Shown piece after piece: positions 1 through 64,000 of a stretch of DNA of 64,000 nucleotides (positions are counted from its first letter, which is position 1; each line of letters starts with the position of its first letter). Under the pieces are notes generated by a model. That model saw nothing but the letters and a program-made list of their open reading frames with translations, did not search any database and was not told the DNA's origin. The position numbers and the translations under genes are program-made. Origin of the DNA: Burkholderiales bacterium. Its GTDB lineage: Bacteria; Pseudomonadota; Gammaproteobacteria; Burkholderiales; Burkholderiaceae_C. Location of the stretch: NCBI GenBank assembly GCA_016191525.1, contig JACPOK010000011.1, forward strand, positions 124,001 to 188,000. The letters run 5' to 3'.

Positions 1-654
1 CAGGTAGTAGCCCATGGCCGGATGCAGCGACACGGCTTCCAGCAGGGCGCGGAAATTGCCGAAGGCGCCGGCAGCCAGCGTGTCCCACCAGGAGGCGATG
101 GCGTGGCTGCGCCAGGTGATGTCCAGCGCGGAGAGCGACACCACGAAAAACTCGGACAGCGCCAGCGCCACCCGCTTGCGGACCTGCTCGCTGGTGGTGA
201 TGAGCTGGTTCCAGACCATGTAGTCGCCCGGGAAGCTCTGGTCGTAGTAGTTCTGGTTGGATGTCGCATCGCCATAGCCCTTGGCCTGCAGCCACTCCCA
301 TCCGCTCTGCGACGGCGCAGCGGCCATCTGCGCGGCCAGCCATTTGGCATAGCCGTCCGCACGCACGGCGGCGATCTCGGCTTCGGAGGCGGAGAACTGT
401 GCCTGCAGCAGGAAGCGCGCGGCCTGCTCGTCGCTGGCCGGGGCGGGAAAGGAAAACCCCACGGTGTTGAGCGCGGGCGGCGTGCCCGGCGTGCCGCCGC
501 CCGATGCGGAGCCATCGCCCACCGCTGCCGCGCTGCCCGGCGCGCCACCGCCACCGCCGCCACCGCAGGCGGCCAAGGCCGCTGCCGCCGCGATGGCCAA
601 TGCCGCGGCCGGCCCGGCCTCGCACACCGGCGCTTGCGCTTCCTCTGAAATCAT
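1..654 (-). CDS. DUF1800 family lipoprotein (3' part outside window)
   Basis: The first 218 codons of a gene that runs off the left edge. The start (ATG at 654) is followed by a hydrophobic Ala/Leu-rich segment ending in LAACGGGG, a lipobox-like signal with a Gly/Ser/Thr-rich linker, so the protein is probably a secreted lipoprotein. The stretch from about residue 70 (QAARFLLQAQF, then YAKWLAAQM) resembles the N-terminal part of DUF1800 proteins, which usually sit beside a DUF1501 gene; that partner would lie to the left. The biochemical function of the family is unknown. Family call by motif memory only. Confidence 0.75.
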   Translation of the reverse strand, partial: MISEEAQAPVCEAGPAAALAIAAAAALAACGGGGGGGAPGSAAAVGDGSASGGGTPGTPPALNTVGFSFPAPASDEQAARFLLQAQFSASEAEIAAVRADGYAKWLAAQMAAAPSQSGWEWLQAKGYGDATSNQNYYDQSFPGDYMVWNQLITTSEQVRKRVALALSEFFVVSLSALDITWRSHAIASWWDTLAAGAFGNFRALLEAVSLHPAMGYYL

Positions 655-795
655 GGGGGAGTCCTGCCTCGTTGTTGTGAGGCCAGCGTAGGTGTGCTGC
701 TGAGCTTCGGTCCGTCAGCATTGCGGCTGCGGATGTGAGAGCCGTTACGAACTGTCAGGCCGCGTGCGCCGCACGCGGGTTGACGCGGACGCCCG

Positions 796-1620
796 CTAGC
801 GCTTCGCGGCTTCGAGCAGGTCGCGCGTGCGGATGGCCTCGCTGCGCGCGGCCTGCGCGAAGTCCTCACCGCTCGATGCATAGAGGATCGCGCGCGAGGA
901 ATTGACCACGATGGGCGCGCCTTCGCGCCAGCCCGCCTTCACCGTGGCCACCGCGTCCCCGCCTTGCGCGCCGACGCCGGGAATCAGCAAAGGCAGCGTG
1001 GGCGCCACCTGCCGCACGCGCTCGATTTCGGCGGGGTAGGTTGCGCCTACCACCAGCCCCAGCTGGCCATTGAGGTTCCACGGCCCCTGCGCGAGCCGCG
1101 CCACGTGCTCGTACAGCAGCGGCTGCCCCTCGACGGAGGACAGGCGCTGGTTCTGCAGGTCGTCACCGCCGGGGTTCGACGTGCGGCACAGCAGGAACGC
1201 ACCCTTGTCGGGCGACTTCAGGTAAGGCTGCACGGAATCAAAGCCCATGAAGGGCGACAGCGTGACCGCATCGGCGCCGTAGCGCTCGAACGCCTCCCGC
1301 GCGTATTGCTCCGCGGTGGAACCGATGTCGCCGCGCTTGGCGTCCAGGATGACGGGCACGTGCGGCGCGGCGCGGCGCATGTGTTCCATCAGTTTTTCCA
1401 GCTGGCCTTCGGCGCGGTGCGCGGCGAAGTAGGCGATCTGCGGCTTGAATGCGATGACCAGGTCGGCCGTGGCATCGACGATGCGGGCGCAGAAATCATA
1501 GATGCGCTGCGCATCGCCCTGGAGTGCGGCCGGAAAGCGCGAAGGCTCCGGGTCCAGCCCGACGCAGAGCATGGAGCCGTTGCTGCGCTGCGCCGCCTGC
1601 AGCCTGTCAATGAAGGTCAT
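796..1620 (-). CDS. pyrF: Orotidine 5'-phosphate decarboxylase
   Basis: Catalyses the last step of UMP synthesis, decarboxylation of OMP, in the cytoplasm. The 274-residue protein has the long form seen in beta-proteobacteria (about 270 aa, against about 240 in enteric PyrF). The catalytic signature DAKRGDIG is at residues 93-100, with the Asp/Lys/Asp of the active site. An upstream in-frame extension exists, but the ATG at 1620 fits the family N-terminus (MTFIDRL). It is divergent from the EamA gene, with only 37 bp between the two starts. Confidence 0.95.
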
Positions 1621-1657
1621 GGGCGCAATTGTAAGGATCACGCCACAATGCAGGCCC

Positions 1658-2557
1658 ATGCCGAAACTCACGCCGCGCCAGTTCTCCATCCTTGTGTTGC
1701 TGACCCTGGTGTGGGGCCTGAACTGGCCGGTGATGAAGATGGGCGTCAGCGCCTATCCGGCGCTGACTTTCCGCGCCCTTTCCATCGTGCTGGGCCTGCC
1801 CGTGCTGGCGCTGGCGCTGGTGGTGCTGAAGGTGCCCTTTCGAGTGCCGCGCCGGCACTGGGGCGAGGTGGCCTGGCTGGCGGCGACCAACATGTTCGTC
1901 TGGCACGCCTGCATCATCCTGGCCGTGAAGACACTGTCCAGCGGGCGCGCTGCCATCCTGGGCTACACCATGCCGATCTTCTCCGCGGTGATCGGCTCGC
2001 TGCTGTTTTCCGCCGCGCTTTCGCGCCGCGGCTGGCTGGGCGTGAGCGCGGCTTCGGCAGGCGTGGCGCTGCTGCTGTGGCATGAGTTCACCGGCCTGGC
2101 GGGCCGCCCGGCCGGCGTGGCGCTGGCGCTGGTGGCAGCGGCCACCTGGGCACTGGGCACGCAGCTGCTGCGGCGCACGACGATCGTGCTGCCCACGCTG
2201 ACGCTTTCGTTCTGGATGACCGCCCTTACCGCCGGCGTGATGACGGTGCTGGCCCTGGTGTTCGAGTACGGCCAGTGGCAGGTGCCCAGCGCGCCGGTGG
2301 CCTGGGCCATCGGCTACAACGCCGTTCTCATCTTCGGCTACGCGCATGCCGCGTGGTTCTACCTGGCGCGCGGGCTGCCGCCGGTCGCCTCCACCCTGAG
2401 CGTGATGTTCATCCCGGTGCTTGGCGTGTTCAGCGGCGCGCTGTGGCTGGGCGAAGTGCTGCACTGGCAGGACTGGGCCGCCGTGCTGCTGATGGTGGTG
2501 GCGATCGCCTCCGTGCTGTGGCCTGCCAAGGCGGCGGCAGCAAGCCCCGAAACTTGA
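1658..2557 (+). CDS. EamA/DMT-superfamily inner-membrane transporter
   Basis: A 299-residue, very hydrophobic protein with about ten predicted membrane helices in two homologous halves, typical of drug/metabolite (EamA) exporters. The N-terminus ([13 protein letters not shown]) is the usual first helix of the family. The substrate cannot be read from sequence. The start at 1658 is chosen because longer in-frame extensions overlap pyrF and lack the helix; a nearer ATG at 1648 is in another frame. Confidence 0.88.
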
Positions 2558-2720
2558 TAGGCATTGTGCCTAGCGCGCGCTAGCGCATCCGCCTAGGCCC
2601 CCTACGCCAACGCCCTAGCGCGAAGGGCAGTTTCACCTAACGCGCCGGCCTCGCCAAAAGGTCTCATCACTCCATGCCCTGAAGCATGGTGTTTTGGGGA
2701 TTCTCGCAAGGGGATCGGCG

Positions 2721-4436
2721 ATGTCGAACAGTTCAGTTTCCAGCAGCCTCACCGCCGGTGCCGAAGCCGCCCACGACCTGCTTTCCGCGTACAGCTACCA
2801 ATGCAGCTGCTCCGGCTGCGCGGGCGGCACGGGTGGCGGCATGTCGGCGCTGGCCTTCGCCACCACGCCCGGGGAAGCCTCCTACCAGTACGCGTCGACC
2901 ACGCCCATCCAGTACGCCAACGCCGGCGTCAACGCGCTGCTGGCCGGCAGCAAATGGTCGGGCGTGGACGGCGCGACGGCCAAGACGGTGATCACCTACT
3001 CGTTCGTCAACCCCTCCACTTCGGTGCTCAACGCGGGCTATGGATCCAGCGTGCATGAGTTCTCCGCCAGCGACAAGGCCGTGACGCGCGAATTGCTGGA
3101 CCGGATCGAGGCCGTGTGCAACGTGCAGTTCGTCGAAGTGCCGGACGACGCCTCGGTCTGCGGCGTGGTGCGCTACGCCTATTCGGCCCAGCCCAACGCG
3201 ATGGGTTATGCGGGCTACGCCTACTTTCCTTCCGCGCAGGCCGTGGGCGGCGACGTGCTGATCGGCAACAACCAGGCCGGCGCCCAGTGGGACTTCTACC
3301 GGCCCAACCTGATCCTGCACGAGACCCTGCATGCCATCGGCCTGAAGCACCCGTTCGAAGGGCCTTCCACGCTCGCCAATGCCGACAACATCATCCCCAA
3401 CACGGTGATGAGTTATTCCGCGATCGCGGGCAGTTCTTCCGGGTCCCTCTCCAGCTATCCCAGCGAACCGATGCCGCTGGACACCGCGGCGCTGCAGCAG
3501 CTGTACGGCGCCGCCACCCACGAAGAGGGCGACACGGTGTACGACCTCGCTTCCGGCTTCTACCAGGACGGCTTCCATGCGATCTGGGATTCGGGTGGCA
3601 AGGACACCCTGGACGCCAGCCGCGTGGCTGGCGCAGTGACCCTGGACCTGGTGCAGGGCGGCCACAGCAACGTGGGCGTGACGGTATTCGCCTTTTCCTA
3701 CAACGCCAACGGCAGCCGCAGCAGCACTACCTACAGCGACACGATCGCCATCAGCCGGGACTCGGTGATCGAGAACGCCACCGGCTCGGCCTTTGACGAC
3801 CGCATCACGGGCAACGAGTCCAACAACACGCTGCGCGGCGGCGAAGGCAACGACACGCTCACCGGCGGCGGCGGCAATGACATCCTGGACGGCGGCGCCG
3901 GCCTCGACACACTGGCGCTGGCGGGTCCGCGCGCGGGCTATACCGTGCGCGTGGAAGACGGCCACTTCGTGGTCAGCGGCACGGGGGCCGCGGGCGGCCG
4001 GGCCACACTCACCGACGTGGAGCGCGTGGCTTTCGCCGACCGCGGCCTGGCGCTGGACCTGGACGGCAACGCCGGCGCGGCCAGCAAGCTGCTGGGCGCC
4101 GTGGGCGGCAAGGGCGCCGCGCACAACGCCGCGTTTGTGGGCATCGTGATGGGGCTGCTGGATGGGGGCACCAGCCGGCAGGACGTGGCCGGCGCGCTGG
4201 TCGAAGCGGTGTTGGGCCACGCCTCCAATGAGAACCTGGTGCAGCTGCTGGTGGGCAACGTGCTGGGCTTCGCGCCCGGTGCCGCGCAGACGGCGGCGCT
4301 GGCCGGGCTGATCAGCGCCGGCGTATTTACCCAGGGAAGCTTCACCGCGGCGGTGTCCCAGCTGGAGCTGAATGCGCAGAACATCGGCCTGGCCGGTATG
4401 GCCCAGACGGGCATCGAGTACGTGCCGTTCGGCTGA
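2721..4436 (+). CDS. Serralysin-like zinc metalloprotease with RTX repeats
   Basis: A 571-residue protein. The metzincin zinc site HETLHAIGLKH is at residues 200-210 and the Met-turn VMSY at 229-232, so the catalytic domain is family M10B-like. Glycine-rich calcium-binding nonapeptides (GGEGNDTLT, GGGGNDILD) follow at about 373-396. The last 110 residues form a helical region resembling the DUF4214-type tails of type I-secreted proteins. There is no Sec signal peptide, as expected for type I secretion, but no ABC/MFP exporter is nearby. ATG at 2721 has an AGGGG site upstream. A Cys-rich N-terminus (CSCSGC near 28-33) is unusual for serralysins. Confidence 0.85.
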   Translation: MSNSSVSSSLTAGAEAAHDLLSAYSYQCSCSGCAGGTGGGMSALAFATTPGEASYQYASTTPIQYANAGVNALLAGSKWSGVDGATAKTVITYSFVNPSTSVLNAGYGSSVHEFSASDKAVTRELLDRIEAVCNVQFVEVPDDASVCGVVRYAYSAQPNAMGYAGYAYFPSAQAVGGDVLIGNNQAGAQWDFYRPNLILHETLHAIGLKHPFEGPSTLANADNIIPNTVMSYSAIAGSSSGSLSSYPSEPMPLDTAALQQLYGAATHEEGDTVYDLASGFYQDGFHAIWDSGGKDTLDASRVAGAVTLDLVQGGHSNVGVTVFAFSYNANGSRSSTTYSDTIAISRDSVIENATGSAFDDRITGNESNNTLRGGEGNDTLTGGGGNDILDGGAGLDTLALAGPRAGYTVRVEDGHFVVSGTGAAGGRATLTDVERVAFADRGLALDLDGNAGAASKLLGAVGGKGAAHNAAFVGIVMGLLDGGTSRQDVAGALVEAVLGHASNENLVQLLVGNVLGFAPGAAQTAALAGLISAGVFTQGSFTAAVSQLELNAQNIGLAGMAQTGIEYVPFG

Positions 4437-4449
4437 GAAACCCCGCGCT

Positions 4450-5340
4450 TCAGCCGCGGCGGGCCTTGTCGTACAGCGGCAGCACGCGCGGCAGGTTCTT
4501 TTCGATGTCGGCGATGCGGGTCGTGCCCGACGGATGGGTGGACAGCCACTGCGGCGGAGCGCCCTTGTTGATCTGGCCCATCTTTTTCCACAGCGTCACC
4601 GCGGCACGCGGGTCGTAGCCGGCGCGCGCGGCCATCTCCATGCCCACCAGGTCGGCCTCGGATTCGTCCGAACGGCTGAAGGTCAGCGTGAGCAGGTTGG
4701 CGCCGCCGCGCGCCACCAGGTCGGTGAAGCGCGGGTCGATGCCGAAGATCGAAGCCACCACCGCACCCCCGACCCGCGCGGCCCCCTGCGTCGCCATGCT
4801 CTTGGCCATGCGCGCCCGGGCATGCTCGCGCAGCGCGTGGGCCATCTCGTGCCCCAGCACCATGGCGGCTTCGTCATCGGTCAGCTTGAGCTGGTCGAAG
4901 ATGCCTGAATAGAACGCGATCTTGCCGCCCTGCATGCAGAACGCGTTGACCTGGTTGGAGCCGATCAGGTTGACCTCCCACTTCCAGCTGCGCGCCCGCT
5001 CGTTCCAGGGCGGCGCCTGCGGAATCAGGCGCTGCGAAATGGCGCGCAGGCGGATCATCTGCGGGTGGTCCTGCGGCGCCAGCGCCCGCTTGGCCGCGGC
5101 CTGCTGCAGCAGCTGGTGGTATTGCTGGGTGGCCGCGTTCTCCACTTCGGCGGCCGGCACCAGCCTGGCCATGCTGGACGACTTGCCGACGTCCACGCCC
5201 TCGCGCTGCGGCTCCTCCTTCTTGTGCAGTTGCGCGCCCGCCAGGGGCGCCAGCCCAAGGGCGGCGCCCATCAGCAGGATGCGCGCGGTGGTCCGCAGCA
5301 ACTCGATGCATCGGGTTCCGGGCACGGCGCGCAATTCCAT
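4450..5340 (-). CDS. M48-family zinc metalloprotease, secreted
   Basis: A 296-residue protein with a Sec-type signal peptide (hydrophobic core about residues 19-33, APLAGA before the likely cleavage) and the M48 zinc motif HEMAH at 164-168. A downstream DESEAD segment supplies the third ligand, giving a periplasmic BepA/LoiP-like architecture. It probably takes part in outer-membrane protein quality control. ATG at 5340 is preceded by GAGG; a longer in-frame start at 5412 would put 24 residues before the signal peptide. Convergent with the RTX protease gene, 13 bp apart. Confidence 0.88.
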   Translation of the reverse strand: MELRAVPGTRCIELLRTTARILLMGAALGLAPLAGAQLHKKEEPQREGVDVGKSSSMARLVPAAEVENAATQQYHQLLQQAAAKRALAPQDHPQMIRLRAISQRLIPQAPPWNERARSWKWEVNLIGSNQVNAFCMQGGKIAFYSGIFDQLKLTDDEAAMVLGHEMAHALREHARARMAKSMATQGAARVGGAVVASIFGIDPRFTDLVARGGANLLTLTFSRSDESEADLVGMEMAARAGYDPRAAVTLWKKMGQINKGAPPQWLSTHPSGTTRIADIEKNLPRVLPLYDKARRG

Positions 5341-5438
5341 TTGTGAACCTCGTGAGGTGTGGGGGCTAACGCTTATTATTCCCGCATGAGCCAATCGCCC
5401 CCTGTCAGCCACGAACCCAAGCCATCGTGGGGCAATCG

Positions 5439-6773
5439 ATGACCGCGGCTGCCGCTGCCCCGCGCCGAAAGCGTTCCGCGCTCGAGGTGCTGCGCGAACT
5501 CCGGCAGCCCAAAGTCGCCGTGATGCTGGCGCTCGGCTTTTCCTCCGGCCTGCCGTTCCTGTTGACCGCCAACACTTTCGGCTACTGGCTGCGCGACGAC
5601 GGCACCAGCCTGGTGGCCATCGGGTTCATCTCCTGGGTAGGCTTCGCCTACGCCTTCAAGGTCTACTGGTCGCCGCTGGTGGACCGCATCGACGTTCCGC
5701 TGCTGGGCCGGCTCGGCCGCCGCCGCGGCTGGATGCTGCTGTGCCAGCTTCTTGTCGTGGCCGGGATTCTCGGCATGGCGGCCGTCGGAACAGCGGGCGG
5801 GCTGGCGGCCATCGGTGCGTTCGCGTTGCTGACGGCATTCGCTTCGGCCACGCAGGACATCGCGGTGGACGCCTGGCGCATCGAGGCGGCGTCAGACGCC
5901 GACGAGGTGGGGCTGATGACCTCGGCGGCGCAAGTCGGCTACCGCATGGCCCTGCTGGTCACCGATGCGCTGATCATCGCCGCCGCCGCAAGGGTCGGCT
6001 GGCCGATCTCGTACGTGGGCATGGCTGTGCTGATGACCCTGGGCATCGTTGCGACCCTGTTCGCCATCGAGCCGGCGCGCGCCGACGCGGTGCTGCAGCA
6101 GAAACCTCCGCTGTGGACCTTGCGCGGCCTGGCCGATGCGGTCATCGGCCCGTTTGTCGACTTTTTCGCCAAGCACAAGGCCGCGGGCCTTGTAATGCTG
6201 CTGATGGTGGCGCTTTACCGCCTGCCCGACTTCGTCATGGGCCCGATGTACAACCCCTACTACCACGACCTCGGCCTGTCCAAGGACACCGTGGCGTGGG
6301 TGCGCGGCACCTTTGGCCTGGTCACCACCTTCGTGGGCATCGCCGCGGCGGGCGTCAGCGCGGTGCGGCTGGGCCTGATGCCCACGCTCATCACGGGCTT
6401 GGTCCTGGAAGGCTTCGGCACGGCAGCGTTCGCGCTCCTGAGCGTGCATCCCGACACGACGACGTTCGCCGCCGTGATGGCTCTCGATGCCTTCGCACAG
6501 GCCTTTGCCGGCGTCGCGCTGGTGACTTATATGTCGAGCCTGACCAGCCTGGGCTACACCGCCACCCAGTACGCCATGCTGTCGTCCACTTATGCCGTGC
6601 TCGGCAAGTTCCTCAAAGGTTTTTCCGGCATGGGGGTGGAGGCCCTCACACCGGCCTACGGTCTGCTGGGCGCATACGCCGCGGCCTTCATCGCCACCGC
6701 GCTCACGGCCATTCCGCCGCTATTGCTGCTGCTGGTGCTCTGGCGCATCCAGATCAGAAGAGAAAACGGCTGA
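5439..6773 (+). CDS. ampG: AmpG-like MFS permease
   Basis: A 444-residue protein with about 12 membrane helices. The N-terminal region (MLALGFSSGLPFLLTANTFGYWL, in part) and the segment ATQDIAVDAWRIE are hallmarks of AmpG, the inner-membrane permease that imports anhydro-muropeptides for peptidoglycan recycling. ATG at 5439 follows a GTGGGG purine stretch; an in-frame GTG at 5427 is the alternative. Divergent from the M48 protease. AmpG identity is by family pattern; substrate is not proven. Confidence 0.82.
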   Translation: MTAAAAAPRRKRSALEVLRELRQPKVAVMLALGFSSGLPFLLTANTFGYWLRDDGTSLVAIGFISWVGFAYAFKVYWSPLVDRIDVPLLGRLGRRRGWMLLCQLLVVAGILGMAAVGTAGGLAAIGAFALLTAFASATQDIAVDAWRIEAASDADEVGLMTSAAQVGYRMALLVTDALIIAAAARVGWPISYVGMAVLMTLGIVATLFAIEPARADAVLQQKPPLWTLRGLADAVIGPFVDFFAKHKAAGLVMLLMVALYRLPDFVMGPMYNPYYHDLGLSKDTVAWVRGTFGLVTTFVGIAAAGVSAVRLGLMPTLITGLVLEGFGTAAFALLSVHPDTTTFAAVMALDAFAQAFAGVALVTYMSSLTSLGYTATQYAMLSSTYAVLGKFLKGFSGMGVEALTPAYGLLGAYAAAFIATALTAIPPLLLLLVLWRIQIRRENG

Positions 6774-6787
6774 AGACCGCATGGGCT

Positions 6788-6826
6788 GTGCGTGAGTCGC
6801 TATTGAATTGATAGCGACAGGCGCAC
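6788..6826. terminator. Hairpin between convergent genes
   Basis: Inner arms GTCGCTAT/ATAGCGAC (6796-6803 and 6811-6818, loop of 7) are perfect; outer arms GTGCG/CGCAC (6788-6792 and 6822-6826) extend the stem. It sits in the 55-bp gap between two convergent genes, so it may terminate both. The core GCTAT...ATAGC also matches the short repeats seen at 22097, 25778 and 38594. Confidence 0.5.
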
Positions 6827-6828
6827 GG

Positions 6829-8307
6829 CTACCTGTCCACCAGCGCTGCCAGCGCGTGGCGCTGCAGCTTGCCCAGTGCCGTCCTCGGCAGCGCATCGAC
6901 GCGCAACACCCGGCGCGGCAGCTTGAAGCGGGCCAGGCGCCCGTCCAGGTGTCCGTGCAGTTCCTCGTCCGACAGCGTTGCACCCGCCTTCAGCACCAGG
7001 GCCACCGCCACCACCTCGCCCCAGCGGGCATCGGCCAGGCCGAAAACCGCGCACTCGGCGACAGCCGGATGTTCGCCCAGCAGCGCTTCGATCTCAGCTG
7101 GGTGAACATTCTCCCCACCCGAGATGATCAGGTCCTTCGCGCGGCCCACGATTGTGTAGCTGCCGTCGGCTGCGCGGCTGGCCAGATCGCCGGTGTGAAA
7201 CCACCCATGCTCATCGCAGGCGGGTTCCTGCGCCCAGTAGCTGCGCACGACGTTGGGCCCGCGCACCAGCAGCTCGCCCGCGTCGGGCTGCACGCCTTGC
7301 AGTCGCACCTCCACGCCGGGCGCGGGCCAGCCGCAGGAACCTGCGTGCGTGGCCGCGAACGCGGGCGGCAGCGCGATCGAGAACGGCCCGGTCTCGGTGG
7401 CGCCATAGACATTGCACAGCGGCACGCCGCGTGCCAGGAAGCCGGCCACCAGTGCGGCGGGCAACAGGCTGGAGCCGGCCCATACCGCGCGCAGGCTGGA
7501 CAGGTCGGTGGCGGCCCACTGCGGATGATCGAGCAGGGCTTTCATGGTGGCCGGCACCTGCAGCGTGAGGCTGGGCCGCTGGCGCGCGATGCAGTCCAGC
7601 GCGGCCGCCGCATTGAAGCGCGGATGCAGGATCACCGTGGCGCCCGCGTGCAGCGCCGGCAGGGTCTGGATGCACAGGCCGCCCACGTGGAACAGCGGCA
7701 GCATGGTGGCCACCACGTCCGCCGGCGAGATCAGCTGCACCGCGGCCGCGATGCGCATGTTGGCCATCAGCATGCCCTGGGTGTGCACCGCGGCGCGCGG
7801 CCTGCCGGTGGTGCCCGAGGTGTAGACCAGCAGTGCGGGCAGTTCCGCGTCGCCGCCGTCCACCATGCCGCAGGCGGTTTCCGCGCTTTCCAGCGCCTGC
7901 ACGCCGTGCACGGCCAGGCCGCTGAGTTCCCCCAGCTCCTGCGCCGCTGCGGCATGGCCCTCGTCGTGGAACAGGCAGCGCGGCGCGCAGTCGGCCAGCT
8001 GCCCTTGCCATTCAGGCGCCGCCAGCCGGACGTTCAGCGGCAGCAACATGGCGCCCAGCCGGGCCAGCGCGAACAGCAGGATGACCTGGCCCGGGTGGTT
8101 CAGGCCCAGCCAGGCCACGCGGTCGCCGCGGCGCACGCCCCATTCGGATTCGAGCCGCGCGGCCCATTGCCCGGCGCGCTGCGCCAGCTGCGCATACGAG
8201 ATGTCGCTGCCTTCGAAGTGCAGGGCCACCGCGCCGGGGCGAATCCCCGCCTGGCGCGCCAGCACACCGCAGAGGCTGCGTGGCGGCATGAAGTGCGAAA
8301 CAGGCAT
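6829..8307 (-). CDS. Acyl-CoA synthetase (class I adenylate-forming enzyme)
   Basis: A 492-residue AMP-dependent synthetase/ligase. The ATP-binding P-loop YTSGTTGRPR is at 162-171. The motifs GWFHTGDLA and GRAKDLIISGGENV mark the hinge and C-terminal domain, and Lys480 (in ALGKLQ) is the catalytic lysine of the adenylation half-reaction. It activates a carboxylic acid to its CoA thioester; length and motifs fit a short/medium-chain or aromatic acyl-CoA ligase, but the substrate is not readable. Monocistronic on this strand, divergent from the response regulator. Confidence 0.88.
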   Translation of the reverse strand: MPVSHFMPPRSLCGVLARQAGIRPGAVALHFEGSDISYAQLAQRAGQWAARLESEWGVRRGDRVAWLGLNHPGQVILLFALARLGAMLLPLNVRLAAPEWQGQLADCAPRCLFHDEGHAAAAQELGELSGLAVHGVQALESAETACGMVDGGDAELPALLVYTSGTTGRPRAAVHTQGMLMANMRIAAAVQLISPADVVATMLPLFHVGGLCIQTLPALHAGATVILHPRFNAAAALDCIARQRPSLTLQVPATMKALLDHPQWAATDLSSLRAVWAGSSLLPAALVAGFLARGVPLCNVYGATETGPFSIALPPAFAATHAGSCGWPAPGVEVRLQGVQPDAGELLVRGPNVVRSYWAQEPACDEHGWFHTGDLASRAADGSYTIVGRAKDLIISGGENVHPAEIEALLGEHPAVAECAVFGLADARWGEVVAVALVLKAGATLSDEELHGHLDGRLARFKLPRRVLRVDALPRTALGKLQRHALAALVDR

Positions 8308-8413
8308 TTACCCGAACTTTACCGCTGCTTCAACGCGCCCCGCGCGGGCGGCGGCAATGATGGTGGCCCTCACGGGGCGTCCATCTCCCCGCCAAGTCAT
8401 TACCATCCGGGTT

Positions 8414-9127
8414 ATGCAGCAACTACTCATGATCGAAGACGATGCCCGCCTGGCCCAGATGGTCGGCGAGTACCTGGAACGTTCGGGTTTCGGCGTGACG
8501 CACGCGATCGACGCCAAGGCGGGCCTCGCCCTGCTGCAGGACCCGCCGGCCGGCCACGCGCCCGAACTGCTGATCCTGGACCTGATGCTCCCCGACATGG
8601 ACGGGCTGGAAGTGTGCCGCCGCGTGCGCGCGCTGCCGGGTGAAACGGGCAAGGTGCCCGTGCTGATGCTCACCGCCAAGGGCGACCCGATGGACCGCAT
8701 CGTGGGCCTGGAGCTCGGCGCGGACGACTACCTGCCCAAGCCCTTCGAGCCGCGCGAGCTGCTGGCGCGCATCCGGGCCATCCTGCGGCGGCGGGGCGAA
8801 GGCGCGGCCCCGGCGGCCAAGCTGCTGCGCTTCGGCTCGCTGGAGATTGACCGCGACGCACGCACCGTCACCGTGGCCGACGTGGCCTGCGACCTCACCT
8901 CCTACCAGTTCGACCTGCTGATCGCGCTGGCCGAGCGCGCGGGCCGCGTGCTCACGCGCGACCAGATCATGGAAGCCGTGCGCGGCCGCGAGCTGGAGGC
9001 GTTCGACCGTTCGATCGACGTGCACATGGGCCGCATCCGCGCGGCCATCGAGGAAGACGCCAAGAACCCCAAGCGCATCCTCACGGTGCGCGGCGTGGGC
9101 TATGTATTCGCCAAACAGCAAGACTGA
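8414..9127 (+). CDS. OmpR-family response regulator
   Basis: A 237-residue regulator. The receiver domain has acidic residues near 8-10, phospho-acceptor Asp56 in LLILDLMLP, Thr88 in MLTAKG and Lys109 in YLPKPFEP. A C-terminal winged-helix DNA-binding domain (about 135-235) includes the recognition region RSIDVHMGRIRAAIE. ATG at 8414 begins exactly at the receiver domain. It lies 3 bp upstream of its cognate kinase, an operon. The regulon is not evident from the neighbours. Confidence 0.93.
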   Translation: MQQLLMIEDDARLAQMVGEYLERSGFGVTHAIDAKAGLALLQDPPAGHAPELLILDLMLPDMDGLEVCRRVRALPGETGKVPVLMLTAKGDPMDRIVGLELGADDYLPKPFEPRELLARIRAILRRRGEGAAPAAKLLRFGSLEIDRDARTVTVADVACDLTSYQFDLLIALAERAGRVLTRDQIMEAVRGRELEAFDRSIDVHMGRIRAAIEEDAKNPKRILTVRGVGYVFAKQQD

Positions 9128-9130
9128 CCG

Positions 9131-10303
9131 GTGACCCTTCGCTTTCCGCTCTACCTGCGCATCTGGCTGGCCGTGGTGGTGGCCGTGGCGCTGCTCACCG
9201 TGGCCTTCGGGTGGCTCTGGCGGCAGAATGCCGAGCAATCGCCCGCGCGCGAGGTGATCATCCGCAACGAAAAGGACGAGATCCTGGGCCAGACCAAGGC
9301 GCGCCCCGTGCGCGTGCCGGGCCAGGGGGTGGAGTTCGAGGTCGCGATGAAGGACGGCAGCACGCTCACCGTGCAGATCCCGCCGCGCCAGCGCGCTCCC
9401 GGCGAAGGCCCGCCCAACCGCCCCTGGGCCCGCGGCCCGGGCGGCCTGCTGTGGATGCTGGGCATCGTGGCGCTGGCGGTGGCCATCGGCATCTACCCCA
9501 TCATCCGGCGCCTGACAAAGCGGCTGGAGGATTTGCGGCTGGGTGTGGAGCGCTGGGGCCGCGGTGACCTCACCGCCCGCGTCATGGAGTCAGGTACCGA
9601 CGAGGTGGCGTTTCTCGGGCGGCGCTTCAACCACGCGGCCGAGCGCGTGGAGACCCTGGTGAAGTCGCACAGGTCGCTGCTGGCCAATGCCTCGCACGAA
9701 TTGCGCTCGCCGCTGGCGCGCATCCGCATGGGCCTGGAGCTGATGGGCACCAACCCCTCGCCTTCATTCAAGGACGAGATCTCGCGCAACATCGCCGAGC
9801 TGGACCAGCTGATCGACGAGATCCTGCTGTCCAGCCGGCTCGACGCGAAAGAGACCGACATGGGCACGGTGGAGACCGTGGACCTCACCGGGCTGGTGGC
9901 CGAGGAATGCGCGCGCGCCGGCGCCGAACTCGATGTGGTGAACGCAGGGCAGGGCGTGGTGGTGCACGGCGTGTCGCGCCTGTTGCGCCGCGCCATCCGC
10001 AACCTGCTGGAAAACGCGCGCCGCTACAGCGGCGGCACCGTTGAAGTCGAAGTGCGGCGCGAAGGCGGCCAGGCGATCGTGCGGGTGAACGACCACGGGC
10101 CTGGTGTGCCGCCCGCCGAGCGCGACCGCATCTTCGAGCCCTTTTACCGGCTGCCGGGTGCCAGCGAACGTGAGGGCGGCGTGGGGCTGGGCCTGGCGCT
10201 GGTGAAGTCCATCGCCACCCGGCACCACGCCACGGTGCGCTGCGAGGACCGGCCCGGAGGCGGCGCGAGCTTTGTGCTTAGCCTTCCCTGTGACGAAATG
10301 TAA
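9131..10303 (+). CDS. Sensor histidine kinase (HAMP-HisKA-HATPase)
   Basis: A 390-residue kinase starting with GTG. Membrane helices at about 9-29 and 105-125 enclose a short periplasmic loop of roughly 75 residues. HAMP follows at about 126-180, the HisKA box with His189 in ASHELRSPLARI, and the ATPase domain with N-box NLLENARRYSGG and G-boxes DHGPGVP and GVGLGLALVKS. Architecture and loop size resemble CpxA/RstB-like kinases. It phosphorylates the preceding response regulator. The signal is unknown. Confidence 0.92.
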   Translation: MTLRFPLYLRIWLAVVVAVALLTVAFGWLWRQNAEQSPAREVIIRNEKDEILGQTKARPVRVPGQGVEFEVAMKDGSTLTVQIPPRQRAPGEGPPNRPWARGPGGLLWMLGIVALAVAIGIYPIIRRLTKRLEDLRLGVERWGRGDLTARVMESGTDEVAFLGRRFNHAAERVETLVKSHRSLLANASHELRSPLARIRMGLELMGTNPSPSFKDEISRNIAELDQLIDEILLSSRLDAKETDMGTVETVDLTGLVAEECARAGAELDVVNAGQGVVVHGVSRLLRRAIRNLLENARRYSGGTVEVEVRREGGQAIVRVNDHGPGVPPAERDRIFEPFYRLPGASEREGGVGLGLALVKSIATRHHATVRCEDRPGGGASFVLSLPCDEM

Positions 10304-10518
10304 TTGCTTGTAAAAAAGTTCTTGAACACTCGCCAGCGGTGCGAAAAATCACCAATATCGACGGCGTAGCAAAACCGGTTCAGGGCCCGTCTCCTCCGAT
10401 TGGAGGATGCAGCAACAAGCGGCAACCCCTACATTCAATTCATTGCTGTCACGCATGGGCCCCACGGAGAGGCCGCCGGTTTTCAAGTCTCCCAACGACG
10501 TCCTTCCAAGGACTTTAT

Positions 10519-10546
10519 ACAGCCACCGCAAGGTGGCTGTTTTTTT
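10519..10546 (+). terminator. Intrinsic terminator in a 260-bp non-coding gap
   Basis: ACAGCCACC, loop GCAA, GGTGGCTGT followed by seven Ts: a textbook rho-independent terminator on the + strand. It lies 216 bp after the kinase stop codon. The gap 10304-10518 holds no convincing ORF, so the hairpin ends either a long 3' UTR or an independent short transcript. Confidence 0.85.
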
Positions 10547-10563
10547 GGCGCGGCGGTTTGCGC

Positions 10564-11181
10564 CTAGAGCGGGAACGCCTGCAGCGGCGCGCCCAGCGCC
10601 GAGGCTTGCGCCGGCGTGTGGGCCACGTTCATCAGCCATGAAACCATGACGAAGTAGCCGGCCAGGGCGGCCAGCTCCACCACGCCCTGCTCGCCAAGGA
10701 GGGCCTGCGCCGCCTGGTAGGACGGCTCGCTCACGCCGTGGCTGCGCAAAAGCTCCAGCGTGAAATCAAGCGCCGCTTCCTCGTCGGCGGCAAGCCCCTT
10801 CGGCCGCGCGCCGACGCGCAGCGCTTCGATGGCGGCTTCCGCCACGCCGGCCTTCACGGCCAGCGGCGCATGCATCAGCCACTCGAACTGGTTGGTCACG
10901 TGGCGCGCGGCGGCGCAGGTGCACAGCTCGCGCACGCGCGCATCCAGCACGCTCTCGAAGCGCAGGTACTCGCCCACGCGCGCCATGCGGTCCAGCAGCT
11001 GCGGGCTGCGCATGAGCGGCAGGAAGGGACCGTACACGCCCTTGCGCGGGCCGTTGATCAACGCCTGCGCCGCGGCGTCCTGCTCGGGCGTCATGCTGCC
11101 GGCGGCGGGCATGGGCAGGCGTTCGCGCCAGGGATCGGTGAAGCCCTGGCGGGCACCTTGGGAAGAATCAATGGGCGGCAT
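10564..11181 (-). CDS. Carboxymuconolactone decarboxylase/AhpD-like protein
   Basis: A 205-residue helical protein of the CMD/AhpD superfamily. The region RVRELCTCAAARHVTNQFEWLMH (partly quoted) is where the family places its Cys/His/Glu active residues, with E and H positions conserved in EWLMHAPLA. Such proteins act as decarboxylases, peroxidase reductants or hydratases; the role here is unknown. ATG at 11181 has AAGGAG eight bases upstream. It overlaps the end of the upstream MFS gene by 14 bp, so the two are translationally coupled. Confidence 0.8.
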   Translation of the reverse strand: MPPIDSSQGARQGFTDPWRERLPMPAAGSMTPEQDAAAQALINGPRKGVYGPFLPLMRSPQLLDRMARVGEYLRFESVLDARVRELCTCAAARHVTNQFEWLMHAPLAVKAGVAEAAIEALRVGARPKGLAADEEAALDFTLELLRSHGVSEPSYQAAQALLGEQGVVELAALAGYFVMVSWLMNVAHTPAQASALGAPLQAFPL

Positions 11182-12382
11182 CGGGAAGCTCCTTGGGATC
11201 AACAGGGGAAAGTGAAAAGCGCCACAGCCACAGCGCGCTCGCGAACAGGCCCGCCGCGCCGGCCTGCAGCGCCAGGCCCAGGCCCAGCGCCGCGGTGGCC
11301 GGCATCTGCACCAGCAGCGCCGACAGCACCGGCCCGGCGATCTGGCCGGTCGCGAAGGCCGCCGTCATGCGGCCTACGAGCGGGGTGGCATCGCCAACGG
11401 CGCGGGCGCGGATTTCCTGCACACCCGCCATTGTGATCACCATGAAGGTGCCGCCCACCAGCAGTGCCGACAGCGCGATGGTCCAGCCCGCTACCCACAG
11501 GCTGGGCAGCAACACGCCCTCGCCCATCAGCGCGCTGCTCGCCGCCCAGACCTGCAGGCGCGAGGCGCGGCGCATCCACCACGCCGCCAGCACGGTGGAC
11601 GCCGCCGCCATGAGGCCGAACACCGGCCACGCCAAGCCGAACAAGCGCGGGTCGTCGACCACGGCACGCGCCAGCACCGGCAGGAAGGTGGCGGGCAGGA
11701 TGTAGCCGAAGCCCAGCAGGCCGTAGCAGATGACAAGGCCACGCGTGCCCACAGGCATGGCCGCGCGCGCGCGGGCGCCCGCAGCGGCCGGTGCCGGCTG
11801 CGAGCCGAGAGCCCGCAACACCAGCGCCACCGGCACGCACAGCAGCAGCGCGAGCGCGCCCAGCTGCAGCCAGAGCGAAGGCGCGCTGGCGCCAGCCGCC
11901 GCGCCGAACAGGCAGTACAGCCCCGCCAGCGCGATGCCGCCGCCCACGCCCGAATACACGGCGCCGCCCCAGGCGGGACGGCCGGCGCGCGCCAGCGCGC
12001 CCAGGCACCAGACACTGGTCGCGACGAACGTCCAGGCGCTGCAAACGCCGGCGGCAAAGCGCAGCGCGATCCACAGCGCGGCCGGGCCGGGCAGTGCCAT
12101 CGCGGCGGTGAGGACCGCAGTGAGCACCAGCGCCGCGACGGCCAGCTTGCCGGGCGCCAGCGGCACGCGCGAAGCCGACAGTGCGCCCGCAAGATAGCCG
12201 GCGTAATTGGCCGCGGCCAGCCAGCCGCCCCAGGCCACGTCGAGTTCTCCACCGCGGATCATCAGCGGCAGCATGGGCGTGAACGCGAAACGGCCTATGC
12301 CCATCGCGGCCGCCAGCGACAGCGCGCCGGCAAGCCCCACCAGGACCGGGCCGGGTGCTGCGTGGGTGGGTGTGGTTGCCAT
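11168..12382 (-). CDS. YbfB/YjiJ-family MFS transporter
   Basis: A 404-residue transporter with about 12 membrane helices. The first helix (SLAAAMGIGRFAFTPMLPLM) carries the GxGRFAFTPMLP pattern typical of the YbfB/YjiJ family. Transcribed away from the LysR gene and overlapping the carboxymuconolactone decarboxylase-like gene, which suggests a small LysR-controlled operon for uptake and processing of an organic compound. The substrate is unknown. Confidence 0.85.
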   Translation of the reverse strand: MATTPTHAAPGPVLVGLAGALSLAAAMGIGRFAFTPMLPLMIRGGELDVAWGGWLAAANYAGYLAGALSASRVPLAPGKLAVAALVLTAVLTAAMALPGPAALWIALRFAAGVCSAWTFVATSVWCLGALARAGRPAWGGAVYSGVGGGIALAGLYCLFGAAAGASAPSLWLQLGALALLLCVPVALVLRALGSQPAPAAAGARARAAMPVGTRGLVICYGLLGFGYILPATFLPVLARAVVDDPRLFGLAWPVFGLMAAASTVLAAWWMRRASRLQVWAASSALMGEGVLLPSLWVAGWTIALSALLVGGTFMVITMAGVQEIRARAVGDATPLVGRMTAAFATGQIAGPVLSALLVQMPATAALGLGLALQAGAAGLFASALWLWRFSLSPVDPKELPDAAH

Positions 12383-12402
12383 GGAGGCCGATTAAATCCA
12401 GA

Positions 12403-12449
12403 ATCACTCTTGCCAACAAATGAATTATTCTGAAAGATCATTCTTGCCA
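12403..12449. promoter_or_regulatory. Candidate LysR operator in the divergent promoter
   Basis: The 66-bp divergent spacer is much more AT-rich than its flanks. It has a 13-bp direct repeat, ATCACTCTTGCCA (12403-12415) and ATCATTCTTGCCA (12437-12449), 34 bp apart (12 of 13 identical). Between them GAATTAT...ATCATTC (12422-12443) forms an imperfect palindrome of the kind bound by LysR-type regulators. The downstream repeat ends on the first base of the regulator's start codon. Confidence 0.45.
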
Positions 12450-13309
12450 TGAGAACCATTGACCTGGAGTCGCTGGAGATCTTCCGCGCGGTGGTGATCG
12501 AAGGCGGCATCATCAAGGCGGCCAACAAGCTCAACCGCGTGCAGTCCAATGTGACCACCCGCATCAAGCAGCTGGAAGAGCGCCTGGGGCTGGCGCTGTT
12601 TCGGCGGCAGGGCCGCGCGCTGGTGCTCTCACCCGAGGGCACCCTGCTGCTGTCGTATGCCGAGCGGCTGTTCCGTCTGGCCGATGAAGCAGAGAACGAA
12701 TTGCGCACCGGCAAACCGATGGGCGTGTTCCGCGTCGGCTCGCTGGAGAGCACCGCGGGCAGCCGGCTGGCCCCCATCCTCTCGCGCTTCCACAAGCTCT
12801 ACCCCGGCGTGGTGGTGGAGCTGGTCACCGGTACCTCCGGCGCGCTGGTGCAGCGGGTGACCAATTTCGAGATCGAGGCGGCATTCGTCTCCGAGCCGTT
12901 CAGCGCGCCCAGGCTGGAAAAGCTGAAGGTGTTCGAGGAAGAGCTGGTGCTGATCACGCCGCGCGAGATACCCGCCGTTACCCGCGCTGGCGACCTGGGC
13001 GGGCTGACGCTGATCGCCTTTGCCAACGGCTGCTCCTACCGCAAGCGGCTGGAAGAGTGGCTGGGCTCGGCCGGCGTGATGCCGGCGCGCACCCTCGAGT
13101 TCGGCTCCTACCAGGCCATGATCGCCTGCGTGGCCGCCGGCACCGGCTTTGCCATGGTGCCGCGCTCGCTGCTGCTCTCGCTGCGCGCCGCGCACGAAGT
13201 CAAGCAGCACGAACTGCCGCTGAAAGTGCGCCGCAACCACACGCACCTTGTCTGGAACGGCACGCCGTCCACCGCGCTGCTGCGGCTCACGAGCCTCGTC
13301 TCAGGTTAG
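12449..13309 (+). CDS. LysR-family transcriptional regulator
   Basis: A 286-residue regulator. The N-terminal winged helix-turn-helix covers about residues 3-62 (AANKLNRVQSNVTTRIKQLE is the recognition region), followed by a periplasmic-binding-like effector domain. Divergent from the YbfB-type transporter/CMD pair, which it most likely controls together with itself through the shared 66-bp spacer. The stop region overlaps the end of waaF by 9 bp, tail to tail. Confidence 0.92.
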   Translation: MRTIDLESLEIFRAVVIEGGIIKAANKLNRVQSNVTTRIKQLEERLGLALFRRQGRALVLSPEGTLLLSYAERLFRLADEAENELRTGKPMGVFRVGSLESTAGSRLAPILSRFHKLYPGVVVELVTGTSGALVQRVTNFEIEAAFVSEPFSAPRLEKLKVFEEELVLITPREIPAVTRAGDLGGLTLIAFANGCSYRKRLEEWLGSAGVMPARTLEFGSYQAMIACVAAGTGFAMVPRSLLLSLRAAHEVKQHELPLKVRRNHTHLVWNGTPSTALLRLTSLVSG

Positions 13310-14305
13310 CGCAGCCAGCACACGCGCTGGCGTGATGTCCACCAGACAGCGCGTGTGCCCCAACGGGCACTCGCGCTCGAAGCAGGGCGCGCAGTCCAGC
13401 GGCGGTTGGTAGGCCGCATCCTCTTTCAGCCACAGCACGCTGGCGGCATCGTTGAGTGGCGGCGTGTGCAGCGGGCTGGACGACCCGTAGACCGCCACCT
13501 GGCGCACGCCGAAGGCCGCGGCCACGTGCATCAGGCCCGAGTCGTTGCTGATGACCGCCTTGGCTGCCGCGATGGCACAAAACGCCTGCAGCAGCGAAGT
13601 CTTGCCCGCCAGGTTCAGGCATTTACCGTGCGCGGCGGCGGCGGCGATTTCCTCGCACAGCGGCGCCTCCTTGGCGGAACCCAGCAGCACAACCGGGAGG
13701 CTGAGCGACTGGGCCAGTTCCGCGAAGTGGATCGCCGGCCAGCGCTTGGCCGGGCCGTATTCGGCACCGGGCGCGAAGACGTAGTAGCCGCCGCGCTGCA
13801 GGCCCATCTCGGCCAGCGCGGCATCCACCATCTCGGGCTCAAGGTGCAACCGGGGCCGGTCCTGCTCCAGGCCTTCCCGGTCGCCGGACAGTGCCGAATA
13901 GAAGGCCACCATCGGCGGCTTGTTCTTCGGGTTCTTCAGCCGGTGCGTGAGCAGGCCCACGCGCGCTTCGCCGAGGTAGCCCACGCGCCGGGGGATGCTG
14001 GCCAGGAACGGCAGCAGCGCGCTCTTGAGGGAATTGGGCAGCACATAGGCCGCGTCGAACTGGCCCTGCACCTGCCGCGCCAGGGTGCGCCGCGCCTTGA
14101 ACTGCAGCCCGCCATGCTGGAAAGGGAATTCAATGACCTCGCTGACCTGCGGCATGGCCCGGTAGGCCGGCGCCACCCAGGGCAGCGCGCCCACGGTGAG
14201 CCGCTCGCCGCGCGCATGCAGCCGCCGCAGCAGCGGCTCGGTCATGACAGCGTCCCCGATCCACTGGGGAGCGACGATCAGTGACCGGGTTTCAGTGCCC
14301 TGCAC
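13301..14305 (-). CDS. waaF: Lipopolysaccharide heptosyltransferase II
   Basis: A 334-residue GT9 glycosyltransferase that adds the second heptose to the LPS inner core. The start pattern SLIVAPQWIGDAVM and the C-terminal nucleotide-sugar site (NDSGLMHVAAAFG, VYGSSSPLHTPP) are diagnostic of WaaF. I chose the GTG at 14305, which overlaps the last codons of the zinc-finger gene; longer in-frame starts would add residues unlike the family. Burkholderiales commonly have this zinc-finger/waaF/ilvE order. Confidence 0.9.
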   Translation of the reverse strand: MQGTETRSLIVAPQWIGDAVMTEPLLRRLHARGERLTVGALPWVAPAYRAMPQVSEVIEFPFQHGGLQFKARRTLARQVQGQFDAAYVLPNSLKSALLPFLASIPRRVGYLGEARVGLLTHRLKNPKNKPPMVAFYSALSGDREGLEQDRPRLHLEPEMVDAALAEMGLQRGGYYVFAPGAEYGPAKRWPAIHFAELAQSLSLPVVLLGSAKEAPLCEEIAAAAAHGKCLNLAGKTSLLQAFCAIAAAKAVISNDSGLMHVAAAFGVRQVAVYGSSSPLHTPPLNDAASVLWLKEDAAYQPPLDCAPCFERECPLGHTRCLVDITPARVLAALT

Positions 14306-14510
14306 CGAAGTGCTCGCCCTCTTTGAGCTTGTACACGGTGCCGCAGTACGGGCACTTGGCTTCGCCACGGCCCGCCACGTCCAGGTAGACGCGGGGGTGG
14401 CCGCTCCACAGCTTCATATCAGCCTTGGCGCTGGGGCAGTAGACGCCGCCCTGCGCGTTCAGGTCCTTGGCGAGCAGTTCGATTGCGCCCTTGGTGCCGG
14501 TGGTGCTCAT
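14292..14510 (-). CDS. Zinc-finger domain protein (zf-CHCC type)
   Basis: A 72-residue protein with the conserved CHCC zinc site: His38 in SGHPRVYLDV and the CPYCG pair near residues 53-56, after an upstream Cys (VYCPS). It resembles the small Zn-finger subunit family related to NDUFS6 of complex I. Its position between ilvE and waaF is typical of Burkholderiales, and it overlaps the waaF start. The role in bacteria is unclear. Confidence 0.85.
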   Translation of the reverse strand: MSTTGTKGAIELLAKDLNAQGGVYCPSAKADMKLWSGHPRVYLDVAGRGEAKCPYCGTVYKLKEGEHFGAGH

Positions 14511-14515
14511 GATGA

Positions 14516-15451
14516 TCAGACCTTGGTGAGCCAGTGGGCGTATTTGGGATTGCGGCCGTTGACGATGTCGAAGAAGGCGCTTTGCACTTTCTCGGTGACG
14601 GGCCCGCGCGAGCCGATGCCGATCTCGATGCGGTCCAGCTCGCGGATGGGCGTCACTTCGGCGGCGGTGCCGGTGAAGAAGGCCTCGTCGGCGATGTAGA
14701 CCTCGTCGCGGGTGATGCGTTTCTGCACGATCTCGATGCCGAGGTCCTTGCAGATGTGGAACACCGTGTTGCGCGTGATGCCGTTGAGCGCGCCGGCCGA
14801 GAGGTCGGGCGTGTAGATCACGCCGCCCTTGACCACGAAGATGTTCTCGCCGGCGCCCTCGGAGACGAAGCCCGAGCTGTCCAGCAGCAGCGCCTCGTCG
14901 TAGCCGTCGTCCAGCGCTTCCATGTTGGCCAGGATGGAGTTGGTGTAGTTGGACACCGCCTTGGCCTGCGTCATGGTGATGTTGACGTGGTGGCGCGTGT
15001 AGCTGGAGGTCTTGACGCGGATGCCGCGCCGCATGCCCTCCTCGCCCAGGTAGGCGCCCCAGGCCCAGGCCGCCACCATCAGGTGGATCTGGTTGCCGCG
15101 CGGGCTGACGCCCAGCTTCTGCGAGCCGATCCAGGTCAGCGGGCGCAGGTAGCAGCTCTCCAGCTGGTTGGCCTTGACGACCGCGCGTTGGGCCTCGTTG
15201 ACCTCTTCCTTGGTGAAGGGCAGGGTCATGCGCAGGATCTTGGCGCTGTTGAACAGCCGCTCGGTGTGCTCCTGCAGGCGGAAGATCGCGGTGCCGTTGA
15301 CGGTGTTGTAGGCGCGCACGCCTTCGAACGCGCCGCAGCCGTAGTGCAGGGTATGGGTCAGCACGTGGATCTTGGCATCGCGCCAGTCCACCATTTCGCC
15401 ATCCATCCAGATCTTGCCGTCGCGGTCGGCCATGCTCGGTACAGCGCTCAT
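14516..15451 (-). CDS. ilvE: Branched-chain amino acid aminotransferase
   Basis: A 311-residue class IV PLP aminotransferase that interconverts Val/Leu/Ile and their 2-oxo acids. The PLP lysine is Lys164 in TQAKAVSNYTNS, and GYDEALLLDSSGFVSEGAGEN (partly) is the phosphate-binding signature. ATG at 15451 is preceded by AAGGAA. It lies 5 bp upstream of the zinc-finger gene, so ilvE, the zinc-finger gene and waaF form an operon. Confidence 0.95.
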   Translation of the reverse strand: MSAVPSMADRDGKIWMDGEMVDWRDAKIHVLTHTLHYGCGAFEGVRAYNTVNGTAIFRLQEHTERLFNSAKILRMTLPFTKEEVNEAQRAVVKANQLESCYLRPLTWIGSQKLGVSPRGNQIHLMVAAWAWGAYLGEEGMRRGIRVKTSSYTRHHVNITMTQAKAVSNYTNSILANMEALDDGYDEALLLDSSGFVSEGAGENIFVVKGGVIYTPDLSAGALNGITRNTVFHICKDLGIEIVQKRITRDEVYIADEAFFTGTAAEVTPIRELDRIEIGIGSRGPVTEKVQSAFFDIVNGRNPKYAHWLTKV

Positions 15452-15495
15452 ACTTTTTCCTTGGGAATTCGAAGGGTTCGCTCGAACCCGCGATT

Positions 15496-15918
15496 TTAAG
15501 GCGCGGGCGGTTCCGCGTCCCCGGCGGGCTCGGCCGGGCGCTCCAGCTTCCAGCGGGCCAGCTTGCCGCCGGCGAATTCGCAGGTCACGTGGGACTGGCT
15601 GCCATCGGTCCAGCGGAAGATTTCTGGCTGCGCGTCCTTGGGCGATTGCAGCTGGCCCAGCGAGCGGGTCATGGCGATCACGTGCAGCAGGGTGGCTCCC
15701 GGGCGCAGCTTGGCGTTGAGCATGACGGCGCTGTCCACATAGCCCACCGGGCGGTTGGCCGCGCGCTTGAGCACCTGCATCATTCGGCTGAAGTGCAGCA
15801 GCAGCCACATCACGGCGGCGCCCGCCACCAGGGCCACGCCGCCCCAGCCGGACAGCTGCCAGCCGACCGCGACCGCGACGACGCCGGCCACCGGGACAAT
15901 GATTTTCTGGAAGTTCAT
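15496..15918 (-). CDS. Hypothetical protein with two N-terminal membrane helices
   Basis: A 140-residue protein with hydrophobic helices at about 6-22 and 26-42, then a soluble domain (YVDSAVMLNAKLRPG, LGQLQSPKDAQPEIFRW). A similar small protein often lies near radA/ilvE in Comamonadaceae. I recognise no catalytic motif. The Trp/Cys-containing C-terminus ends in a Pro/Ala-rich tail. Lies between radA and ilvE on the same strand. Confidence 0.7.
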   Translation of the reverse strand: MNFQKIIVPVAGVVAVAVGWQLSGWGGVALVAGAAVMWLLLHFSRMMQVLKRAANRPVGYVDSAVMLNAKLRPGATLLHVIAMTRSLGQLQSPKDAQPEIFRWTDGSQSHVTCEFAGGKLARWKLERPAEPAGDAEPPAP

Positions 15919-15975
15919 GGCGCTATTTTCACGGCAAGGCGGGCCCGGGAAACTGCGGCGAGTGCGTAGGCGCCT

Positions 15976-17352
15976 TCAGGCCAGCCCGCGCACCACCTCC
16001 AGCGCCTCTTCGATCCGCTCCACCGCGTGGATGGCCAAACCCTCGATCTCACGCCCGCCCTTGCGCGGCGCATTGGCCTTGGGGACGATGGCGACCGAAA
16101 AGCCCAGCTTGGCCGCTTCGCGCAGCCGCTCCTGCCCGCGCGGCGCAGGCCGGACCTCGCCGGCCAGGCCCACCTCGCCAAAAGCGACGAAGCCCTTGGG
16201 CAGGGGCTTGCCACGCAGCGACGAGGTGATGGCCAGCATCACCGCCAGGTCGGCCGCGGGTTCGCTGATGCGCACCCCGCCCACGGCGTTGACGAAAACA
16301 TCCTGGTCCATGCAGGCCACGCCCGCGTGCCGGTGCAGCACCGCCAGCAGCATGGCCAGCCGGTCCCGGTCCAGCCCCACCGACAGCCGGCGCGGGCTGG
16401 GGCCGCCGGAATCCACCAGCGCCTGGATTTCCACCAGCATGGGCCGTGTGCCCTCCAGCGTCACCAGCACGCAGCTGCCGGGCACCGGCTCGCTGTGCTG
16501 CGACAGGAAGATGGCGCTGGGGTTGGCCACGCCCTTCAGGCCCTTCTCGGTCATGGCGAACACGCCGATCTCGTTCACCGCGCCAAAGCGGTTCTTGATG
16601 GCGCGCACCAGCCGGAAGCTGGAATGCGTGTCGCCTTCGAAATACAGCACGGTATCCACCATGTGCTCCAGCACGCGCGGCCCGGCCAGCGCGCCTTCCT
16701 TGGTGACGTGGCCCACCAGCACGATGCAGGTGCCGCTGGCCTTGGCGGCGCGCGTCAGGTGGGCCGCGCATTCGCGCACCTGCGCCACGGAGCCGGGTGC
16801 GGAGGTGAGCTGCTCGGAATAAACGGTCTGGATGGAATCGATCACCGCCACCGCCGGCTGGGTGGAGGCCAGCGTCGCCAGGATTTTTTCCAGCTGGATC
16901 TCGGCCAGCACCTTGACTTGCGAGTTGTCCAGCCCGAGCCGGCGCGAGCGCAGCGCCACCTGCGCGCCCGATTCCTCGCCGGTGACGTAGAGCGTGGAGA
17001 TTTCGGCCCGCTGCAGCCCGTCCAGCGCCTGCAGCAGCAGCGTCGATTTGCCGATGCCGGGGTCGCCGCCGATCAGCACCACGCCGCCTTCGACGATGCC
17101 GCCGCCCAGCACCCGGTCCAGCTCGTCAATGCCGGTGGGCGTGCGGTCCACTTCGCTGGCTTCGATGTCGGCCAGCGCCGCCACGGGCGAGGTTTTGGCC
17201 AGCGAGGCAAAGCGGTTCTTCGCCGGGCCCGCGGTTTCGGCCACGGTCTCGATCAGCGTGTTCCAGGCCTCGCAATGCGGGCACTTGCCCAGCCAGCGGG
17301 GGCTGGTGCCGCCGCATTCGGTGCAGACGTAACTGGTTTTTTCCTTGGCCAT
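15976..17352 (-). CDS. radA: DNA repair protein RadA
   Basis: A 458-residue RecA-like branch-migration helicase involved in recombination. N-terminal zinc finger (Cys10, Cys13, Cys24, Cys27), Walker A GGDPGIGKST at 95-104, the RadA-specific KNRFG motif, and a C-terminal Lon-protease-like domain (no catalytic dyad expected). The first codon is ATG at 17352 (MAKEKTSYVC). Divergent from hpaR. Confidence 0.96.
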   Translation of the reverse strand: MAKEKTSYVCTECGGTSPRWLGKCPHCEAWNTLIETVAETAGPAKNRFASLAKTSPVAALADIEASEVDRTPTGIDELDRVLGGGIVEGGVVLIGGDPGIGKSTLLLQALDGLQRAEISTLYVTGEESGAQVALRSRRLGLDNSQVKVLAEIQLEKILATLASTQPAVAVIDSIQTVYSEQLTSAPGSVAQVRECAAHLTRAAKASGTCIVLVGHVTKEGALAGPRVLEHMVDTVLYFEGDTHSSFRLVRAIKNRFGAVNEIGVFAMTEKGLKGVANPSAIFLSQHSEPVPGSCVLVTLEGTRPMLVEIQALVDSGGPSPRRLSVGLDRDRLAMLLAVLHRHAGVACMDQDVFVNAVGGVRISEPAADLAVMLAITSSLRGKPLPKGFVAFGEVGLAGEVRPAPRGQERLREAAKLGFSVAIVPKANAPRKGGREIEGLAIHAVERIEEALEVVRGLA

Positions 17353-17417
17353 GGGGATTGCGACTATAGCCGTCCAAGGGTTATTCCCATGCCGCCAATT
17401 TGGCGTCCGCTGCCAAA

Positions 17418-17440
17418 TCATTTAATATATTAATTAATTC
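17418..17440. promoter_or_regulatory. AT-rich palindromic stretch upstream of hpaR
   Basis: A short run of A/T (ATCATTTAATATATTAATTA and onward), exceptional in this GC-rich region, containing the overlapping palindromes TTAATATATTAA and TTAATTAA directly before the hpaR start. MarR-family repressors such as HpaR usually bind such symmetric AT-rich sites; autoregulation here is an inference. Confidence 0.45.
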
Positions 17441-17441
17441 C

Positions 17442-17873
17442 ATGAACACCGCTTTCGTCCACCGCAACCTTCCGCGCCTGCTGCTGCAGGCACGCGAATC
17501 CGTCATGGCCCACACCCGGCCCAGCCTGCGCGAGCACAGCCTGTCGGATCAGCAGTGGCGGGTACTGCGGGTGCTGGGCGAACACGGCACGGTGGAAACC
17601 GGCCGGGTGGCGCGCGAGGCCTTCATCCTCGGCCCCAGCCTGACCGGCGTGCTCTCGCGCATGGAGCGCGACGGCCTTGTGCGGCGCGAGCGCGACGGCG
17701 AAGACCAGCGCCGCACCGTGGTCGAGGCCACGGCCCGCGGCCTGAAGCTGGTGGAAAAGCTCTCGCGTTCCATCGAGGCGCATTACGAGTGGATGGAAAA
17801 GTCGCTCGGCAAGCAGAAGCTGGCGCAGCTGTACGAGCTGCTGGACGAAGTGATCGAACTGGAGCAGCCATGA
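17442..17873 (+). CDS. hpaR: Homoprotocatechuate operon MarR-type repressor HpaR
   Basis: A 143-residue MarR-family winged-helix regulator; the wing/recognition region is GVLSRMERDGLVRRERDGEDQR (partly quoted, about residues 66-87). The N-terminus NTAFVHRNLPRLLLQARE matches HpaR, and the gene opens the hpa cluster. It probably represses the operon until 4-hydroxyphenylacetate or homoprotocatechuate is present. Its TGA overlaps the hpaG1 ATG (ATGA). Confidence 0.9.
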   Translation: MNTAFVHRNLPRLLLQARESVMAHTRPSLREHSLSDQQWRVLRVLGEHGTVETGRVAREAFILGPSLTGVLSRMERDGLVRRERDGEDQRRTVVEATARGLKLVEKLSRSIEAHYEWMEKSLGKQKLAQLYELLDEVIELEQP

Positions 17874-18493
17874 GCTTTCTTTCCATGGGCACGGTGTACG
17901 GCACCCTGCTGAACTTCAAGGCGGAGGCCGCTGCCTGGGCGCCGAAGATGACTGAGGCGCCCTACAAGGCGCCGCCCAAAGCGCCCGTCCTCTACATCAA
18001 GCCGGCCAACACCTGGAGCAATGAAGGCGCCGCGATTCCCGTGCCGGCAAACGTGCCCGAAGTCGAGGTCGGCGCCACCATCGCCATGGTGATGAAGCAG
18101 CCCGGCGAGCTGGCCGGCTACGTGCTGATGAACGACCTGTCCGTGCCGCATGCCAGCTTCTTCCGCCCACCCGTCAAGTTCAAGTGCCTGGACGGCTTCC
18201 TGGGCGTGGGCAGCCAGATGCTGCCGGCCGGCCCGCAGGTGGACGCCTCGGCTTTCACGCTGGAAGTGAAGATCAACGGCGAAGTGAAGCAGACCGTGCG
18301 CTTCAGCGAACTGGTGCGCGGCGCACCGCAGTTGCTGGCCGACGTGAATGAGTTCATGACCCTGGGCGCGGGCGACGTGCTGATGCTGGGCTGCGATGCC
18401 AACCGCCCCCTGGCGAAGGTGGGCGACGTGATTGAGATCAGCGCGCCGGGATTGGGCACGCTTACCAACACACTGGTCGCGGAGGCCGCATGA
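17870..18493 (+). CDS. hpaG1: HpaG1, N-terminal-type half of the homoprotocatechuate decarboxylase/isomerase
   Basis: A 207-residue fumarylacetoacetate-hydrolase-fold protein. In enteric HpaG two such domains are fused; here they are separate genes. HpaG decarboxylates 5-oxopent-3-ene-1,2,5-tricarboxylate and isomerises the product. Family features are VYGTLLNFKAE, PVLYIKPANTW and the C-terminal GDVIEISAPGLGTLTNTL. Translationally coupled to hpaR and hpaG2 through 4-bp overlaps. Confidence 0.85.
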   Translation: MSFLSMGTVYGTLLNFKAEAAAWAPKMTEAPYKAPPKAPVLYIKPANTWSNEGAAIPVPANVPEVEVGATIAMVMKQPGELAGYVLMNDLSVPHASFFRPPVKFKCLDGFLGVGSQMLPAGPQVDASAFTLEVKINGEVKQTVRFSELVRGAPQLLADVNEFMTLGAGDVLMLGCDANRPLAKVGDVIEISAPGLGTLTNTLVAEAA

Positions 18494-19236
18494 AGTACGC
18501 GCGCGTCATCCACAACGGCCAGACCCTCAATGCGCAAGAACGCGACGGGCAGTTGCTGCTGGACAACTCCGAACTGGTTTCCTTCGAGGCCGTCACCTGG
18601 CTGCCGCCGCTGGCCCCCGCGCCGCAACCGCGCACCATCCTCGCGCTGGGGCTGAACTACGCCGACCACGCGAAGGAGCTGGAGTTCAAGGCGCCTGAAG
18701 AACCGCTGGTCTTCCTGAAGGGCGAGAGCGCGCTCACCGGCCACCGCCAGCTCACGAAGCGGCCGGCCGGCGTGGAATTCATGCATTACGAATGCGAGCT
18801 GACGGTGATCGTCGGCAAGACCGCGAAGAAGGTGAAGCGCGAAGATGCCTACGACTTCATCGCGGGCTACACCGTGGCCAACGACTACGCCATCCGCGAC
18901 TATCTGGAAAACTGGTACCGGCCCAACCTGCGCGTGAAGAACCGCGACGCCACCACGCCTTTGGGCCCCTGGTTCGTGGAAGCCGCCGACGTGCCCAACC
19001 CGATGGCGCTGGCGCTGCAAAGCACCGTGAACGGCAAGGTCACGCAAGCGGGCAACACCAGGGACATGATCTTCAACGTGCCCTTCCTGATCGAATACTT
19101 CAGCAGCTTCATGACGCTGCGCCCGGGCGACCTGATCCTGACCGGCACGCCCGACGGTGTTGTCGATTGCCGGCCCGGCGACGTCATCGTGACCGAAATC
19201 GAGGGCCTGGGCGCCCTCACGAACACCATCGTCTGA
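18490..19236 (+). CDS. hpaG2: HpaG2, C-terminal-type half of the homoprotocatechuate decarboxylase/isomerase
   Basis: A 248-residue FAH-family protein and the second half of the HpaG activity. The metal-binding acidic residues lie in HYECELTVIVG and downstream NDYAIRD; the C-terminus GDVIVTEIEGLGALTNTIV parallels HpaG1, showing the internal duplication. Overlaps hpaG1 by 4 bp and precedes hpaE by 4 bp, so the unit is one operon. Confidence 0.87.
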   Translation: MKYARVIHNGQTLNAQERDGQLLLDNSELVSFEAVTWLPPLAPAPQPRTILALGLNYADHAKELEFKAPEEPLVFLKGESALTGHRQLTKRPAGVEFMHYECELTVIVGKTAKKVKREDAYDFIAGYTVANDYAIRDYLENWYRPNLRVKNRDATTPLGPWFVEAADVPNPMALALQSTVNGKVTQAGNTRDMIFNVPFLIEYFSSFMTLRPGDLILTGTPDGVVDCRPGDVIVTEIEGLGALTNTIV

Positions 19237-19240
19237 GACC

Positions 19241-20698
19241 ATGAAGATCGACCACCTCATCAACGGCAAATCCGTCGCCGGCCGCGACTACTTTGAAACC
19301 GTGAACCCCGCCACGCAGGAGGTGCTGGCCGAAGTGGCTTCCGGCGGCGAGGCCGAAGTCAACGCCGCCGTCGCCGCCGCGAAAGAGGCCTTCCCGAAAT
19401 GGGCCGCCACGGCCGCTCCCGCACGCGCCAAGATCATCCGCAAGCTGGGCGACCTGATCGCCGCGCACGTGCCGGAGATCGCCCAGACCGAAACCAACGA
19501 CTGCGGCCAGGTGATTTCCCAGACCGGCAAGCAGCTGATCCCGCGCGCGGCCGACAACTTCTATTACTTCGCCGAGATGTGCACCCGGGTCGATGGCCAC
19601 ACCTACCCGACCGAGACCCACCTGAACTACACGCTGTTCCACCCGGTGGGTGTCTGCGCCCTGGTCTCGCCGTGGAACGTGCCCTTCATGACCGCCACCT
19701 GGAAAGTCGCGCCCTGCCTGGCTTTCGGTAACACCGCCGTGCTGAAGATGAGCGAGCTGTCGCCCATGACGGCGGCGCGGCTGGGCGAACTGGCGCTGGA
19801 AGCCGGCATCCCGCCCGGTGTGCTGAACCTGGTGCACGGCTACGGCAAGGAAGCCGGCGAGCCGCTGGTGTCCCACCCCGACGTGCGTGCCATTTCCTTC
19901 ACCGGCTCCACCGCCACCGGCAACCGCATCGTGCAGAGCGCGGGCCTGAAGAAGTTCAGCATGGAGCTGGGCGGCAAGAGCCCCTTCGTGATCTTCGAGG
20001 ATGCGAATCTCGAACGCGCGCTGGACGCCGCCGTGTTCATGATCTTCTCCAACAACGGCGAGCGCTGCACGGCAGGCAGCCGCATCCTGGTGCAGCAATC
20101 CATCTACGCCGACTTTGCAGCGAAGTTCGCGGAACGCGCGAAGCGCATCAGCGTGGGCGACCCGCTGGATGAGAAGACCATCGTCGGCCCGATGATCAGC
20201 CAGGCGCACCTGGCCAAGGTGCGCAGCTACATCGAGCTGGGCCCGAAGGAAGGCGCGACGCTGCTGTGCGGCGGGCTGGGCGCGCCGCAGTTGCCCCAGC
20301 GCGTGAAGAAGGGCAACTACGTCATGCCCACGGTCTTCGCCGACGTGGACAACCGCATGAAGATCGCCCAGGAAGAAATCTTCGGGCCGGTGGCCTGCCT
20401 GATTCCCTTCAAGGACGAGGCCGATGCCATCCGCCTGGCCAACGACATCCAGTACGGGCTGTCGAGCTATGTGTGGACCGAGAACATCGGCAAGGCGCAC
20501 CGCGTGGCCGCCGCCGTGGAAGCCGGCATGTGCTTCGTCAACAGCCAGAATGTGCGCGACCTGCGCCAGCCTTTCGGCGGCACCAAGGCATCGGGCACGG
20601 GGCGTGAAGGCGGCACCTGGAGCTATGAGGTGTTCTGCGAGCCGAAGAACGTGGCGGTGTCGATGGGCAGCCACCACATTCCGCGCTGGGGCGTGTGA
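19241..20698 (+). CDS. hpaE: 5-carboxymethyl-2-hydroxymuconate semialdehyde dehydrogenase
   Basis: A 485-residue NAD-dependent aldehyde dehydrogenase that oxidises the ring-cleavage product of homoprotocatechuate. Catalytic Cys276 in NNGERCTAGSR, general base Glu242 in MELGGKSP, and the NAD-binding FTGSTATG. Position between hpaG2 and the dioxygenase genes supports the assignment over other ALDHs. Confidence 0.92.
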   Translation: MKIDHLINGKSVAGRDYFETVNPATQEVLAEVASGGEAEVNAAVAAAKEAFPKWAATAAPARAKIIRKLGDLIAAHVPEIAQTETNDCGQVISQTGKQLIPRAADNFYYFAEMCTRVDGHTYPTETHLNYTLFHPVGVCALVSPWNVPFMTATWKVAPCLAFGNTAVLKMSELSPMTAARLGELALEAGIPPGVLNLVHGYGKEAGEPLVSHPDVRAISFTGSTATGNRIVQSAGLKKFSMELGGKSPFVIFEDANLERALDAAVFMIFSNNGERCTAGSRILVQQSIYADFAAKFAERAKRISVGDPLDEKTIVGPMISQAHLAKVRSYIELGPKEGATLLCGGLGAPQLPQRVKKGNYVMPTVFADVDNRMKIAQEEIFGPVACLIPFKDEADAIRLANDIQYGLSSYVWTENIGKAHRVAAAVEAGMCFVNSQNVRDLRQPFGGTKASGTGREGGTWSYEVFCEPKNVAVSMGSHHIPRWGV

Positions 20699-20705
20699 GG
20701 ACGGC

Positions 20706-21032
20706 ATGAGCCTGTACGCCACCCAGAAATTCCTCTACGACCTGAACCGCGACGCGCAGGTGCAGCGGCGCTATCGGGAAGACCGCGATGCGCTGCTGGC
20801 CGGCTATGCGCTCAGCGACGAGGAGCGGGCCGCGATCCGCGACGGCGACATCGGCAAGCTCTACGTGCTGGGCTGCAACGGCCAGCTGCTGATGCACTTC
20901 GCGCCGCTGCTGGGCGTGGCCTGGGCCGATTACCTGGAAGCGATGCGCGAAGGCGTGCGCAAATACGGGCCGGTGCGCGCGGGCATCTACGCGATGACCA
21001 CCGGCACCGACGAAAAAGTCGCGGGAGTGTGA
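20706..21032 (+). CDS. LigA-like small subunit of an extradiol dioxygenase
   Basis: A 108-residue all-helical protein matching the alpha subunit of protocatechuate 4,5-dioxygenase-type (LigAB) enzymes: FLYDLNRDAQVQRRYREDRD and YVLGCNGQLLMHFAPLLG (partly quoted) are typical. In LigAB this subunit caps the active site. It lies 1 bp before hpaD, implying a heteromeric enzyme, whereas the enteric HpaD works alone. ATG at 20706 follows hpaE directly. Confidence 0.8.
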   Translation: MSLYATQKFLYDLNRDAQVQRRYREDRDALLAGYALSDEERAAIRDGDIGKLYVLGCNGQLLMHFAPLLGVAWADYLEAMREGVRKYGPVRAGIYAMTTGTDEKVAGV

Positions 21033-21033
21033 G

Positions 21034-21852
21034 ATGAGTCTCGTTTTCGCAGGCATCTGCAGCCACGCGCCCGGCATCACGGGCCGCGCGCACCTGGCCG
21101 AACCGGCCCTGAAGGACGCTTTCCACGCGCAGTTCCGCCGCATGGGCGAGAAGCTGGACGCCGCGAAGCCCGACGCGGTGATCGTGGTGGCGGCCGAGCA
21201 CTTCGCCAACTTCTTCATGAACAACATGCCGGCCTATGCCATCGGCATGGCCGATGAGTACGAAGGCCCGATCGAAGACCCGGCCTGGCTGGGCATCGCG
21301 AAAACGAGGGTGCCGGGCAATGCCGCGCTGTCACAGCGCATCATCAAGAGCGTGATGCAGGATGTGGACGTGGCCTATGCCGAGGAATGGAAGTTCGACC
21401 ACGGCATCATGGTGCCGCTGCATTTCCTCACGCCCAGATACGACAAGGCCATCATCCCGGTGAACATCAACTGCCAGGGCCCACCGCTCACCCCGCTCAA
21501 ACGCGCCTGGGCTTTCGGCGAGGCGCTGCGCCGCGCCTGCGACGAAGCGCCCGAGTGCATTGCGCTGGTCGGCACGGGCGGCATCTCGCACTGGCCGGCC
21601 ACACCCGACTCGGGCAAGGTGAACGAGGCCTGGGACCGGGAGTTCCTGGACCGGTGGGTGCGCAACGACCGGGAAGCGCTGCTGTCGTACACCGACGAGG
21701 CGACTTACCGTGACGCCGGGCAGGGCGGCTTCGAAATCCGCAACTTCATCGCCGTGGCGGCTGCCGCGCGCGGGCGCGGCGAGGTGATGCACTTCCAGCC
21801 GATTCCCATCTTCGCGGTGAGCTGCACCGCGGCCACCATGACCATCGAGTAA
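21034..21852 (+). CDS. hpaD: Homoprotocatechuate 2,3-dioxygenase (LigB-type extradiol dioxygenase)
   Basis: A 272-residue class III extradiol dioxygenase that opens the catechol ring of 3,4-dihydroxyphenylacetate using Fe(II). Metal ligands map to His11 (ICSHAPG), His56 (AAEHFANFF) and Glu234 (GGFEIRNF), with catalytic His186 (GGISHWPA). The operon context gives the substrate; by motif alone a protocatechuate-type substrate cannot be excluded. Confidence 0.87.
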   Translation: MSLVFAGICSHAPGITGRAHLAEPALKDAFHAQFRRMGEKLDAAKPDAVIVVAAEHFANFFMNNMPAYAIGMADEYEGPIEDPAWLGIAKTRVPGNAALSQRIIKSVMQDVDVAYAEEWKFDHGIMVPLHFLTPRYDKAIIPVNINCQGPPLTPLKRAWAFGEALRRACDEAPECIALVGTGGISHWPATPDSGKVNEAWDREFLDRWVRNDREALLSYTDEATYRDAGQGGFEIRNFIAVAAAARGRGEVMHFQPIPIFAVSCTAATMTIE

Positions 21853-21856
21853 ACCC

Positions 21857-22261
21857 ATGCCGCACATCGTCCTGCAATACACACCCAACCTCGAAGCCGA
21901 GGTCGACATGACCGGCCTGTGCAAGGCGCTGGCCGAATCCATGGTGGCGCTGAGGGATGAGTCCGGGGGCCCGCTGTTCCCGGTGGGCGGCACGCGCGTG
22001 CTGGCTTATCCCGCAAAACACTACGCCGTGGCCGACGCCAAAGACGATTACGCCTTCTGCTACATCAACATGCGGATCGCTTCCGGACGCAGTGATGCTA
22101 TGAAAAAGATAGCTGGCGACGCTTTGCTGGAGCGCGCTACAGCCTTTTTTGCCTCTGTATTCGAAAAGAAACACGTGGGCGTGACGATCCAGGTGGACGA
22201 GGCGCCGGGCCAGGCCTATGACGCCAAGCACAGCAACCTGCACGCCCTTTTCAAGAAGTAA
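21857..22261 (+). CDS. hpaF: 5-carboxymethyl-2-hydroxymuconate delta-isomerase
   Basis: A 134-residue CHMI-family tautomerase. The catalytic Pro becomes residue 1 after Met removal (MPHIVLQYTPN). The C-terminal pattern HSNLHALFKK is typical of HpaF. An interspersed-repeat-like sequence lies inside the frame at 22097-22150, encoding about 18 residues without breaking it. Four bp after hpaD. Confidence 0.88.
   Translation: MPHIVLQYTPNLEAEVDMTGLCKALAESMVALRDESGGPLFPVGGTRVLAYPAKHYAVADAKDDYAFCYINMRIASGRSDAMKKIAGDALLERATAFFASVFEKKHVGVTIQVDEAPGQAYDAKHSNLHALFKK
22097..22150. repeat. Interspersed repeat-like element within hpaF
   Basis: GCTATGAAAAAGATAGC followed by GC-rich sequence and a tail ending GCGCTACAGCCTTTTTT. 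Stem arms, A-rich loop and T-run tail match the short repeats dispersed in comamonad genomes, and a similar unit occurs at 25777-25835. Here it lies in frame in a conserved gene. Confidence 0.4.
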
Positions 22262-22267
22262 GGCCCC

Positions 22268-23068
22268 ATGTTTTCCCAGGACCTCATTGAACAGCTTGCA
22301 GCCGAGCTGCACGAGAGCGAGAAGTCGCGCGTGCAGGTGGAGCATTTTTCCAAACGCTTCCCCGGCATGACGATTGAAGACGGCTACGCCATCTCGCGGG
22401 CCTGGGTGAAGCACAAGCTCTCGCAGGGACGCGTGGCGCGCGGCCACAAGATCGGCCTCACCTCGCGGGCCATGCAGCAGTCCAGCCAGATCGACGAGCC
22501 CGACTACGGCACGCTGCTGGACGACATGTTCTTCGAGCCGGGCGATATTCCGGCTTCTCGCTTCATCGCGCCCCGTGTGGAGGTGGAGCTGGCCTTCATT
22601 CTCAAGCGCAAGCTCGAAGGCGCAAGCATCAGCGTGGAGCAGGTGCTGGATGCGACCGACTACGTGCAGCCCGCCATCGAGATCATCGACGCGCGCATCG
22701 AGCAGTTCGACCGCCACAGCAAGGCCATGCGCAAGGTGTACGACACCATCAGCGACAACGCCGCCAACGCCGGCATCATCCTGGGCGGCAGGAAAGTGCC
22801 GCCGCGCGAAGTCGACCTGCCCTGGGTGGGCGCCATCCTGCGGCAGAACGGCGTGGTGGAGGAAACCGGCCTGGCCGCCGGCGTGCAGGGCCACCCCGCG
22901 GTCGGCGTGGCCTGGCTGGCGATGAAGCTGGCACCCTGGGGCGAATGCCTGGAAGCCGGCGAAGTGGTGCTGGCCGGCTCCTTCACCCGCCCGGCCATCG
23001 CCAAAAAAGGCGACACTTTCGATGCCGACTACGGCCCGCTGGGCCGCTTTGAGTTCCGTTTCGCCTAA
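22268..23068 (+). CDS. hpaH: 2-oxo-hept-4-ene-1,7-dioate hydratase
   Basis: A 266-residue hydratase of the MhpD/HpaH (FAH-like) family adding water to 2-oxohept-4-ene-1,7-dioate. Features: [12 protein letters not shown], the acidic metal site in [11 protein letters not shown], and [11 protein letters not shown]. Six bp after hpaF. The ring-cleavage pathway continues with hpaI. Confidence 0.93.
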
Positions 23069-23083
23069 CCGAGAAAGATTTCC

Positions 23084-23893
23084 ATGCAGACCCCCGTCAA
23101 TCCCTTCAAGCAGGCCCTGGCCGAAAAGCGCGCGCAGATCGGCCTGTGGGTCGGCCTGGCCGACCACTACACCACCGAGATCTGCGCCGGCGCCGGCTTC
23201 GACTGGCTGCTGCTGGACGGGGAGCATTCGCCCAACGACCTGCGCACCCTGCTGCAGCAGGCGCAGGCGGTGGCCGCCTACCCGGCGACCCATGCCATCG
23301 CGCGGGTGCCGATGGGCCACGGCCACGTGGGCCAGATGCTGATCAAGCAATACCTTGACCTGGGGATCCAGACGCTGCTGGTGCCGATGGTCGACTCGGC
23401 CGGGCAGGCGCGCAACATCGTGCGCGACATGCGCTACCCGCCCGAGGGCGTGCGCGGCATGGGCGGCGCCCGCGCCTCGCGCTGGGGGCGCTTTCCCAAC
23501 TACGCGAAGGAAGCCAACGAGCAGGTCTGCCTGCTGGTGCAGGCCGAATCGCAGGAGTCGCTGGACAACCTGGAGGCCATCGCCATGGTGCCCGGCGTGC
23601 ACGGCATCTTCATCGGCCCGGCCGACCTGTCGGCATCGCTCGGCTACCCCGGCAATTCCGGCCACCCCAAGGCGCAGGCGGCGATCGAGGATGCCATCAA
23701 GCGCATCGTCAAGACCGGCAAGGCCGCCGGCATCCTGACGCCCGACGAGGCGCTGGCCCGCCACTACCTGGAACTGGGCGCGACCTTCGTCGCCGTGGGC
23801 CTGGACAACAACCTGCTGGCGCGCGCCACGGCCACGCTGGCCGCCAAGTTCAAGAGCGACGTCACGGTGGCGCCCGCCGGCAAGACTTACTGA
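23084..23893 (+). CDS. hpaI: 4-hydroxy-2-oxoheptanedioate aldolase
   Basis: A 269-residue class II (metal-dependent) HpcH/HpaI aldolase that splits the last pathway intermediate to pyruvate and succinate semialdehyde. Catalytic His48 lies in LLDGEHSPND, Arg in AIARVP, and metal/phosphate motifs in QAESQESLDNLEAI and IGPADLSASLG. End of the core catabolic operon. Confidence 0.94.
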   Translation: MQTPVNPFKQALAEKRAQIGLWVGLADHYTTEICAGAGFDWLLLDGEHSPNDLRTLLQQAQAVAAYPATHAIARVPMGHGHVGQMLIKQYLDLGIQTLLVPMVDSAGQARNIVRDMRYPPEGVRGMGGARASRWGRFPNYAKEANEQVCLLVQAESQESLDNLEAIAMVPGVHGIFIGPADLSASLGYPGNSGHPKAQAAIEDAIKRIVKTGKAAGILTPDEALARHYLELGATFVAVGLDNNLLARATATLAAKFKSDVTVAPAGKTY

Positions 23894-23931
23894 TCCCTCT
23901 TTCAACCCCACATCCAACCGAGGAGACATCC

Positions 23932-24918
23932 ATGAGCATTTCCCGCCGCCAGGCCATCCAATCCGCCGGCGCCGCCGCCCTGCTGGCCGGCATCGGCCGC
24001 CAGGCCTTCGCCCAGGCCCAGTTCGAGACCGCGCGCCTGATCACCGGCTTTGCCGCCGGCGGCACGTCGGACACCACCTGCCGCCGCGTGGCCACCCGCA
24101 TGACGGACTACGCCAGGACCACCGTGGTGGAAAACAAGACGGGTGCGGGCGGCCAGATCGCCGTCACCACCGTCAAGGCCGCCGCGCCGGACGGCGCCAC
24201 CATCCTGCAGACGCCCACCTCCATCCTCACCATCTACCCCCACATCTACAAAAAGCTGCCCTATGAGCCGCTGGTGGACCTGACGCCCGTGACCATCGCC
24301 TGCGTGTTCGACTTCGGCTTCGCGGTAGGCCCGATGGTGCCGCTGACGGTGAAGACCGTGCCCGAGTTCCTGGCGTGGGCCAAGGCCAACCCGCTGGGCG
24401 CGAATTTCGGCTCGCCCGCGGCCGGCTCCACGCCGCACTTCATCGGCGCGCTGGCCGGCAAGAACGCGGGCGTGGACCTGAAGCACGCGGCCTACCGCGG
24501 CACCCAGCCCGCCATGCTGGACCTGCTGGGCGGCAACCTCGCCGCGGTGTCGGGCCCGATCGGCGACATCACGCAGCACCTGCCCACCGGCAAGGTGCGC
24601 ATCCTGGGCGTCTCGGGCGCCAAGCGCAGCCGCTTCGCGCCCGACGTGGCCACGTTCGAGGAGCAGGGCATCAAGAACATGACGCACAGCGAGTGGTTCG
24701 CCTTCTTCCTGCCGGCCAAGGCCTCGCCCGAAGTGGTGGCGCGCCTGAACGCGGCCATGAAGTTCGCCCTCTCGCAAAAGGACGTGATCGACGGCATGGC
24801 CGGCTTCGGGCTGGAAGCCATGTCGTCCACGCCCGCCGAACTCACCGACCTGATCCGCAAGGACACGGCCAAGTGGGCGCCCATCGTCAAGCAGGTGGGC
24901 TTCACCGCCGAAGGTTGA
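23932..24918 (+). CDS. Bug-family (TctC-like) periplasmic solute receptor
   Basis: A 328-residue periplasmic binding protein with a twin-arginine-like N-terminus (SRRQAIQSAGAAALLAGI) and cleavage near AFAQA. The Bug signature includes ITGFAAGGTSDT and NKTGAGGQIA. These receptors bind organic acids and are abundant in Burkholderiales. Placement at the end of the hpa cluster suggests a ligand such as an aromatic acid; no TctAB membrane genes are adjacent. Confidence 0.88.
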   Translation: MSISRRQAIQSAGAAALLAGIGRQAFAQAQFETARLITGFAAGGTSDTTCRRVATRMTDYARTTVVENKTGAGGQIAVTTVKAAAPDGATILQTPTSILTIYPHIYKKLPYEPLVDLTPVTIACVFDFGFAVGPMVPLTVKTVPEFLAWAKANPLGANFGSPAAGSTPHFIGALAGKNAGVDLKHAAYRGTQPAMLDLLGGNLAAVSGPIGDITQHLPTGKVRILGVSGAKRSRFAPDVATFEEQGIKNMTHSEWFAFFLPAKASPEVVARLNAAMKFALSQKDVIDGMAGFGLEAMSSTPAELTDLIRKDTAKWAPIVKQVGFTAEG

Positions 24919-24924
24919 TTTGCA

Positions 24925-24987
24925 TCGTCATTCCCGCGAAGGCGGGAACCCAGGGCGCCCTGGATCCCCGCCTTCGCGGGGACGACG
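24925..24987. repeat. 63-bp GC-rich palindromic repeat
   Basis: CGTCATTCCCGCGAAGGCGG ... CCGCCTTCGCGGGGACGACG, with a GGGCGCCC-centred core. This long imperfect palindrome is of the well-known 'TCATTCCCGCGAAGGCGGGA' type found between genes in many proteobacteria (probably a MITE/REP-like unit). A T-run follows, so it may also act as a transcription terminator after the Bug gene. Confidence 0.75.
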
Positions 24988-25011
24988 CTTTTTTGAAGAA
25001 AGGACCTTTCC

Positions 25012-25791
25012 ATGAACGCAGTATTGAAACCCGCCGCCAAGGCCGGCATGCACCCCGACGAATGGGCGGTCCGCCTGGAACTGGCCGCCTGCTACCGCAT
25101 CTTCGCGATGCTGGGCTGGGTGGAGATGATCTACAACCACATCACGCTGCGGCTGCCCGACAGCGTGACCGGCGGGCAAAAGCAGTTCCTCATCAACCCC
25201 TTCGGCCTGCACTACAGCGAGGTGACGGCCAGCAACCTGCTGAAGATCGACCTGCAGGGCAACAAACTGGATGAAAGCCCCTGGCCGGTGAACCCGGCGG
25301 GCTTCACGGTGCACGCGGCCATCCATGACAGCGTGCCCGACGCGCACTGCGTGATGCACACCCACACCACCAGCGGGCTGGCGGTGGCCTGCACGCAAGG
25401 CGGCCTGGCGCAGAACAATTTCTATTCGGCGCAGCTGCACGGCATGGTGGCGTACCACGACTTCGAGGGCATCACCGTCCATGCGGACGAAGCGCCGCGC
25501 CTGCTGGCCAACATGGGCCACAAGCCGGTGCTGATCCTGCGCAACCACGGCCTGCTGTCCTGGGGCAAGACGCTGCCGCTGGCCTTCGTGCGGCTGTGGA
25601 CGCTGCAGCGCGCCTGCGACGTGCAGGTGGCGCAGGCCGCGCTGGGCCCGGCGATCCCCGTCAGCGAAGCCGTGGCGCGCAAGACCACGGAGGATTCATT
25701 CCAGTGGGACCAGCGCTTCGGCGCCGGCCGCGATGTCTTCGACGCGCTGGTGCGCCAGGTCGACAGGATAGACGCCAGCTATAAAAACTAG
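25012..25791 (+). CDS. Class II aldolase/adducin-family protein
   Basis: A 259-residue zinc-dependent aldolase-fold protein. Family motifs: NHITLRLPD, the metal histidines in VMHTHTTSGLA, HGMVAYHDFEGI, and LRNHGLLSWG. Such proteins are aldolases, decarboxylases or epimerases; the substrate is unknown. The last codons (ASYKN) come from a short interspersed repeat overlapping the stop. Confidence 0.85.
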   Translation: MNAVLKPAAKAGMHPDEWAVRLELAACYRIFAMLGWVEMIYNHITLRLPDSVTGGQKQFLINPFGLHYSEVTASNLLKIDLQGNKLDESPWPVNPAGFTVHAAIHDSVPDAHCVMHTHTTSGLAVACTQGGLAQNNFYSAQLHGMVAYHDFEGITVHADEAPRLLANMGHKPVLILRNHGLLSWGKTLPLAFVRLWTLQRACDVQVAQAALGPAIPVSEAVARKTTEDSFQWDQRFGAGRDVFDALVRQVDRIDASYKN

Positions 25792-25835
25792 AGCGCCCCA
25801 CGCACAGCTGGCGCGCCTTGCAGGCCTTTTTACCT
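25777..25835. repeat. Interspersed repeat spanning the aldolase stop codon
   Basis: CAGCTATAAAAACTAGAGC then CGCCCCACGCACAGCTGGCG and CAGGCCTTTTTACC. It has the same layout as the unit at 22097-22150: AT-loop hairpin, GC-rich middle and a CAGGCCTTTTT tail. It supplies the end of the aldolase-like gene and the leader of the next gene. Confidence 0.45.
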
Positions 25836-26843
25836 ATGAAAACTTGTATCTACGGGGCCGGCGCCATCGGCGGCTGGCTGGGCGCGAAGCTGGCACAGGC
25901 CGGCGCTGAAGTCAGCGTGGTGGCGCGTGGCGCAACCCTGCAGGCGCTGCAGATGCACGGCCTGCGGCTGGAATCCGGGGCCCCTTCGGCAAGCTCAGGG
26001 CAATCGGAAGTCAGTTCTGTCGCCGTGCGCTCCAGCACCAGCCCGGCCGAACTGGGCGTGCAGGACCTGGTGATCGTCGCCGTCAAGGCGCCCGCCATGG
26101 CCGGCGTGGCCAGCGCCATCGCACCGCTGATCGGGCCGGACACCGTGGTGCTGACGGCCATGAACGGTGTGCCGTGGTGGTTCTTCGAAGGCTTCGGCGC
26201 GCAGTTCCAGGGCACGCGGCTGAAGGCAGTGGACCCGGATGGCGCCATCGCGCGGGCGATTCCCGCGCGGCACGTCGTGGGCTGCGTGGTGCACGCCAGC
26301 TGTTCGCTCAACGGCCCCGGTTTCGTGAAGCAGCACTTCGGCAACAAGCTGATCATCGGCGAGCCCTCGGGCGAGCAGACGGCGCGCGTGCAGCAGCTGG
26401 CCGCGCTACTGCAGCGGGCCGGCTTCGAGGTGGTGCTGTCGCAGCAGATCCAGAAGGACGCCTGGTACAAGCTGTGGGGCAACATGACGGTCAACCCCGT
26501 CAGCGCGCTCACCGGCGCCACCACCGACCTGATCCTTGACGACGAGCTGGTGCGCGGCTTCATCTCCAGTGTGATGCTGGAAGCGCGCGAGATCGGCGCG
26601 CGCATCGGCATCCCGATCGACCAGCAGCCCGAGGACCGGCACCAGGTCACACGCAAGCTGGGCGCCTTCAAGACCTCCATGCTGCAGGACGTGGAGGCCG
26701 GCAGGGCGGTGGAGCTGGATGCGCTGGTATCGGTGGTGAAGGAGCTGGGCGAATTGACCCGGGTGCCCACGCCTTTCACCGACGTGCTGCTGGGCCTGGC
26801 GCGCCTGCATGCCAGGACGCGCGGGCTGTATCCTGCGGCATGA
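25836..26843 (+). CDS. 2-dehydropantoate 2-reductase-like protein
   Basis: A 335-residue PanE/ApbA-type NADP-dependent reductase. Rossmann motif CIYGAGAIGGWLG at the N-terminus; catalytic Lys/Asn region in KDAWYKLWGNMTVNP. The segment GAPSASSGQSEVSS (about residues 47-60) coincides with an inserted DNA repeat and is not expected in the family. ATG at 25836 precedes the Rossmann strand directly. Overlaps the DAHP synthase gene by 4 bp. Could be a pathway-specific reductase rather than true PanE. Confidence 0.8.
   Translation: MKTCIYGAGAIGGWLGAKLAQAGAEVSVVARGATLQALQMHGLRLESGAPSASSGQSEVSSVAVRSSTSPAELGVQDLVIVAVKAPAMAGVASAIAPLIGPDTVVLTAMNGVPWWFFEGFGAQFQGTRLKAVDPDGAIARAIPARHVVGCVVHASCSLNGPGFVKQHFGNKLIIGEPSGEQTARVQQLAALLQRAGFEVVLSQQIQKDAWYKLWGNMTVNPVSALTGATTDLILDDELVRGFISSVMLEAREIGARIGIPIDQQPEDRHQVTRKLGAFKTSMLQDVEAGRAVELDALVSVVKELGELTRVPTPFTDVLLGLARLHARTRGLYPAA
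25981..26007. repeat. 'CTTCGGCAAGCTCAGGGC' repeat within a reading frame
   Basis: CCCCTTCGGCAAGCTCAGGG followed by CAATCGG matches the common proteobacterial repeat of the form CCCTTCGACAAGCTCAGGGCGAACGG. Here it lies inside the PanE-like gene in frame, encoding PSASSGQS. Confidence 0.6.
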
Positions 26844-27919
26844 GCGAACGCCACCCCGCCCGAATTTCCGACCTGCACATCGCGCGCGAGGACGCGCTGC
26901 CCGCGCCGCAGGCGCTGCATGACGAGCTGCCTTGCGGCGCGGAAGAAGCGGCCTTCATCGCCGGCTCGCGCGATGCCGTGCGCCGCATCCTGCGCGGCGA
27001 GGACGACCGCCTGCTGGTGATCGCCGGGCCCTGCTCGGTGCATGAGCCTGCCTCGGCCGCCGAGTACGCGCACCGCCTGCATGCACTGGCCGAAAAGCAC
27101 GCCGATGCCCTGCTGGTGGTGATGCGCGTCTATTTCGAGAAGCCGCGCACCCGCATGGGCTGGAAGGGCCTGATCTATGACCCGGGGCTGGACGGCAGCG
27201 GCGACATCGGCGAAGGCCTGCGCGCGGCGCGCCGCCTGCTGCTGGAATGCGCGGCGCTGCGCCTGCCCACCGCTTCGGAAATCCTGGACCTGGTGACGCC
27301 GCAGTACTACGCCGAGCTGCTCAGCTGGGGCGCCATCGGCGCGCGCACCGTGGAAAGCCCGCTGCACCGGCAGATGGCCTCGGCCCTGTCGGCGCCGCTG
27401 GGCTTCAAGAACGCCACCCATGGCGGCGTGGACGTGGCCATCGACGCCATCCACGTGGCGGGGCAGGCGCACCGCTTTCCCAGCGTGTCACTGGAAGGCC
27501 GGGCCATCGTGGTCACCACCACCGGCAACCCCGATGCCCACTTGGTGCTGCGCGGCGGCGCCGGCGGGCCCAACTTCGACGAAGCCAGCGTGGCGAAGGC
27601 CGCGCAGGCGCTGGCCGCTTCCGGCCTGCCGGCGCGCGTGGTGGTGGACTGCAGCCATGGCAACAGCGCCAAGGACTGGCGGCGCCAGCCGCAGGTGGCG
27701 GCCGACCTGGCCGGGCAAGTGGCCGCCGGTTCGCGCGCCATCGCCGGCGTGATGCTGGAAAGCCACCTGGTGGAAGGCCGGCAGGACATCACCGACGGGC
27801 GCCGCGGCCTGTGCTACGGCCAGAGCGTGACCGATGGCTGCATCGGCTGGGAGGCCACCGTGGCCGTCGTCGAACAACTGGCCGCGGCGGCCCGCAGCCG
27901 CCGGGTGCGGGCCGCATGA
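26840..27919 (+). CDS. aroG: 3-deoxy-7-phosphoheptulonate synthase (class I DAHP synthase)
   Basis: A 359-residue AroF/G/H-type enzyme starting the shikimate pathway from PEP and erythrose-4-phosphate. Motifs: VIAGPCSVHEP, MRVYFEKPRTRMGWKGLI (part), FKNATHGG and VVDCSHGNSAKD. Coupled to the genes on both sides by ATGA overlaps. The isozyme class (Phe, Tyr or Trp feedback) cannot be assigned by eye. Confidence 0.94.
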   Translation: MSERHPARISDLHIAREDALPAPQALHDELPCGAEEAAFIAGSRDAVRRILRGEDDRLLVIAGPCSVHEPASAAEYAHRLHALAEKHADALLVVMRVYFEKPRTRMGWKGLIYDPGLDGSGDIGEGLRAARRLLLECAALRLPTASEILDLVTPQYYAELLSWGAIGARTVESPLHRQMASALSAPLGFKNATHGGVDVAIDAIHVAGQAHRFPSVSLEGRAIVVTTTGNPDAHLVLRGGAGGPNFDEASVAKAAQALAASGLPARVVVDCSHGNSAKDWRRQPQVAADLAGQVAAGSRAIAGVMLESHLVEGRQDITDGRRGLCYGQSVTDGCIGWEATVAVVEQLAAAARSRRVRAA

Positions 27920-28824
27920 GCGCGCCCGCGGCCAAGGCCCTGAGCGGCACGGCGTTCGCCACGCTGCTGCTGATCGCGCTGATGATGGGCGCCAACCACG
28001 TGGCGGCGCGCATCGCCTTCAACAACGGCGTGGACGTCGCCACCGCGGTGGTGTTCCGCAGCGCGGTGACGGCGCTGGTCATCGTCGGCCTGCTGGCCTC
28101 GCAGGGTGTGCGCGTTGCCTTTACGGCGCGGCACAAGAAAATGCTGCCGGTGATCGGCCTGCTGATCGGCGTGCAGAGCCTGTGCCTGTATTCGGCGGTG
28201 GCGCGGCTGCCGGTGGCGCTGGCGCTGCTGGCCTTCAACACCTACCCGATCTGGACGGCCTTCTGGGCCCGTGTGGTCTACGGCCAGAAGGCGGAGAAAG
28301 CGCTGCTCGTCGCCATGCCCGTCATCCTGTTCGGGCTGGCGCTGGCGCTGGACGTGTTCGGCGCCGCCTCGGGCCTGGGCGCCTCGGGCCAGTGGGCCCG
28401 CATCGGCGCGGGCGTGGCATTCGCGCTGGCGGCGGGCGGCACCTTCGGGCTGGCGCTGGTCATCACGCAGCATGAGGCGGGCGACGTCGACGGCCGCGTG
28501 CGCACCGCGACCACCATGACCATCGCCGGGCTGATGGCGCTGGTGGTGGTGGCCCTGCAGGGCGGCTTCCACCTGCCGCAGGCGCCCGCCGGCTGGGGCG
28601 GGCTGGCCGCGCTGACTTTCCTCTACGGCACGGCCTTCACGATCATGTTCACCGTGCTGCCCAAGCTGGGCGTGGTCGGCAACTCGGCCATCATGAACGT
28701 GGAGCCGGTGTTCGCCCTGGTCCTCGCCTGGCTCATCCTCGGCCAGGCCATCGCGCCGGTGCAGGTGGCCGGCGCGCTGATCGTGGTGGGCGCGGTGATG
28801 GTGCTGGGGATGCGCAAGCGCTAG
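27916..28824 (+). CDS. EamA/DMT-superfamily transporter
   Basis: A 302-residue protein with about ten membrane helices in two EamA repeats (LLLIALMMGANHVAARIAF; VVGNSAIMNVEPVFALVLAW). Overlaps the DAHP synthase stop codon, so it is co-expressed with it; export of an aromatic or other small metabolite is a guess. Its stop codon lies inside the left copy of a 12-bp direct repeat. Confidence 0.86.
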   Translation: MSAPAAKALSGTAFATLLLIALMMGANHVAARIAFNNGVDVATAVVFRSAVTALVIVGLLASQGVRVAFTARHKKMLPVIGLLIGVQSLCLYSAVARLPVALALLAFNTYPIWTAFWARVVYGQKAEKALLVAMPVILFGLALALDVFGAASGLGASGQWARIGAGVAFALAAGGTFGLALVITQHEAGDVDGRVRTATTMTIAGLMALVVVALQGGFHLPQAPAGWGGLAALTFLYGTAFTIMFTVLPKLGVVGNSAIMNVEPVFALVLAWLILGQAIAPVQVAGALIVVGAVMVLGMRKR

Positions 28825-28832
28825 GGTCGCGA

Positions 28833-28856
28833 TATAATCGGCTATACACGTATAGC
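28833..28856 (+). promoter_or_regulatory. Promoter and operator of the RelBE-type module
   Basis: A perfect -10 hexamer TATAAT (28833-28838) is followed by the inverted repeat GCTATACACGTATAGC (28841-28856; 7-bp arms, 2-bp centre). The palindrome lies at the expected transcription start, as in operators bound by ribbon-helix-helix antitoxins. The antitoxin ATG is at 28869 after AGAGG. Confidence 0.75.
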
Positions 28857-28868
28857 AGAGGTTTCGCC

Positions 28869-29081
28869 ATGCTTGCCATTCGCCTGCCCCAGCCCATCGA
28901 AGACCGCCTGAACGCCCTGGCGCAGGAGACGGGCCGCACCAAGACCACGCTGGCGCGCGAGGCGATTCTCGAATTCATCGACGACCTCGAGGACTATTAC
29001 CTGGCCGAGGCGCGAGCGCGCAAGAACCGCAAGACCATCCCGCTGGACGACGTGGAGCGCCAGCTTGGCCTGGGCCGTTGA
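28869..29081 (+). CDS. Ribbon-helix-helix antitoxin (RelB/DinJ-like)
   Basis: A 70-residue protein. The N-terminal MLAIRLPQPIEDRLNALAQE and KTTLAREAILEFID form a ribbon-helix-helix DNA-binding domain; the acidic/basic C-terminus should wrap the toxin. Likely represses its own operator at 28841-28856. The toxin gene begins 17 bp before its stop codon, a usual arrangement for RelBE-type pairs. Confidence 0.88.
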   Translation: MLAIRLPQPIEDRLNALAQETGRTKTTLAREAILEFIDDLEDYYLAEARARKNRKTIPLDDVERQLGLGR

Positions 29082-29334
29082 ATTCGACCCGGACGCGGTA
29101 AAGGATCTAAAGAGGCTGGACAAGCAGGTCCAGAAGCGCATCGTTGAATTCCTGCGCGAGCGCCTCGCCCCCATGAAAAACCCGCGCGAACTCGGCGAGG
29201 CACTGGCCGGCAGCAAGCTGGGCAACTACTGGAAATACCGCGTCGGTGACTGGCGCATCATCTGCGACATCCAGGACAAGCGCATCGTCGTGCGCGTTCT
29301 GCGGGTGGGGAACCGGCGCGAGGTTTATCGCTAG
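29065..29334 (+). CDS. RelE/ParE-superfamily toxin
   Basis: An 89-residue protein, TTG start giving MAWAVEFDPDAVKDLKRLD, a typical RelE beginning. The core KLGNYWKYRVGDWRIICDI and VVRVLRVGNRREVYR contain the conserved Arg/Tyr pattern of ribosome-dependent mRNA interferases. Overlaps the antitoxin gene. Whether the target is the ribosome (RelE) or gyrase (ParE) needs a test; the YRxGDWRIIC pattern favours RelE. Confidence 0.87.
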   Translation: MAWAVEFDPDAVKDLKRLDKQVQKRIVEFLRERLAPMKNPRELGEALAGSKLGNYWKYRVGDWRIICDIQDKRIVVRVLRVGNRREVYR

Positions 29335-29362
29335 GGTCGCAACGTCCTGAGAGGCTCATGCT

Positions 29363-29980
29363 CTAGGGCATCAGCAGCGCGCGTGCCGCTTGCGCGAAAG
29401 TGCGACTGCCGGGTGCCTGCGCTTGCATCCACGCCGCCAGGCCCACCAGCGCAACCAAGGCCAGCGCTGCGGGTCGCCATGTATTGCGGATCAGCCGCTC
29501 GGCCCAAGCGCCAACCGTCTCCTTGCGGGACAGCCTTCGCACCACCACGCCTGCGAACACCACTTCAAAGGCCACCTCCAGCAGCAATGGCGCACCGCCA
29601 AGGACAGCGAACACGCCAGCCAGTAACAGTCCGGCCAGCAGGGCGATCAGGAACACTGCGCAGCCCTCACCATCGACGCCGGCGGGAAAGTCGAGGCTCC
29701 CATCCCACCCGCCCGAGCCATGCGGCTCACGCATGAAGTCGGACCAAATACGCACACATGCAACGAAGACGACATATGAAAACGAGAAGCTGATGGCATA
29801 ACGCAGAGGCATGGAGATCATCCCGAGCTTGAGCAGTGCCCAGCTGACCAACCATCCCGCCAACCATGTGACCGCGAAGATCAGCGCCGCATGGAAATTC
29901 ACGGAACGGGTGCGCAGGCGGCTTTCGATGAAGCCCCGCTTCTCGCGCTCGTAGCGCGCGCGATCCCACTCTTCAGGCAT
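29363..29980 (-). CDS. Hypothetical membrane protein
   Basis: A 205-residue protein with about five predicted helices (around 32-50, 58-80, 108-128, 132-148, 170-186). The basic N-terminus ([19 protein letters not shown]) precedes the first helix. No recognised family motif. It overlaps the end of alr by 8 bp on the same strand, so it is probably translated together with alr. Confidence 0.65.
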
Positions 29981-31070
29981 CCACCACCACCGGCACCCGC
30001 AGCGCCAGCGCGCACATCAGCTCATAGCCCACTGTGCCGCCGGCGCGCGCCACTTCGTCAATGGGCAGCACGGCGCCGGTGGAGGCGCGGCCCCATAGCG
30101 TGACCTCGGTGCCCATGCCGGCGTCGGGCAGCGGCGTGAGGTCGACGGTGATCATGTCCATGCTGACGCGGCCGACCATGCGGGTGCGCACACCGCCCAC
30201 CAGCACCGGCGTGCCGGTGGTGCAGTGGCGCGGGTAGCCGTCGGCATAGCCGCAGGCCACCACGCCGATGCGCAGCGGCGCATCCGCGGTGAAGCTGGAG
30301 CCATAGCCCACGGTGTCGCCGGGTGCCAGCTGCTGCACACCGATGATGCGGCTGGCCAGGCTCATGGCGGGCTGCAGGTCCCAGTGCGCGGTGTCGTGGT
30401 CCGGGAAGTCCGGCGCGCTGCCGTACACCGCGATGCCGGGGCGGACCCAGTCGGCGCGCACTGCCGGCTCCGACCCGAACCGCAGCGCGGCGGCGCTGTT
30501 CGAAATGGTGCGCTCACCGGGCAGGTCGTGCGTGATGGCCTCGAACACCTTCATCTGCGCGGCGATGCCCTTGGGCCCGTCGGAGTCGCTGAAATGGGTC
30601 ATCAGGGAAATCTCGTCCACCTGCGGCAGCGCGTCCAGCCGGGACCAGGCGGCGCGGTAACGCTGGGGCGCGAAGCCCAGCCGGTTCATGCCGGAATTCA
30701 TTTTCAGGAAGACGCGGTGCGGCTGGTGCGTCTTGTGCACGGCCAGCATGTCGATCTGCTCGTTGCAGTGCACCGTGTGCCAGAGGTTCAGCCGCGAGCA
30801 CAGCTCCAGGTCGCGCGCCTCGAACGCGCCTTCCAGCAGCAGGATGGGCCCGCGCCAGCCCAGCGCGCGCACCCGCTCGGCCTCGTGCAGGTCCAGCAGC
30901 GCGAAGCCGTCGGCCCCGCGCAGGCCTTCGAACACGCGCTCAATGCCGTGGCCGTAGGCGTTGGCCTTGACGACGCCCCAGACCCGTGCGTCCGGCGCCG
31001 CGGCGCGCACGCGCTGCAGGTTGTGCCGCAGGGCCTGGGTGTGGATGGTGGCAAGGATGGGGCGGGGCAT
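29973..31070 (-). CDS. alr: Alanine racemase
   Basis: A 365-residue fold-type III PLP enzyme making D-alanine for peptidoglycan. PLP lysine is Lys35 in [11 protein letters not shown]; the second catalytic residue is the Tyr in VGYGSSF. C-terminal [15 protein letters not shown] is characteristic. Divergent from lplT, another envelope gene. Confidence 0.96.
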
Positions 31071-31185
31071 GGCGGCCTTGTCAAGCGGGCTGGAGCGGGG
31101 ATTTTGTCATTACCCAGCGTGATATAACCCTTGGGCCCTTGGAGACACCCCAACTATTGCCTGGCATCAGCCCGCCTGATGCCCC

Positions 31186-32481
31186 ATGCCAGCCAGAATG
31201 AAGCGCGGTTTCTACATCCTCATGGCGGCGCAGTTCTTCTCGTCGCTGGCCGACCAGGCGCTTTTCGTTGCGGCGGTGGAACTGATCAAGAACGGCGGGG
31301 GCGCGCAGTGGCAACAGGCCGCGCTGCTGCCCATGTTCGCGCTTTTTTACGTGACGCTGGCGCCCTTCCTGGGCGCACTGGCCGACGCTTACCCCAAGGG
31401 CCGCGTGATGTTCCTGAGCAATGGCATCAAGATCATTGGCTGCGGCCTGATGCTGGGGGGCCTGCATCCCCTGCTGGCCTATGCCATCGTGGGCCTGGGC
31501 GCGGCGGCCTACTCGCCGGCAAAGTACGGCATCCTTACCGAGATGCTGCCGGCCTCGCAGCTGGTCAAGGCCAATGGCTGGATCGAGGGGCTGACCATCG
31601 CCTCCATCATCCTGGGCATCCTGATGGGGGGCCAGCTGGTGGGCCATGCAGTATCCAGCCGCATGCTGGCGTTCGACTTCCCCATGATCGACACCGGCGT
31701 GGACACGCCGGCCGAGGCCGCCATCTCCGTGCTGGTCTTCATCTACATGCTGGCGGCGTGGTTCAACACCCGCATTCCGCACACCGGCGTGGAGATGCGG
31801 CCCATGCCGAAGAACCCGCTGGAGCTGGTGCCCGATTTCTGGAACTGCAATTCGCGCCTGTGGCGCGACAAGCTGGGTCAGATCTCGCTGGCCACCACCA
31901 CGCTGTTCTGGGGCGTCAGCAGCAACCTGCGCTACCTGATCCTGGCCTGGAGCGCCGCCGCTCTCGGCTACAGCACCACGCAGGCGTCGTCGCTGGGCGG
32001 CGTGGTGGCCATCGGCACCGCGGTGGGCGCGGTCGTGGCGTCCATGCGCATGAAACTGGATTCGGCCACCCACGTCATTCCGATGGGCATCGCCATGGGC
32101 GTGCTGATCATCGCCATGAATTTCATCCACAACGTCTGGGTGGCGGCGCCTTTCCTCATCCTGCTGGGCGCCCTGGGCGGCTTCATGGTGGTGCCGATGA
32201 ACGCGCTGCTGCAGCACCGCGGCCACAACCTGATGGGCGCGGGCCGCTCGATCGCCGTGCAGAACTTCAACGAGCAGGCCTGCATCCTGGGCCTGGGCGC
32301 CTTCTACAGCCTGTCCACCGGGATGGGCATGTCGGCCTTCGGCGCGATCACGGGCTTCGGGCTGATCGTGGCCGGCGTGATGTGGCTGATCAAGCGCTGG
32401 CACGACAGCAACTGCGTGAAGCACAAGGACGAAGTCGACCACCTGCTGCAGATCGCGCGCCACGACAACATGCATGGCTAG
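31186..32481 (+). CDS. lplT: Lysophospholipid transporter LplT
   Basis: A 431-residue MFS protein. The N-terminus GFYILMAAQFFSSLADQALF and APFLGALADAYPKGRVMFLSN (partly) match LplT, which flips lysophospholipids inward for re-acylation. No aas acyltransferase gene follows; instead an EamA gene overlaps by 8 bp. The start may be 31186 or the ATG at 31198. Confidence 0.88.
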   Translation: MPARMKRGFYILMAAQFFSSLADQALFVAAVELIKNGGGAQWQQAALLPMFALFYVTLAPFLGALADAYPKGRVMFLSNGIKIIGCGLMLGGLHPLLAYAIVGLGAAAYSPAKYGILTEMLPASQLVKANGWIEGLTIASIILGILMGGQLVGHAVSSRMLAFDFPMIDTGVDTPAEAAISVLVFIYMLAAWFNTRIPHTGVEMRPMPKNPLELVPDFWNCNSRLWRDKLGQISLATTTLFWGVSSNLRYLILAWSAAALGYSTTQASSLGGVVAIGTAVGAVVASMRMKLDSATHVIPMGIAMGVLIIAMNFIHNVWVAAPFLILLGALGGFMVVPMNALLQHRGHNLMGAGRSIAVQNFNEQACILGLGAFYSLSTGMGMSAFGAITGFGLIVAGVMWLIKRWHDSNCVKHKDEVDHLLQIARHDNMHG

Positions 32482-33367
32482 TCCGGTTTCCGGCCCGGTG
32501 CTTCCGGCACTGGCGCTGATGCTCAACGCCCTTGTCTGGGGCGTCTCCTGGTGGCCGTTCCGCGAACTTCAGGGCGAAGGCCTGCACCCGCTGTGGTCCA
32601 CCGCGCTGATCTACGTGATCTCGCTGGCCTGCCTGCTTGCCGCGAGGCCGCGCGCGCTGCTGCCGTTCGCGAAACAGCCGCTGCTATGGCTGCTGCTGGC
32701 AGCCGCCGGCATGACCAACGTGGGCTTCAACTGGGCCGTCACCGTGGGCGACGTGGTGCGCGTGGTGCTGCTGTTTTACCTGATGCCCGCCTGGGTGGTG
32801 CTGCTGGCCTGGCCGCTGCTGGGCGAGCGGCCCACGACCCCGGCGCTGGCCCGGCTGGTTCTGGCCATGGCGGGCGTGGCGGTGATCCTCAACACCGGCA
32901 GCACCCGCTGGCCGGTGCCCGAAAGCGCGGCTGACTGGCTGGCGCTGATGGGCGGCTTCAGCTTCGCGCTGACCAACATCCTCTTGCGCAAGCTGCACGG
33001 CACACCGCCGGAGGCGCGCATCGCCGCGATGTTCGGCGGCGGCGCGCTGATGGCGCTGGCGGCCGGCCTGCTGGCCGCGCCGGCGCCGCCGGCCTCGCTG
33101 GGCCTGCACGGCGTGTGGGTGGCGCTGGCCCTGAGCATGGGCTTCCTGGTGAGCAACGTGGCGCTGCAATACGGCGCGGCGCGCCTGTCGGCCCACACCA
33201 CGGCGCTGATCATGCTGTCCGAGGTGGTGTTTGCCAGCGGCTCGTCCGTCGCGCTGGGCGCGGCGCAGCTGTCGCTGCGCACCTGGCTGGGCGGCGCGCT
33301 GATACTGGCTGCGGCCGTGTGGTCGGCCTGGCAGGGGGGCACGGAAGCGGCCGCGGGCGCAAAATAG
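32474..33367 (+). CDS. EamA/DMT-superfamily transporter
   Basis: A 297-residue membrane protein with about ten helices (MLNALVWGVSWWPFRELQ; SMGFLVSNVALQYGAARLSA). Overlaps the lplT end by 8 bp and precedes glutathione peroxidase by 5 bp, making a three-gene unit. Substrate unknown. Confidence 0.85.
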   Translation: MASPVSGPVLPALALMLNALVWGVSWWPFRELQGEGLHPLWSTALIYVISLACLLAARPRALLPFAKQPLLWLLLAAAGMTNVGFNWAVTVGDVVRVVLLFYLMPAWVVLLAWPLLGERPTTPALARLVLAMAGVAVILNTGSTRWPVPESAADWLALMGGFSFALTNILLRKLHGTPPEARIAAMFGGGALMALAAGLLAAPAPPASLGLHGVWVALALSMGFLVSNVALQYGAARLSAHTTALIMLSEVVFASGSSVALGAAQLSLRTWLGGALILAAAVWSAWQGGTEAAAGAK

Positions 33368-33372
33368 CTTTC

Positions 33373-33858
<486 letters not shown>

Positions 33859-35082
33859 GCCCGAACAGCGGCCGCAGCCACTCGCTGCGCCGCACCAGCG
33901 CGGTGATGCCCCAGCAGCCCAGGGCCGTGCCCGCGACCAGCAACAGCGGCTCCGCCACGGGGCCCAGCGCCAGCGGTGCCAGCCAGACCACCAGCACGAT
34001 GATCAGCGTCTGGTGCAGCAGGTAGAACGGGTAGACCGACTCGTTGGCCCAGGCCAGCCAGGGCCAGGGGCGGTTGAGCTTCAGGTGCGCCCAGCCCAGG
34101 ATGGCCAGAACGGCGCCCCACATGTAGAAGTCGCCCAGCAGCCGCATCAGCTGGCGCCCTGATGCCCACTGGCTCGCGCCCAGCACCAGCAGCGGAATCG
34201 ATATGACGACGAGGCCCAGCGCCACGCCCAGCGACTGCCAGCGCAGCCGCGTGGCCTCGGCCCAGAAGCCCTCGTCCAGCCCGATCCAGTAGCCATAGAG
34301 GAACAGCGTGAAGTACACGGCGTGCAGCCAGCCGTCGTGGATCAGGTCGTGCGTGGGCGCGAAGCGCGGCCACAGCGTGAGGCTGTACAGCAGCATGGGC
34401 AGCACCGGCACCAGCAGCAGCCAGGCGCCGCGCAAACCCGTGAAGGCCGCGCGCAGCCGGCGGCCCGCGGCCGATTCCAGTAGCGGCACCAGCAGCACCA
34501 GCAGTGCCGTGTAGGCCCAGAGGTAGGCCAGGTACCACAGGTGGTTCCAGGTCACGCCCTCTTTCGCGCCATCAAACGCCGCGGCCGGCCACGGGCCGCC
34601 GGTGAAATAGCGGGCCAGGAAGCGGCCGAAGCCGGGCTCCACCAGGCCGTTGGCCACGCCTTGCGCATAGGGCTGGAACGGGATGATCACCGCCATGCCG
34701 AAGGCCAGCGGGATCAGCAGCCGCGCGCTGCGCTGGCGCAGCAGGCCCAGCTGCCCCTGGCCGCGCCGCAGGAAGCCGATGGCGATGCCCGACACCAGGA
34801 ACAGCAGGTCCAGCCGCCACAGGTTGACGATACGCATGGGCCACTGCAGCCAGGCGGCTTCGTGCGGGCTTTTCAGGTGCCAGCCCCAGCCGGCGACGTA
34901 GTACATGCCCACGTGATAGAGGATGACCAGGGCAAAGGCCAGGGCGCGCAGGGCGTCGATGTCGTGGCGGCGGTTCATGGAAGGGCTCCTTCTTGTGCGG
35001 ATGGCGCGATTCTTGGGCGGCCGGGCCCGCCCGCCCCTTTCCGTGGGACAGGCCGGGGCCCTTTTGTGACCAGCGGCGGGAT

Positions 35083-35103
35083 GGCGGGACGAAATTTCCC
35101 GCC
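35083..35103. promoter_or_regulatory. Inverted repeat before the LytTR gene
   Basis: GGCGGGA, 7-bp spacer CGAAATT, TCCCGCC: a perfect 7-bp inverted repeat 22 bp upstream of the LytTR start, next to a -10-like TAGACT at 35111. It is in the divergent spacer with the acyltransferase gene and may be an operator; the binding protein is unknown. Confidence 0.35.
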
Positions 35104-35124
35104 CCTGCCCTAGACTCGCAGCCC

Positions 35125-36006
35125 ATGTCCGAGGCACAAATCAACTGGCTGCTGCGCTTCAAGCCCTGGCGCCGGCATTTCGAGATCGGTTTCTGGGTGG
35201 CGGTGCTGGGCCTGGAGTCCGCCTTCAATGCCGTGGTGGCCTGGATCGACCTGCGCCGCGCTAACCCCGGTTTCGAGTTCTGGCAACCCGCGCTGTGGGA
35301 GCTGTCCAGCCTGCTGGTGGTGGGCGGGCTGATCCCGGTGATGATCGCCTTCGAGCGGCGTTACCCGCTGCGCTGGGAGACGCTGCCGCGCCACCTGGGC
35401 GCGCACCTTGCGGCCAGCGTGGCGTATTGCCTCGTCCACGTCGCGCTGATGTACCTGATGCGCTACGCCGTCTATGCCCTGCTGGAGCGGCCATACGGGC
35501 CGCAGCGCTGGGGCACCGAAGTGCTCTACCAGTACCTGAAGGACGTGCGCAGCTACGCGCTGATCCTGGGCACCATTCTTGGTTACCGGTTTTTCCTGTT
35601 GCGGCTGCAAGGCGAGGCGCGGGTGCTGGACGCGGCCGACCCGCCCGCCGGGCAGCCACCCGCGGCGCCGGCGCCCGCCACGCGGCCTGAGCGCTTCCTG
35701 GTGCGCAAGCTGCGCAAGGAGTTTCTTATCGCCGCCGCCGAGATCGAATGGGTGCAGGCCCAGGGCAACTACGTGGGCCTGCACGTGAACGGCCACGACT
35801 ACCTGCTGCGCGCCACGCTGGCAAGCTTTCTGGAGCAGTTGGACCCGGCGCGCTTTGCCCAGGTGCACCGCAGCTATGTGGCCAACCTGGACCGCATCGC
35901 CGAGATCGAGCCCACCGACGGCGGCGACGCGCGGCTGCGCATGAAGGACGGCAGCCAGGTGCCCTGCAGCCGCCGCTACCGCGATGCGCTGGGCGCCGCG
36001 GCCTGA
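35125..36006 (+). CDS. Membrane-anchored LytTR DNA-binding regulator
   Basis: A 293-residue protein with four membrane helices in the first 160 residues (about 18-36, 58-74, 90-112, 140-157), a Pro/Ala-rich linker (about 172-190) and a C-terminal LytTR DNA-binding domain (about 195-290; EIEWVQAQGNYVGLH, FAQVHRSYVANLDRI). There is no receiver domain, so it may sense through the membrane part. Divergent from the acyltransferase gene, a plausible target. Confidence 0.85.
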   Translation: MSEAQINWLLRFKPWRRHFEIGFWVAVLGLESAFNAVVAWIDLRRANPGFEFWQPALWELSSLLVVGGLIPVMIAFERRYPLRWETLPRHLGAHLAASVAYCLVHVALMYLMRYAVYALLERPYGPQRWGTEVLYQYLKDVRSYALILGTILGYRFFLLRLQGEARVLDAADPPAGQPPAAPAPATRPERFLVRKLRKEFLIAAAEIEWVQAQGNYVGLHVNGHDYLLRATLASFLEQLDPARFAQVHRSYVANLDRIAEIEPTDGGDARLRMKDGSQVPCSRRYRDALGAAA

Positions 36007-36722
36007 ATGTATTCGGGCGGCAGGCCGCGTTCGCGCGCGCGGGCCTGGTCCAGCCGGGTCAGGTCGGCCAGGGTGCGGCCAGGCTCGTCACGGAACTGCT
36101 CATCGAGCCGGCGCACGTAGGTGACGCGGTCGACCCGGAAGCTGCGGAAATCCTCGCGGTGCTCGCACCAGGCGGCCAGCGTCCAGACCTTGCCCCAGTA
36201 GAAGCAGCCCAGCGGCCGCAGCGTGCGCTCGCTGGCCTTTTCGCTCAGGTCGCGGTACTGGATGAAGACCTTGTTGCGCGTCTGCGTTGATTCGCGCAGC
36301 GTCTGCAGCGTGCGCAGCGCATGCTCGGGCAGGCCCACCGCCGGCGCATAGACGGCCAGCGCCTCGGCCGCCACCCGCGCCTCCACCGGCAGCACCGAGA
36401 TGATCTTGCCCAGCGCATCCTGCGCGTTCTGTGACAGGGCCGTGTCCAGCCAGCCCTGCGCGATGCGCACCGACGCCACCAAGGCCTTGGCCTCGTCCTG
36501 CGTGAACATCATGGGCGGCAGGTCGAAGCCCGCGCCCAGGCGGTAGCCCATGCCGGCTTCACCCTCGATGGGCACGCCCTGGTGCTGCAGGTCGGCCACG
36601 TCGCGGTAGATGGTGCGCTCGGACACCTCCAGCCGCCCGGCCAGCCAGGCGGCCGTGGTGAGGCGCCGGCCGCGGATCAGCTGGATGAGGTGGAACAGGC
36701 GGTCGGCGCGGCGCATACCCAT
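35976..36722 (-). CDS. YafY-type HTH/WYL transcriptional regulator
   Basis: A 248-residue regulator: N-terminal HTH (residues about 8-60, RLEVSERTIYRDVADL) and a C-terminal WYL domain (FIQYRDLSEKASERTLRPLG, FRVDRV). WYL regulators respond to nucleic-acid-like ligands. ATG at 36722 overlaps the EVE gene's stop (TGATG). Its 3' end runs 31 bp into the LytTR gene, tail to tail. Confidence 0.88.
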   Translation of the reverse strand: MGMRRADRLFHLIQLIRGRRLTTAAWLAGRLEVSERTIYRDVADLQHQGVPIEGEAGMGYRLGAGFDLPPMMFTQDEAKALVASVRIAQGWLDTALSQNAQDALGKIISVLPVEARVAAEALAVYAPAVGLPEHALRTLQTLRESTQTRNKVFIQYRDLSEKASERTLRPLGCFYWGKVWTLAAWCEHREDFRSFRVDRVTYVRRLDEQFRDEPGRTLADLTRLDQARARERGLPPEYIQAAAPSASR

Positions 36723-37174
36723 CAAAAATACAGCATTGCGGGATTTGCCGCCATCGCGTCCGAAATCAGCCGCATGTCGTGGTCGCTGACGGGGAACAGC
36801 CCAAAACGGAACTTGTAGCCCCAGCGCTGCCGGTCTTCCACGAATTCCAGCCCGTCCAGCAACGGCAGGATGGGCGCCTCTTGCGAGGGAACGTACTTCA
36901 CGTCGCGCCGGCACGGCACGAAGCCGCCGCCCATGTCGAACATGTAGGGCTCGCCCGGCTGCACGATGCCCACCGAGACAAAGCTTTGCAGCTTGTCCTT
37001 GCCGCCGAAGGTTTCGGCCGGCGAGTAGTAGGCCACCCGGTCGCCGGGCTGGATGCGCTTGAGCGGCGCTTCCTTGCCGTGGCCCACCTGCATGAAACCC
37101 CTGTCCGCGTCGCGGCCCAGCCGCGCGTGCTCTGCGCTGGCCACGGCGATCCAGTTCTTTCTTTTGCTCTCCAT
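36722..37174 (-). CDS. EVE-domain protein
   Basis: A 150-residue EVE (PUA-like) domain protein: NWIAVASAEHARLG at the start, GDRVAYYSPAE and DVKYVPSQEAPILPLLDGLEF (partly). EVE domains bind modified bases in nucleic acids. Translationally coupled to the WYL regulator; the pair may act in one sensing or control function. Confidence 0.85.
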   Translation of the reverse strand: MESKRKNWIAVASAEHARLGRDADRGFMQVGHGKEAPLKRIQPGDRVAYYSPAETFGGKDKLQSFVSVGIVQPGEPYMFDMGGGFVPCRRDVKYVPSQEAPILPLLDGLEFVEDRQRWGYKFRFGLFPVSDHDMRLISDAMAANPAMLYF

Positions 37175-37234
37175 CTCCTGCTCCTTTTTCTTGCGGGCCG
37201 GGTACTTTGCGCCCCGCCTGCTGACACGGTGGTG

Positions 37235-38461
37235 TCAGGAGCCTGCGATCGCCTCGTCGAGCACCTCGACCCAGTGCCGCACCGGCGTGGCCGTGCCGCT
37301 TTGCAGGTGGGTGATGCAGCCGATGTTGGCCGAGACGATCGCCTGCGGCTGCAGTTCGCCCAGGTGGCCGAGCTTGCGGTCGCGCAGCTGGTGGGCAATC
37401 TCCGGCTGCAGCACGGAATAGGTGCCGGCCGAGCCGCAGCAAAGGTGCGATTCGCCCGGCGCCACCCGCACGGTGAAGCCCAGCTCGCCCAGGTGTTTTT
37501 CCACGCCGCCGCGCAACTGCTGGCCGTGCTGCAGCGTGCAGGGCGGGTGGAAAGCCAGCAGGCCCTGCGTGGGCCGCACCTTGCCGCGCAATGCCCCGGA
37601 TATCTCCGGCAGCAGCTCGGACAGGTCGCGCGTCAGTTCGCTGATGCGCCGGGCCTTGTCCGCGTAGCCGCTGTCGTGCTGCAGGTGGTGCGCGTATTCC
37701 TTGACGGTGACGCCGCAGCCCGAGGCATTCATCACGATGGCCTCCACGCCCTGCTGCACCAGTGGCCACCAGGCGTCGATGTTGGCGCGCATTTGCGCGC
37801 GGCCGCCTTCCTGGTCGTTGAGGTGGAACTTCACCGCGCCGCAGCAGCCCGCCTGCGCCGCGACCAGCACCTGGATGCCCGCCGCGTCCAGCACGCGCGC
37901 GGTGGCGCTGTTGATGTTGGGCATCATCGCGGGCTGCACGCAGCCGGCCAGCAGCAGCACCTTGCGCGCATGTTCGCGCGCCGGCCAGCGGCCGGCATCC
38001 TGCTTCGCAGGAACCTTGTCTTTCAGCGCGGCCGGCAGCAGCCCGCGCACGGCCTGGCCCAGCTTCATCGCCGGCGAGAACAGCGGCGAGGTGAGCCCTT
38101 CTTTCAGCGCCCAGCGCAGGGCGGCGGCGCCGGCGCCGCGCGGCACTTTTTCCTCCACGATGCGGCGGCCGATGTCCACCAGCTTGCCGTACTGCACGCC
38201 GCTGGGGCAGGTGCTTTCGCAGTTGCGGCAGGTAAGGCACCGGTCCAGGTGCAGCTGCGTTTTTTGCGTTGGCGCCTCGCCTTCCAGCATCTGCTTGATC
38301 AGGTAGATGCGGCCGCGCGGGCCGTCGAGCTCGTCGCCCAGCAGCTGGTAGGTGGGGCAGGTGGCCGTGCAGAAACCGCAGTGCACGCACTTGCGCAGGA
38401 TGGCCTCGGCTTCCTCGCCCTCGGCCGTGCCCTTGAACTCGGGTGACAGGTTGGTCTGCAT
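37235..38461 (-). CDS. glcF: Glycolate oxidase iron-sulfur subunit
   Basis: A 408-residue protein with two 4Fe-4S motifs (Cys25/28/31/35 and Cys75/78/81/85) and two CCG domains (GCVQPAM, QAGCCGAVKFH; HLCCGSAGTY). Electron-transfer subunit of glycolate oxidase GlcDEF. Start overlaps the glcE stop (TGATG). glcD is not present in the window next to it. Confidence 0.94.
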   Translation of the reverse strand: MQTNLSPEFKGTAEGEEAEAILRKCVHCGFCTATCPTYQLLGDELDGPRGRIYLIKQMLEGEAPTQKTQLHLDRCLTCRNCESTCPSGVQYGKLVDIGRRIVEEKVPRGAGAAALRWALKEGLTSPLFSPAMKLGQAVRGLLPAALKDKVPAKQDAGRWPAREHARKVLLLAGCVQPAMMPNINSATARVLDAAGIQVLVAAQAGCCGAVKFHLNDQEGGRAQMRANIDAWWPLVQQGVEAIVMNASGCGVTVKEYAHHLQHDSGYADKARRISELTRDLSELLPEISGALRGKVRPTQGLLAFHPPCTLQHGQQLRGGVEKHLGELGFTVRVAPGESHLCCGSAGTYSVLQPEIAHQLRDRKLGHLGELQPQAIVSANIGCITHLQSGTATPVRHWVEVLDEAIAGS

Positions 38462-39552
38462 CAGAAACCCATGCGGCCGGGGTTGAAGATGCCGGCGGGA
38501 TCGAATTGCTTTTTCAGCTCGCGGTGGATCCGGTCCAGCGGCGGCTTGAGGGGGGAGAATCGGGCTGCAAAGCGCACTGGCTGTGCTTCGGCAGCTATAA
38601 AAAGCGTAGCATGTCCGCCGGCGGCGGCCGCTGCCTCGCGCAGCCGCGCGGCGTCAGCGGGCAGCGCGCGCACCCAGCGCTGGCCGCCATGCCACTCCAC
38701 CAGCGGCAGCTCGGGCAGATCCAGCACCGGCGCTGTCTGCGGCACCGACAGCCGCCACAGGTCGCGCTCGCCGCGCTCGGCGAACCAGGGCAATTGCTGG
38801 TCGCGGCACAGGCTCCAGTCGGGCGCGGTCTGCGTGTTGTCCTGGCGCTCGCCGCCCAGCGTGCGGCAGGCCGCATCGACAGCGGCCACCGCGCCGCGCA
38901 GCCGCAGGTAGAGCGTGTGCTCGCCCGCGTTGTCCACCCAGCAGCTGGCGTTCAGCGGCAGCGGCTGGCCGCCCCAGGCGTTGAGCCGCTGCAGCGCCTC
39001 GGCCTGCCCCATCGCGAACTTCAGCGTGGCTTCGGCCGGTGCCACGGGCAGCACCTTCAGGCTGGCTTCCACGATCAGCCCCAGCGTGCCCAGCGAACCC
39101 GCCATCAGGCGCGAGACGTCATAGCCCGCCACGTTCTTCATCACCTGCCCGCCGAAGGTAAGCAGCTCGCCGCGGCCATTGATCATGGTGAGGCCCAGCA
39201 CATAGTCGCGCGCCGGGCCGACGCTGGCACGGGCCGGCCCCGAGAGGCCGGCAGCGATCATTCCGCCGACGGTGGCGCCGCCCGCGAAGTGAGGCGGCTC
39301 GAACGGCAGGCACTGGCCGCGCCCGGCCAGCAGCGCCTCCAGTTCGGCCAGCGGTGTGCCGGCGCGCACGGTGACCACCAGCTCGGTGGGCTCATAGCTG
39401 GTGATGCCGGTGAGGGCCGCCGTCTCCAGCGGCTCGCCCTGCACCGGCTCACCATAGAAGGCCTTGCTGCCGCCACCGCGGATGGCCAGCGGCGTGCCGG
39501 CGGCCGCGGCATCGCGGATGCGTTCAATGAGGGCCTGCAGGCTGGCGTCCAT
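38461..39552 (-). CDS. glcE: Glycolate oxidase FAD-binding subunit
   Basis: A 363-residue FAD-binding type 4 protein: IRGGGSKAFYG (pyrophosphate loop), FAGGATVGGMIAAGLSGPAR and VMKNVAGYDVSRLMAGSLGT (partly) match GlcE. ATG at 39552 chosen. A short repeat-like sequence lies in frame near the C-terminus. glcD would be expected upstream but the neighbour is a lactonase gene. Confidence 0.92.
   Translation of the reverse strand: MDASLQALIERIRDAAAAGTPLAIRGGGSKAFYGEPVQGEPLETAALTGITSYEPTELVVTVRAGTPLAELEALLAGRGQCLPFEPPHFAGGATVGGMIAAGLSGPARASVGPARDYVLGLTMINGRGELLTFGGQVMKNVAGYDVSRLMAGSLGTLGLIVEASLKVLPVAPAEATLKFAMGQAEALQRLNAWGGQPLPLNASCWVDNAGEHTLYLRLRGAVAAVDAACRTLGGERQDNTQTAPDWSLCRDQQLPWFAERGERDLWRLSVPQTAPVLDLPELPLVEWHGGQRWVRALPADAARLREAAAAAGGHATLFIAAEAQPVRFAARFSPLKPPLDRIHRELKKQFDPAGIFNPGRMGF
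38594..38610. repeat. Short repeat-like hairpin within glcE
   Basis: GCTATAAAAAGCGTAGC: stem arms around an A-rich loop, close to the heads of the repeats at 22097 and 25778. It lies inside glcE near codon 320. The GC-rich tail is less clear here, so it may be a decayed copy or chance. Confidence 0.3.
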
Positions 39553-39612
39553 GCGCTGATGGTAAGGGCGGCGGCCCAGGTGCATCGCGCGGGCCGGCTG
39601 AACTTTTTGAGA

Positions 39613-40542
39613 TCAGTCGATGAAGAAATTCACCGGCAGGCCCGGCACGTCCACCCGCGTGGAGAAGATGCAGCCGGACTGCGGGTACTTCGCCAGCTCC
39701 GCGGGTGAGCGGTTGTAGCTGGCGGTGGTGACGTAAAGCGTGCGCAGGTCGTCCCCGCCGAAGCAGGGCATGGTAGGGCACAGCGCCGGCAGGGCGATTT
39801 CGGCCAGCAGCGCGCCGGCCGGCGAAAATTTCAGCAGTCGCCCGCCCTCGAACATGGCGCACCAGTAGTTACCCAGTGAGTCGACGGCGGCGCCGTCGGG
39901 GCGGCCGCCATAACCGGGCTGGCCCGTGCTCCAGCCCACGGGCTTGCCCGGCAGCTGCTGGAACACTCGGTGGTTTCTCATCACGTTGCTGGCGGCTTCC
40001 CAGTCCCAGGTGTGGATGATGTGGTTGGGCGTGTCGGACCAGTACAGCGTTTTCGCATCGGGCGACCAGGCCAGGCCGTTGGCGATGACCGCGTTCTGCG
40101 CCTTCAGCTGCACCAGCGGCCGGCCACCGTCGCCGTTGTCGGGCCGGCAGTCGATGCTGTAGAGCTCGGCCTTGCGCGCGTCGCGCGGCTCGTACATGCT
40201 GCCCGCCCACAGCCGGCCCAAGGGGTCGGCCTTGCCGTCGTTGAAACGCGTGGTCCTGACGTCGTGGCTGAAGCGCACGATGCGCGCCAGTTCGCCGCCC
40301 CAGCTGAGCGCGCGGTAGATGCCATCGCGCAGCGCGATCACCAGACCGCCGCCGGCGGCCGGCGCGATGCAACCGGGCTCCATCGGCATGGCCCAGCTTT
40401 CCACGGCACCCGTGAACACGTTGCAGCGGCGCAGCTGCTGCGCGGGAATATCGACCCAGTAGAGCATCTGCTCCGCCGGGTGCCAGAAGGGTGACTCGCC
40501 CAGCTGGTCAGGCTGGGCTACGGCCACCTGCCATTCATTCAT
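39613..40542 (-). CDS. SMP-30/gluconolactonase-family sugar lactonase
   Basis: A 309-residue six-bladed propeller lactonase. Metal-site regions: GESPFWH (Glu), RFNDGKADPLGRLWAGSM (Asn/Asp) and NGLAWSPDAKTLYWSDT (Asn, Asp). It opens aldonolactones such as glucono- or arabinonolactone. Overlaps the following aldose-epimerase gene by 4 bp, so the two act in the same sugar-oxidation route. Confidence 0.9.
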   Translation of the reverse strand: MNEWQVAVAQPDQLGESPFWHPAEQMLYWVDIPAQQLRRCNVFTGAVESWAMPMEPGCIAPAAGGGLVIALRDGIYRALSWGGELARIVRFSHDVRTTRFNDGKADPLGRLWAGSMYEPRDARKAELYSIDCRPDNGDGGRPLVQLKAQNAVIANGLAWSPDAKTLYWSDTPNHIIHTWDWEAASNVMRNHRVFQQLPGKPVGWSTGQPGYGGRPDGAAVDSLGNYWCAMFEGGRLLKFSPAGALLAEIALPALCPTMPCFGGDDLRTLYVTTASYNRSPAELAKYPQSGCIFSTRVDVPGLPVNFFID

Positions 40543-41393
40543 TTCGTGCGCTCCACTTCAATGGACATCCGTGCGGTTATCGATTCCCCCGGCTCCAGCG
40601 TGACCAGGCCCAGCTGCTGCGCGTCGGCGCCCGCGGCCGCGAGGTTGGCCGCGTTGTTGACGTGGCTGACCGGCTCGATCGCGACGAAGCCGCGGGTCTC
40701 GTTAGTGAACACCACCAGCCGGCTGAGGCTGGAGGTGACACGCGTGCGCAGCACGTCATCACGCAGTTCCACCAGCCCCTTCCAGCCGTCAAAGCAATGA
40801 TCAACGTCCAGCGTGGCGCAATCGGCGTCCAGGCCGGGCGCGGGGCGGCGCACGGTGGGCAGCTTGTCCGGCCCCATGTCCCAGCGGCCGGCCGCCTCGA
40901 ACGTGATGTGGCTGCCCGCGCGCTTGACGAAATAAGGGTGCCAGCCCAGGCCGGCGGGCGCGGGCTGCGCGGACTGGTTGGTCAGCGCCAGCGTGAGCTC
41001 CAGCGTGGCGCCGCGCAGCTGGAAGGTCTGCGAACAATCGAACGCGAAGGGCCAGGCTTCGTCGGGACGGTGTTCGTAGGCCAGCATGGCGAAGGATTCG
41101 TTTTCCTCCAGCACTTCCCAGGGGCGTTGCCAGCCCACGCCGTGGATGGCGTGCGGCTCGGGCGCGTTGTTCTGCACCAGCGGGTGGCGGGTGCCCTGCC
41201 ATTGCAGTGTGGCGCGGGCCACGCGGTTGGAAAACGGCACCAGGGGATAGCTGCCCGCCTGCCGGGCCGAGTCCAGGCCGGTCTCGGGAGCGGGCCGCAG
41301 CACTGGCACTTCGCCCAGCCGCAAGCCGGCAATGCAACCGCCCAGCCGGGGTTCGATCTCGCACACCAGCTCGCCTTGTTGAATCCGGATCAT
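40539..41393 (-). CDS. Aldose 1-epimerase family protein
   Basis: A 284-residue GalM-like mutarotase: FSNRVARATLQWQG (Asn/Arg), HAIHGVGWQRPWEV (catalytic His) and LGWHPYF (second His) are typical. Converts anomers of an aldose. First gene of a two-gene unit with the lactonase. ATG at 41393; a longer frame upstream is rejected as non-homologous. Confidence 0.88.
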   Translation of the reverse strand: MIRIQQGELVCEIEPRLGGCIAGLRLGEVPVLRPAPETGLDSARQAGSYPLVPFSNRVARATLQWQGTRHPLVQNNAPEPHAIHGVGWQRPWEVLEENESFAMLAYEHRPDEAWPFAFDCSQTFQLRGATLELTLALTNQSAQPAPAGLGWHPYFVKRAGSHITFEAAGRWDMGPDKLPTVRRPAPGLDADCATLDVDHCFDGWKGLVELRDDVLRTRVTSSLSRLVVFTNETRGFVAIEPVSHVNNAANLAAAGADAQQLGLVTLEPGESITARMSIEVERTK

Positions 41394-41455
41394 GGGGCTG
41401 TCTCCTGCCGTGGCATTGTGCACGCTGGGCCCTGCCGAGGGTACAAACCGGTAAC

Positions 41456-42160
41456 ATGCGCTCAGCCCTGCCCCCAAAGCCCATGCAGTCCCCAGACACC
41501 CCCGCGGCGCCGGATGAACAAGCCCTTTGGCGCGTGGAGGCGGCGCGCTATGCGCTGCTGCGCCGGCTGGCGTTCGCAATGCGCCACCACATGGTGGTGC
41601 ACCTGCAGCCCATCGGCATGATCACCGAAGTGATGGACAGGCGGCTGAAGGCGGCCGCGCCCGACCTGGCCCAGGTGCGCGAGAGCATGGAGAAGATCAA
41701 CGGCTTTTCCAGGGCCGCCGTGCAGTCCTGCCTGGAAGTGGTGGGCTGGCTGGCCCCCGAGCCGGGCGCCACCGTGCCGCTGGACGAAGGCGTGCGCGAA
41801 TGCCTTGCGCTGGTGCGCAGCAACTTCAACTTCCGCGGCTTTTCCATCCGCGATGACATCCAGGACCTGCCCTTCGCGGTAGCCCGCGACGGCCTGCGCA
41901 ACGTGCTGCCGGCCTGCCTGCTGGCGCTGACCGATCACACAGCCTCGCCGGGCGCGGTGGTTGTGTCGGCCGAAATGGCCGGCGGCCGCGCCTTGCTGAC
42001 GCTGCAGCTGGTGCCTGACGACAGCCTGCGCGCCTTTCCGGCGGACGAGCCCTATCGCCTCATGAGCTGGGCCGAAGTGGAGGCCGTGGCCCAGGCCGAC
42101 GGGGTGGCGCTGGAGCGGGACGACGGGCGCATCCGCCTCACGCTGGCGTCCGCCGCCTGA
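41456..42160 (+). CDS. Hypothetical protein resembling a kinase dimerisation domain
   Basis: A 234-residue soluble protein. FAMRHHMVVHLQPIGMITEVMDRRL and MEKINGFSRAAVQSCLEVVGWL (partly) look like the two-helix DHp domain of a histidine kinase or ChpT-like phosphotransferase, followed by a region with ATPase-fold spacing but without N- and G-boxes. Function unknown. The start could also be 41483. Convergent with amtB. Confidence 0.6.
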   Translation: MRSALPPKPMQSPDTPAAPDEQALWRVEAARYALLRRLAFAMRHHMVVHLQPIGMITEVMDRRLKAAAPDLAQVRESMEKINGFSRAAVQSCLEVVGWLAPEPGATVPLDEGVRECLALVRSNFNFRGFSIRDDIQDLPFAVARDGLRNVLPACLLALTDHTASPGAVVVSAEMAGGRALLTLQLVPDDSLRAFPADEPYRLMSWAEVEAVAQADGVALERDDGRIRLTLASAA

Positions 42161-42161
42161 C

Positions 42162-42200
42162 AAAAAAAAGCGGCCCGCGGAGCCGAAGCTCTGCGGGCCG
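42162..42200 (-). terminator. Rho-independent terminator of torF-glnK-amtB
   Basis: On the minus strand CGGCCCGCAGAGC, loop TTCG, GCTCCGCGGGCCG, then eight Ts. A 13-bp stem with one G-T mismatch and a stable TTCG tetraloop, 30 bp after the amtB stop codon. Confidence 0.92.
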
Positions 42201-42229
42201 AACATCCAAAGGAGACTCTTGCTTGCTTG

Positions 42230-43780
42230 TTAGCGGTTGTAGGCCGTCTCGCCGTGCGAGCTGATGTCCAGGCCTTCGCGCTCTTCTTCCTCGGTGACGC
42301 GCAGGCCGATCACCAGGTCAACAATCTTGTAGGCCACGAGGGACACCACGCCGGACCAGATGATGGTCAGGACCACCGCCTTGAACTGGATCCAGACCTG
42401 GTCCATGACGGGGACCGACGACACAGCCGCCGTGACCCAGTCGCCGACCAGGCCGGGGCCGCCCAGGGCCTGGTTGTTGAACACGCCGGTCAGCAGGGCA
42501 CCGACGATGCCGCCGACACCGTGCACGCCGAACACGTCCAGCGAGTCGTCCGCACCCAGCATGCGCTTGAGGCCGTTGACGCCCCACAGGCAGGCGAAGC
42601 CGGCGACGAAGCCGATGACCAGCGCGCCCATCAAGCCCACGTTGCCGCAGGCCGGTGTGATGGCCACCAGGCCGGCCACCGCGCCGGACGCGGCGCCCAG
42701 CATGGAGGCCTTGCCCTTGGACAGCGCTTCGCCGGCACACCAGGCCAGCACGGCGGCAGCCGTGGCGGAGAAGGTGTTCATGAAGGCCAGCACGGCGGTG
42801 TTGCCTGCTTCCAGGGCGGAGCCGGCGTTGAAGCCGAACCAGCCCACCCACAGCAGCGAGGCGCCGACCATGGTCAGCGTCAGGCTGTGAGGGGCCATCG
42901 ATTCCTTGCCGTAGCCCGTGCGCTTGCCGATCACATAGGCACCCACCAGGCCGGCGACAGCCGCGTTGATGTGCACCACCGTGCCGCCGGCGAAGTCCAG
43001 GGCGCCCCATTGCCAGATCAAGCCAGCCTTGGCGTTCATGCCATCGACCACTTCCTTGGTGGCATATGCATCCGGGCCCATCCAGAACCACACCATGTGC
43101 GCGATGGGGGCGTAGCTGAAGGTGAACCACAGCGCCATGAACAGCAGCATCGCGGAGAACTTGATGCGCTCGGCGAAGGCGCCGACGATCAGGCAGCAGG
43201 TGATGGCCGCGAACGTGCACTGGAAGGCCATGAACAGCAGCTCGGGGATGACGACACCCTTGCTGAAGGTGGCGCCCATGGCGAACTCACCCTTGGCCGG
43301 GTCGAACAGGCCCTTCATGAAGACGCGGTCGAAGCCGCCGATAAAGCTGTTGCCCTCGCTGAACGCCAGGCTGTAGCCGTACAGGCACCACAGCACGGTG
43401 ATCATGGAGAAGGTGACGAACACCTGCATCAGCACCGACAGCATGTTCTTGCTGCGCACCAGGCCGCCGTAGAACAGCGCCAGGCCGGGGATGGACATCA
43501 TGATCACCAGCAGGGTGGCCACGATCATCCAGGACACGTCGCCCTTGTTGGGGACGGGGGCCGGCGGGGCCGAAGCCGCGGCGGCGGGGGCTGCGGCAGG
43601 TGCCGCGGCGGCCGCGGGAGCAGCGGCTGCGGCCGGGGCCACCGTGCCCGTTGACGATGCCGCGACCGGCATCGAACTGGCGGCGGGCGCCGTGGTGGCG
43701 GGCGCGGGCGCCTGCGCCAGCGCGACACCGCCGATCAAAAGACCCAGGCCCAGGCCCAGGGAAGCAAGAAGCTTTCTCAT
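42230..43780 (-). CDS. amtB: Ammonium transporter AmtB
   Basis: A 516-residue ammonium channel. A signal peptide (RKLLASLGLGLGLLIGGVAL) is followed by an unusually long Ala/Pro-rich linker (about 24-78) before the 11-helix Amt domain (SIPGLALFYGGLVRSKN; HMVWFWMGPDAY; GGTVVHINAA). Controlled by GlnK binding from the cytoplasm. Third gene of a nitrogen-regulated operon. Confidence 0.96.
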   Translation of the reverse strand: MRKLLASLGLGLGLLIGGVALAQAPAPATTAPAASSMPVAASSTGTVAPAAAAAPAAAAAPAAAPAAAASAPPAPVPNKGDVSWMIVATLLVIMMSIPGLALFYGGLVRSKNMLSVLMQVFVTFSMITVLWCLYGYSLAFSEGNSFIGGFDRVFMKGLFDPAKGEFAMGATFSKGVVIPELLFMAFQCTFAAITCCLIVGAFAERIKFSAMLLFMALWFTFSYAPIAHMVWFWMGPDAYATKEVVDGMNAKAGLIWQWGALDFAGGTVVHINAAVAGLVGAYVIGKRTGYGKESMAPHSLTLTMVGASLLWVGWFGFNAGSALEAGNTAVLAFMNTFSATAAAVLAWCAGEALSKGKASMLGAASGAVAGLVAITPACGNVGLMGALVIGFVAGFACLWGVNGLKRMLGADDSLDVFGVHGVGGIVGALLTGVFNNQALGGPGLVGDWVTAAVSSVPVMDQVWIQFKAVVLTIIWSGVVSLVAYKIVDLVIGLRVTEEEEREGLDISSHGETAYNR

Positions 43781-43808
43781 GTTCGTCTCTTTCTGGTTTA
43801 TGGGTGGC

Positions 43809-44964
<1,156 letters not shown>

Positions 44965-45007
44965 TTCCACTGAGTTCTCCATGATGAAAGGAAGGGATTT
45001 CTCCACT

Positions 45008-45024
45008 AAGCAGGGAGCGTGCCA
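45008..45024 (-). promoter_or_regulatory. Sigma54 promoter of torF-glnK-amtB
   Basis: Minus-strand TGGCACGCTCCCTGCTT: a perfect -24 TGGCAC, 5-bp spacing and CTGC at -12 (consensus TTGC). It ends about 45 bp before the TorF ATG. Together with the upstream NtrC-type palindrome this indicates expression under nitrogen limitation. Confidence 0.85.
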
Positions 45025-45106
45025 AAAGTCACAAGCCGCCTGATCGGGGTGCACGGTTGGGCCAGCGGCCGCGTTATGCATGAAAGGGGCGGGCAGGGGT
45101 TGGTTT

Positions 45107-45123
45107 TGCACCATCGAGGTGCA
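45107..45123. promoter_or_regulatory. NtrC-binding enhancer site
   Basis: TGCACCATCGAGGTGCA, a perfect match to the NtrC consensus GCACC-N5-GGTGC, located about 85 bp upstream of the sigma54 -24 element. A weak half-site GGTGCA lies at 45048-45053. Confidence 0.85.
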
Positions 45124-45183
45124 ATCTTGGTTTTTTTGCCGCACCAGCCTTAAACATGCACCTGTCTGGGGAGGATTGTTTTC

Positions 45184-46053
45184 ATGAGCCTGTCTTTGGT
45201 GCAAAGCCGTGCCCTGCTGGCGCTGGACGCCGCCGCCGTCACTGTCGAGGTCCACTTGGCCAACGGCCTGCCCAGCTTCACCCTGGTGGGGCTGGCCGAC
45301 GTGGAAGTGAAGGAAGCGCGCGAGCGGGTGCGCTCGGCCATCCAGAACTCGGGGCTGGAATTCCCCAGCAACAAGCGCATCACCGTGAACCTGGCACCGG
45401 CCGACCTGCCCAAGGATTCGGGCCGCTTCGACCTGCCCATCGCGCTGGGCATCCTGGCTGCCAGCGGGCAGATCGACGCGGCGCGGCTGGCCGGCCACGA
45501 GTTCGCGGGCGAGCTGTCCTTGTCAGGCGAGTTGCGGCCGGTGCGCGGCGCACTGGCCATGAGCCTGGCGCTGCACAAAGGCGGCGTGGCCACGCGGCTG
45601 GTGCTGCCGCCCGGCAGTGCCGAGGAGGCCGCGCTGGTGCCCGATGCCCGTGTCTACCGCGCGGTGCACTTGCTGGATGTGGTGCGCCAGTTCCTGCCCG
45701 TGCCGCCCGATGAGCCGGGCGAGGGCTGGAGCTGCGTGGCCGCTGCGCCCGCCGCCGCACAGGCGCGGTATCCCGACCTGGCTGACGTGAAAGGCCAGTC
45801 CGGCGCCAAGCGGGCGCTGGAGATCGCGGCGGCCGGCGGCCACAGCCTGCTGATGGTGGGCCCGCCCGGCGCCGGCAAGTCGATGCTGGCCCACCGCTTC
45901 GCCGGTTTGCTGCCACCGATGACGGTGCAGGAAGCCCTGGAAAGCGCCGCCGTGGCCAGCCTGGGCGGGCGGTTCTCGCTAGAGCGCTGGGCCGTGCGGC
46001 CGACCTGCACGCCCCATCACTCGGCCAGCGCCGTGGCGCTGGTGGGCGGCGGC
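45184..46053 (+). pseudogene. comM: comM, interrupted after codon 290
   Basis: The first 290 codons of the YifB/ComM AAA+ helicase, which aids branch migration of incoming DNA in transformation. N-terminal Lon-like fold, then Walker A VGPPGAGKSML near 225-235 and TPHHSASAVALVGGG at 276-290. The family normally continues for about 200 more residues (sensor and C-terminal ATPase parts). Homology stops exactly at codon 290 and foreign sequence follows; the frame runs on by 33 codons to a TGA at 46153. The rest of comM presumably lies beyond the right window edge. Confidence 0.92.
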
Positions 46054-46060
46054 TGTGGAT

Positions 46061-46100
46061 TACACGAGTTAACTGAACTCCACACGAGTTTGCTGAACTG
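46061..46100. repeat. Two tandem 20-bp repeats at the element end (TnsB-site-like)
   Basis: TACACGAGTTAACTGAACTC and CACACGAGTTTGCTGAACTG, directly adjacent, 16 of 20 positions identical. Both contain ACA..AGTT...GAACT, the pattern also present in the 22-bp TnsB-binding repeats of Tn7 ends. They start 7 bp inside the TGTGG terminus. Confidence 0.65.
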
Positions 46101-46154
46101 GCAAAGTGATGGAACGCCAGTTGATCGCCTGGCGACAATGGAAAGGGGCGTGTG

Positions 46155-46685
46155 ATGTGGGTATTTGGATACGGGTCTCTCATGTATGACCGCTGGCAGT
46201 CGGAATTCCAGTGCCTCGAAGTCGCACAAGCAGATCTGCCGGACCACGCTCGCGTCTTCAACAAGAAGTCGAGTGTGAATTGGGGAACGAGAACCGCTCC
46301 GGGACCTACGCTGAACGTCATTCCACTTGAAGGACGCACTTGCACGGGAATCGCCTTTCGATTTGACGACTCGCACCGGGATGCCGTGCTTGCACGCCTG
46401 ATGGCCCGTGAGGGGAAAGGATTTGAGCTTCTCAACAAGAACGTGGTGCTTGCTGACGGAACTGCAGTCAGTGCCGTGGTTCCGCTGTACCTCGGGCGGA
46501 ATGTGTTCGATACCGCAAATCCCACAGAACTCGCGATGTTGGCTGTCAACGCAGCGGGAACGTCGGGGCGATGCCGCGACTACATCGACTCTGCCTATCA
46601 GCAACTCCAACTGCTGGGCATAGAGGATCCCGCGGTCTCCGCCGTGTGGAAAGCGTTGCAGAAGGCTATTGCTGAACAACGGTGA
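46155..46685 (+). CDS. ChaC-like gamma-glutamylcyclotransferase
   Basis: A 176-residue protein with the cyclotransferase start MWVFGYGSLMYDRW and the catalytic Glu86 in MAREGKGFE; the C-terminal GTSGRCRDYIDSAYQQLQLLG matches ChaC. It would cleave gamma-glutamyl compounds such as glutathione to 5-oxoproline. First gene inside the element; its ATG overlaps the stop of the broken comM frame. The preferred start is 46155. Confidence 0.82.
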   Translation: MWVFGYGSLMYDRWQSEFQCLEVAQADLPDHARVFNKKSSVNWGTRTAPGPTLNVIPLEGRTCTGIAFRFDDSHRDAVLARLMAREGKGFELLNKNVVLADGTAVSAVVPLYLGRNVFDTANPTELAMLAVNAAGTSGRCRDYIDSAYQQLQLLGIEDPAVSAVWKALQKAIAEQR

Positions 46686-46972
46686 GGCCCGGACCCGCGC
46701 CATTTATCAGAATTACGCCTTTATGCTTATCCGTCGTTTGCTTCGGTCTTGGCCACACCCTTTTATGACTGACCATGAGCTGCGGGTGGCCTTCAATGGG
46801 AGGGCGTCTGTGAACCAAGCTATGGTCTCCGCAAACTGTACTTTCATTACACAAGTATTTGTTTTTAAATAAGATTTCAAAAATTGCCCGTGCAGTAGGC
46901 GCACCGATATCTAGATAGAGTTATGAAGAGTCTTTAAATTGATTCACATGGTTCATTTAATGCAGGTGCGAA
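46686..46972. other. 287-bp AT-rich non-coding stretch
   Basis: Markedly AT-rich for this window (for example TTGTTTTTAAATAAGATTTC near 46857), with several short open frames on both strands that lack start signals or family resemblance. It probably holds the promoter of the following 52-aa peptide/winged-helix pair. I see no terminator or clear repeat in it. Confidence 0.5.
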
Positions 46973-47131
46973 ATGAAAAAGGAAACTCTTGATGTGCTGG
47001 ATTGGTTGGCGTCCCATGCGCCAGAACTGGCGCAGCTCTTGATAGCGCTCATCCCGGTGCTCGCGTTGCTGGTGGTGGGGTATGCGCTGCACGTCATCCT
47101 CAAGTTGAACGGTCCGGGGAAAAAGAAGTGA
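46973..47131 (+). CDS. 52-residue single-pass membrane peptide
   Basis: Starts MKKETLDVLDWLASHAPE, then a hydrophobic helix (about residues 20-44: LAQLLIALIPVLALLVVGYA) and a basic tail KLNGPGKKK. One membrane span with positive-inside charge. Its TGA overlaps the GTG of the next gene (GTGA), so the two are co-translated. Unknown family; possible roles are a membrane toxin-like peptide or an anchor for the winged-helix protein. Confidence 0.6.
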   Translation: MKKETLDVLDWLASHAPELAQLLIALIPVLALLVVGYALHVILKLNGPGKKK

Positions 47132-47823
47132 TTCGCGCCATGCCCTGGTGCAGCGCGCCATCCTTACCGGTCCGGGCCGCGCTGCCGGAACTGCGGTGGG
47201 AGCCGCAGGGCGATCTGCCGGCCGCGACGTCGGCGGCGGCACTGATGCTCTACGTTGCCCTGGTGTTCACCTCCAAGACGGAACTGGACCAAAACCAGGT
47301 CTCGCGCATGGTTGCGCAGGCTTCCTACGACGATCTGGAGTTGGCGACGGGTAGATCGCGGTCGATGGTGGCTGACGGCCTGAAACGTCTGCAAAACACC
47401 GGCTTGGTGACGCCGGAGGGTTCAGCCCAGCGCCGCAGCTATGTTCTGGCGGGCCCGCACGAGCAATGGTTCAAAGTGCCCTGCAGTGCCATCGTCAAAA
47501 ACGGGGTCATCCGGCCTTTCACCACTTTCAACCTGCGCTCCAAGCACGAGCTCCACGCCTTGAAGCTCTACCTGTACTTCGCAGCAGTTCGGCCCAACAA
47601 CCAGACTTTTTCGATGGCCGCATACGAGACGATCCACGACCGCACGGGCGTGCCTGAGCGCGATATCCGCCGAGCCTTGTCACTGCTGATCTCCAGTGGG
47701 TTGCTCGTCAACATTGACCGGGAGTTCAGTCGCACGTTGAAAGTCAACGAGGCCAACAAGTACTACCTCAATGGCAGTACAGATTTCTTCCCACGGCAGC
47801 GGCCTGTCGCTGCCGCCGCATAA
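47128..47823 (+). CDS. Protein with two winged-helix-like segments
   Basis: A 231-residue protein with two helix-turn-helix-like regions, about residues 67-93 (YDDLELATGRSRSMVADGLK) and 166-192 (YETIHDRTGVPERDIRRALS). The layout resembles plasmid replication initiators or double winged-helix regulators, but I recognise no specific family. GTG at 47128 is chosen for coupling to the 52-aa peptide; ATG at 47140 is the alternative. Confidence 0.6.
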   Translation: MIRAMPWCSAPSLPVRAALPELRWEPQGDLPAATSAAALMLYVALVFTSKTELDQNQVSRMVAQASYDDLELATGRSRSMVADGLKRLQNTGLVTPEGSAQRRSYVLAGPHEQWFKVPCSAIVKNGVIRPFTTFNLRSKHELHALKLYLYFAAVRPNNQTFSMAAYETIHDRTGVPERDIRRALSLLISSGLLVNIDREFSRTLKVNEANKYYLNGSTDFFPRQRPVAAAA

Positions 47824-47839
47824 CCAAGGAGCACAAGGC

Positions 47840-48067
47840 ATGAGCATCACCGTCAAGGTCTACCTGGTTGATGGCAGCTACAGCGAGTCGCCAGCGCAAG
47901 CGTCAATCCTTGAGGAACACGACGAACTCGTACGCCAGGGCTATGGCGGCAAGCAGCTGATCCACCGCCTGATCTCCGACGACTGGGGCCCGCCGCCACG
48001 AAGCGTGGTGCTCGACGGCGTCGCTGAAGACGGACAGCGCGTGGAGATCGCCATCCACTACGACTGA
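47840..48067 (+). CDS. 75-residue protein of unknown function
   Basis: A small soluble protein (MSITVKVYLVDGSYSESPAQ ... VEDGQ-like acidic end ... VEIAIHYD) predicted mainly beta with a central helix HDELVRQGYGGKQLIHRL. A ribosome site AAGGAG-like stretch precedes ATG 47840. It lies 8 bp before the HEPN-motif gene, an arrangement that suggests a small partner or antitoxin. No family recognised. Confidence 0.6.
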   Translation: MSITVKVYLVDGSYSESPAQASILEEHDELVRQGYGGKQLIHRLISDDWGPPPRSVVLDGVAEDGQRVEIAIHYD

Positions 48068-48075
48068 CGGTGTCC

Positions 48076-48927
48076 ATGAAGTTGGTCGGCATCTACGGTT
48101 ACGACATCACTCGTCCGGTGGCGTTGCCGCGCGGCCAAGTCATCTATCCGCGAACGGCCGAAGACAGAGAGTCGGACAGGTGGTCCGCAGACCCCAATGC
48201 CTACAACCTGACTGCCGTCGTCGCTGGACAGTCACTGGAGCGGCAGTTCCTCTACAACCTGGACGCCACTTTGGCGTTCGTGGAGCAGGCCGATATCTAC
48301 CTGGGCGATGTTGTCGATGGCGACACACCGCCACATTTTCAGCAGTTCCCCGATCGGCTTGAGATGCGACGCCGACTCACGGGGCGAGGCTGCGCGGTGA
48401 TTCAGGATTGGCTCGAGCCTGCGTCGCGGGGGGAATTCATCAGGCTGTGTCTCGCGCGGCTCGAAGACCAAGCCTGGTGCGAGCGCACGCAGTTCCATCT
48501 GCTCTTGCACAAGTCCATTGAGACCTTTCGCCAACGGGACAACTTCGTCGACATCGCTTACTTCCTCTTGTTCAGCGGTTTGGAGGGGTTTGCGCGAGGC
48601 GTGGCGCCTGCACCCGTCAAGAGCACCTCCCGCGTCATCGTTCAGCTGCTTCAGAGCTACGAATTTGACGTGCTGGAAGTTCATACCGACTTGCCGCGCT
48701 CGATTCGAACCTACGCACTTCTTCGCGATGCCCTGTTCCACAACGGGCGTCTGGAGACGACGTGGCAGCGCGATGGGGAAGTTATCCCTCTCACCATCAG
48801 CGCTTATCTCTACAACCTACGCGTATTGGTCAGGCTGGTGATTCTCAAGGCCGTGGGATTCGACGATGGCCGAATCAACTGGAACTGTTGGATCGACCGC
48901 ATGCCCTTCAAGGGGCCACATCGCTAA
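48076..48927 (+). CDS. HEPN-motif protein (possible RNase effector)
   Basis: A 283-residue protein whose C-terminal half is helical and contains LLRDALFHNGR: Arg217-x4-His222, the R-x4-6-H signature of HEPN ribonucleases. Upstream helices (FHLLLHKSIETFRQRDNFVDIAYFLLFSGLEGF, in part) fit a HEPN bundle. The N-terminal 120 residues are unrelated to anything I recognise. In-frame GTG at 48070 is an alternative start. Tail to tail with the SIR2 gene, 3 bp apart. Confidence 0.6.
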   Translation: MKLVGIYGYDITRPVALPRGQVIYPRTAEDRESDRWSADPNAYNLTAVVAGQSLERQFLYNLDATLAFVEQADIYLGDVVDGDTPPHFQQFPDRLEMRRRLTGRGCAVIQDWLEPASRGEFIRLCLARLEDQAWCERTQFHLLLHKSIETFRQRDNFVDIAYFLLFSGLEGFARGVAPAPVKSTSRVIVQLLQSYEFDVLEVHTDLPRSIRTYALLRDALFHNGRLETTWQRDGEVIPLTISAYLYNLRVLVRLVILKAVGFDDGRINWNCWIDRMPFKGPHR

Positions 48928-48930
48928 CTG

Positions 48931-50682
48931 CTACCACCCCCAGCCCAGGCGGCCCACGAACTCCTCCAGGCTTGCGACATTCTTGGCCGCCAGGTGAGGC
49001 GCCTTGGCCACCAGGCCGGTTGTGACAAATGCCGATCCCGCGCCTTCCTTCTCCAGGCTGATCTTGATCTCATCGGCAATTCGCTGGAAGTTGCCTTTGC
49101 GCCAGCCGAACGAGCCAGGGAGCGTCCAGTAGCGGCCATCGAGCTCCACTATGGGGGCCGCGTACGCCAGCGACGTCAGGACCTCGAACCAGTCGAACGT
49201 CAGCTGGAATGCATCTTCCGACTCGAAACTGCGCGAGAACATGGGCGTCATCACTTCTGTCAGCCGATCCTGCAAGGGCGTGTGATGGTTTTGCAGCTCG
49301 GGGATGAGCTTGATCAGGTCCATATTGCGGTCCATCATGGCCCAGGCCGGGAAGGCATCTACTCCGCGCAGGTCTGCCTGGCCATCGCGAACCAGATGCG
49401 CGTTGAACAGGTGTTGCAGGGTCTGCCAGCGGCGCCGAGACGCGGCCCCAACGCCGAAGGCGTACCAAAGCAGCGAGGCGGGATAGCGCTGCAAAGCAAG
49501 CCAGGCCGTCCGACCGTTGGAGCCGCGCAGCGTCGCGAGCTTCCTGAGGGCCCGGCACCACTCCTCTACTTGCTCGCCCTCGGCCCACTGGCCGGCGACG
49601 AACGCCATATGCATGACTGTCGTCATGGCCGACTCGGCCGTCCGTAGCCGTTTGAGGAGGCCATCGGCGTCAACCTGCGAGGCCACGTCCGCCAGCACCG
49701 ATTTGGCCAAGGTGTCGGCAGTCCGCCCCACTTCGGCCGAAATCAGGTCCGTGAGCGAAATGCGGTACTTCGGTTCTGAAAGGTAGCGCTTGAGCGTCGC
49801 CACTGCGGCCTCGGTGGACAGCGGGTGCGGCCGGTCGAATTCCTCCAGGGATTGAACCTTCGACAGCAGATCGGTGAAGAAGTTATCCGCATCTGCGACC
49901 TTGACAGGGATGGCACCGCGATGGGCAATCAGCTTGAGCGCCTTGTCCGCGGGATCGCCCCGGCTGGTCCAGTAGGTAGAAAAGCGCCGTGTTGGAGCGC
50001 GCGTGATGGCGGCACGCAGGGCTTCGTCCCATTCCGCGGACCAGCCCGCCACGATCAACCCGAACTCGTCGAAAACCCGGTCCAGCAGCTTGTTTATGGC
50101 CTCCGGGTACGCGGCCAGCTCTTCCGGCGTATTGCGGATTCGGGTGTCCAGGTAGTCGCCGTGGATCTTGATCACGGCACACGCCGTGTGGACCAGCGGC
50201 AGCGCGCCCTCGATGTGATCAGGCGAGCTGAGCACAACCGGCTGGATTCCCACATCATGCAGCGCCGTCTCTTGGAGCCGGTCGAAGTTGGTCATCAGGA
50301 TCACGCGGATGTAGCCGCGTTTGACCAATTCGGCGATCGCCCGATGGGTTGCCGTGGGCGTCTTGGCACCTTCTTCGCGCTCCTGCTCGGTGGGCTCCCA
50401 GTAGCTTCGAAGCAGCTGTTGGCGCTCCGCGGGGGTTTTGGCGACTGCATCGAGCAATTCCGAGTAGTCAGGCTCCTTGCCCATCCGGGTACGGTACCAG
50501 GCGGCCGGATCAGGCTCGCAATCAGCCTTGGCGAGCGCAGCCACCTTACGCACGAGCTCAATGGTGATTTCCCAGCCGGTGGGGATTCGCGCGGGCCGGG
50601 ACACCCCAGAGCCGAGCATCACGGCGAATACGCCCTTGTTGGCGTGCATCGAGAAAGCCAGCGAGCTGATCGGATCAATCAT
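48931..50682 (-). CDS. SIR2-domain protein, probable NAD-consuming defence effector
   Basis: A 583-residue protein. The N-terminal SIR2 fold (about 10-270) has the nucleotide site LGSGVSRPARIPTGWE (23-38), TNFD (131-134) and the catalytic His174 in KIHGDYLD, all intact. The C-terminal 300 residues are helical and unassigned. Proteins with N-terminal SIR2 and a large unknown sensor region are common in anti-phage islands, where SIR2 depletes NAD+. ATG at 50682 begins at MIDPISSLAFSMHANKG; a longer frame upstream is Arg-rich and rejected. Confidence 0.78.
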   Translation of the reverse strand: MIDPISSLAFSMHANKGVFAVMLGSGVSRPARIPTGWEITIELVRKVAALAKADCEPDPAAWYRTRMGKEPDYSELLDAVAKTPAERQQLLRSYWEPTEQEREEGAKTPTATHRAIAELVKRGYIRVILMTNFDRLQETALHDVGIQPVVLSSPDHIEGALPLVHTACAVIKIHGDYLDTRIRNTPEELAAYPEAINKLLDRVFDEFGLIVAGWSAEWDEALRAAITRAPTRRFSTYWTSRGDPADKALKLIAHRGAIPVKVADADNFFTDLLSKVQSLEEFDRPHPLSTEAAVATLKRYLSEPKYRISLTDLISAEVGRTADTLAKSVLADVASQVDADGLLKRLRTAESAMTTVMHMAFVAGQWAEGEQVEEWCRALRKLATLRGSNGRTAWLALQRYPASLLWYAFGVGAASRRRWQTLQHLFNAHLVRDGQADLRGVDAFPAWAMMDRNMDLIKLIPELQNHHTPLQDRLTEVMTPMFSRSFESEDAFQLTFDWFEVLTSLAYAAPIVELDGRYWTLPGSFGWRKGNFQRIADEIKISLEKEGAGSAFVTTGLVAKAPHLAAKNVASLEEFVGRLGWGW

Positions 50683-50941
50683 GGCAAGTATCCAGAGCCG
50701 TAATCCGTTGATTTTCCTCGACCCGGCACGGCGCAATCCGGCGATGTCGTACGCGGGCGTGCGCACGGCGCCCATCCGGCGTAAACTTGCGCCAGGCGTC
50801 CGCCTGAGCTTCGAGCGGCTCATAAAAGACAAGCTGCTACTGCAGCGAATGAATTTTCGGATTTTTTTCCTTCCCATGCGTGTTCGCATTGCGCAGGACG
50901 GTTAAGCGCTCGAACGTCCTGTGTCTATTCAGGAGCACCGC

Positions 50942-52093
50942 ATGCGTGTTGACGTTTCCGCTATTTCTTTTGCGATTCGCAGCCAGACGGCAGCAACGCC
51001 TCATCCCATCAAACTGAGCCATGCGCAGCAATGCGTCGCCGCAGCTTTGGGCCACAACAGTCTTGCGTCACTGCAGGCGTCGCAAGATGCCGGCGCCGCG
51101 CTGGACCTGGACAGTCATGTCGTGCTGGACCCAGCCCTGCTCGAGGCAAGGGCTGGCGCACTGGGCGTCAGCATGCCGGTCGGCGAGTTGCTCGCCCTTG
51201 TCACTGCCAGCCTCAGGCATCAACTGCACGGAATCGACATTCACGCATCGCTTGACGAATGCGAAGACGCCATCCGCAACGCCATGAACAACCGGGCGTT
51301 GAACGACGAGCAGGTTGCTGGGGAGCTAGCGACCGTCAACAGCGATGGGCTAGACGAGGTCTATCTGCCCGTCGACATCCCTTGGGATCAAGTACCGTCC
51401 GACGGCAAGCCACTGGAGATCGCCGTCGAGGGCCACATCAGCATGAACATCGACGACGAGCGCCCCTACTGGGGCCACAAAGTTGATGTGAGCGCAATGC
51501 TCGAGGTAAGCCACCCGGCCACGGCCGTTTGGCAAGCGACGTTGCACATCAGCAGCGCTCGACTGAATCGGCCGGGAGACGATGACGATCGCGACGAACC
51601 TGCGCTGATTTCATTGGAGCAGGCATTGGTCGAAGAACTCGACGTGAGTTGGGAAGAAGCCGACTTGCTCGTCGATGCCCCCATGCATGAAACCGCTAGC
51701 GAGGATGGGTTGGTATACAGCTACATCTTTGATTTCAGTCGTCTGGATTTGCCCGCTCGCCTTCAACGCAAGATCACGAAGAAAGCTGGTTCTCTGCAGT
51801 TCGAGGTCCAGCCCTCGTTTCGTGAGCGACTCCACGGCTCGCAAACCTCGCAACAGCGTCACTACGTTCACGGTGATCAACACGAGATCGAGCCATTGAA
51901 GTTTTTCTGTTTGAACTGCGACGCGTTTTTTGAAGTTTCGCATGTCGCGCTGGCCCATCCTGCCGATCAAGGCGCCGCATACGCCGAGAGTCTGAGGCGA
52001 TGGAACAGACGGCCCGGCCGCAGCAAACTGAACTTCCGGCGGCCCGCCAGTCCGCGCAATGCATTTGCACCTCAGAACACAGGCACCAAGTAA
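50942..52093 (+). CDS. Unknown 383-residue protein with a C-terminal C2H2-like site
   Basis: N-terminal helix pair IKLSHAQQCVAAALGHNSLASLQAS resembles a short module at the start of several unrelated mobile-element proteins. The middle is acidic and beta-rich. Near the end C-L-N-C (323-326) with His334 and His339 (CLNCDAFFEVSHVALAH) could bind zinc. RBS AGGAG lies 8 bp before ATG 50942. Stands alone between two minus-strand genes. No function assigned. Confidence 0.55.
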   Translation: MRVDVSAISFAIRSQTAATPHPIKLSHAQQCVAAALGHNSLASLQASQDAGAALDLDSHVVLDPALLEARAGALGVSMPVGELLALVTASLRHQLHGIDIHASLDECEDAIRNAMNNRALNDEQVAGELATVNSDGLDEVYLPVDIPWDQVPSDGKPLEIAVEGHISMNIDDERPYWGHKVDVSAMLEVSHPATAVWQATLHISSARLNRPGDDDDRDEPALISLEQALVEELDVSWEEADLLVDAPMHETASEDGLVYSYIFDFSRLDLPARLQRKITKKAGSLQFEVQPSFRERLHGSQTSQQRHYVHGDQHEIEPLKFFCLNCDAFFEVSHVALAHPADQGAAYAESLRRWNRRPGRSKLNFRRPASPRNAFAPQNTGTK

Positions 52094-52176
52094 CCGCCGC
52101 GTACTAGGCGTGCGTCCCTCTTCTGGTTTTCCAGACACTTCAATCTTGCCTAGAGGTCTGCAGCCGCGTCGGAAAG

Positions 52177-53673
52177 TTAGTCGCCCACCTCCGGTCCGAA
52201 CGCCAATGCCAGACGCTGCCGGGATGCACGACGGGCCTGCATCAAAAGGCCTGTCGCGCCCGCGCTCTCCAAGGGCGAACCCATGAAATAGTCGAACAGG
52301 ATGGCGGACGTGCCCGGATTCTTGTTGCGCGCGACGGCCGTTTCGAGTAACTGCGCGAGGTCGATCTGGCCCTTCTTCACCGCGTTGGAAAGCCGCTCAA
52401 AGGTGATGATCGACATAGTGAAGATATTCTCCAACGGCAGATTTCGCCGCGATTCGTCGTCGGGAAAGTCAAGCTGCTGGCCTGGGTAGAGCCGCACCAG
52501 TTGATCGCCACTGCCCAGGCCCAACTCCCGGCTGGTTACGACGATCAGGTAGTCCTGATCGGCAGCAGCGCACTGCGGCAGCGGACTGTCGGCTCCCCGT
52601 ATGTCGCTCCCCACCTTCCAACCCTGTTTGAAGGCCTCGCGTACACGCTTGGTCTTGTTGAAAGTCTGTATTTCGTTGTCCGTGAGAAGTACGTCATCGC
52701 CAAAGAGCGCCATCTTGGCTTCGACCATAACGTTGCAGTGTCCGAACGGAATTACGGCTTCAACCTTAGTTGCATTCACGCCGGCAATGGCTTCGTATTC
52801 GGTTTCGGTCACGCAGTTTGGCGACATGGCTTGCGCCAGTTCCATCACGTAGTCTTCAAACAGCCTGCTGAAAGGCCTTGTGTACTTCTCACCGAGACGG
52901 GCCAGCCGCAGATGAACGATCTCCTCCAGGCCGCGGGCGACCACCATGCGCTGCCAAGGCGCGAAATCGCCGCCCCGTGTCTTGAAGAATGGGTACCGCT
53001 TCAAGTGCGGAAACTCGTAGAGTTCCTGGCGCACTGAAGGCTGCTCAACTCGCTCGTCGACCCGCAGCGCGCGGCGCAAAGCCGGCAGGTCCAGTGCAAT
53101 GAGATTCCAGAAGACGTCGATGCTCGCCCCATAGGCGGGGCGCAGGGGCCCGAAGAAGTCCCGTGGAACCACTTGGCGCCCGTCGAGCAGCGCCGCGACC
53201 ACACTGAAGGCCAGGTCCATAAAGTGCTCCGGGGACAAGCCCAACTCTTGCACAAACTGACGGCGCGATGCATTGTTCGCGTCCGTTCTGGCCACCAGCG
53301 CCGGCCACCGCAGAAATCCCCAGCCTTGCGGCCGCTGGAAGTCGAACTGCGGGAAGTGCGACCGCATCATCAGGTAGATCGGCGGCTTCTTGGCCAGGTA
53401 GTCCTTGCCGATCAGCTCCTGTACCCCGCCGCGCAGCCGCTCGAATTCTTCGTCAGTGATCCGCCGGCCGATGCGAATGCGCGTTTGCTCGTCGCGCAGA
53501 GCCCATTTCACGATCAGCAGGATGTTCCACGGCAGGACGGCCATCTCCGTCGGCAGATCAACATTTTCCTTCCAAAGCAGACGCAACGCGGCATCTGCGA
53601 TGGATGCTGCGCTGTAGCGCCGGATTTCCTGAAAAATGAGGCGTTGCAGTTCGGAAGGGTTGAGGTTGCTCAC
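52177..53673 (-). CDS. Large protein with a PD-(D/E)XK nuclease motif
   Basis: A 498-residue protein. The segment FEDYVMELAQAM (Glu274), then VEAVIPFGHCNVMVEAK with Glu305 and E318-A-K320, reads as the E...D/E-x(n)-E-x-K core of PD-(D/E)XK nucleases. The N-terminal 250 residues are helical and unassigned. Such single-gene nucleases are frequent in defence islands, often acting as stand-alone abortive or restriction-like effectors. Upstream lies a cupin gene on the same strand. Confidence 0.6.
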   Translation of the reverse strand: MSNLNPSELQRLIFQEIRRYSAASIADAALRLLWKENVDLPTEMAVLPWNILLIVKWALRDEQTRIRIGRRITDEEFERLRGGVQELIGKDYLAKKPPIYLMMRSHFPQFDFQRPQGWGFLRWPALVARTDANNASRRQFVQELGLSPEHFMDLAFSVVAALLDGRQVVPRDFFGPLRPAYGASIDVFWNLIALDLPALRRALRVDERVEQPSVRQELYEFPHLKRYPFFKTRGGDFAPWQRMVVARGLEEIVHLRLARLGEKYTRPFSRLFEDYVMELAQAMSPNCVTETEYEAIAGVNATKVEAVIPFGHCNVMVEAKMALFGDDVLLTDNEIQTFNKTKRVREAFKQGWKVGSDIRGADSPLPQCAAADQDYLIVVTSRELGLGSGDQLVRLYPGQQLDFPDDESRRNLPLENIFTMSIITFERLSNAVKKGQIDLAQLLETAVARNKNPGTSAILFDYFMGSPLESAGATGLLMQARRASRQRLALAFGPEVGD

Positions 53674-53727
53674 CGCTCAATGCTACGGCGGAGCGCGCTG
53701 CGCCCCGCGCAATCGTGAGCCGCTACG

Positions 53728-54153
53728 TCAATCCGGAAGTTGCGAAACCCAGCGCAATGTCAGGATCGTCGCGGGCTGAATTCCAAACGAGCGGTGGAAA
53801 ATGCCTTTGCCCCAGATGACGAAATCGCCAGTGTCGCGCAGCACATGGACGCTTGTTTCTTTCGACTCGAAGGTGTCCGCGCAGGAAAACTCGATCCTGA
53901 ATTCGCTGGGCGGCCCGACCAGGATGCAGATGCTTCGGCCTTCGCTGACCGGCTTGACCTCTCCGTTGGGGTGCCCGGCCGGATGGTTGAACCACTTCAC
54001 GTGCGGTCCGGCCGACAAGACATCTCCATGCACGTGACGCAGGTCCGCAGAGCCCGACTTGCACCAGTCGCTGAAACCGATGAACCAGCCCGTGCCTTGC
54101 GTGTCTGTGGCGCTGGCATTACCGAACTCGATGTCTTTTGGTTTGGAATGCAT
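53728..54153 (-). CDS. Cupin-like small protein
   Basis: A 141-residue beta-rich protein: GTGWFIGFSDW, VKWFNHPAGHPNGEVKP and SICILVGPPSEFRIEF, then RDTGDFVIWGKGIFH. This is the pattern of a small cupin family sometimes mislabelled signal peptidase I; there is no peptidase motif. Metal-binding His/Glu residues are partly present. Precedes the PD-(D/E)XK gene by 54 bp on the same strand. Confidence 0.6.
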   Translation of the reverse strand: MHSKPKDIEFGNASATDTQGTGWFIGFSDWCKSGSADLRHVHGDVLSAGPHVKWFNHPAGHPNGEVKPVSEGRSICILVGPPSEFRIEFSCADTFESKETSVHVLRDTGDFVIWGKGIFHRSFGIQPATILTLRWVSQLPD

Positions 54154-54225
54154 GGCGAGAGCCTATCGGATTGCACCCTGTGCCCACCCAATTTGGCACG
54201 AGGGCAGCCGCGAACAAGCGTTAGC

Positions 54226-54268
54226 GCGAATTAGTCAAAACGGTAATTATCTGGTTTGACTAATTCGC
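54226..54268. repeat. 14-bp perfect inverted repeat with 15-bp spacer
   Basis: GCGAATTAGTCAAA at 54226-54239 and TTTGACTAATTCGC at 54255-54268. A 14-bp perfect match by chance is very unlikely. It lies in the AT-rich 199-bp divergent spacer between the cupin gene and the 596-aa gene. Could be an operator, a recombinase core site or a palindromic element end; no T-run follows, so not a terminator. Confidence 0.8.
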
Positions 54269-54319
54269 ACCAAATCTCTCTCGCTGCCGGCACCTGCAGG
54301 GGCGACGCGGCTCTCCCGA

Positions 54320-54341
54320 CAGTAAACTCTTAGTTTTACTG
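54320..54341. promoter_or_regulatory. Small inverted repeat close to the 596-aa gene start
   Basis: CAGTAAA, 8-bp spacer, TTTACTG, ending 11 bp before the GTG start at 54353. It is a candidate operator that may work with the larger palindrome upstream. No clear -35/-10 pair is visible. Confidence 0.4.
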
Positions 54342-54352
54342 AACCGCACTGG

Positions 54353-56143
54353 GTGGTGCATCGGCTTGCTCCACCGCCCGCGACACCCAAGGACCTGGCG
54401 CCTTTGTCTCAACCGAATTTCGAACGATTCCCCCTTGATGGTGCCCTGTACCGCCTCGTATGGATCGGAAAGGTAGCCGCTCCGTCAATTTCCATGACCA
54501 CTGCGCGGGTGAGGTTGTGGCTCGCCAAGATCGACGAGTCTGATCCGCAAGATCTGAAGTGGGCATTCCGGCCGAGTGGTTTGCACAGCGTGCTGGTGAT
54601 CGAGGAGGCGGCCGGCTCGGTGCCGACTCTGGCGACGGGCTCGTTCTGGCGAGACCGCACGCTTCAGCGCGACTATTCGATGTACGACGATCTGACCTTT
54701 CAGAGTGAACCCGTTGATGACCAACCCTGGAATGTCGTGCGCGCAAGTGATCGCCTCACCTCTGGCAGATTCCGCGTTTCTGTTGACGAATACCCTGTGA
54801 GTGGTGAAGACGCTCGTGGCAGCGAGCTCCGCTTTCACGATGCGCCGCTGCTCCAGTGCTACACCGACCGAGGGCTCGAACTGCTCATCCCCTGCTATGA
54901 GATCTTCCGGCGCTTCTATGCGCTGACTTCTGACTTGGCCAACGCGCTGCTTGCGGGTCACTGGAAGCGGGAACTCGCAACGCTCGTTGACATCGAGCTC
55001 ACCCGAGTGTCAGAAGACGGCAAGTCATTCGAAGTCGCGCCCCTTGTGGCCATGCGCGACATTGGTTGTTTGGGCATCGCTCTGTTCCTCACAATGCCGG
55101 TCGCCGGCAGGCGCGCCTCGGAGATTTTCCCGGCGATTGAAAATCTGCGCCGGCGGGGAATTCGTGACCCCTGGATATTCGCGCGCCCGCCCTGGCAACA
55201 ACCAATGGCCCTGACTTTCATCGGTCAGCGGCTTCGCAGCGGTGCAGTGCTGGTCAAGTGGATCTACGACTCACCGTTTCCCTCAATTCCATACCCGGTC
55301 GTTCGAATGGATCCCAGCGTCAACATCCCTGTTGAAAGCGAGAGCGAGCCGGTGCGACCCCCCGGTGTGCCAATGGCCGACCGGATAGCAGAACTGTCTG
55401 ACGCCACCATCCAACCTGCCGCGGATGCGCGGGTTTCGCGAGCAGCCGTCCACTTCGGCTTAGGAGACTTCTGGACCAAGCTCGTCAAGGTCAAGCATCG
55501 CGCGCGCAAGAAGATCTACGTCCCCTTTAACCCTGTCACAGAGGGTGACTCGCCTCCGCCGCGCAAACGTCGACTTACGACTGGACGGCGATCGGAAACA
55601 GGACGCGCCCCGACTGCATCCTGGAGCAGCGACTCGCAAAACGTCATCATGAACCGCTTCAACGCCTTGGCGGAGTGCTTTGAGGAATTGCTGCAGGCCG
55701 GCGAGATTCGTGCACGCGAAGACTATGCGCCTTGCAACCCAGTGCAGATTGGTCTGCATCTCTACTGTGCTTTTCCGATGGCAATTGGTGGTGTGGCAAG
55801 GCCCTGGACCATCGTGAACCCGGAGGAGCCTCGTCCGCGTCTTTGCTGGGTCAGCGAGATCACCGCGTCGGATGGCTCGCTCTACTACTGGTTTGAAGTT
55901 GAGGCGCTATCGCGCGAAGCATTCAAAGCCTTGGTCGTGAAGCCCAGGACGCCCGGCGCCCGTTTGACTTCAGACACTCTCGAAGTCATCCTGAAAATCG
56001 GCGCCACAAGCAAGGGGCAGTGGAAAAGAGGAGCTCTGCTCACCGTCGAAGAGCACGTCAAATGGCTCTCGGCACGCCACTCGTTTTCTTCCGGTCGACT
56101 GCGCAGCAGTGTCGTTCTTGGTAAATTGAGATCACTTCGCTAG
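54353..56143 (+). CDS. Large unknown protein, possibly TnsE-like
   Basis: A 596-residue protein. The layout recalls TnsE, the Tn7 targeting factor: an N-terminal beta-rich region, IPCYEIFRRFYALTS near 179-193 followed by an ARPPWQQPMALTFIGQRL block near 277-294, a charged Pro/Arg-rich linker (about 320-430) and a C-terminal domain beginning NRFNALAECFEELLQ near 434. The C-terminus ASDGSLYYWFEVEALS parallels the TnsE end. This is by memory of family pattern only, not an alignment. GTG at 54353 (or 54356) is used. Not adjacent to other tns genes. Confidence 0.4.
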   Translation: MVHRLAPPPATPKDLAPLSQPNFERFPLDGALYRLVWIGKVAAPSISMTTARVRLWLAKIDESDPQDLKWAFRPSGLHSVLVIEEAAGSVPTLATGSFWRDRTLQRDYSMYDDLTFQSEPVDDQPWNVVRASDRLTSGRFRVSVDEYPVSGEDARGSELRFHDAPLLQCYTDRGLELLIPCYEIFRRFYALTSDLANALLAGHWKRELATLVDIELTRVSEDGKSFEVAPLVAMRDIGCLGIALFLTMPVAGRRASEIFPAIENLRRRGIRDPWIFARPPWQQPMALTFIGQRLRSGAVLVKWIYDSPFPSIPYPVVRMDPSVNIPVESESEPVRPPGVPMADRIAELSDATIQPAADARVSRAAVHFGLGDFWTKLVKVKHRARKKIYVPFNPVTEGDSPPPRKRRLTTGRRSETGRAPTASWSSDSQNVIMNRFNALAECFEELLQAGEIRAREDYAPCNPVQIGLHLYCAFPMAIGGVARPWTIVNPEEPRPRLCWVSEITASDGSLYYWFEVEALSREAFKALVVKPRTPGARLTSDTLEVILKIGATSKGQWKRGALLTVEEHVKWLSARHSFSSGRLRSSVVLGKLRSLR

Positions 56144-56195
56144 ACGTCTGGCATCCAGCGCTAGCAAGGGAGCCACATGCTTGAGTCAACATCTT

Positions 56196-56513
56196 CTAGG
56201 GTGAAGGCGGATCACGGTAAAGACGGAGAAACTTGAACATCTTCGGCCATTCGTCTCGAGGCTTGAAGACGATGGCCACTTCCTGGCCACCCAGAGCAGA
56301 TTCGGTAAGCACGAGGTGATCTGGCACCTCTTTGGCATTGGCAAATTCCTTGGCATTGGCCTTGCAGACCGCTTTGTAGAACGGGCCAGGCAGCCATTGC
56401 GCCACCTCAGGCTCGTCCTTGAACTGGAGGTAGCCAGCGAGTGACGCATGAGCTACCGACACCATTGCAAATCCAAGTGGAATGTCGTCGCGAACCAAGA
56501 TGTACATCTTCAT
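56196..56513 (-). CDS. PTH2-like small conserved protein
   Basis: A 105-residue protein, MKMYILVRDDIPLGFAMVS then AHASLAGYLQFKDEP, with the peptidyl-tRNA-hydrolase-2-like fold pattern found in a family of small conserved proteins of unknown role. C-terminal VLTESALGGQEVAIVFKPR is well conserved in that family. RBS GGGAGG precedes ATG 56513 by 9 bp. Confidence 0.6.
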   Translation of the reverse strand: MKMYILVRDDIPLGFAMVSVAHASLAGYLQFKDEPEVAQWLPGPFYKAVCKANAKEFANAKEVPDHLVLTESALGGQEVAIVFKPRDEWPKMFKFLRLYRDPPSP

Positions 56514-57250
56514 TTCCGAGCCTCCCGGCCGGCGCCACAGCAATCAACGTTCGGCAGTGCTTGCCTCCACAGCGTCTTGATTAGTGATTCGCAGGCCATC
56601 GAATACAAGGATAGGCTGTTTTTGACGCGGAAATTAACGGCCGTCACGTCTCGGGAACGTTAGCTATTTTGGCCATATTAGCTGTGCAGCTAACACTCCC
56701 TGTCCCGTGTCGCCCCCTAGCTGTACAGGCCGGTTGAATACCAGATGGCACGATAGAAACCTGAACCCGCCTCAATGCCTTGGTAGCGGGCAAGAGACTT
56801 AGGCGGTCCACACTGCGATCACTACCCACACGTCAAGCGTGCGGTAGGCGAGCCAGGCAATGCAGATGGCGAGCACCAACCGTACACATGCGCAGAACGT
56901 GTGGATCCGTCTGAGCCGCTTCAGGTGCTCGCTGGCTAGAGCCTCGCGCTCCTCCCACGCCTGGCCGAACTCGATCAACTCTGCGCGCGGCCGCGTCCCA
57001 GCTGGAAGCGGCACTCCCGTTCTTCGGTAGAACGCCGCGATGCCGTCTTCTTCGGCTTCCTGAGAGGGTTCAGCGTCCGACCCACGGAGGATCCCGGACC
57101 GCGGCTGCTGACGTGCAGGGTGGACGGAACCGAATGTGACAGTCTCTCCCGTTCATCATGCGATTGAACATTTCGCAATTGAATCCGGCGCTGGCGGTAG
57201 ACAGGCCTGCTCTGTCTTGCTAACCTTCGTTTCCAAAGGAGAGGGAGGAA
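56514..57250. other. 737-bp stretch with no confident gene
   Basis: Contains one low-confidence minus-strand frame (56799-57014) and, at 56678-56693, the perfect palindrome TTAGCTGTGCAGCTAA preceded by another TTAGCT at 56660. Toward 57240 a strong GGAGAGGGAGGAA ribosome site leads into the next gene. Long antisense frames here have no support and are treated as chance. Confidence 0.5.
56799..57014 (-). CDS. Possible small membrane protein
   Basis: A 71-residue GTG-start frame. The N-terminal half is charged (EFGQAWEEREALASEHLKRL) and the C-terminal half hydrophobic (LVLAICIAWLAYRTLDVWVVI), so a single-span or hairpin membrane protein is possible. No family or strong ribosome site supports it; it may be a chance frame. 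Confidence 0.25.
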   Translation of the reverse strand: MPLPAGTRPRAELIEFGQAWEEREALASEHLKRLRRIHTFCACVRLVLAICIAWLAYRTLDVWVVIAVWTA

Positions 57251-57403
57251 ATGATGATCAAGACCCGTGTCTTGGCGGCCGCAATGGCTTGCCTGCCAGC
57301 ATTTGCACTGGCTCAATCGGTTCGCGTCTTTGACTACATCCACATCACCGACAGTCTTGATGATGCGGTCAACTTCATCGTTGCCCACCCGCCTGTGGCA
57401 TGA
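57251..57403 (+). CDS. 50-residue secreted peptide
   Basis: MMIKTRVLAAAMACLPAFAL is a clear Sec signal peptide, with cleavage likely after ALA at 19-21, leaving about 29 residues (QSVRVFDYIHITDSLDD and onward, ending HPPVA). A strong GAGGGAGGAA site lies before ATG 57251. Its TGA overlaps the ATG of the next gene (ATGA), so the peptide belongs to one translated unit with the two downstream genes. No family recognised. Confidence 0.6.
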   Translation: MMIKTRVLAAAMACLPAFALAQSVRVFDYIHITDSLDDAVNFIVAHPPVA

Positions 57404-57852
57404 GCACCGAAGACGAGGACATTGAGGGCTCGCTTGCGGAGATTCTCGCGTTCTGCCGACAGCGTAAGCTGCAGCGAAACAAGGAAGCCTTCGACCGCAT
57501 CGCCGACATAATTTCCGCTCAAGGCGACGAACGGCTTGAAGGTGATGCACGAAAGCGAAGCCTTGATCAGAAGTACGACGCGGCCATTTCAATGCTGCTC
57601 ATGGTCATAGATCCTCCCGGGCGGGACGTCTTTGACTCCGCATTGGAGAAGATTCGCAAGGCCACCGGTTCAGACGTGACGCAGGTACGGATTCTGGACG
57701 ATTCACCAATGGGCTATCTCCTTGGGGAGGCCCTCGGCGCTCCGAGGGCTCTTGGCGAGGGACACGACACCGTCGGACATTTCCGCCAGAGGCTTGCAAA
57801 ACGCAAATGGTCGGCTGGGAGGCAACCGCCGCAGGAGGGTAGTCGTGGCTAA
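57400..57852 (+). CDS. 150-residue unknown protein
   Basis: A mainly helical, charged cytoplasmic protein (STEDEDIEGSLAEILAFCRQ; RKRSLDQKYDAAISMLLMVI) with a Gly-rich middle (SPMGYLLGEALGAPRALGEG) and a basic tail. It has no signal or recognised domain. Coupled at both ends: ATGA with the secreted peptide and an 8-bp overlap with the next gene. Confidence 0.6.
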   Translation: MSTEDEDIEGSLAEILAFCRQRKLQRNKEAFDRIADIISAQGDERLEGDARKRSLDQKYDAAISMLLMVIDPPGRDVFDSALEKIRKATGSDVTQVRILDDSPMGYLLGEALGAPRALGEGHDTVGHFRQRLAKRKWSAGRQPPQEGSRG

Positions 57853-58558
57853 AGCGTCGAAACCAAACAAGAATGCTGCGGCCAGTACCTACAAGAACCA
57901 GACGGTCGCAACGCTTCTTGCGCTTGCCCACGGCGCACCGGCCACAATGAGTTTTGAAGAGAACAAATCGACAGCTCGGCTGTTCGAAATTGTTGTCCTC
58001 GCCGACCTGCTGACCACCTACACCTCGGCACCCACCAATGGCACCGCCCAAGTGCACAACGCCACTGGCGGAGAACTGAAGTTCGCCGGCTCGCCTTGCT
58101 CCGCAGACAAAGACAAGTACTCGTGGTTCGGGCTTCGGGATGCTCCTGGTGCGGTTGAAAATGAGGCCTGGGTGTCGGTGCAGTTCACGACCTTAAGCTA
58201 CGCACTTGAGGCAACGGGAGCCGCGCCCGCAGGCGCAGACAAGCACGAGATCGATATTGGGATCTTCTCTCCGCTCGCGAAGGGGACCGACTATCCCTCG
58301 TACCAGAAGCTGATGGCTGGGGTGAGTTGCAAGCACTTTGCGCCGAGCAAGGAATGTGTTCGGGAGGCGCTCGGCTTGAGGCGAGAGTCTGCCGTTCTTC
58401 AAGGATTGGCTCCGTCGCTCGTCCCATGGCTTGTAGAGTGGGTTCCCGCTGCTCCGGCGTCACCGATGTACCTGGCATCCTCAAGCCCATCGGTCCACAA
58501 CTACAGCTCGCCGGTGGAAGCGCTTGGTCTCTATACGGCCAGCGTACCTTTCAAGTGA
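57845..58558 (+). CDS. Possible restriction-like nuclease of unknown family
   Basis: A 237-residue protein. FEIVVLADLL (Glu48), HEIDIGIF (Asp137) and VSCKHF (Ser161-Cys-Lys163), then CVREALGLRRE, are placed like a PD-(D/E)XK nuclease core in which the catalytic Glu is replaced by Ser; similar CK...GLRRE segments occur in some restriction endonucleases. GTG 57845 overlaps the previous stop. Its last codons (LGLYTASVPFK) recur in degenerate form at 58718-58753. Confidence 0.5.
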   Translation: MAKASKPNKNAAASTYKNQTVATLLALAHGAPATMSFEENKSTARLFEIVVLADLLTTYTSAPTNGTAQVHNATGGELKFAGSPCSADKDKYSWFGLRDAPGAVENEAWVSVQFTTLSYALEATGAAPAGADKHEIDIGIFSPLAKGTDYPSYQKLMAGVSCKHFAPSKECVREALGLRRESAVLQGLAPSLVPWLVEWVPAAPASPMYLASSSPSVHNYSSPVEALGLYTASVPFK

Positions 58559-58717
58559 GCATGGACTCCGAGGCCCCCCAGCCTACCGGACAGCAAGCAG
58601 GCAACCGTAATGTTTCGAAGTTGAGCCATTAAGAGCACGAACGCCTGTAGTGTGCTGATATCTGGACACTACGGCGACTGCCACACCGTAAACAGGGGCA
58701 GCGATCCCATCCACACG

Positions 58718-58753
58718 CTCGGCGTCTGCACGGCCAGTACACCGTTCAAATAG
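58718..58753 (+). pseudogene. Remnant of a second copy of the preceding gene's 3' end
   Basis: The codons read LGVCTASTPFK-stop, against LGLYTASVPFK-stop at the end of the nuclease-like gene (58523-58558): 8 of 11 residues match and both end in a stop. No longer frame lies before it, so it looks like the leftover 3' end of a duplicated or recombined relative. Its last bases overlap the opposite-strand nuclease gene. Confidence 0.5.
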
Positions 58754-60824
58754 GACTGCTCGACATTTGGGCTGGCCCCATGTCGGCGTCTGGAGACTCT
58801 TGCGCACCACCTTCGGAACGCGCCGGGATGAAGTCATTCAGCCCAGCGATCGGCTTTCGGACGAAGTTAACGGCGAAAACCCACCAGTCGGGATAGAGCG
58901 GAAATCCGCGTTCATCCAGCGACAGCGAATCGAGCACCATCTTGTACTGGTTGGGCATCTCGAGTTGGGCGAGCAGATCCTGCGGCGTTGGCTTGTCAGT
59001 CGCCCAGAGTCGCATGCCAATGCTGTACTCCTCGATCTTGCCTTGCTCCATGGAGCGAAGCTTGATTTCGCCGTTCTCAAAGAACCTTGCGAATGCAGAA
59101 TAGTCGTAGAGGTAAATGCCCTGCTGCTTTCCTGGCGCGCAAAACGGGAAGCAATTGAGAATCATCGGAACGACGGTCTTGTTCTGCGCATCCGCCGGCA
59201 GATGCTCCGCCAGGATGTCGGGATGCTGCGCCAAACCGTCGATCAAGCGGCGGACCTGCGCGAGGTTCTCTTGCGTCTCCTGGTCGAAGTACCGCATTCG
59301 AAACGGATCGCCGAAGGGCAACGACCTGTTCTTGCACTCGATCATGAAAAGGTAGTCGCCCCACGGCACTACGGCATCGAACTCGTACTCGTTATCCCCA
59401 CGCTTGGCCTTGAACGCATAGGACTTGATGCCAGCCTCCTTCCAGACATCATGAACCCTCTCCTCAAAAGCTTTGCCCTTGCGTTGGAATTGGATGCCCA
59501 AGTGGCTAAGCGTGGACAGGATCACAATCGGCACACTGGAAGCGTGCAGGGCCAGCGGCAGCAGTCGGTATTCGCCAGTCCCAAGTCGTATGAAGGGGTG
59601 ATCGAACAGGTCTCGGCTGGTGCGGCAGAACGTCAGGCGCGAGAGCAGCACTTCGGACACAGCGGCGGCCAGACCGAACTTTGCGAAATAGTCTTGCCAA
59701 CCGGTCTTGGTACGAACCAGTTCGCTCTTGCTCGTCGATTGCTCCAGCAATTTGAGGGCGCTGTAGCCTCGGACCCACTCGACCAGTCGGAGTCCCCCCG
59801 GTCGTTCGGTATCGGTCGTGATGTCATAGGCCAGGTACTGCTCCAGGCCAGAGATGCCGTGGACTTCGTCATTGGACACCCAACCTCTGGGCGGCATCGG
59901 CAAGAGAGCCGGCTTCGCCTTGGGATTCTTCGGCTTGATGTTTTCCTTGGTTCGGATCTCCAGCCCATATTGAGTCATCTTGTCGGTCAGGCGCTCGATC
60001 GCCACGCGATGGGCCCAATCAGACGAGGCGCTCCCTTGTTCGACAACGACGTGCGTTACCTCTTCTGACAGCTTGCGGTCGAATCCAGCCGCATCGACAA
60101 CGCGCAGCCTTCGCCCGAGCAGCCTGGCCCGCTCCTCAGTCGACTTCCACCGTCGCCATAGGACGGCCAGAACCATGGTCGAGTCGGCCGCGCCGATCGC
60201 CTCTTCGGTGGCTTCGGGAAGCTTCGGGACCACGATATGCCCCTCCGCTCCGTACCACTTGTTGCGGTGCGCCTCCATCTGCAGCGTCATCGAGACGAAC
60301 AGCACCAGGTTTTCTGTCACACCGTCCATGTCCAAGTGATTGCCGTCTTGGTCCAGAAAGTGAGCATGCGTTGCGATCTCGCGTTCATCCGCTTTGTGCT
60401 TGCGGAATTCGTCCCGCCACAGGATCAGCGCCTGTTGCGCGCTAGCGATAGCGGCGGCGATATGCAGCGTCGGTTCCAGCTTTGATCCGGGCGTCCGCCC
60501 GAGTTCGGCGACCAACTTCCGATAGCCTGCTTCGCCCACTCGGAGCGTGCCAATAGCATCCTTCACCGCGGAAGGTGCCTGGCCGCCGTTCGCTCCCGCA
60601 GCCAGGTACTGCTCAAGCGTCTCCAACAACTCGTCTCGGCGTTTTTCGGCAGCCTTGTTCGGGTACGGGATGATCAATGTGCCAGCCCGGCGCAATGCAC
60701 CGGCGATCGCCTCCGGGTTGTCCTGCCCCCCACCAGCGTTGTCCAGCAATGACTTGGCCGCCGGCCAGTCGCTGGTCTCGAAAGCGGCTCGCAGGGCTTC
60801 AACGGAGAGTTCAACAGGCTGCAT
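58746..60824 (-). CDS. Large protein with a C-terminal PD-(D/E)XK nuclease domain
   Basis: A 692-residue protein. The nuclease core at about 450-500 shows FEERVHDVW (Glu454), EYEFDAVVPWGDY (Asp483) and FMIECKNRS (Glu496-Cys-Lys498), complete. The N-terminal 440 residues are helical with no recognised domain and may be a sensor or partner-binding part. ATG at 60824 is used; the longer frame has 17 unlikely residues. Faces the peptide-unknown-nuclease operon, tail to tail. Confidence 0.7.
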   Translation of the reverse strand: MQPVELSVEALRAAFETSDWPAAKSLLDNAGGGQDNPEAIAGALRRAGTLIIPYPNKAAEKRRDELLETLEQYLAAGANGGQAPSAVKDAIGTLRVGEAGYRKLVAELGRTPGSKLEPTLHIAAAIASAQQALILWRDEFRKHKADEREIATHAHFLDQDGNHLDMDGVTENLVLFVSMTLQMEAHRNKWYGAEGHIVVPKLPEATEEAIGAADSTMVLAVLWRRWKSTEERARLLGRRLRVVDAAGFDRKLSEEVTHVVVEQGSASSDWAHRVAIERLTDKMTQYGLEIRTKENIKPKNPKAKPALLPMPPRGWVSNDEVHGISGLEQYLAYDITTDTERPGGLRLVEWVRGYSALKLLEQSTSKSELVRTKTGWQDYFAKFGLAAAVSEVLLSRLTFCRTSRDLFDHPFIRLGTGEYRLLPLALHASSVPIVILSTLSHLGIQFQRKGKAFEERVHDVWKEAGIKSYAFKAKRGDNEYEFDAVVPWGDYLFMIECKNRSLPFGDPFRMRYFDQETQENLAQVRRLIDGLAQHPDILAEHLPADAQNKTVVPMILNCFPFCAPGKQQGIYLYDYSAFARFFENGEIKLRSMEQGKIEEYSIGMRLWATDKPTPQDLLAQLEMPNQYKMVLDSLSLDERGFPLYPDWWVFAVNFVRKPIAGLNDFIPARSEGGAQESPDADMGPAQMSSSPI

Positions 60825-60921
60825 GCGAGAAAGCTGGTTTGAGGATTCCGGGCTTCGGTGTGCCGCGCAGAGCAATCCTCAACGGAATGATCGGCCGCGG
60901 CTGGATTCGTGCACTTAAAAC

Positions 60922-60947
60922 GAAAGCCGGCACTGTGGCCGGCTTTC
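60922..60947 (-). terminator. Terminator-like hairpin
   Basis: GAAAGCCGGC, short loop, GCCGGCTTTC, followed on the minus strand by CGTTTTAAG. The stem is perfect over ten pairs. In this direction it would end transcripts of the small minus-strand frame at 60976-61212; the T-run is weak. Confidence 0.5.
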
Positions 60948-60975
60948 CTGAATTGGCGGGGGCGTCAGCTCCTGT

Positions 60976-61212
60976 CTATTCGAAACCACCGCTTGCTGCG
61001 CTCCTGCTCGTTAGGTCCGCTTGTGTTAACCCCCATAGTGACGCACAAGCCGACAAAACACTGGTAAAGATAGATGCCATATTGATCTCCATGTAAACGT
61101 TAAACGAGAAGCAAACGCAAGACGTGAAGGCCAACAAAAGCGGACCACTTACAAGATCACCCAGAGCAAACATGGCCGCGAACGCTTTAGACAAGTCGTT
61201 CTCGAGGATCAT
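60976..61212 (-). CDS. Possible 78-residue membrane protein
   Basis: Starts MILENDLSKAFAAMFALGDL and has two hydrophobic spans (about 9-33 and 42-62: LVSGPLLLAFTSCVCFSFNV, ASIFTSVLSACASLWG). A longer frame upstream would overlap the nucleotidyltransferase gene antisense. The hairpin at 60922-60947 would terminate it. No family recognised. Confidence 0.4.
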   Translation of the reverse strand: MILENDLSKAFAAMFALGDLVSGPLLLAFTSCVCFSFNVYMEINMASIFTSVLSACASLWGLTQADLTSRSAASGGFE

Positions 61213-61254
61213 TTTAGCGCGCCTGAAGGACAAGTCGTAAGAGGCTCGCCAGTC

Positions 61255-61881
61255 GTGGATACTGTGCACATGGACATATCGGCCGTGCACTTCAAGAGCT
61301 TTCCCACAGAGCAGGTTCAGCGCGTGCTGAAGGCTTTCGATGACCTCCCCAGCCAAGACCACTTTAAGGATGGCCATTACGTCCGCGTTCCCAAACGACT
61401 ATCGGTTCCATTGATCGAGGAACAACTCGGCTGCTCTTCGCAAGAGGCCATGGCCCTGTTGGGCGAGCTGGTCGAACTGGGCTATCTGCTCGCCGACCGA
61501 CTGATCCCCACAACGCAGGGCATGGCGCTGATAAATGCCCGCACAGAGCCAAGAATCAGCAGGGCCCAAGCCCAAACAATCGTCGATCGGCTCGTTGAGG
61601 TCGCTGAAGAAGAGAGCGGCCGCCCGAACGCGCGCATGTTCATCGAGAAAATCGAGGTCTTTGGCAGCTACGTCTCGAACAAACCCGACCTCGGAGACGT
61701 CGATGTGGTTGTCTCAATCCCTTTAATTGACGATCTCCAGCCCGAGGACATGGATGAGATGGACCGGTTGTCGAGCGCGCTGCAAGCCGTTTCTCCGTAT
61801 GTGAGCCTGCACGACGAACTCGACTTGGTCGCCTCATCCGCCAAAAAGGTGACGATCTATGTCCGAGGCAAAGGCGATTGA
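61255..61881 (+). CDS. Winged-helix/nucleotidyltransferase protein
   Basis: A 208-residue protein. The N-terminal region has a winged-helix look (about 50-90: RLSVPLIEEQLGCSSQEAMA, LVELGYL), and the C-terminal part contains EVFGSYVSNKPDLGDVDVVV: the GS-x(9)-D-x-D signature of the MNT-type nucleotidyltransferase fold (Gly137-Ser138, Asp148, Asp150). Such enzymes transfer nucleotides to proteins or RNA and are often antitoxins to HEPN proteins. GTG 61255 with AAGAGG upstream; ATG 61270 is an alternative. Confidence 0.65.
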   Translation: MDTVHMDISAVHFKSFPTEQVQRVLKAFDDLPSQDHFKDGHYVRVPKRLSVPLIEEQLGCSSQEAMALLGELVELGYLLADRLIPTTQGMALINARTEPRISRAQAQTIVDRLVEVAEEESGRPNARMFIEKIEVFGSYVSNKPDLGDVDVVVSIPLIDDLQPEDMDEMDRLSSALQAVSPYVSLHDELDLVASSAKKVTIYVRGKGD

Positions 61882-62035
61882 GCGCCGTCAGGCTTGATCA
61901 CAGTCGGCGACTCGCGACTTCTAACTTTCAAAATTAGAACTAGAGTAGACAGCAAAGGGCTTGGCCGCATAGACTGGGGGCAGTTTCCAGACACGCCCTC
62001 CGCTATGTGCAGGCTGTCTCAGGAGGAGGAAAAAC

Positions 62036-63013
62036 GTGAATAACGGTACACCAGCGCCGGGTTTCGAATTGATTTCGGACTCGCACGCGACCAAAGATCT
62101 TGACCGGACCTCGTCTTATGCTCGATCAAATGCTGGCGCCGCGGAAGCGGCCAGCGAAATTGGCTCGCACGAATTCGGGGTCATTGGCTTCGGCGTTTTA
62201 GGTAAAGCGCTGGTTGCAGGGTATGAGCGGAACGGACATCAGCCGCTGATCTACGACCCGAACGTTCCGCATTTCAATGAAATCCATCCTGCGTTGTGTC
62301 AATGCCTTGCGATCGCCATTGCAGTTCCAACACAACCAGGCCCGGATGGCTACGACCTCAGGGAAGTGAAATCGGCTCTCAATCTATTGGCAAGAATCGG
62401 CTATCGAGGCGTTGTTGTCGTGGTCAGTACTATCGGACCTAGAGATGTCAGGACCCTAGAGCATTTCGCACGTCAGCTCTATGCGCGGTACAGCATTGCT
62501 GTTTCTCCCGAGTTCTTGACTGAAGCGAACGCGTCTGCCGATTTCTACGGTCAACGCGTCGTCTATTTTGGCTCGGTCTCAACCTCAACGGATGACATTG
62601 AGCTTCGCCGTTGCCTGGAGGCATGTCGTGGCGGCGGCGTTCAGCTGCGCGAGCTCAGTGCCGAACAGTGCTGCCTGATAAAAACGCATCGGAATCTAGC
62701 GCTTGCCCTCAAGCTGACATCTGCCAACTTGGCCTATCTCGAGGCAGTTGAAAATGGCCTCGACGCAGAGCAAGCACAAGGCATCGTCGATGCGGTCTTC
62801 GACGATCCTCGATTGCACTCCCAGGCCGCGTATCACACCGTTGGCAATTCTGAAGGCACGATGGGCTTCGCCGGCAAATGTCTGGAAAAGGATTTGGCGG
62901 CAAAGGCGAGTGGGATTGCCGACTCGGTATCAAAGGACCTGCTGGCGGCCCTTCTCCGGTTTAACCAACACGCGAGGCGCCACGTCATCTCGATTCCAAG
63001 TTGCCAATCCTGA
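62036..63013 (+). CDS. Compact UDP-glucose/GDP-mannose dehydrogenase-like protein
   Basis: A 325-residue protein with a Rossmann motif VIGFGVLGKAL (49-59), AIAVPTQ, SPEFLTEANASADF, Lys216 in LIKTHRN and the catalytic Cys282 in GFAGKCLEKD, all matching the nucleotide-sugar dehydrogenase family. It is about 100 residues shorter than usual, lacking most of the C-terminal UDP-binding domain, as in compact phage or island versions. GTG 62036 has AGGAGGAGG upstream. Product likely a UDP-sugar acid. Confidence 0.75.
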   Translation: MNNGTPAPGFELISDSHATKDLDRTSSYARSNAGAAEAASEIGSHEFGVIGFGVLGKALVAGYERNGHQPLIYDPNVPHFNEIHPALCQCLAIAIAVPTQPGPDGYDLREVKSALNLLARIGYRGVVVVVSTIGPRDVRTLEHFARQLYARYSIAVSPEFLTEANASADFYGQRVVYFGSVSTSTDDIELRRCLEACRGGGVQLRELSAEQCCLIKTHRNLALALKLTSANLAYLEAVENGLDAEQAQGIVDAVFDDPRLHSQAAYHTVGNSEGTMGFAGKCLEKDLAAKASGIADSVSKDLLAALLRFNQHARRHVISIPSCQS

Positions 63014-63076
63014 TGTTGGAACTCGTGCCGTCGCACGGCGAACGATATGCCCTCACCAGGCGGGCGGGGTTCCGGC

Positions 63077-64000
63077 ATGCCTGACGTCCTTGTAGCGGGT
63101 GGCTGTGGATTTATTGGCTCGCATCTGGTCCGACGACTCCTGCAGCGAAGTGATCTCGCCCGACTTGTCGTCGTCGACAACCTTTGGACAGGCCGAGAAG
63201 GAAACCTGAGCGATATCGCAGACGAACGTCTTGAGATACGAGTGAGCGACGCAGAGACCTTTTCTGATTCCTCCAAGTTCGATGAGATCTTGCACTTGGC
63301 GAGTCCAGCATCGCCGGCTTGGTATATGGCAGATCCAATCCGAACAATCCGAGCGAACGTGCTTGGCGGCTTGAATCTGCTGCAGTTGCTCAAACCCGGC
63401 GGGCGCTTCTGTTTTACATCAACGTCTGAGGTATATGGAGACCCTCTCGTTTCGCCCCAACCGGAGCATTACCGCGGTTCGGTCGACTGCACAGGGCCAC
63501 GATCGTCCTACGATGAGGGCAAGCGCTGCGTCGAATCGATGTTGTTCGAGAGTCGTCGGGTTAGCGGTACGAACATCCGGGTGGCACGCCTATTCAACGT
63601 TTTTGGTCCTTACACAAGGGCTGACGATGGGCGTGCCATTTCAAACTTCCTTAACCAAGCCCTGACCACTGGGGTACTCACCGTTTACGGAGATGGCCTT
63701 CAAACGCGAAGTTGGGGCTATGTCGATGACATCGTCGATGCTTTGGAGCGCTATTTTTGGCTAGATGCGATCGACTACCCAGGGCCGTTAAACATCGGCA
63801 ACGACCGGGAAGTATCGGTACTGGAAGTTGCCGAATACATCTGCAGCATCGTGCCCGGCTGTCGCATTGAATTCGCCGCTCCCGTCCCGCAGGATCCCAC
63901 GAATCGGCGGCCCGACCTTTCATTGGCCCGGAGTGTGCTACCCGGCTGGATTGCGCGGACAGGATACGAGGAAGGCGTGACGCTTACGCTGGAATGGTTT
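63077..64000 (+). CDS. UDP-glucuronate decarboxylase-like epimerase (3' end outside window)
   Basis: 308 codons open to the edge. Short-chain epimerase/dehydratase: GGCGFIGSHL near 8-17, then TSTSEVYGDP, and GPRSSYDEGKR with Tyr145 and Lys149, the UXS-type active site; NVFGPYTRADDGR and GDGLQTRSWGYVDD follow. With the preceding dehydrogenase it could convert UDP-glucose to UDP-glucuronate and then to UDP-xylose. The downstream end of the gene and its context are not visible. Confidence 0.8.
   Translation, partial: MPDVLVAGGCGFIGSHLVRRLLQRSDLARLVVVDNLWTGREGNLSDIADERLEIRVSDAETFSDSSKFDEILHLASPASPAWYMADPIRTIRANVLGGLNLLQLLKPGGRFCFTSTSEVYGDPLVSPQPEHYRGSVDCTGPRSSYDEGKRCVESMLFESRRVSGTNIRVARLFNVFGPYTRADDGRAISNFLNQALTTGVLTVYGDGLQTRSWGYVDDIVDALERYFWLDAIDYPGPLNIGNDREVSVLEVAEYICSIVPGCRIEFAAPVPQDPTNRRPDLSLARSVLPGWIARTGYEEGVTLTLEWF

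Follow-up and report, generated by a model that had tools for sequence, protein, structure and literature searches.

The window, by which we mean the whole 64,000-nucleotide stretch that was analysed, comprises bases 124001-188000 of contig C21 (203,262 bases) in a genome of 40 contigs and 5.0 Mb. On its plus strand, at 45184..46053, lies the 5' half of comM (codons 1-290), whose 508-aa frame is intact once joined to its 3' half. ComM is a helicase of natural transformation and acts in the recombination of DNA that has been taken up. Against Pfam, this half holds a nearly whole ChlI domain (E 1e-41) and the start of Mg_chelatase, the latter match spanning the first 95 of 207 positions only. 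The original prediction placed here an interruption of comM by a Tn7-like element end, with a shift to lower-GC DNA, and each part was borne out: the frame holds through codon 290 (46053) and passes into foreign DNA as GGC followed by TGTGGATTACACG from 46054; GC content drops from 0.70 to 0.54 between the neighbouring kilobases; and the Tn7-like character of the end is confirmed by inverted ends and by genes for TnsA, TnsB, TnsC and TniQ. Beyond the junction the frame stays open through 33 foreign codons and stops at 46155, leaving a chimeric open frame (45184..46155, plus strand) of 290 comM and 33 element-end codons.

The junction itself consists of a 5-bp target-site duplication copy, GCGGC (46049..46053), a left terminal inverted repeat, TGTGGATT (46054..46061), and a tandem pair of 20-bp end repeats, ACACGAGTTAACTGAACTCC and ACACGAGTTTGCTGAACTGG (46062..46101), all read on the plus strand. 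Comparison of the two ends finds a 14/20 match to these repeats at the same offset in the right element end, and they are likely to represent TnsB binding sites. A scan of positions 44000-64000 against Rfam returned no family reaching its gathering score.

Mg_chelatase_C is the C-terminal domain of ComM, and its only Pfam match in the genome lies on contig C15, not on C21. There the 3' half of comM is directly preceded by an element end terminating in AGAATCCACA and by GCGGC, so that the order at the right junction is TTATTAGAATCCACA, GCGGC, TCACCGCCGCGGCCG; the right terminal inverted repeat, ending in AATCCACA, occupies C15:40416-40423, and the right duplication copy C15:40424-40428 (L003:425-429). 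Both the missing half of comM and the second GCGGC that an insertion would call for are thus accounted for, the latter lying just after the element's right end. Removal of the element and one GCGGC by script restores an uninterrupted 508-codon ComM, with VGGGSPPRPGEISL spanning the site. No second comM was found in the genome; the other two ChlI matches belong to frames of 829 aa and 481 aa, the latter of which we take to be RadA. Tn7-like elements are marked by a 5-bp target-site duplication and inverted ends beginning TGT, and this one has GCGGC twice and the ends TGTGGATT and AATCCACA.

The proposed duplication is therefore real, with five of five bases alike on the two sides of the element; the four-of-five agreement first reported applies only to a comparison with ACCGC, named there as the AbaR duplication. 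A search of two AbaR papers did not find that string. The base that differs between GCGGC and ACCGC, read on the reverse strand, falls at the wobble position of glycine codon 290, and a same-site element in another genome (G235) has the duplication GCGGT, the reverse complement of ACCGC.

The island's left part within the window is 46054..64000, delimited by the GC shift and continued by the contig-end overlap: C21 extends for another 15,262 bases beyond the window, and its last 141 bases are identical to the start of C15, whose bases 1-40423 would form the right part, for a single island of 73,491 bases (about 73.5 kb). The overlap falls in a frame named, from its sequence, as glutaryl-CoA-dehydrogenase-like, and a second, chromosomal copy joins C36 to C39: the C36 end has 141 identical bases, and the beginning of C39 is 99% identical to the island gene over 236 bases. 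Because of this second copy, an assembly break within the gene is expected, and for the same reason the join of C21 to C15 is an inference. The island gene itself (acyl-CoA/glutaryl-CoA dehydrogenase-like; L005:1-1170 and the last bases of L004) is an open frame at the point where the assembly breaks.

That the halves of comM lie on different contigs could also be read as an ordinary frameshift, deletion or assembly error that broke the gene, with unrelated DNA downstream. We regard this as very improbable in the face of the paired 5-bp duplication, the inverted terminal repeats and the Tns genes at the other end, and of three other genomes (G235, G154 and G305) in which the same junction structure is present with both halves of comM on a single contig.

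The first gene inside the left end encodes a ChaC-like protein (46152..46685, plus strand; PF04752, E 6.6e-19), presumably of the gamma-glutamylcyclotransferase family. Further cargo in the window comprises a SIR2-domain protein (48931..50889, minus strand; PF13289; PADLOC PDC-S65, E 1.3e-209), a candidate phage-defence protein, and a Pfam-matched UDP-glucose/GDP-mannose dehydrogenase N-domain protein (62036..63013, plus strand) with a glycosyltransferase gene downstream, past the window end. The island also carries a KAP NTPase matching PifA, a Schlafen AlbA_2 protein, an N6-methylase-like protein, glycosyltransferase and nucleotide-sugar genes, and a catabolic block of TctC, ABC transport and dehydrogenase genes. 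Adjoining the transposition genes is a trio in a row (PRTase-CE, ORC-CDC6-like and CARF6-like; L002:8296-12136), possibly a nucleotide-signal defence system. Among the island ORFs scanned, no drug-resistance family exceeded its Pfam cut-off; an APH-family match (L004:2099-3067) scored 22.0 of the 23.2 bits required.

Beside the 3' half of comM lies the core gene set of a Tn7-like element, all at one end: TnsA endonuclease, TnsB DDE transposase, TnsC/TniB ATPase and TniQ, together with a 538-aa homolog of TniE/TnsF, the protein published as selecting comM as target for Tn6022. These were identified with Pfam and by tblastn and blastp against Acinetobacter and Acidovorax sets. TniQ is short (311 aa), and the start of TnsF overlaps its end by 4 bases. 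No Pfam match to TnsE was obtained among the subset of ORFs scanned. TnsF combines a zinc-finger N-terminus, 12 CxxC pairs and an Xer-like C-terminus, and is 27% identical to Acinetobacter TniE over 388 residues. Its structure model (pTM 0.41) gave no Foldseek match in the PDB at E 0.001 or below; a match to XerH came from a VIA structure comparison that hardly covered the N-terminal 300 residues. The last 60 residues of TnsF contain no tyrosine. A tyrosine occurs within that region in 16 of 22 TnsF homologs (alignment A1), so the case for loss of the catalytic site leans more on the published description of AjTn6022, whose TnsF bears zinc fingers at its N-terminus and a tyrosine-recombinase fold that is inactivated and was compared with that of XerH 5jk0 (in the parts of PMC10293859 available).

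The island is a TnsF-type Tn7 relative in comM: the kind has already been published, the element is new. That comM is a target of Tn7-related elements agrees with the available text on A. baumannii, where the AbaR/AbGRI1 backbone interrupts the gene (PMC7253598, PMC7508600). Those islands and ours share a Tn7-related backbone in comM, a TniE homolog and large cargo; they differ in host lineage and in that comM inactivation was measured there and is predicted here. Ours is not an AbaR island, as protein identities are 21-32% and no resistance family rose above the Pfam cut-off in the ORFs scanned. Closer in design is AjTn6022, of the Tn6022 family, for which TnsF is reported to be required for insertion into comM (Faure et al. 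2023, PMC10293859, seen in part). Shared with it are TnsA, TnsB, TnsC, short TniQ and TnsF, a duplication, and insertion into comM, likened at the level of the gene. Unlike AjTn6022, our element has a host outside Acinetobacter, likely a betaproteobacterium, with TnsB and TnsF 32% and 27% identical to the Acinetobacter proteins; and whereas TnsE is reported on the opposite strand of Tn6022 (PMC10293859, same excerpts), ours was not found among the ORFs scanned, and the cargo, in an element of about 73.5 kb, includes defence and catabolic genes.

Nearer relatives of the transposition proteins are encoded on a plasmid of Acidovorax carolinensis (NZ_CP021360; TnsA 57%, TnsB 50%, TnsC 56%, TniQ 35% and TnsF 44% identical, in the same gene order). 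This element and that of NZ_CP021363 are plasmid-borne, with no comM half in the stretches read (L012, L013). Plasmid p5741_1 (two stretches, L010 and L028) carries TnsA/TnsB copies with no annotated TniQ or TniE; pAB3 (L119) has both.

Relatives of the host provide the background against which the insertion can be judged. Among 59 genomes of the genus, our own included, comM is a single near full-length piece through the site in 37, one of them with an internal stop, so the possibility that an identical junction recurs in many insertion-free genomes finds no support. The island's TnsF occurs in 1 of the 59, the window's own. Alignment of TnsF identified six genome_contigs loci, five with the full Tns set and the comM 3' half beside TnsA; the sixth has TnsF alone, and L029 and the G166 locus are one contig.

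In a family sample of 300 genomes, comM is split between codons 289 and 296 in 11, with Tns genes beside the 3' half in nine and TnsF as well in seven. These seven TnsF-bearing elements, ours and those of six other genomes, all lie after codon 290 at the same nucleotide. Their duplications (GCGGC, GCGGT, GCGGG, GTGGC, GTGGC, GAGGC and GTGGC) in every case (7/7) copy the five bases that close codons 289-290 in that very host; the left end in G154 lacks its first T. A TnsB tree, from which the pAB3 row was left out as too short, places same-site elements in several deep branches, G308 and G070 being long branches that join. At the same site, G308 has TnsABC and TniQ with different ends, and the 8.6 kb read there gave no TnsF match; in G070 the genes recognised are TnsA and a portion of TnsB. 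No Tns genes were found in the sequence fetched for G260 and G149, the break in G149 falling about five codons later, after about codon 295.

Two further loci deserve mention in their own right. The G070 sequence (G070:C34:17000-21200, L079) is a 2.5-kb remnant of a comM-inserted element, a decayed insertion. G234 (G234:C27:22000-30500, L096) has, besides an intact comM, an additional 3' piece of the gene that begins with an end of Tn7 type, ATTCACA followed by GCGGC, and no Tns genes were detected in the 8.5 kb read.

The simplest reading of the seven same-site elements is repeated, independent, base-exact insertion. Insertion at our locus might instead have come about with no direction by TnsF, through relaxed or chance targeting or through homologous import of an already occupied comM allele. 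In favour of this, an occupied comM could pass as an allele, and the island's TnsF is restricted to one of the 59 genus genomes sampled. We give this account a slim chance: seven elements from several deep TnsB branches share one nucleotide with duplications that follow each host, which favours repeated targeted insertion, and AjTn6022 needs TnsF for insertion into comM according to the published excerpts (PMC10293859).

Very probably, then, a Tn7-like transposon carrying a TnsF (TniE) homolog inserted after comM codon 290, with duplication of GCGGC and ends TGTGGATT and AATCCACA, likely under the guidance of TnsF. The sequences themselves show the two junctions with their duplication and terminal repeats, the Tns gene set and the insertion nucleotide shared with relatives; the role of the island's TnsF as selector of the comM target is predicted. 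Counting against this account are the low identity to Acinetobacter TniE, the model's pTM of 0.41, the lack of a PDB match by Foldseek alone, the tyrosines of the A1 homologs, the spread of the island over two contigs, the absence of TnsE among the ORFs scanned, the missing T in G154 and the same-site elements in which TnsF or all Tns genes were not seen in the sequence examined. By homology to the tested AjTn6022, TnsF would recognise conserved Walker B-coding comM DNA 42-60 bp downstream of the insertion and, via TniQ and TnsC, would direct TnsA and TnsB in a cut-and-paste insertion.

The 5' frame that is left retains neither Walker B nor sensor 1 nor the C-terminal domain, and no second copy was found, so that ComM function is strongly predicted to be lost. 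Transformation may otherwise be possible, since both ComEC and DprA families occur in the genome. Inactivation of ComM would lower recombination of divergent DNA, and the island would thereby be protected from replacement by an empty comM allele. According to the accessible portions of work on A. baumannii, removal of AbaR with repair of comM raised transformability (PMC7508600), and comM is inactivated by AbaR and other elements in 22% of strains (PMC11472951). Applied here, the published idea would be that loss of ComM favours the element by limiting its removal.

Interruption of comM extends beyond this one site. Before filtering, ComM lay in two or more pieces in 29 of the 300 family genomes; 28 of these (all but G000) and seven genomes with one weak match were re-queried, which added G149. 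Five genomes with the pieces in one open frame (G121, G302, G173, G148 and G316) and one with an intact copy (G234) were excluded, leaving 24 split comM genomes, 12 with the pieces on one contig and 12 across contigs. In G080, G091 and G270 the pieces lie at contig edges and overlap by 141, 156 and 54 bases; these may be plain assembly breaks. The control was a single gene, RadA, which matched in at least two pieces in 16 of the 300 genomes, all re-queried. Of these, 10 had the pieces in one open frame and four had a full copy together with a second copy or piece; once they were excluded, the remaining cases were G190 (45 kb, next to another near-full copy) and G179, at a contig edge. At E 1e-40, 8 of 300 genomes had no ComM match and 2 of 300 no RadA match; genomes with a single weak piece were re-examined for ComM, not for RadA.

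The excess of comM splits over RadA splits is real within this sample. Splits number 24 versus 2 with the contig-edge cases and 21/300 versus 1/300 without them (Fisher p = 7e-6 and 8e-6, respectively), in a sample that contains relatives, so that cases are partly dependent. For one-contig cases the figures are 12 versus 1 (p = 0.003), or 11 versus 1 (p = 0.006) without G206, a weak split of 1.9 kb with overlapping pieces.

Several of these splits involve other machinery. At about codon 354 (NPC motif), a serine recombinase adjoins the comM 5' half in five of six genomes (G040, G043, G137, G107 and G199; loci L066:8754-10238, L068:9109-10593, L107, L109 and L112); it has 494 aa in G040, relatives are 70-88% identical, and inserts measure about 34-61 kb in the four genomes with both halves on one contig. 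The sixth genome, G080, is a contig-edge case with its recombinase untyped. At codon 311, in the Walker B codons, three consecutive proteins of the type first seen in G034 adjoin the 3' half in five of eight genomes (G034, G262, G158, G083 and G347; L071:835-5451, L098, L100, L104 and L105), and all five have the right junction CACCTAAT. In G034 the 387-aa protein, with Phage_integrase above the Pfam cut-off, is a tyrosine recombinase; the 561-aa protein (no Pfam match) and the 637-aa protein (Phage_integrase just below the cut-off) are likely relatives. A Tsy identity was initially considered, and the 637-aa protein shows no N-terminal CxxC series. The exceptions are G271 and G044, neither of which has proteins of the G034 type, although a different, weak integrase match occurs in G044, and G270, at a contig edge. 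In G347 (G347:C30:255005-338219), comM is apparently interrupted twice, near codon 66 and at codon 311. After codon 225 (Walker A), an 8.7-kb insert in G028 (L069, G028:C2:819300-829900) has a different serine recombinase, of 564 aa, beside the 3' half. Three genomes were not used in site typing: G005, with just a 3' piece from codon 218; G056, with a divergent comM on a short contig; and G022, at a contig end.

Since elements of that sort occupy comM elsewhere in the genus, at about codons 225, 311 and 354, our island might be a tyrosine-recombinase element of the Tsy type or a serine-recombinase island. Tsy also inserts in comM, near Walker B; unlike our island, it moves by tyrosine recombinases with no Tn7 components, according to the available text of Faure et al. 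(2023, PMC10293859). With TnsA, TnsB, TnsC and TniQ genes next to the end, a 5-bp duplication, TGT...ACA ends and a position at codon 290, this identity for our island is scarcely credible.

The Tn7-like transposon at our locus, likely guided by TnsF, may then be one case among several. On a broader proposal we are evenly divided: that comM is a landing pad shared by three or more recombination chemistries that are unrelated to one another, namely DDE transposases of Tn7 type with TnsF, serine recombinases of the large kind, and tyrosine-recombinase elements. Each would have settled independently on fixed points in the codons for the most conserved AAA+ motifs: Walker A (after codon 225), VGGG (after 290), Walker B (near 311) and NPCPCG (near 354). 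Different elements would in this way repeatedly disable the same step of natural transformation and shield themselves from removal by recombination. The pattern may reflect selection against transformation, or simply that strongly conserved DNA makes a suitable target. The literature searched describes targeting of comM by Tn6022 and Tsy, and diverse elements in the comM of A. baumannii. On serine recombinases in comM, the literature searched, mostly outside subscription papers, held nothing on the subject by title.

TnsF-guided insertion into comM, known from Acinetobacter, is extended here to another lineage, with defence and catabolic cargo in place of resistance genes. Six further natural insertions, seven in total, at one nucleotide, with varied target bases and deeply diverged transposases, offer material for mapping the requirements of TnsF and the transposase. 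By the survey, comM appears to draw unrelated elements far more often than RadA (21/300 versus 1/300), and the idea that mobile DNA selects against curing by transformation therefore becomes testable across the family.
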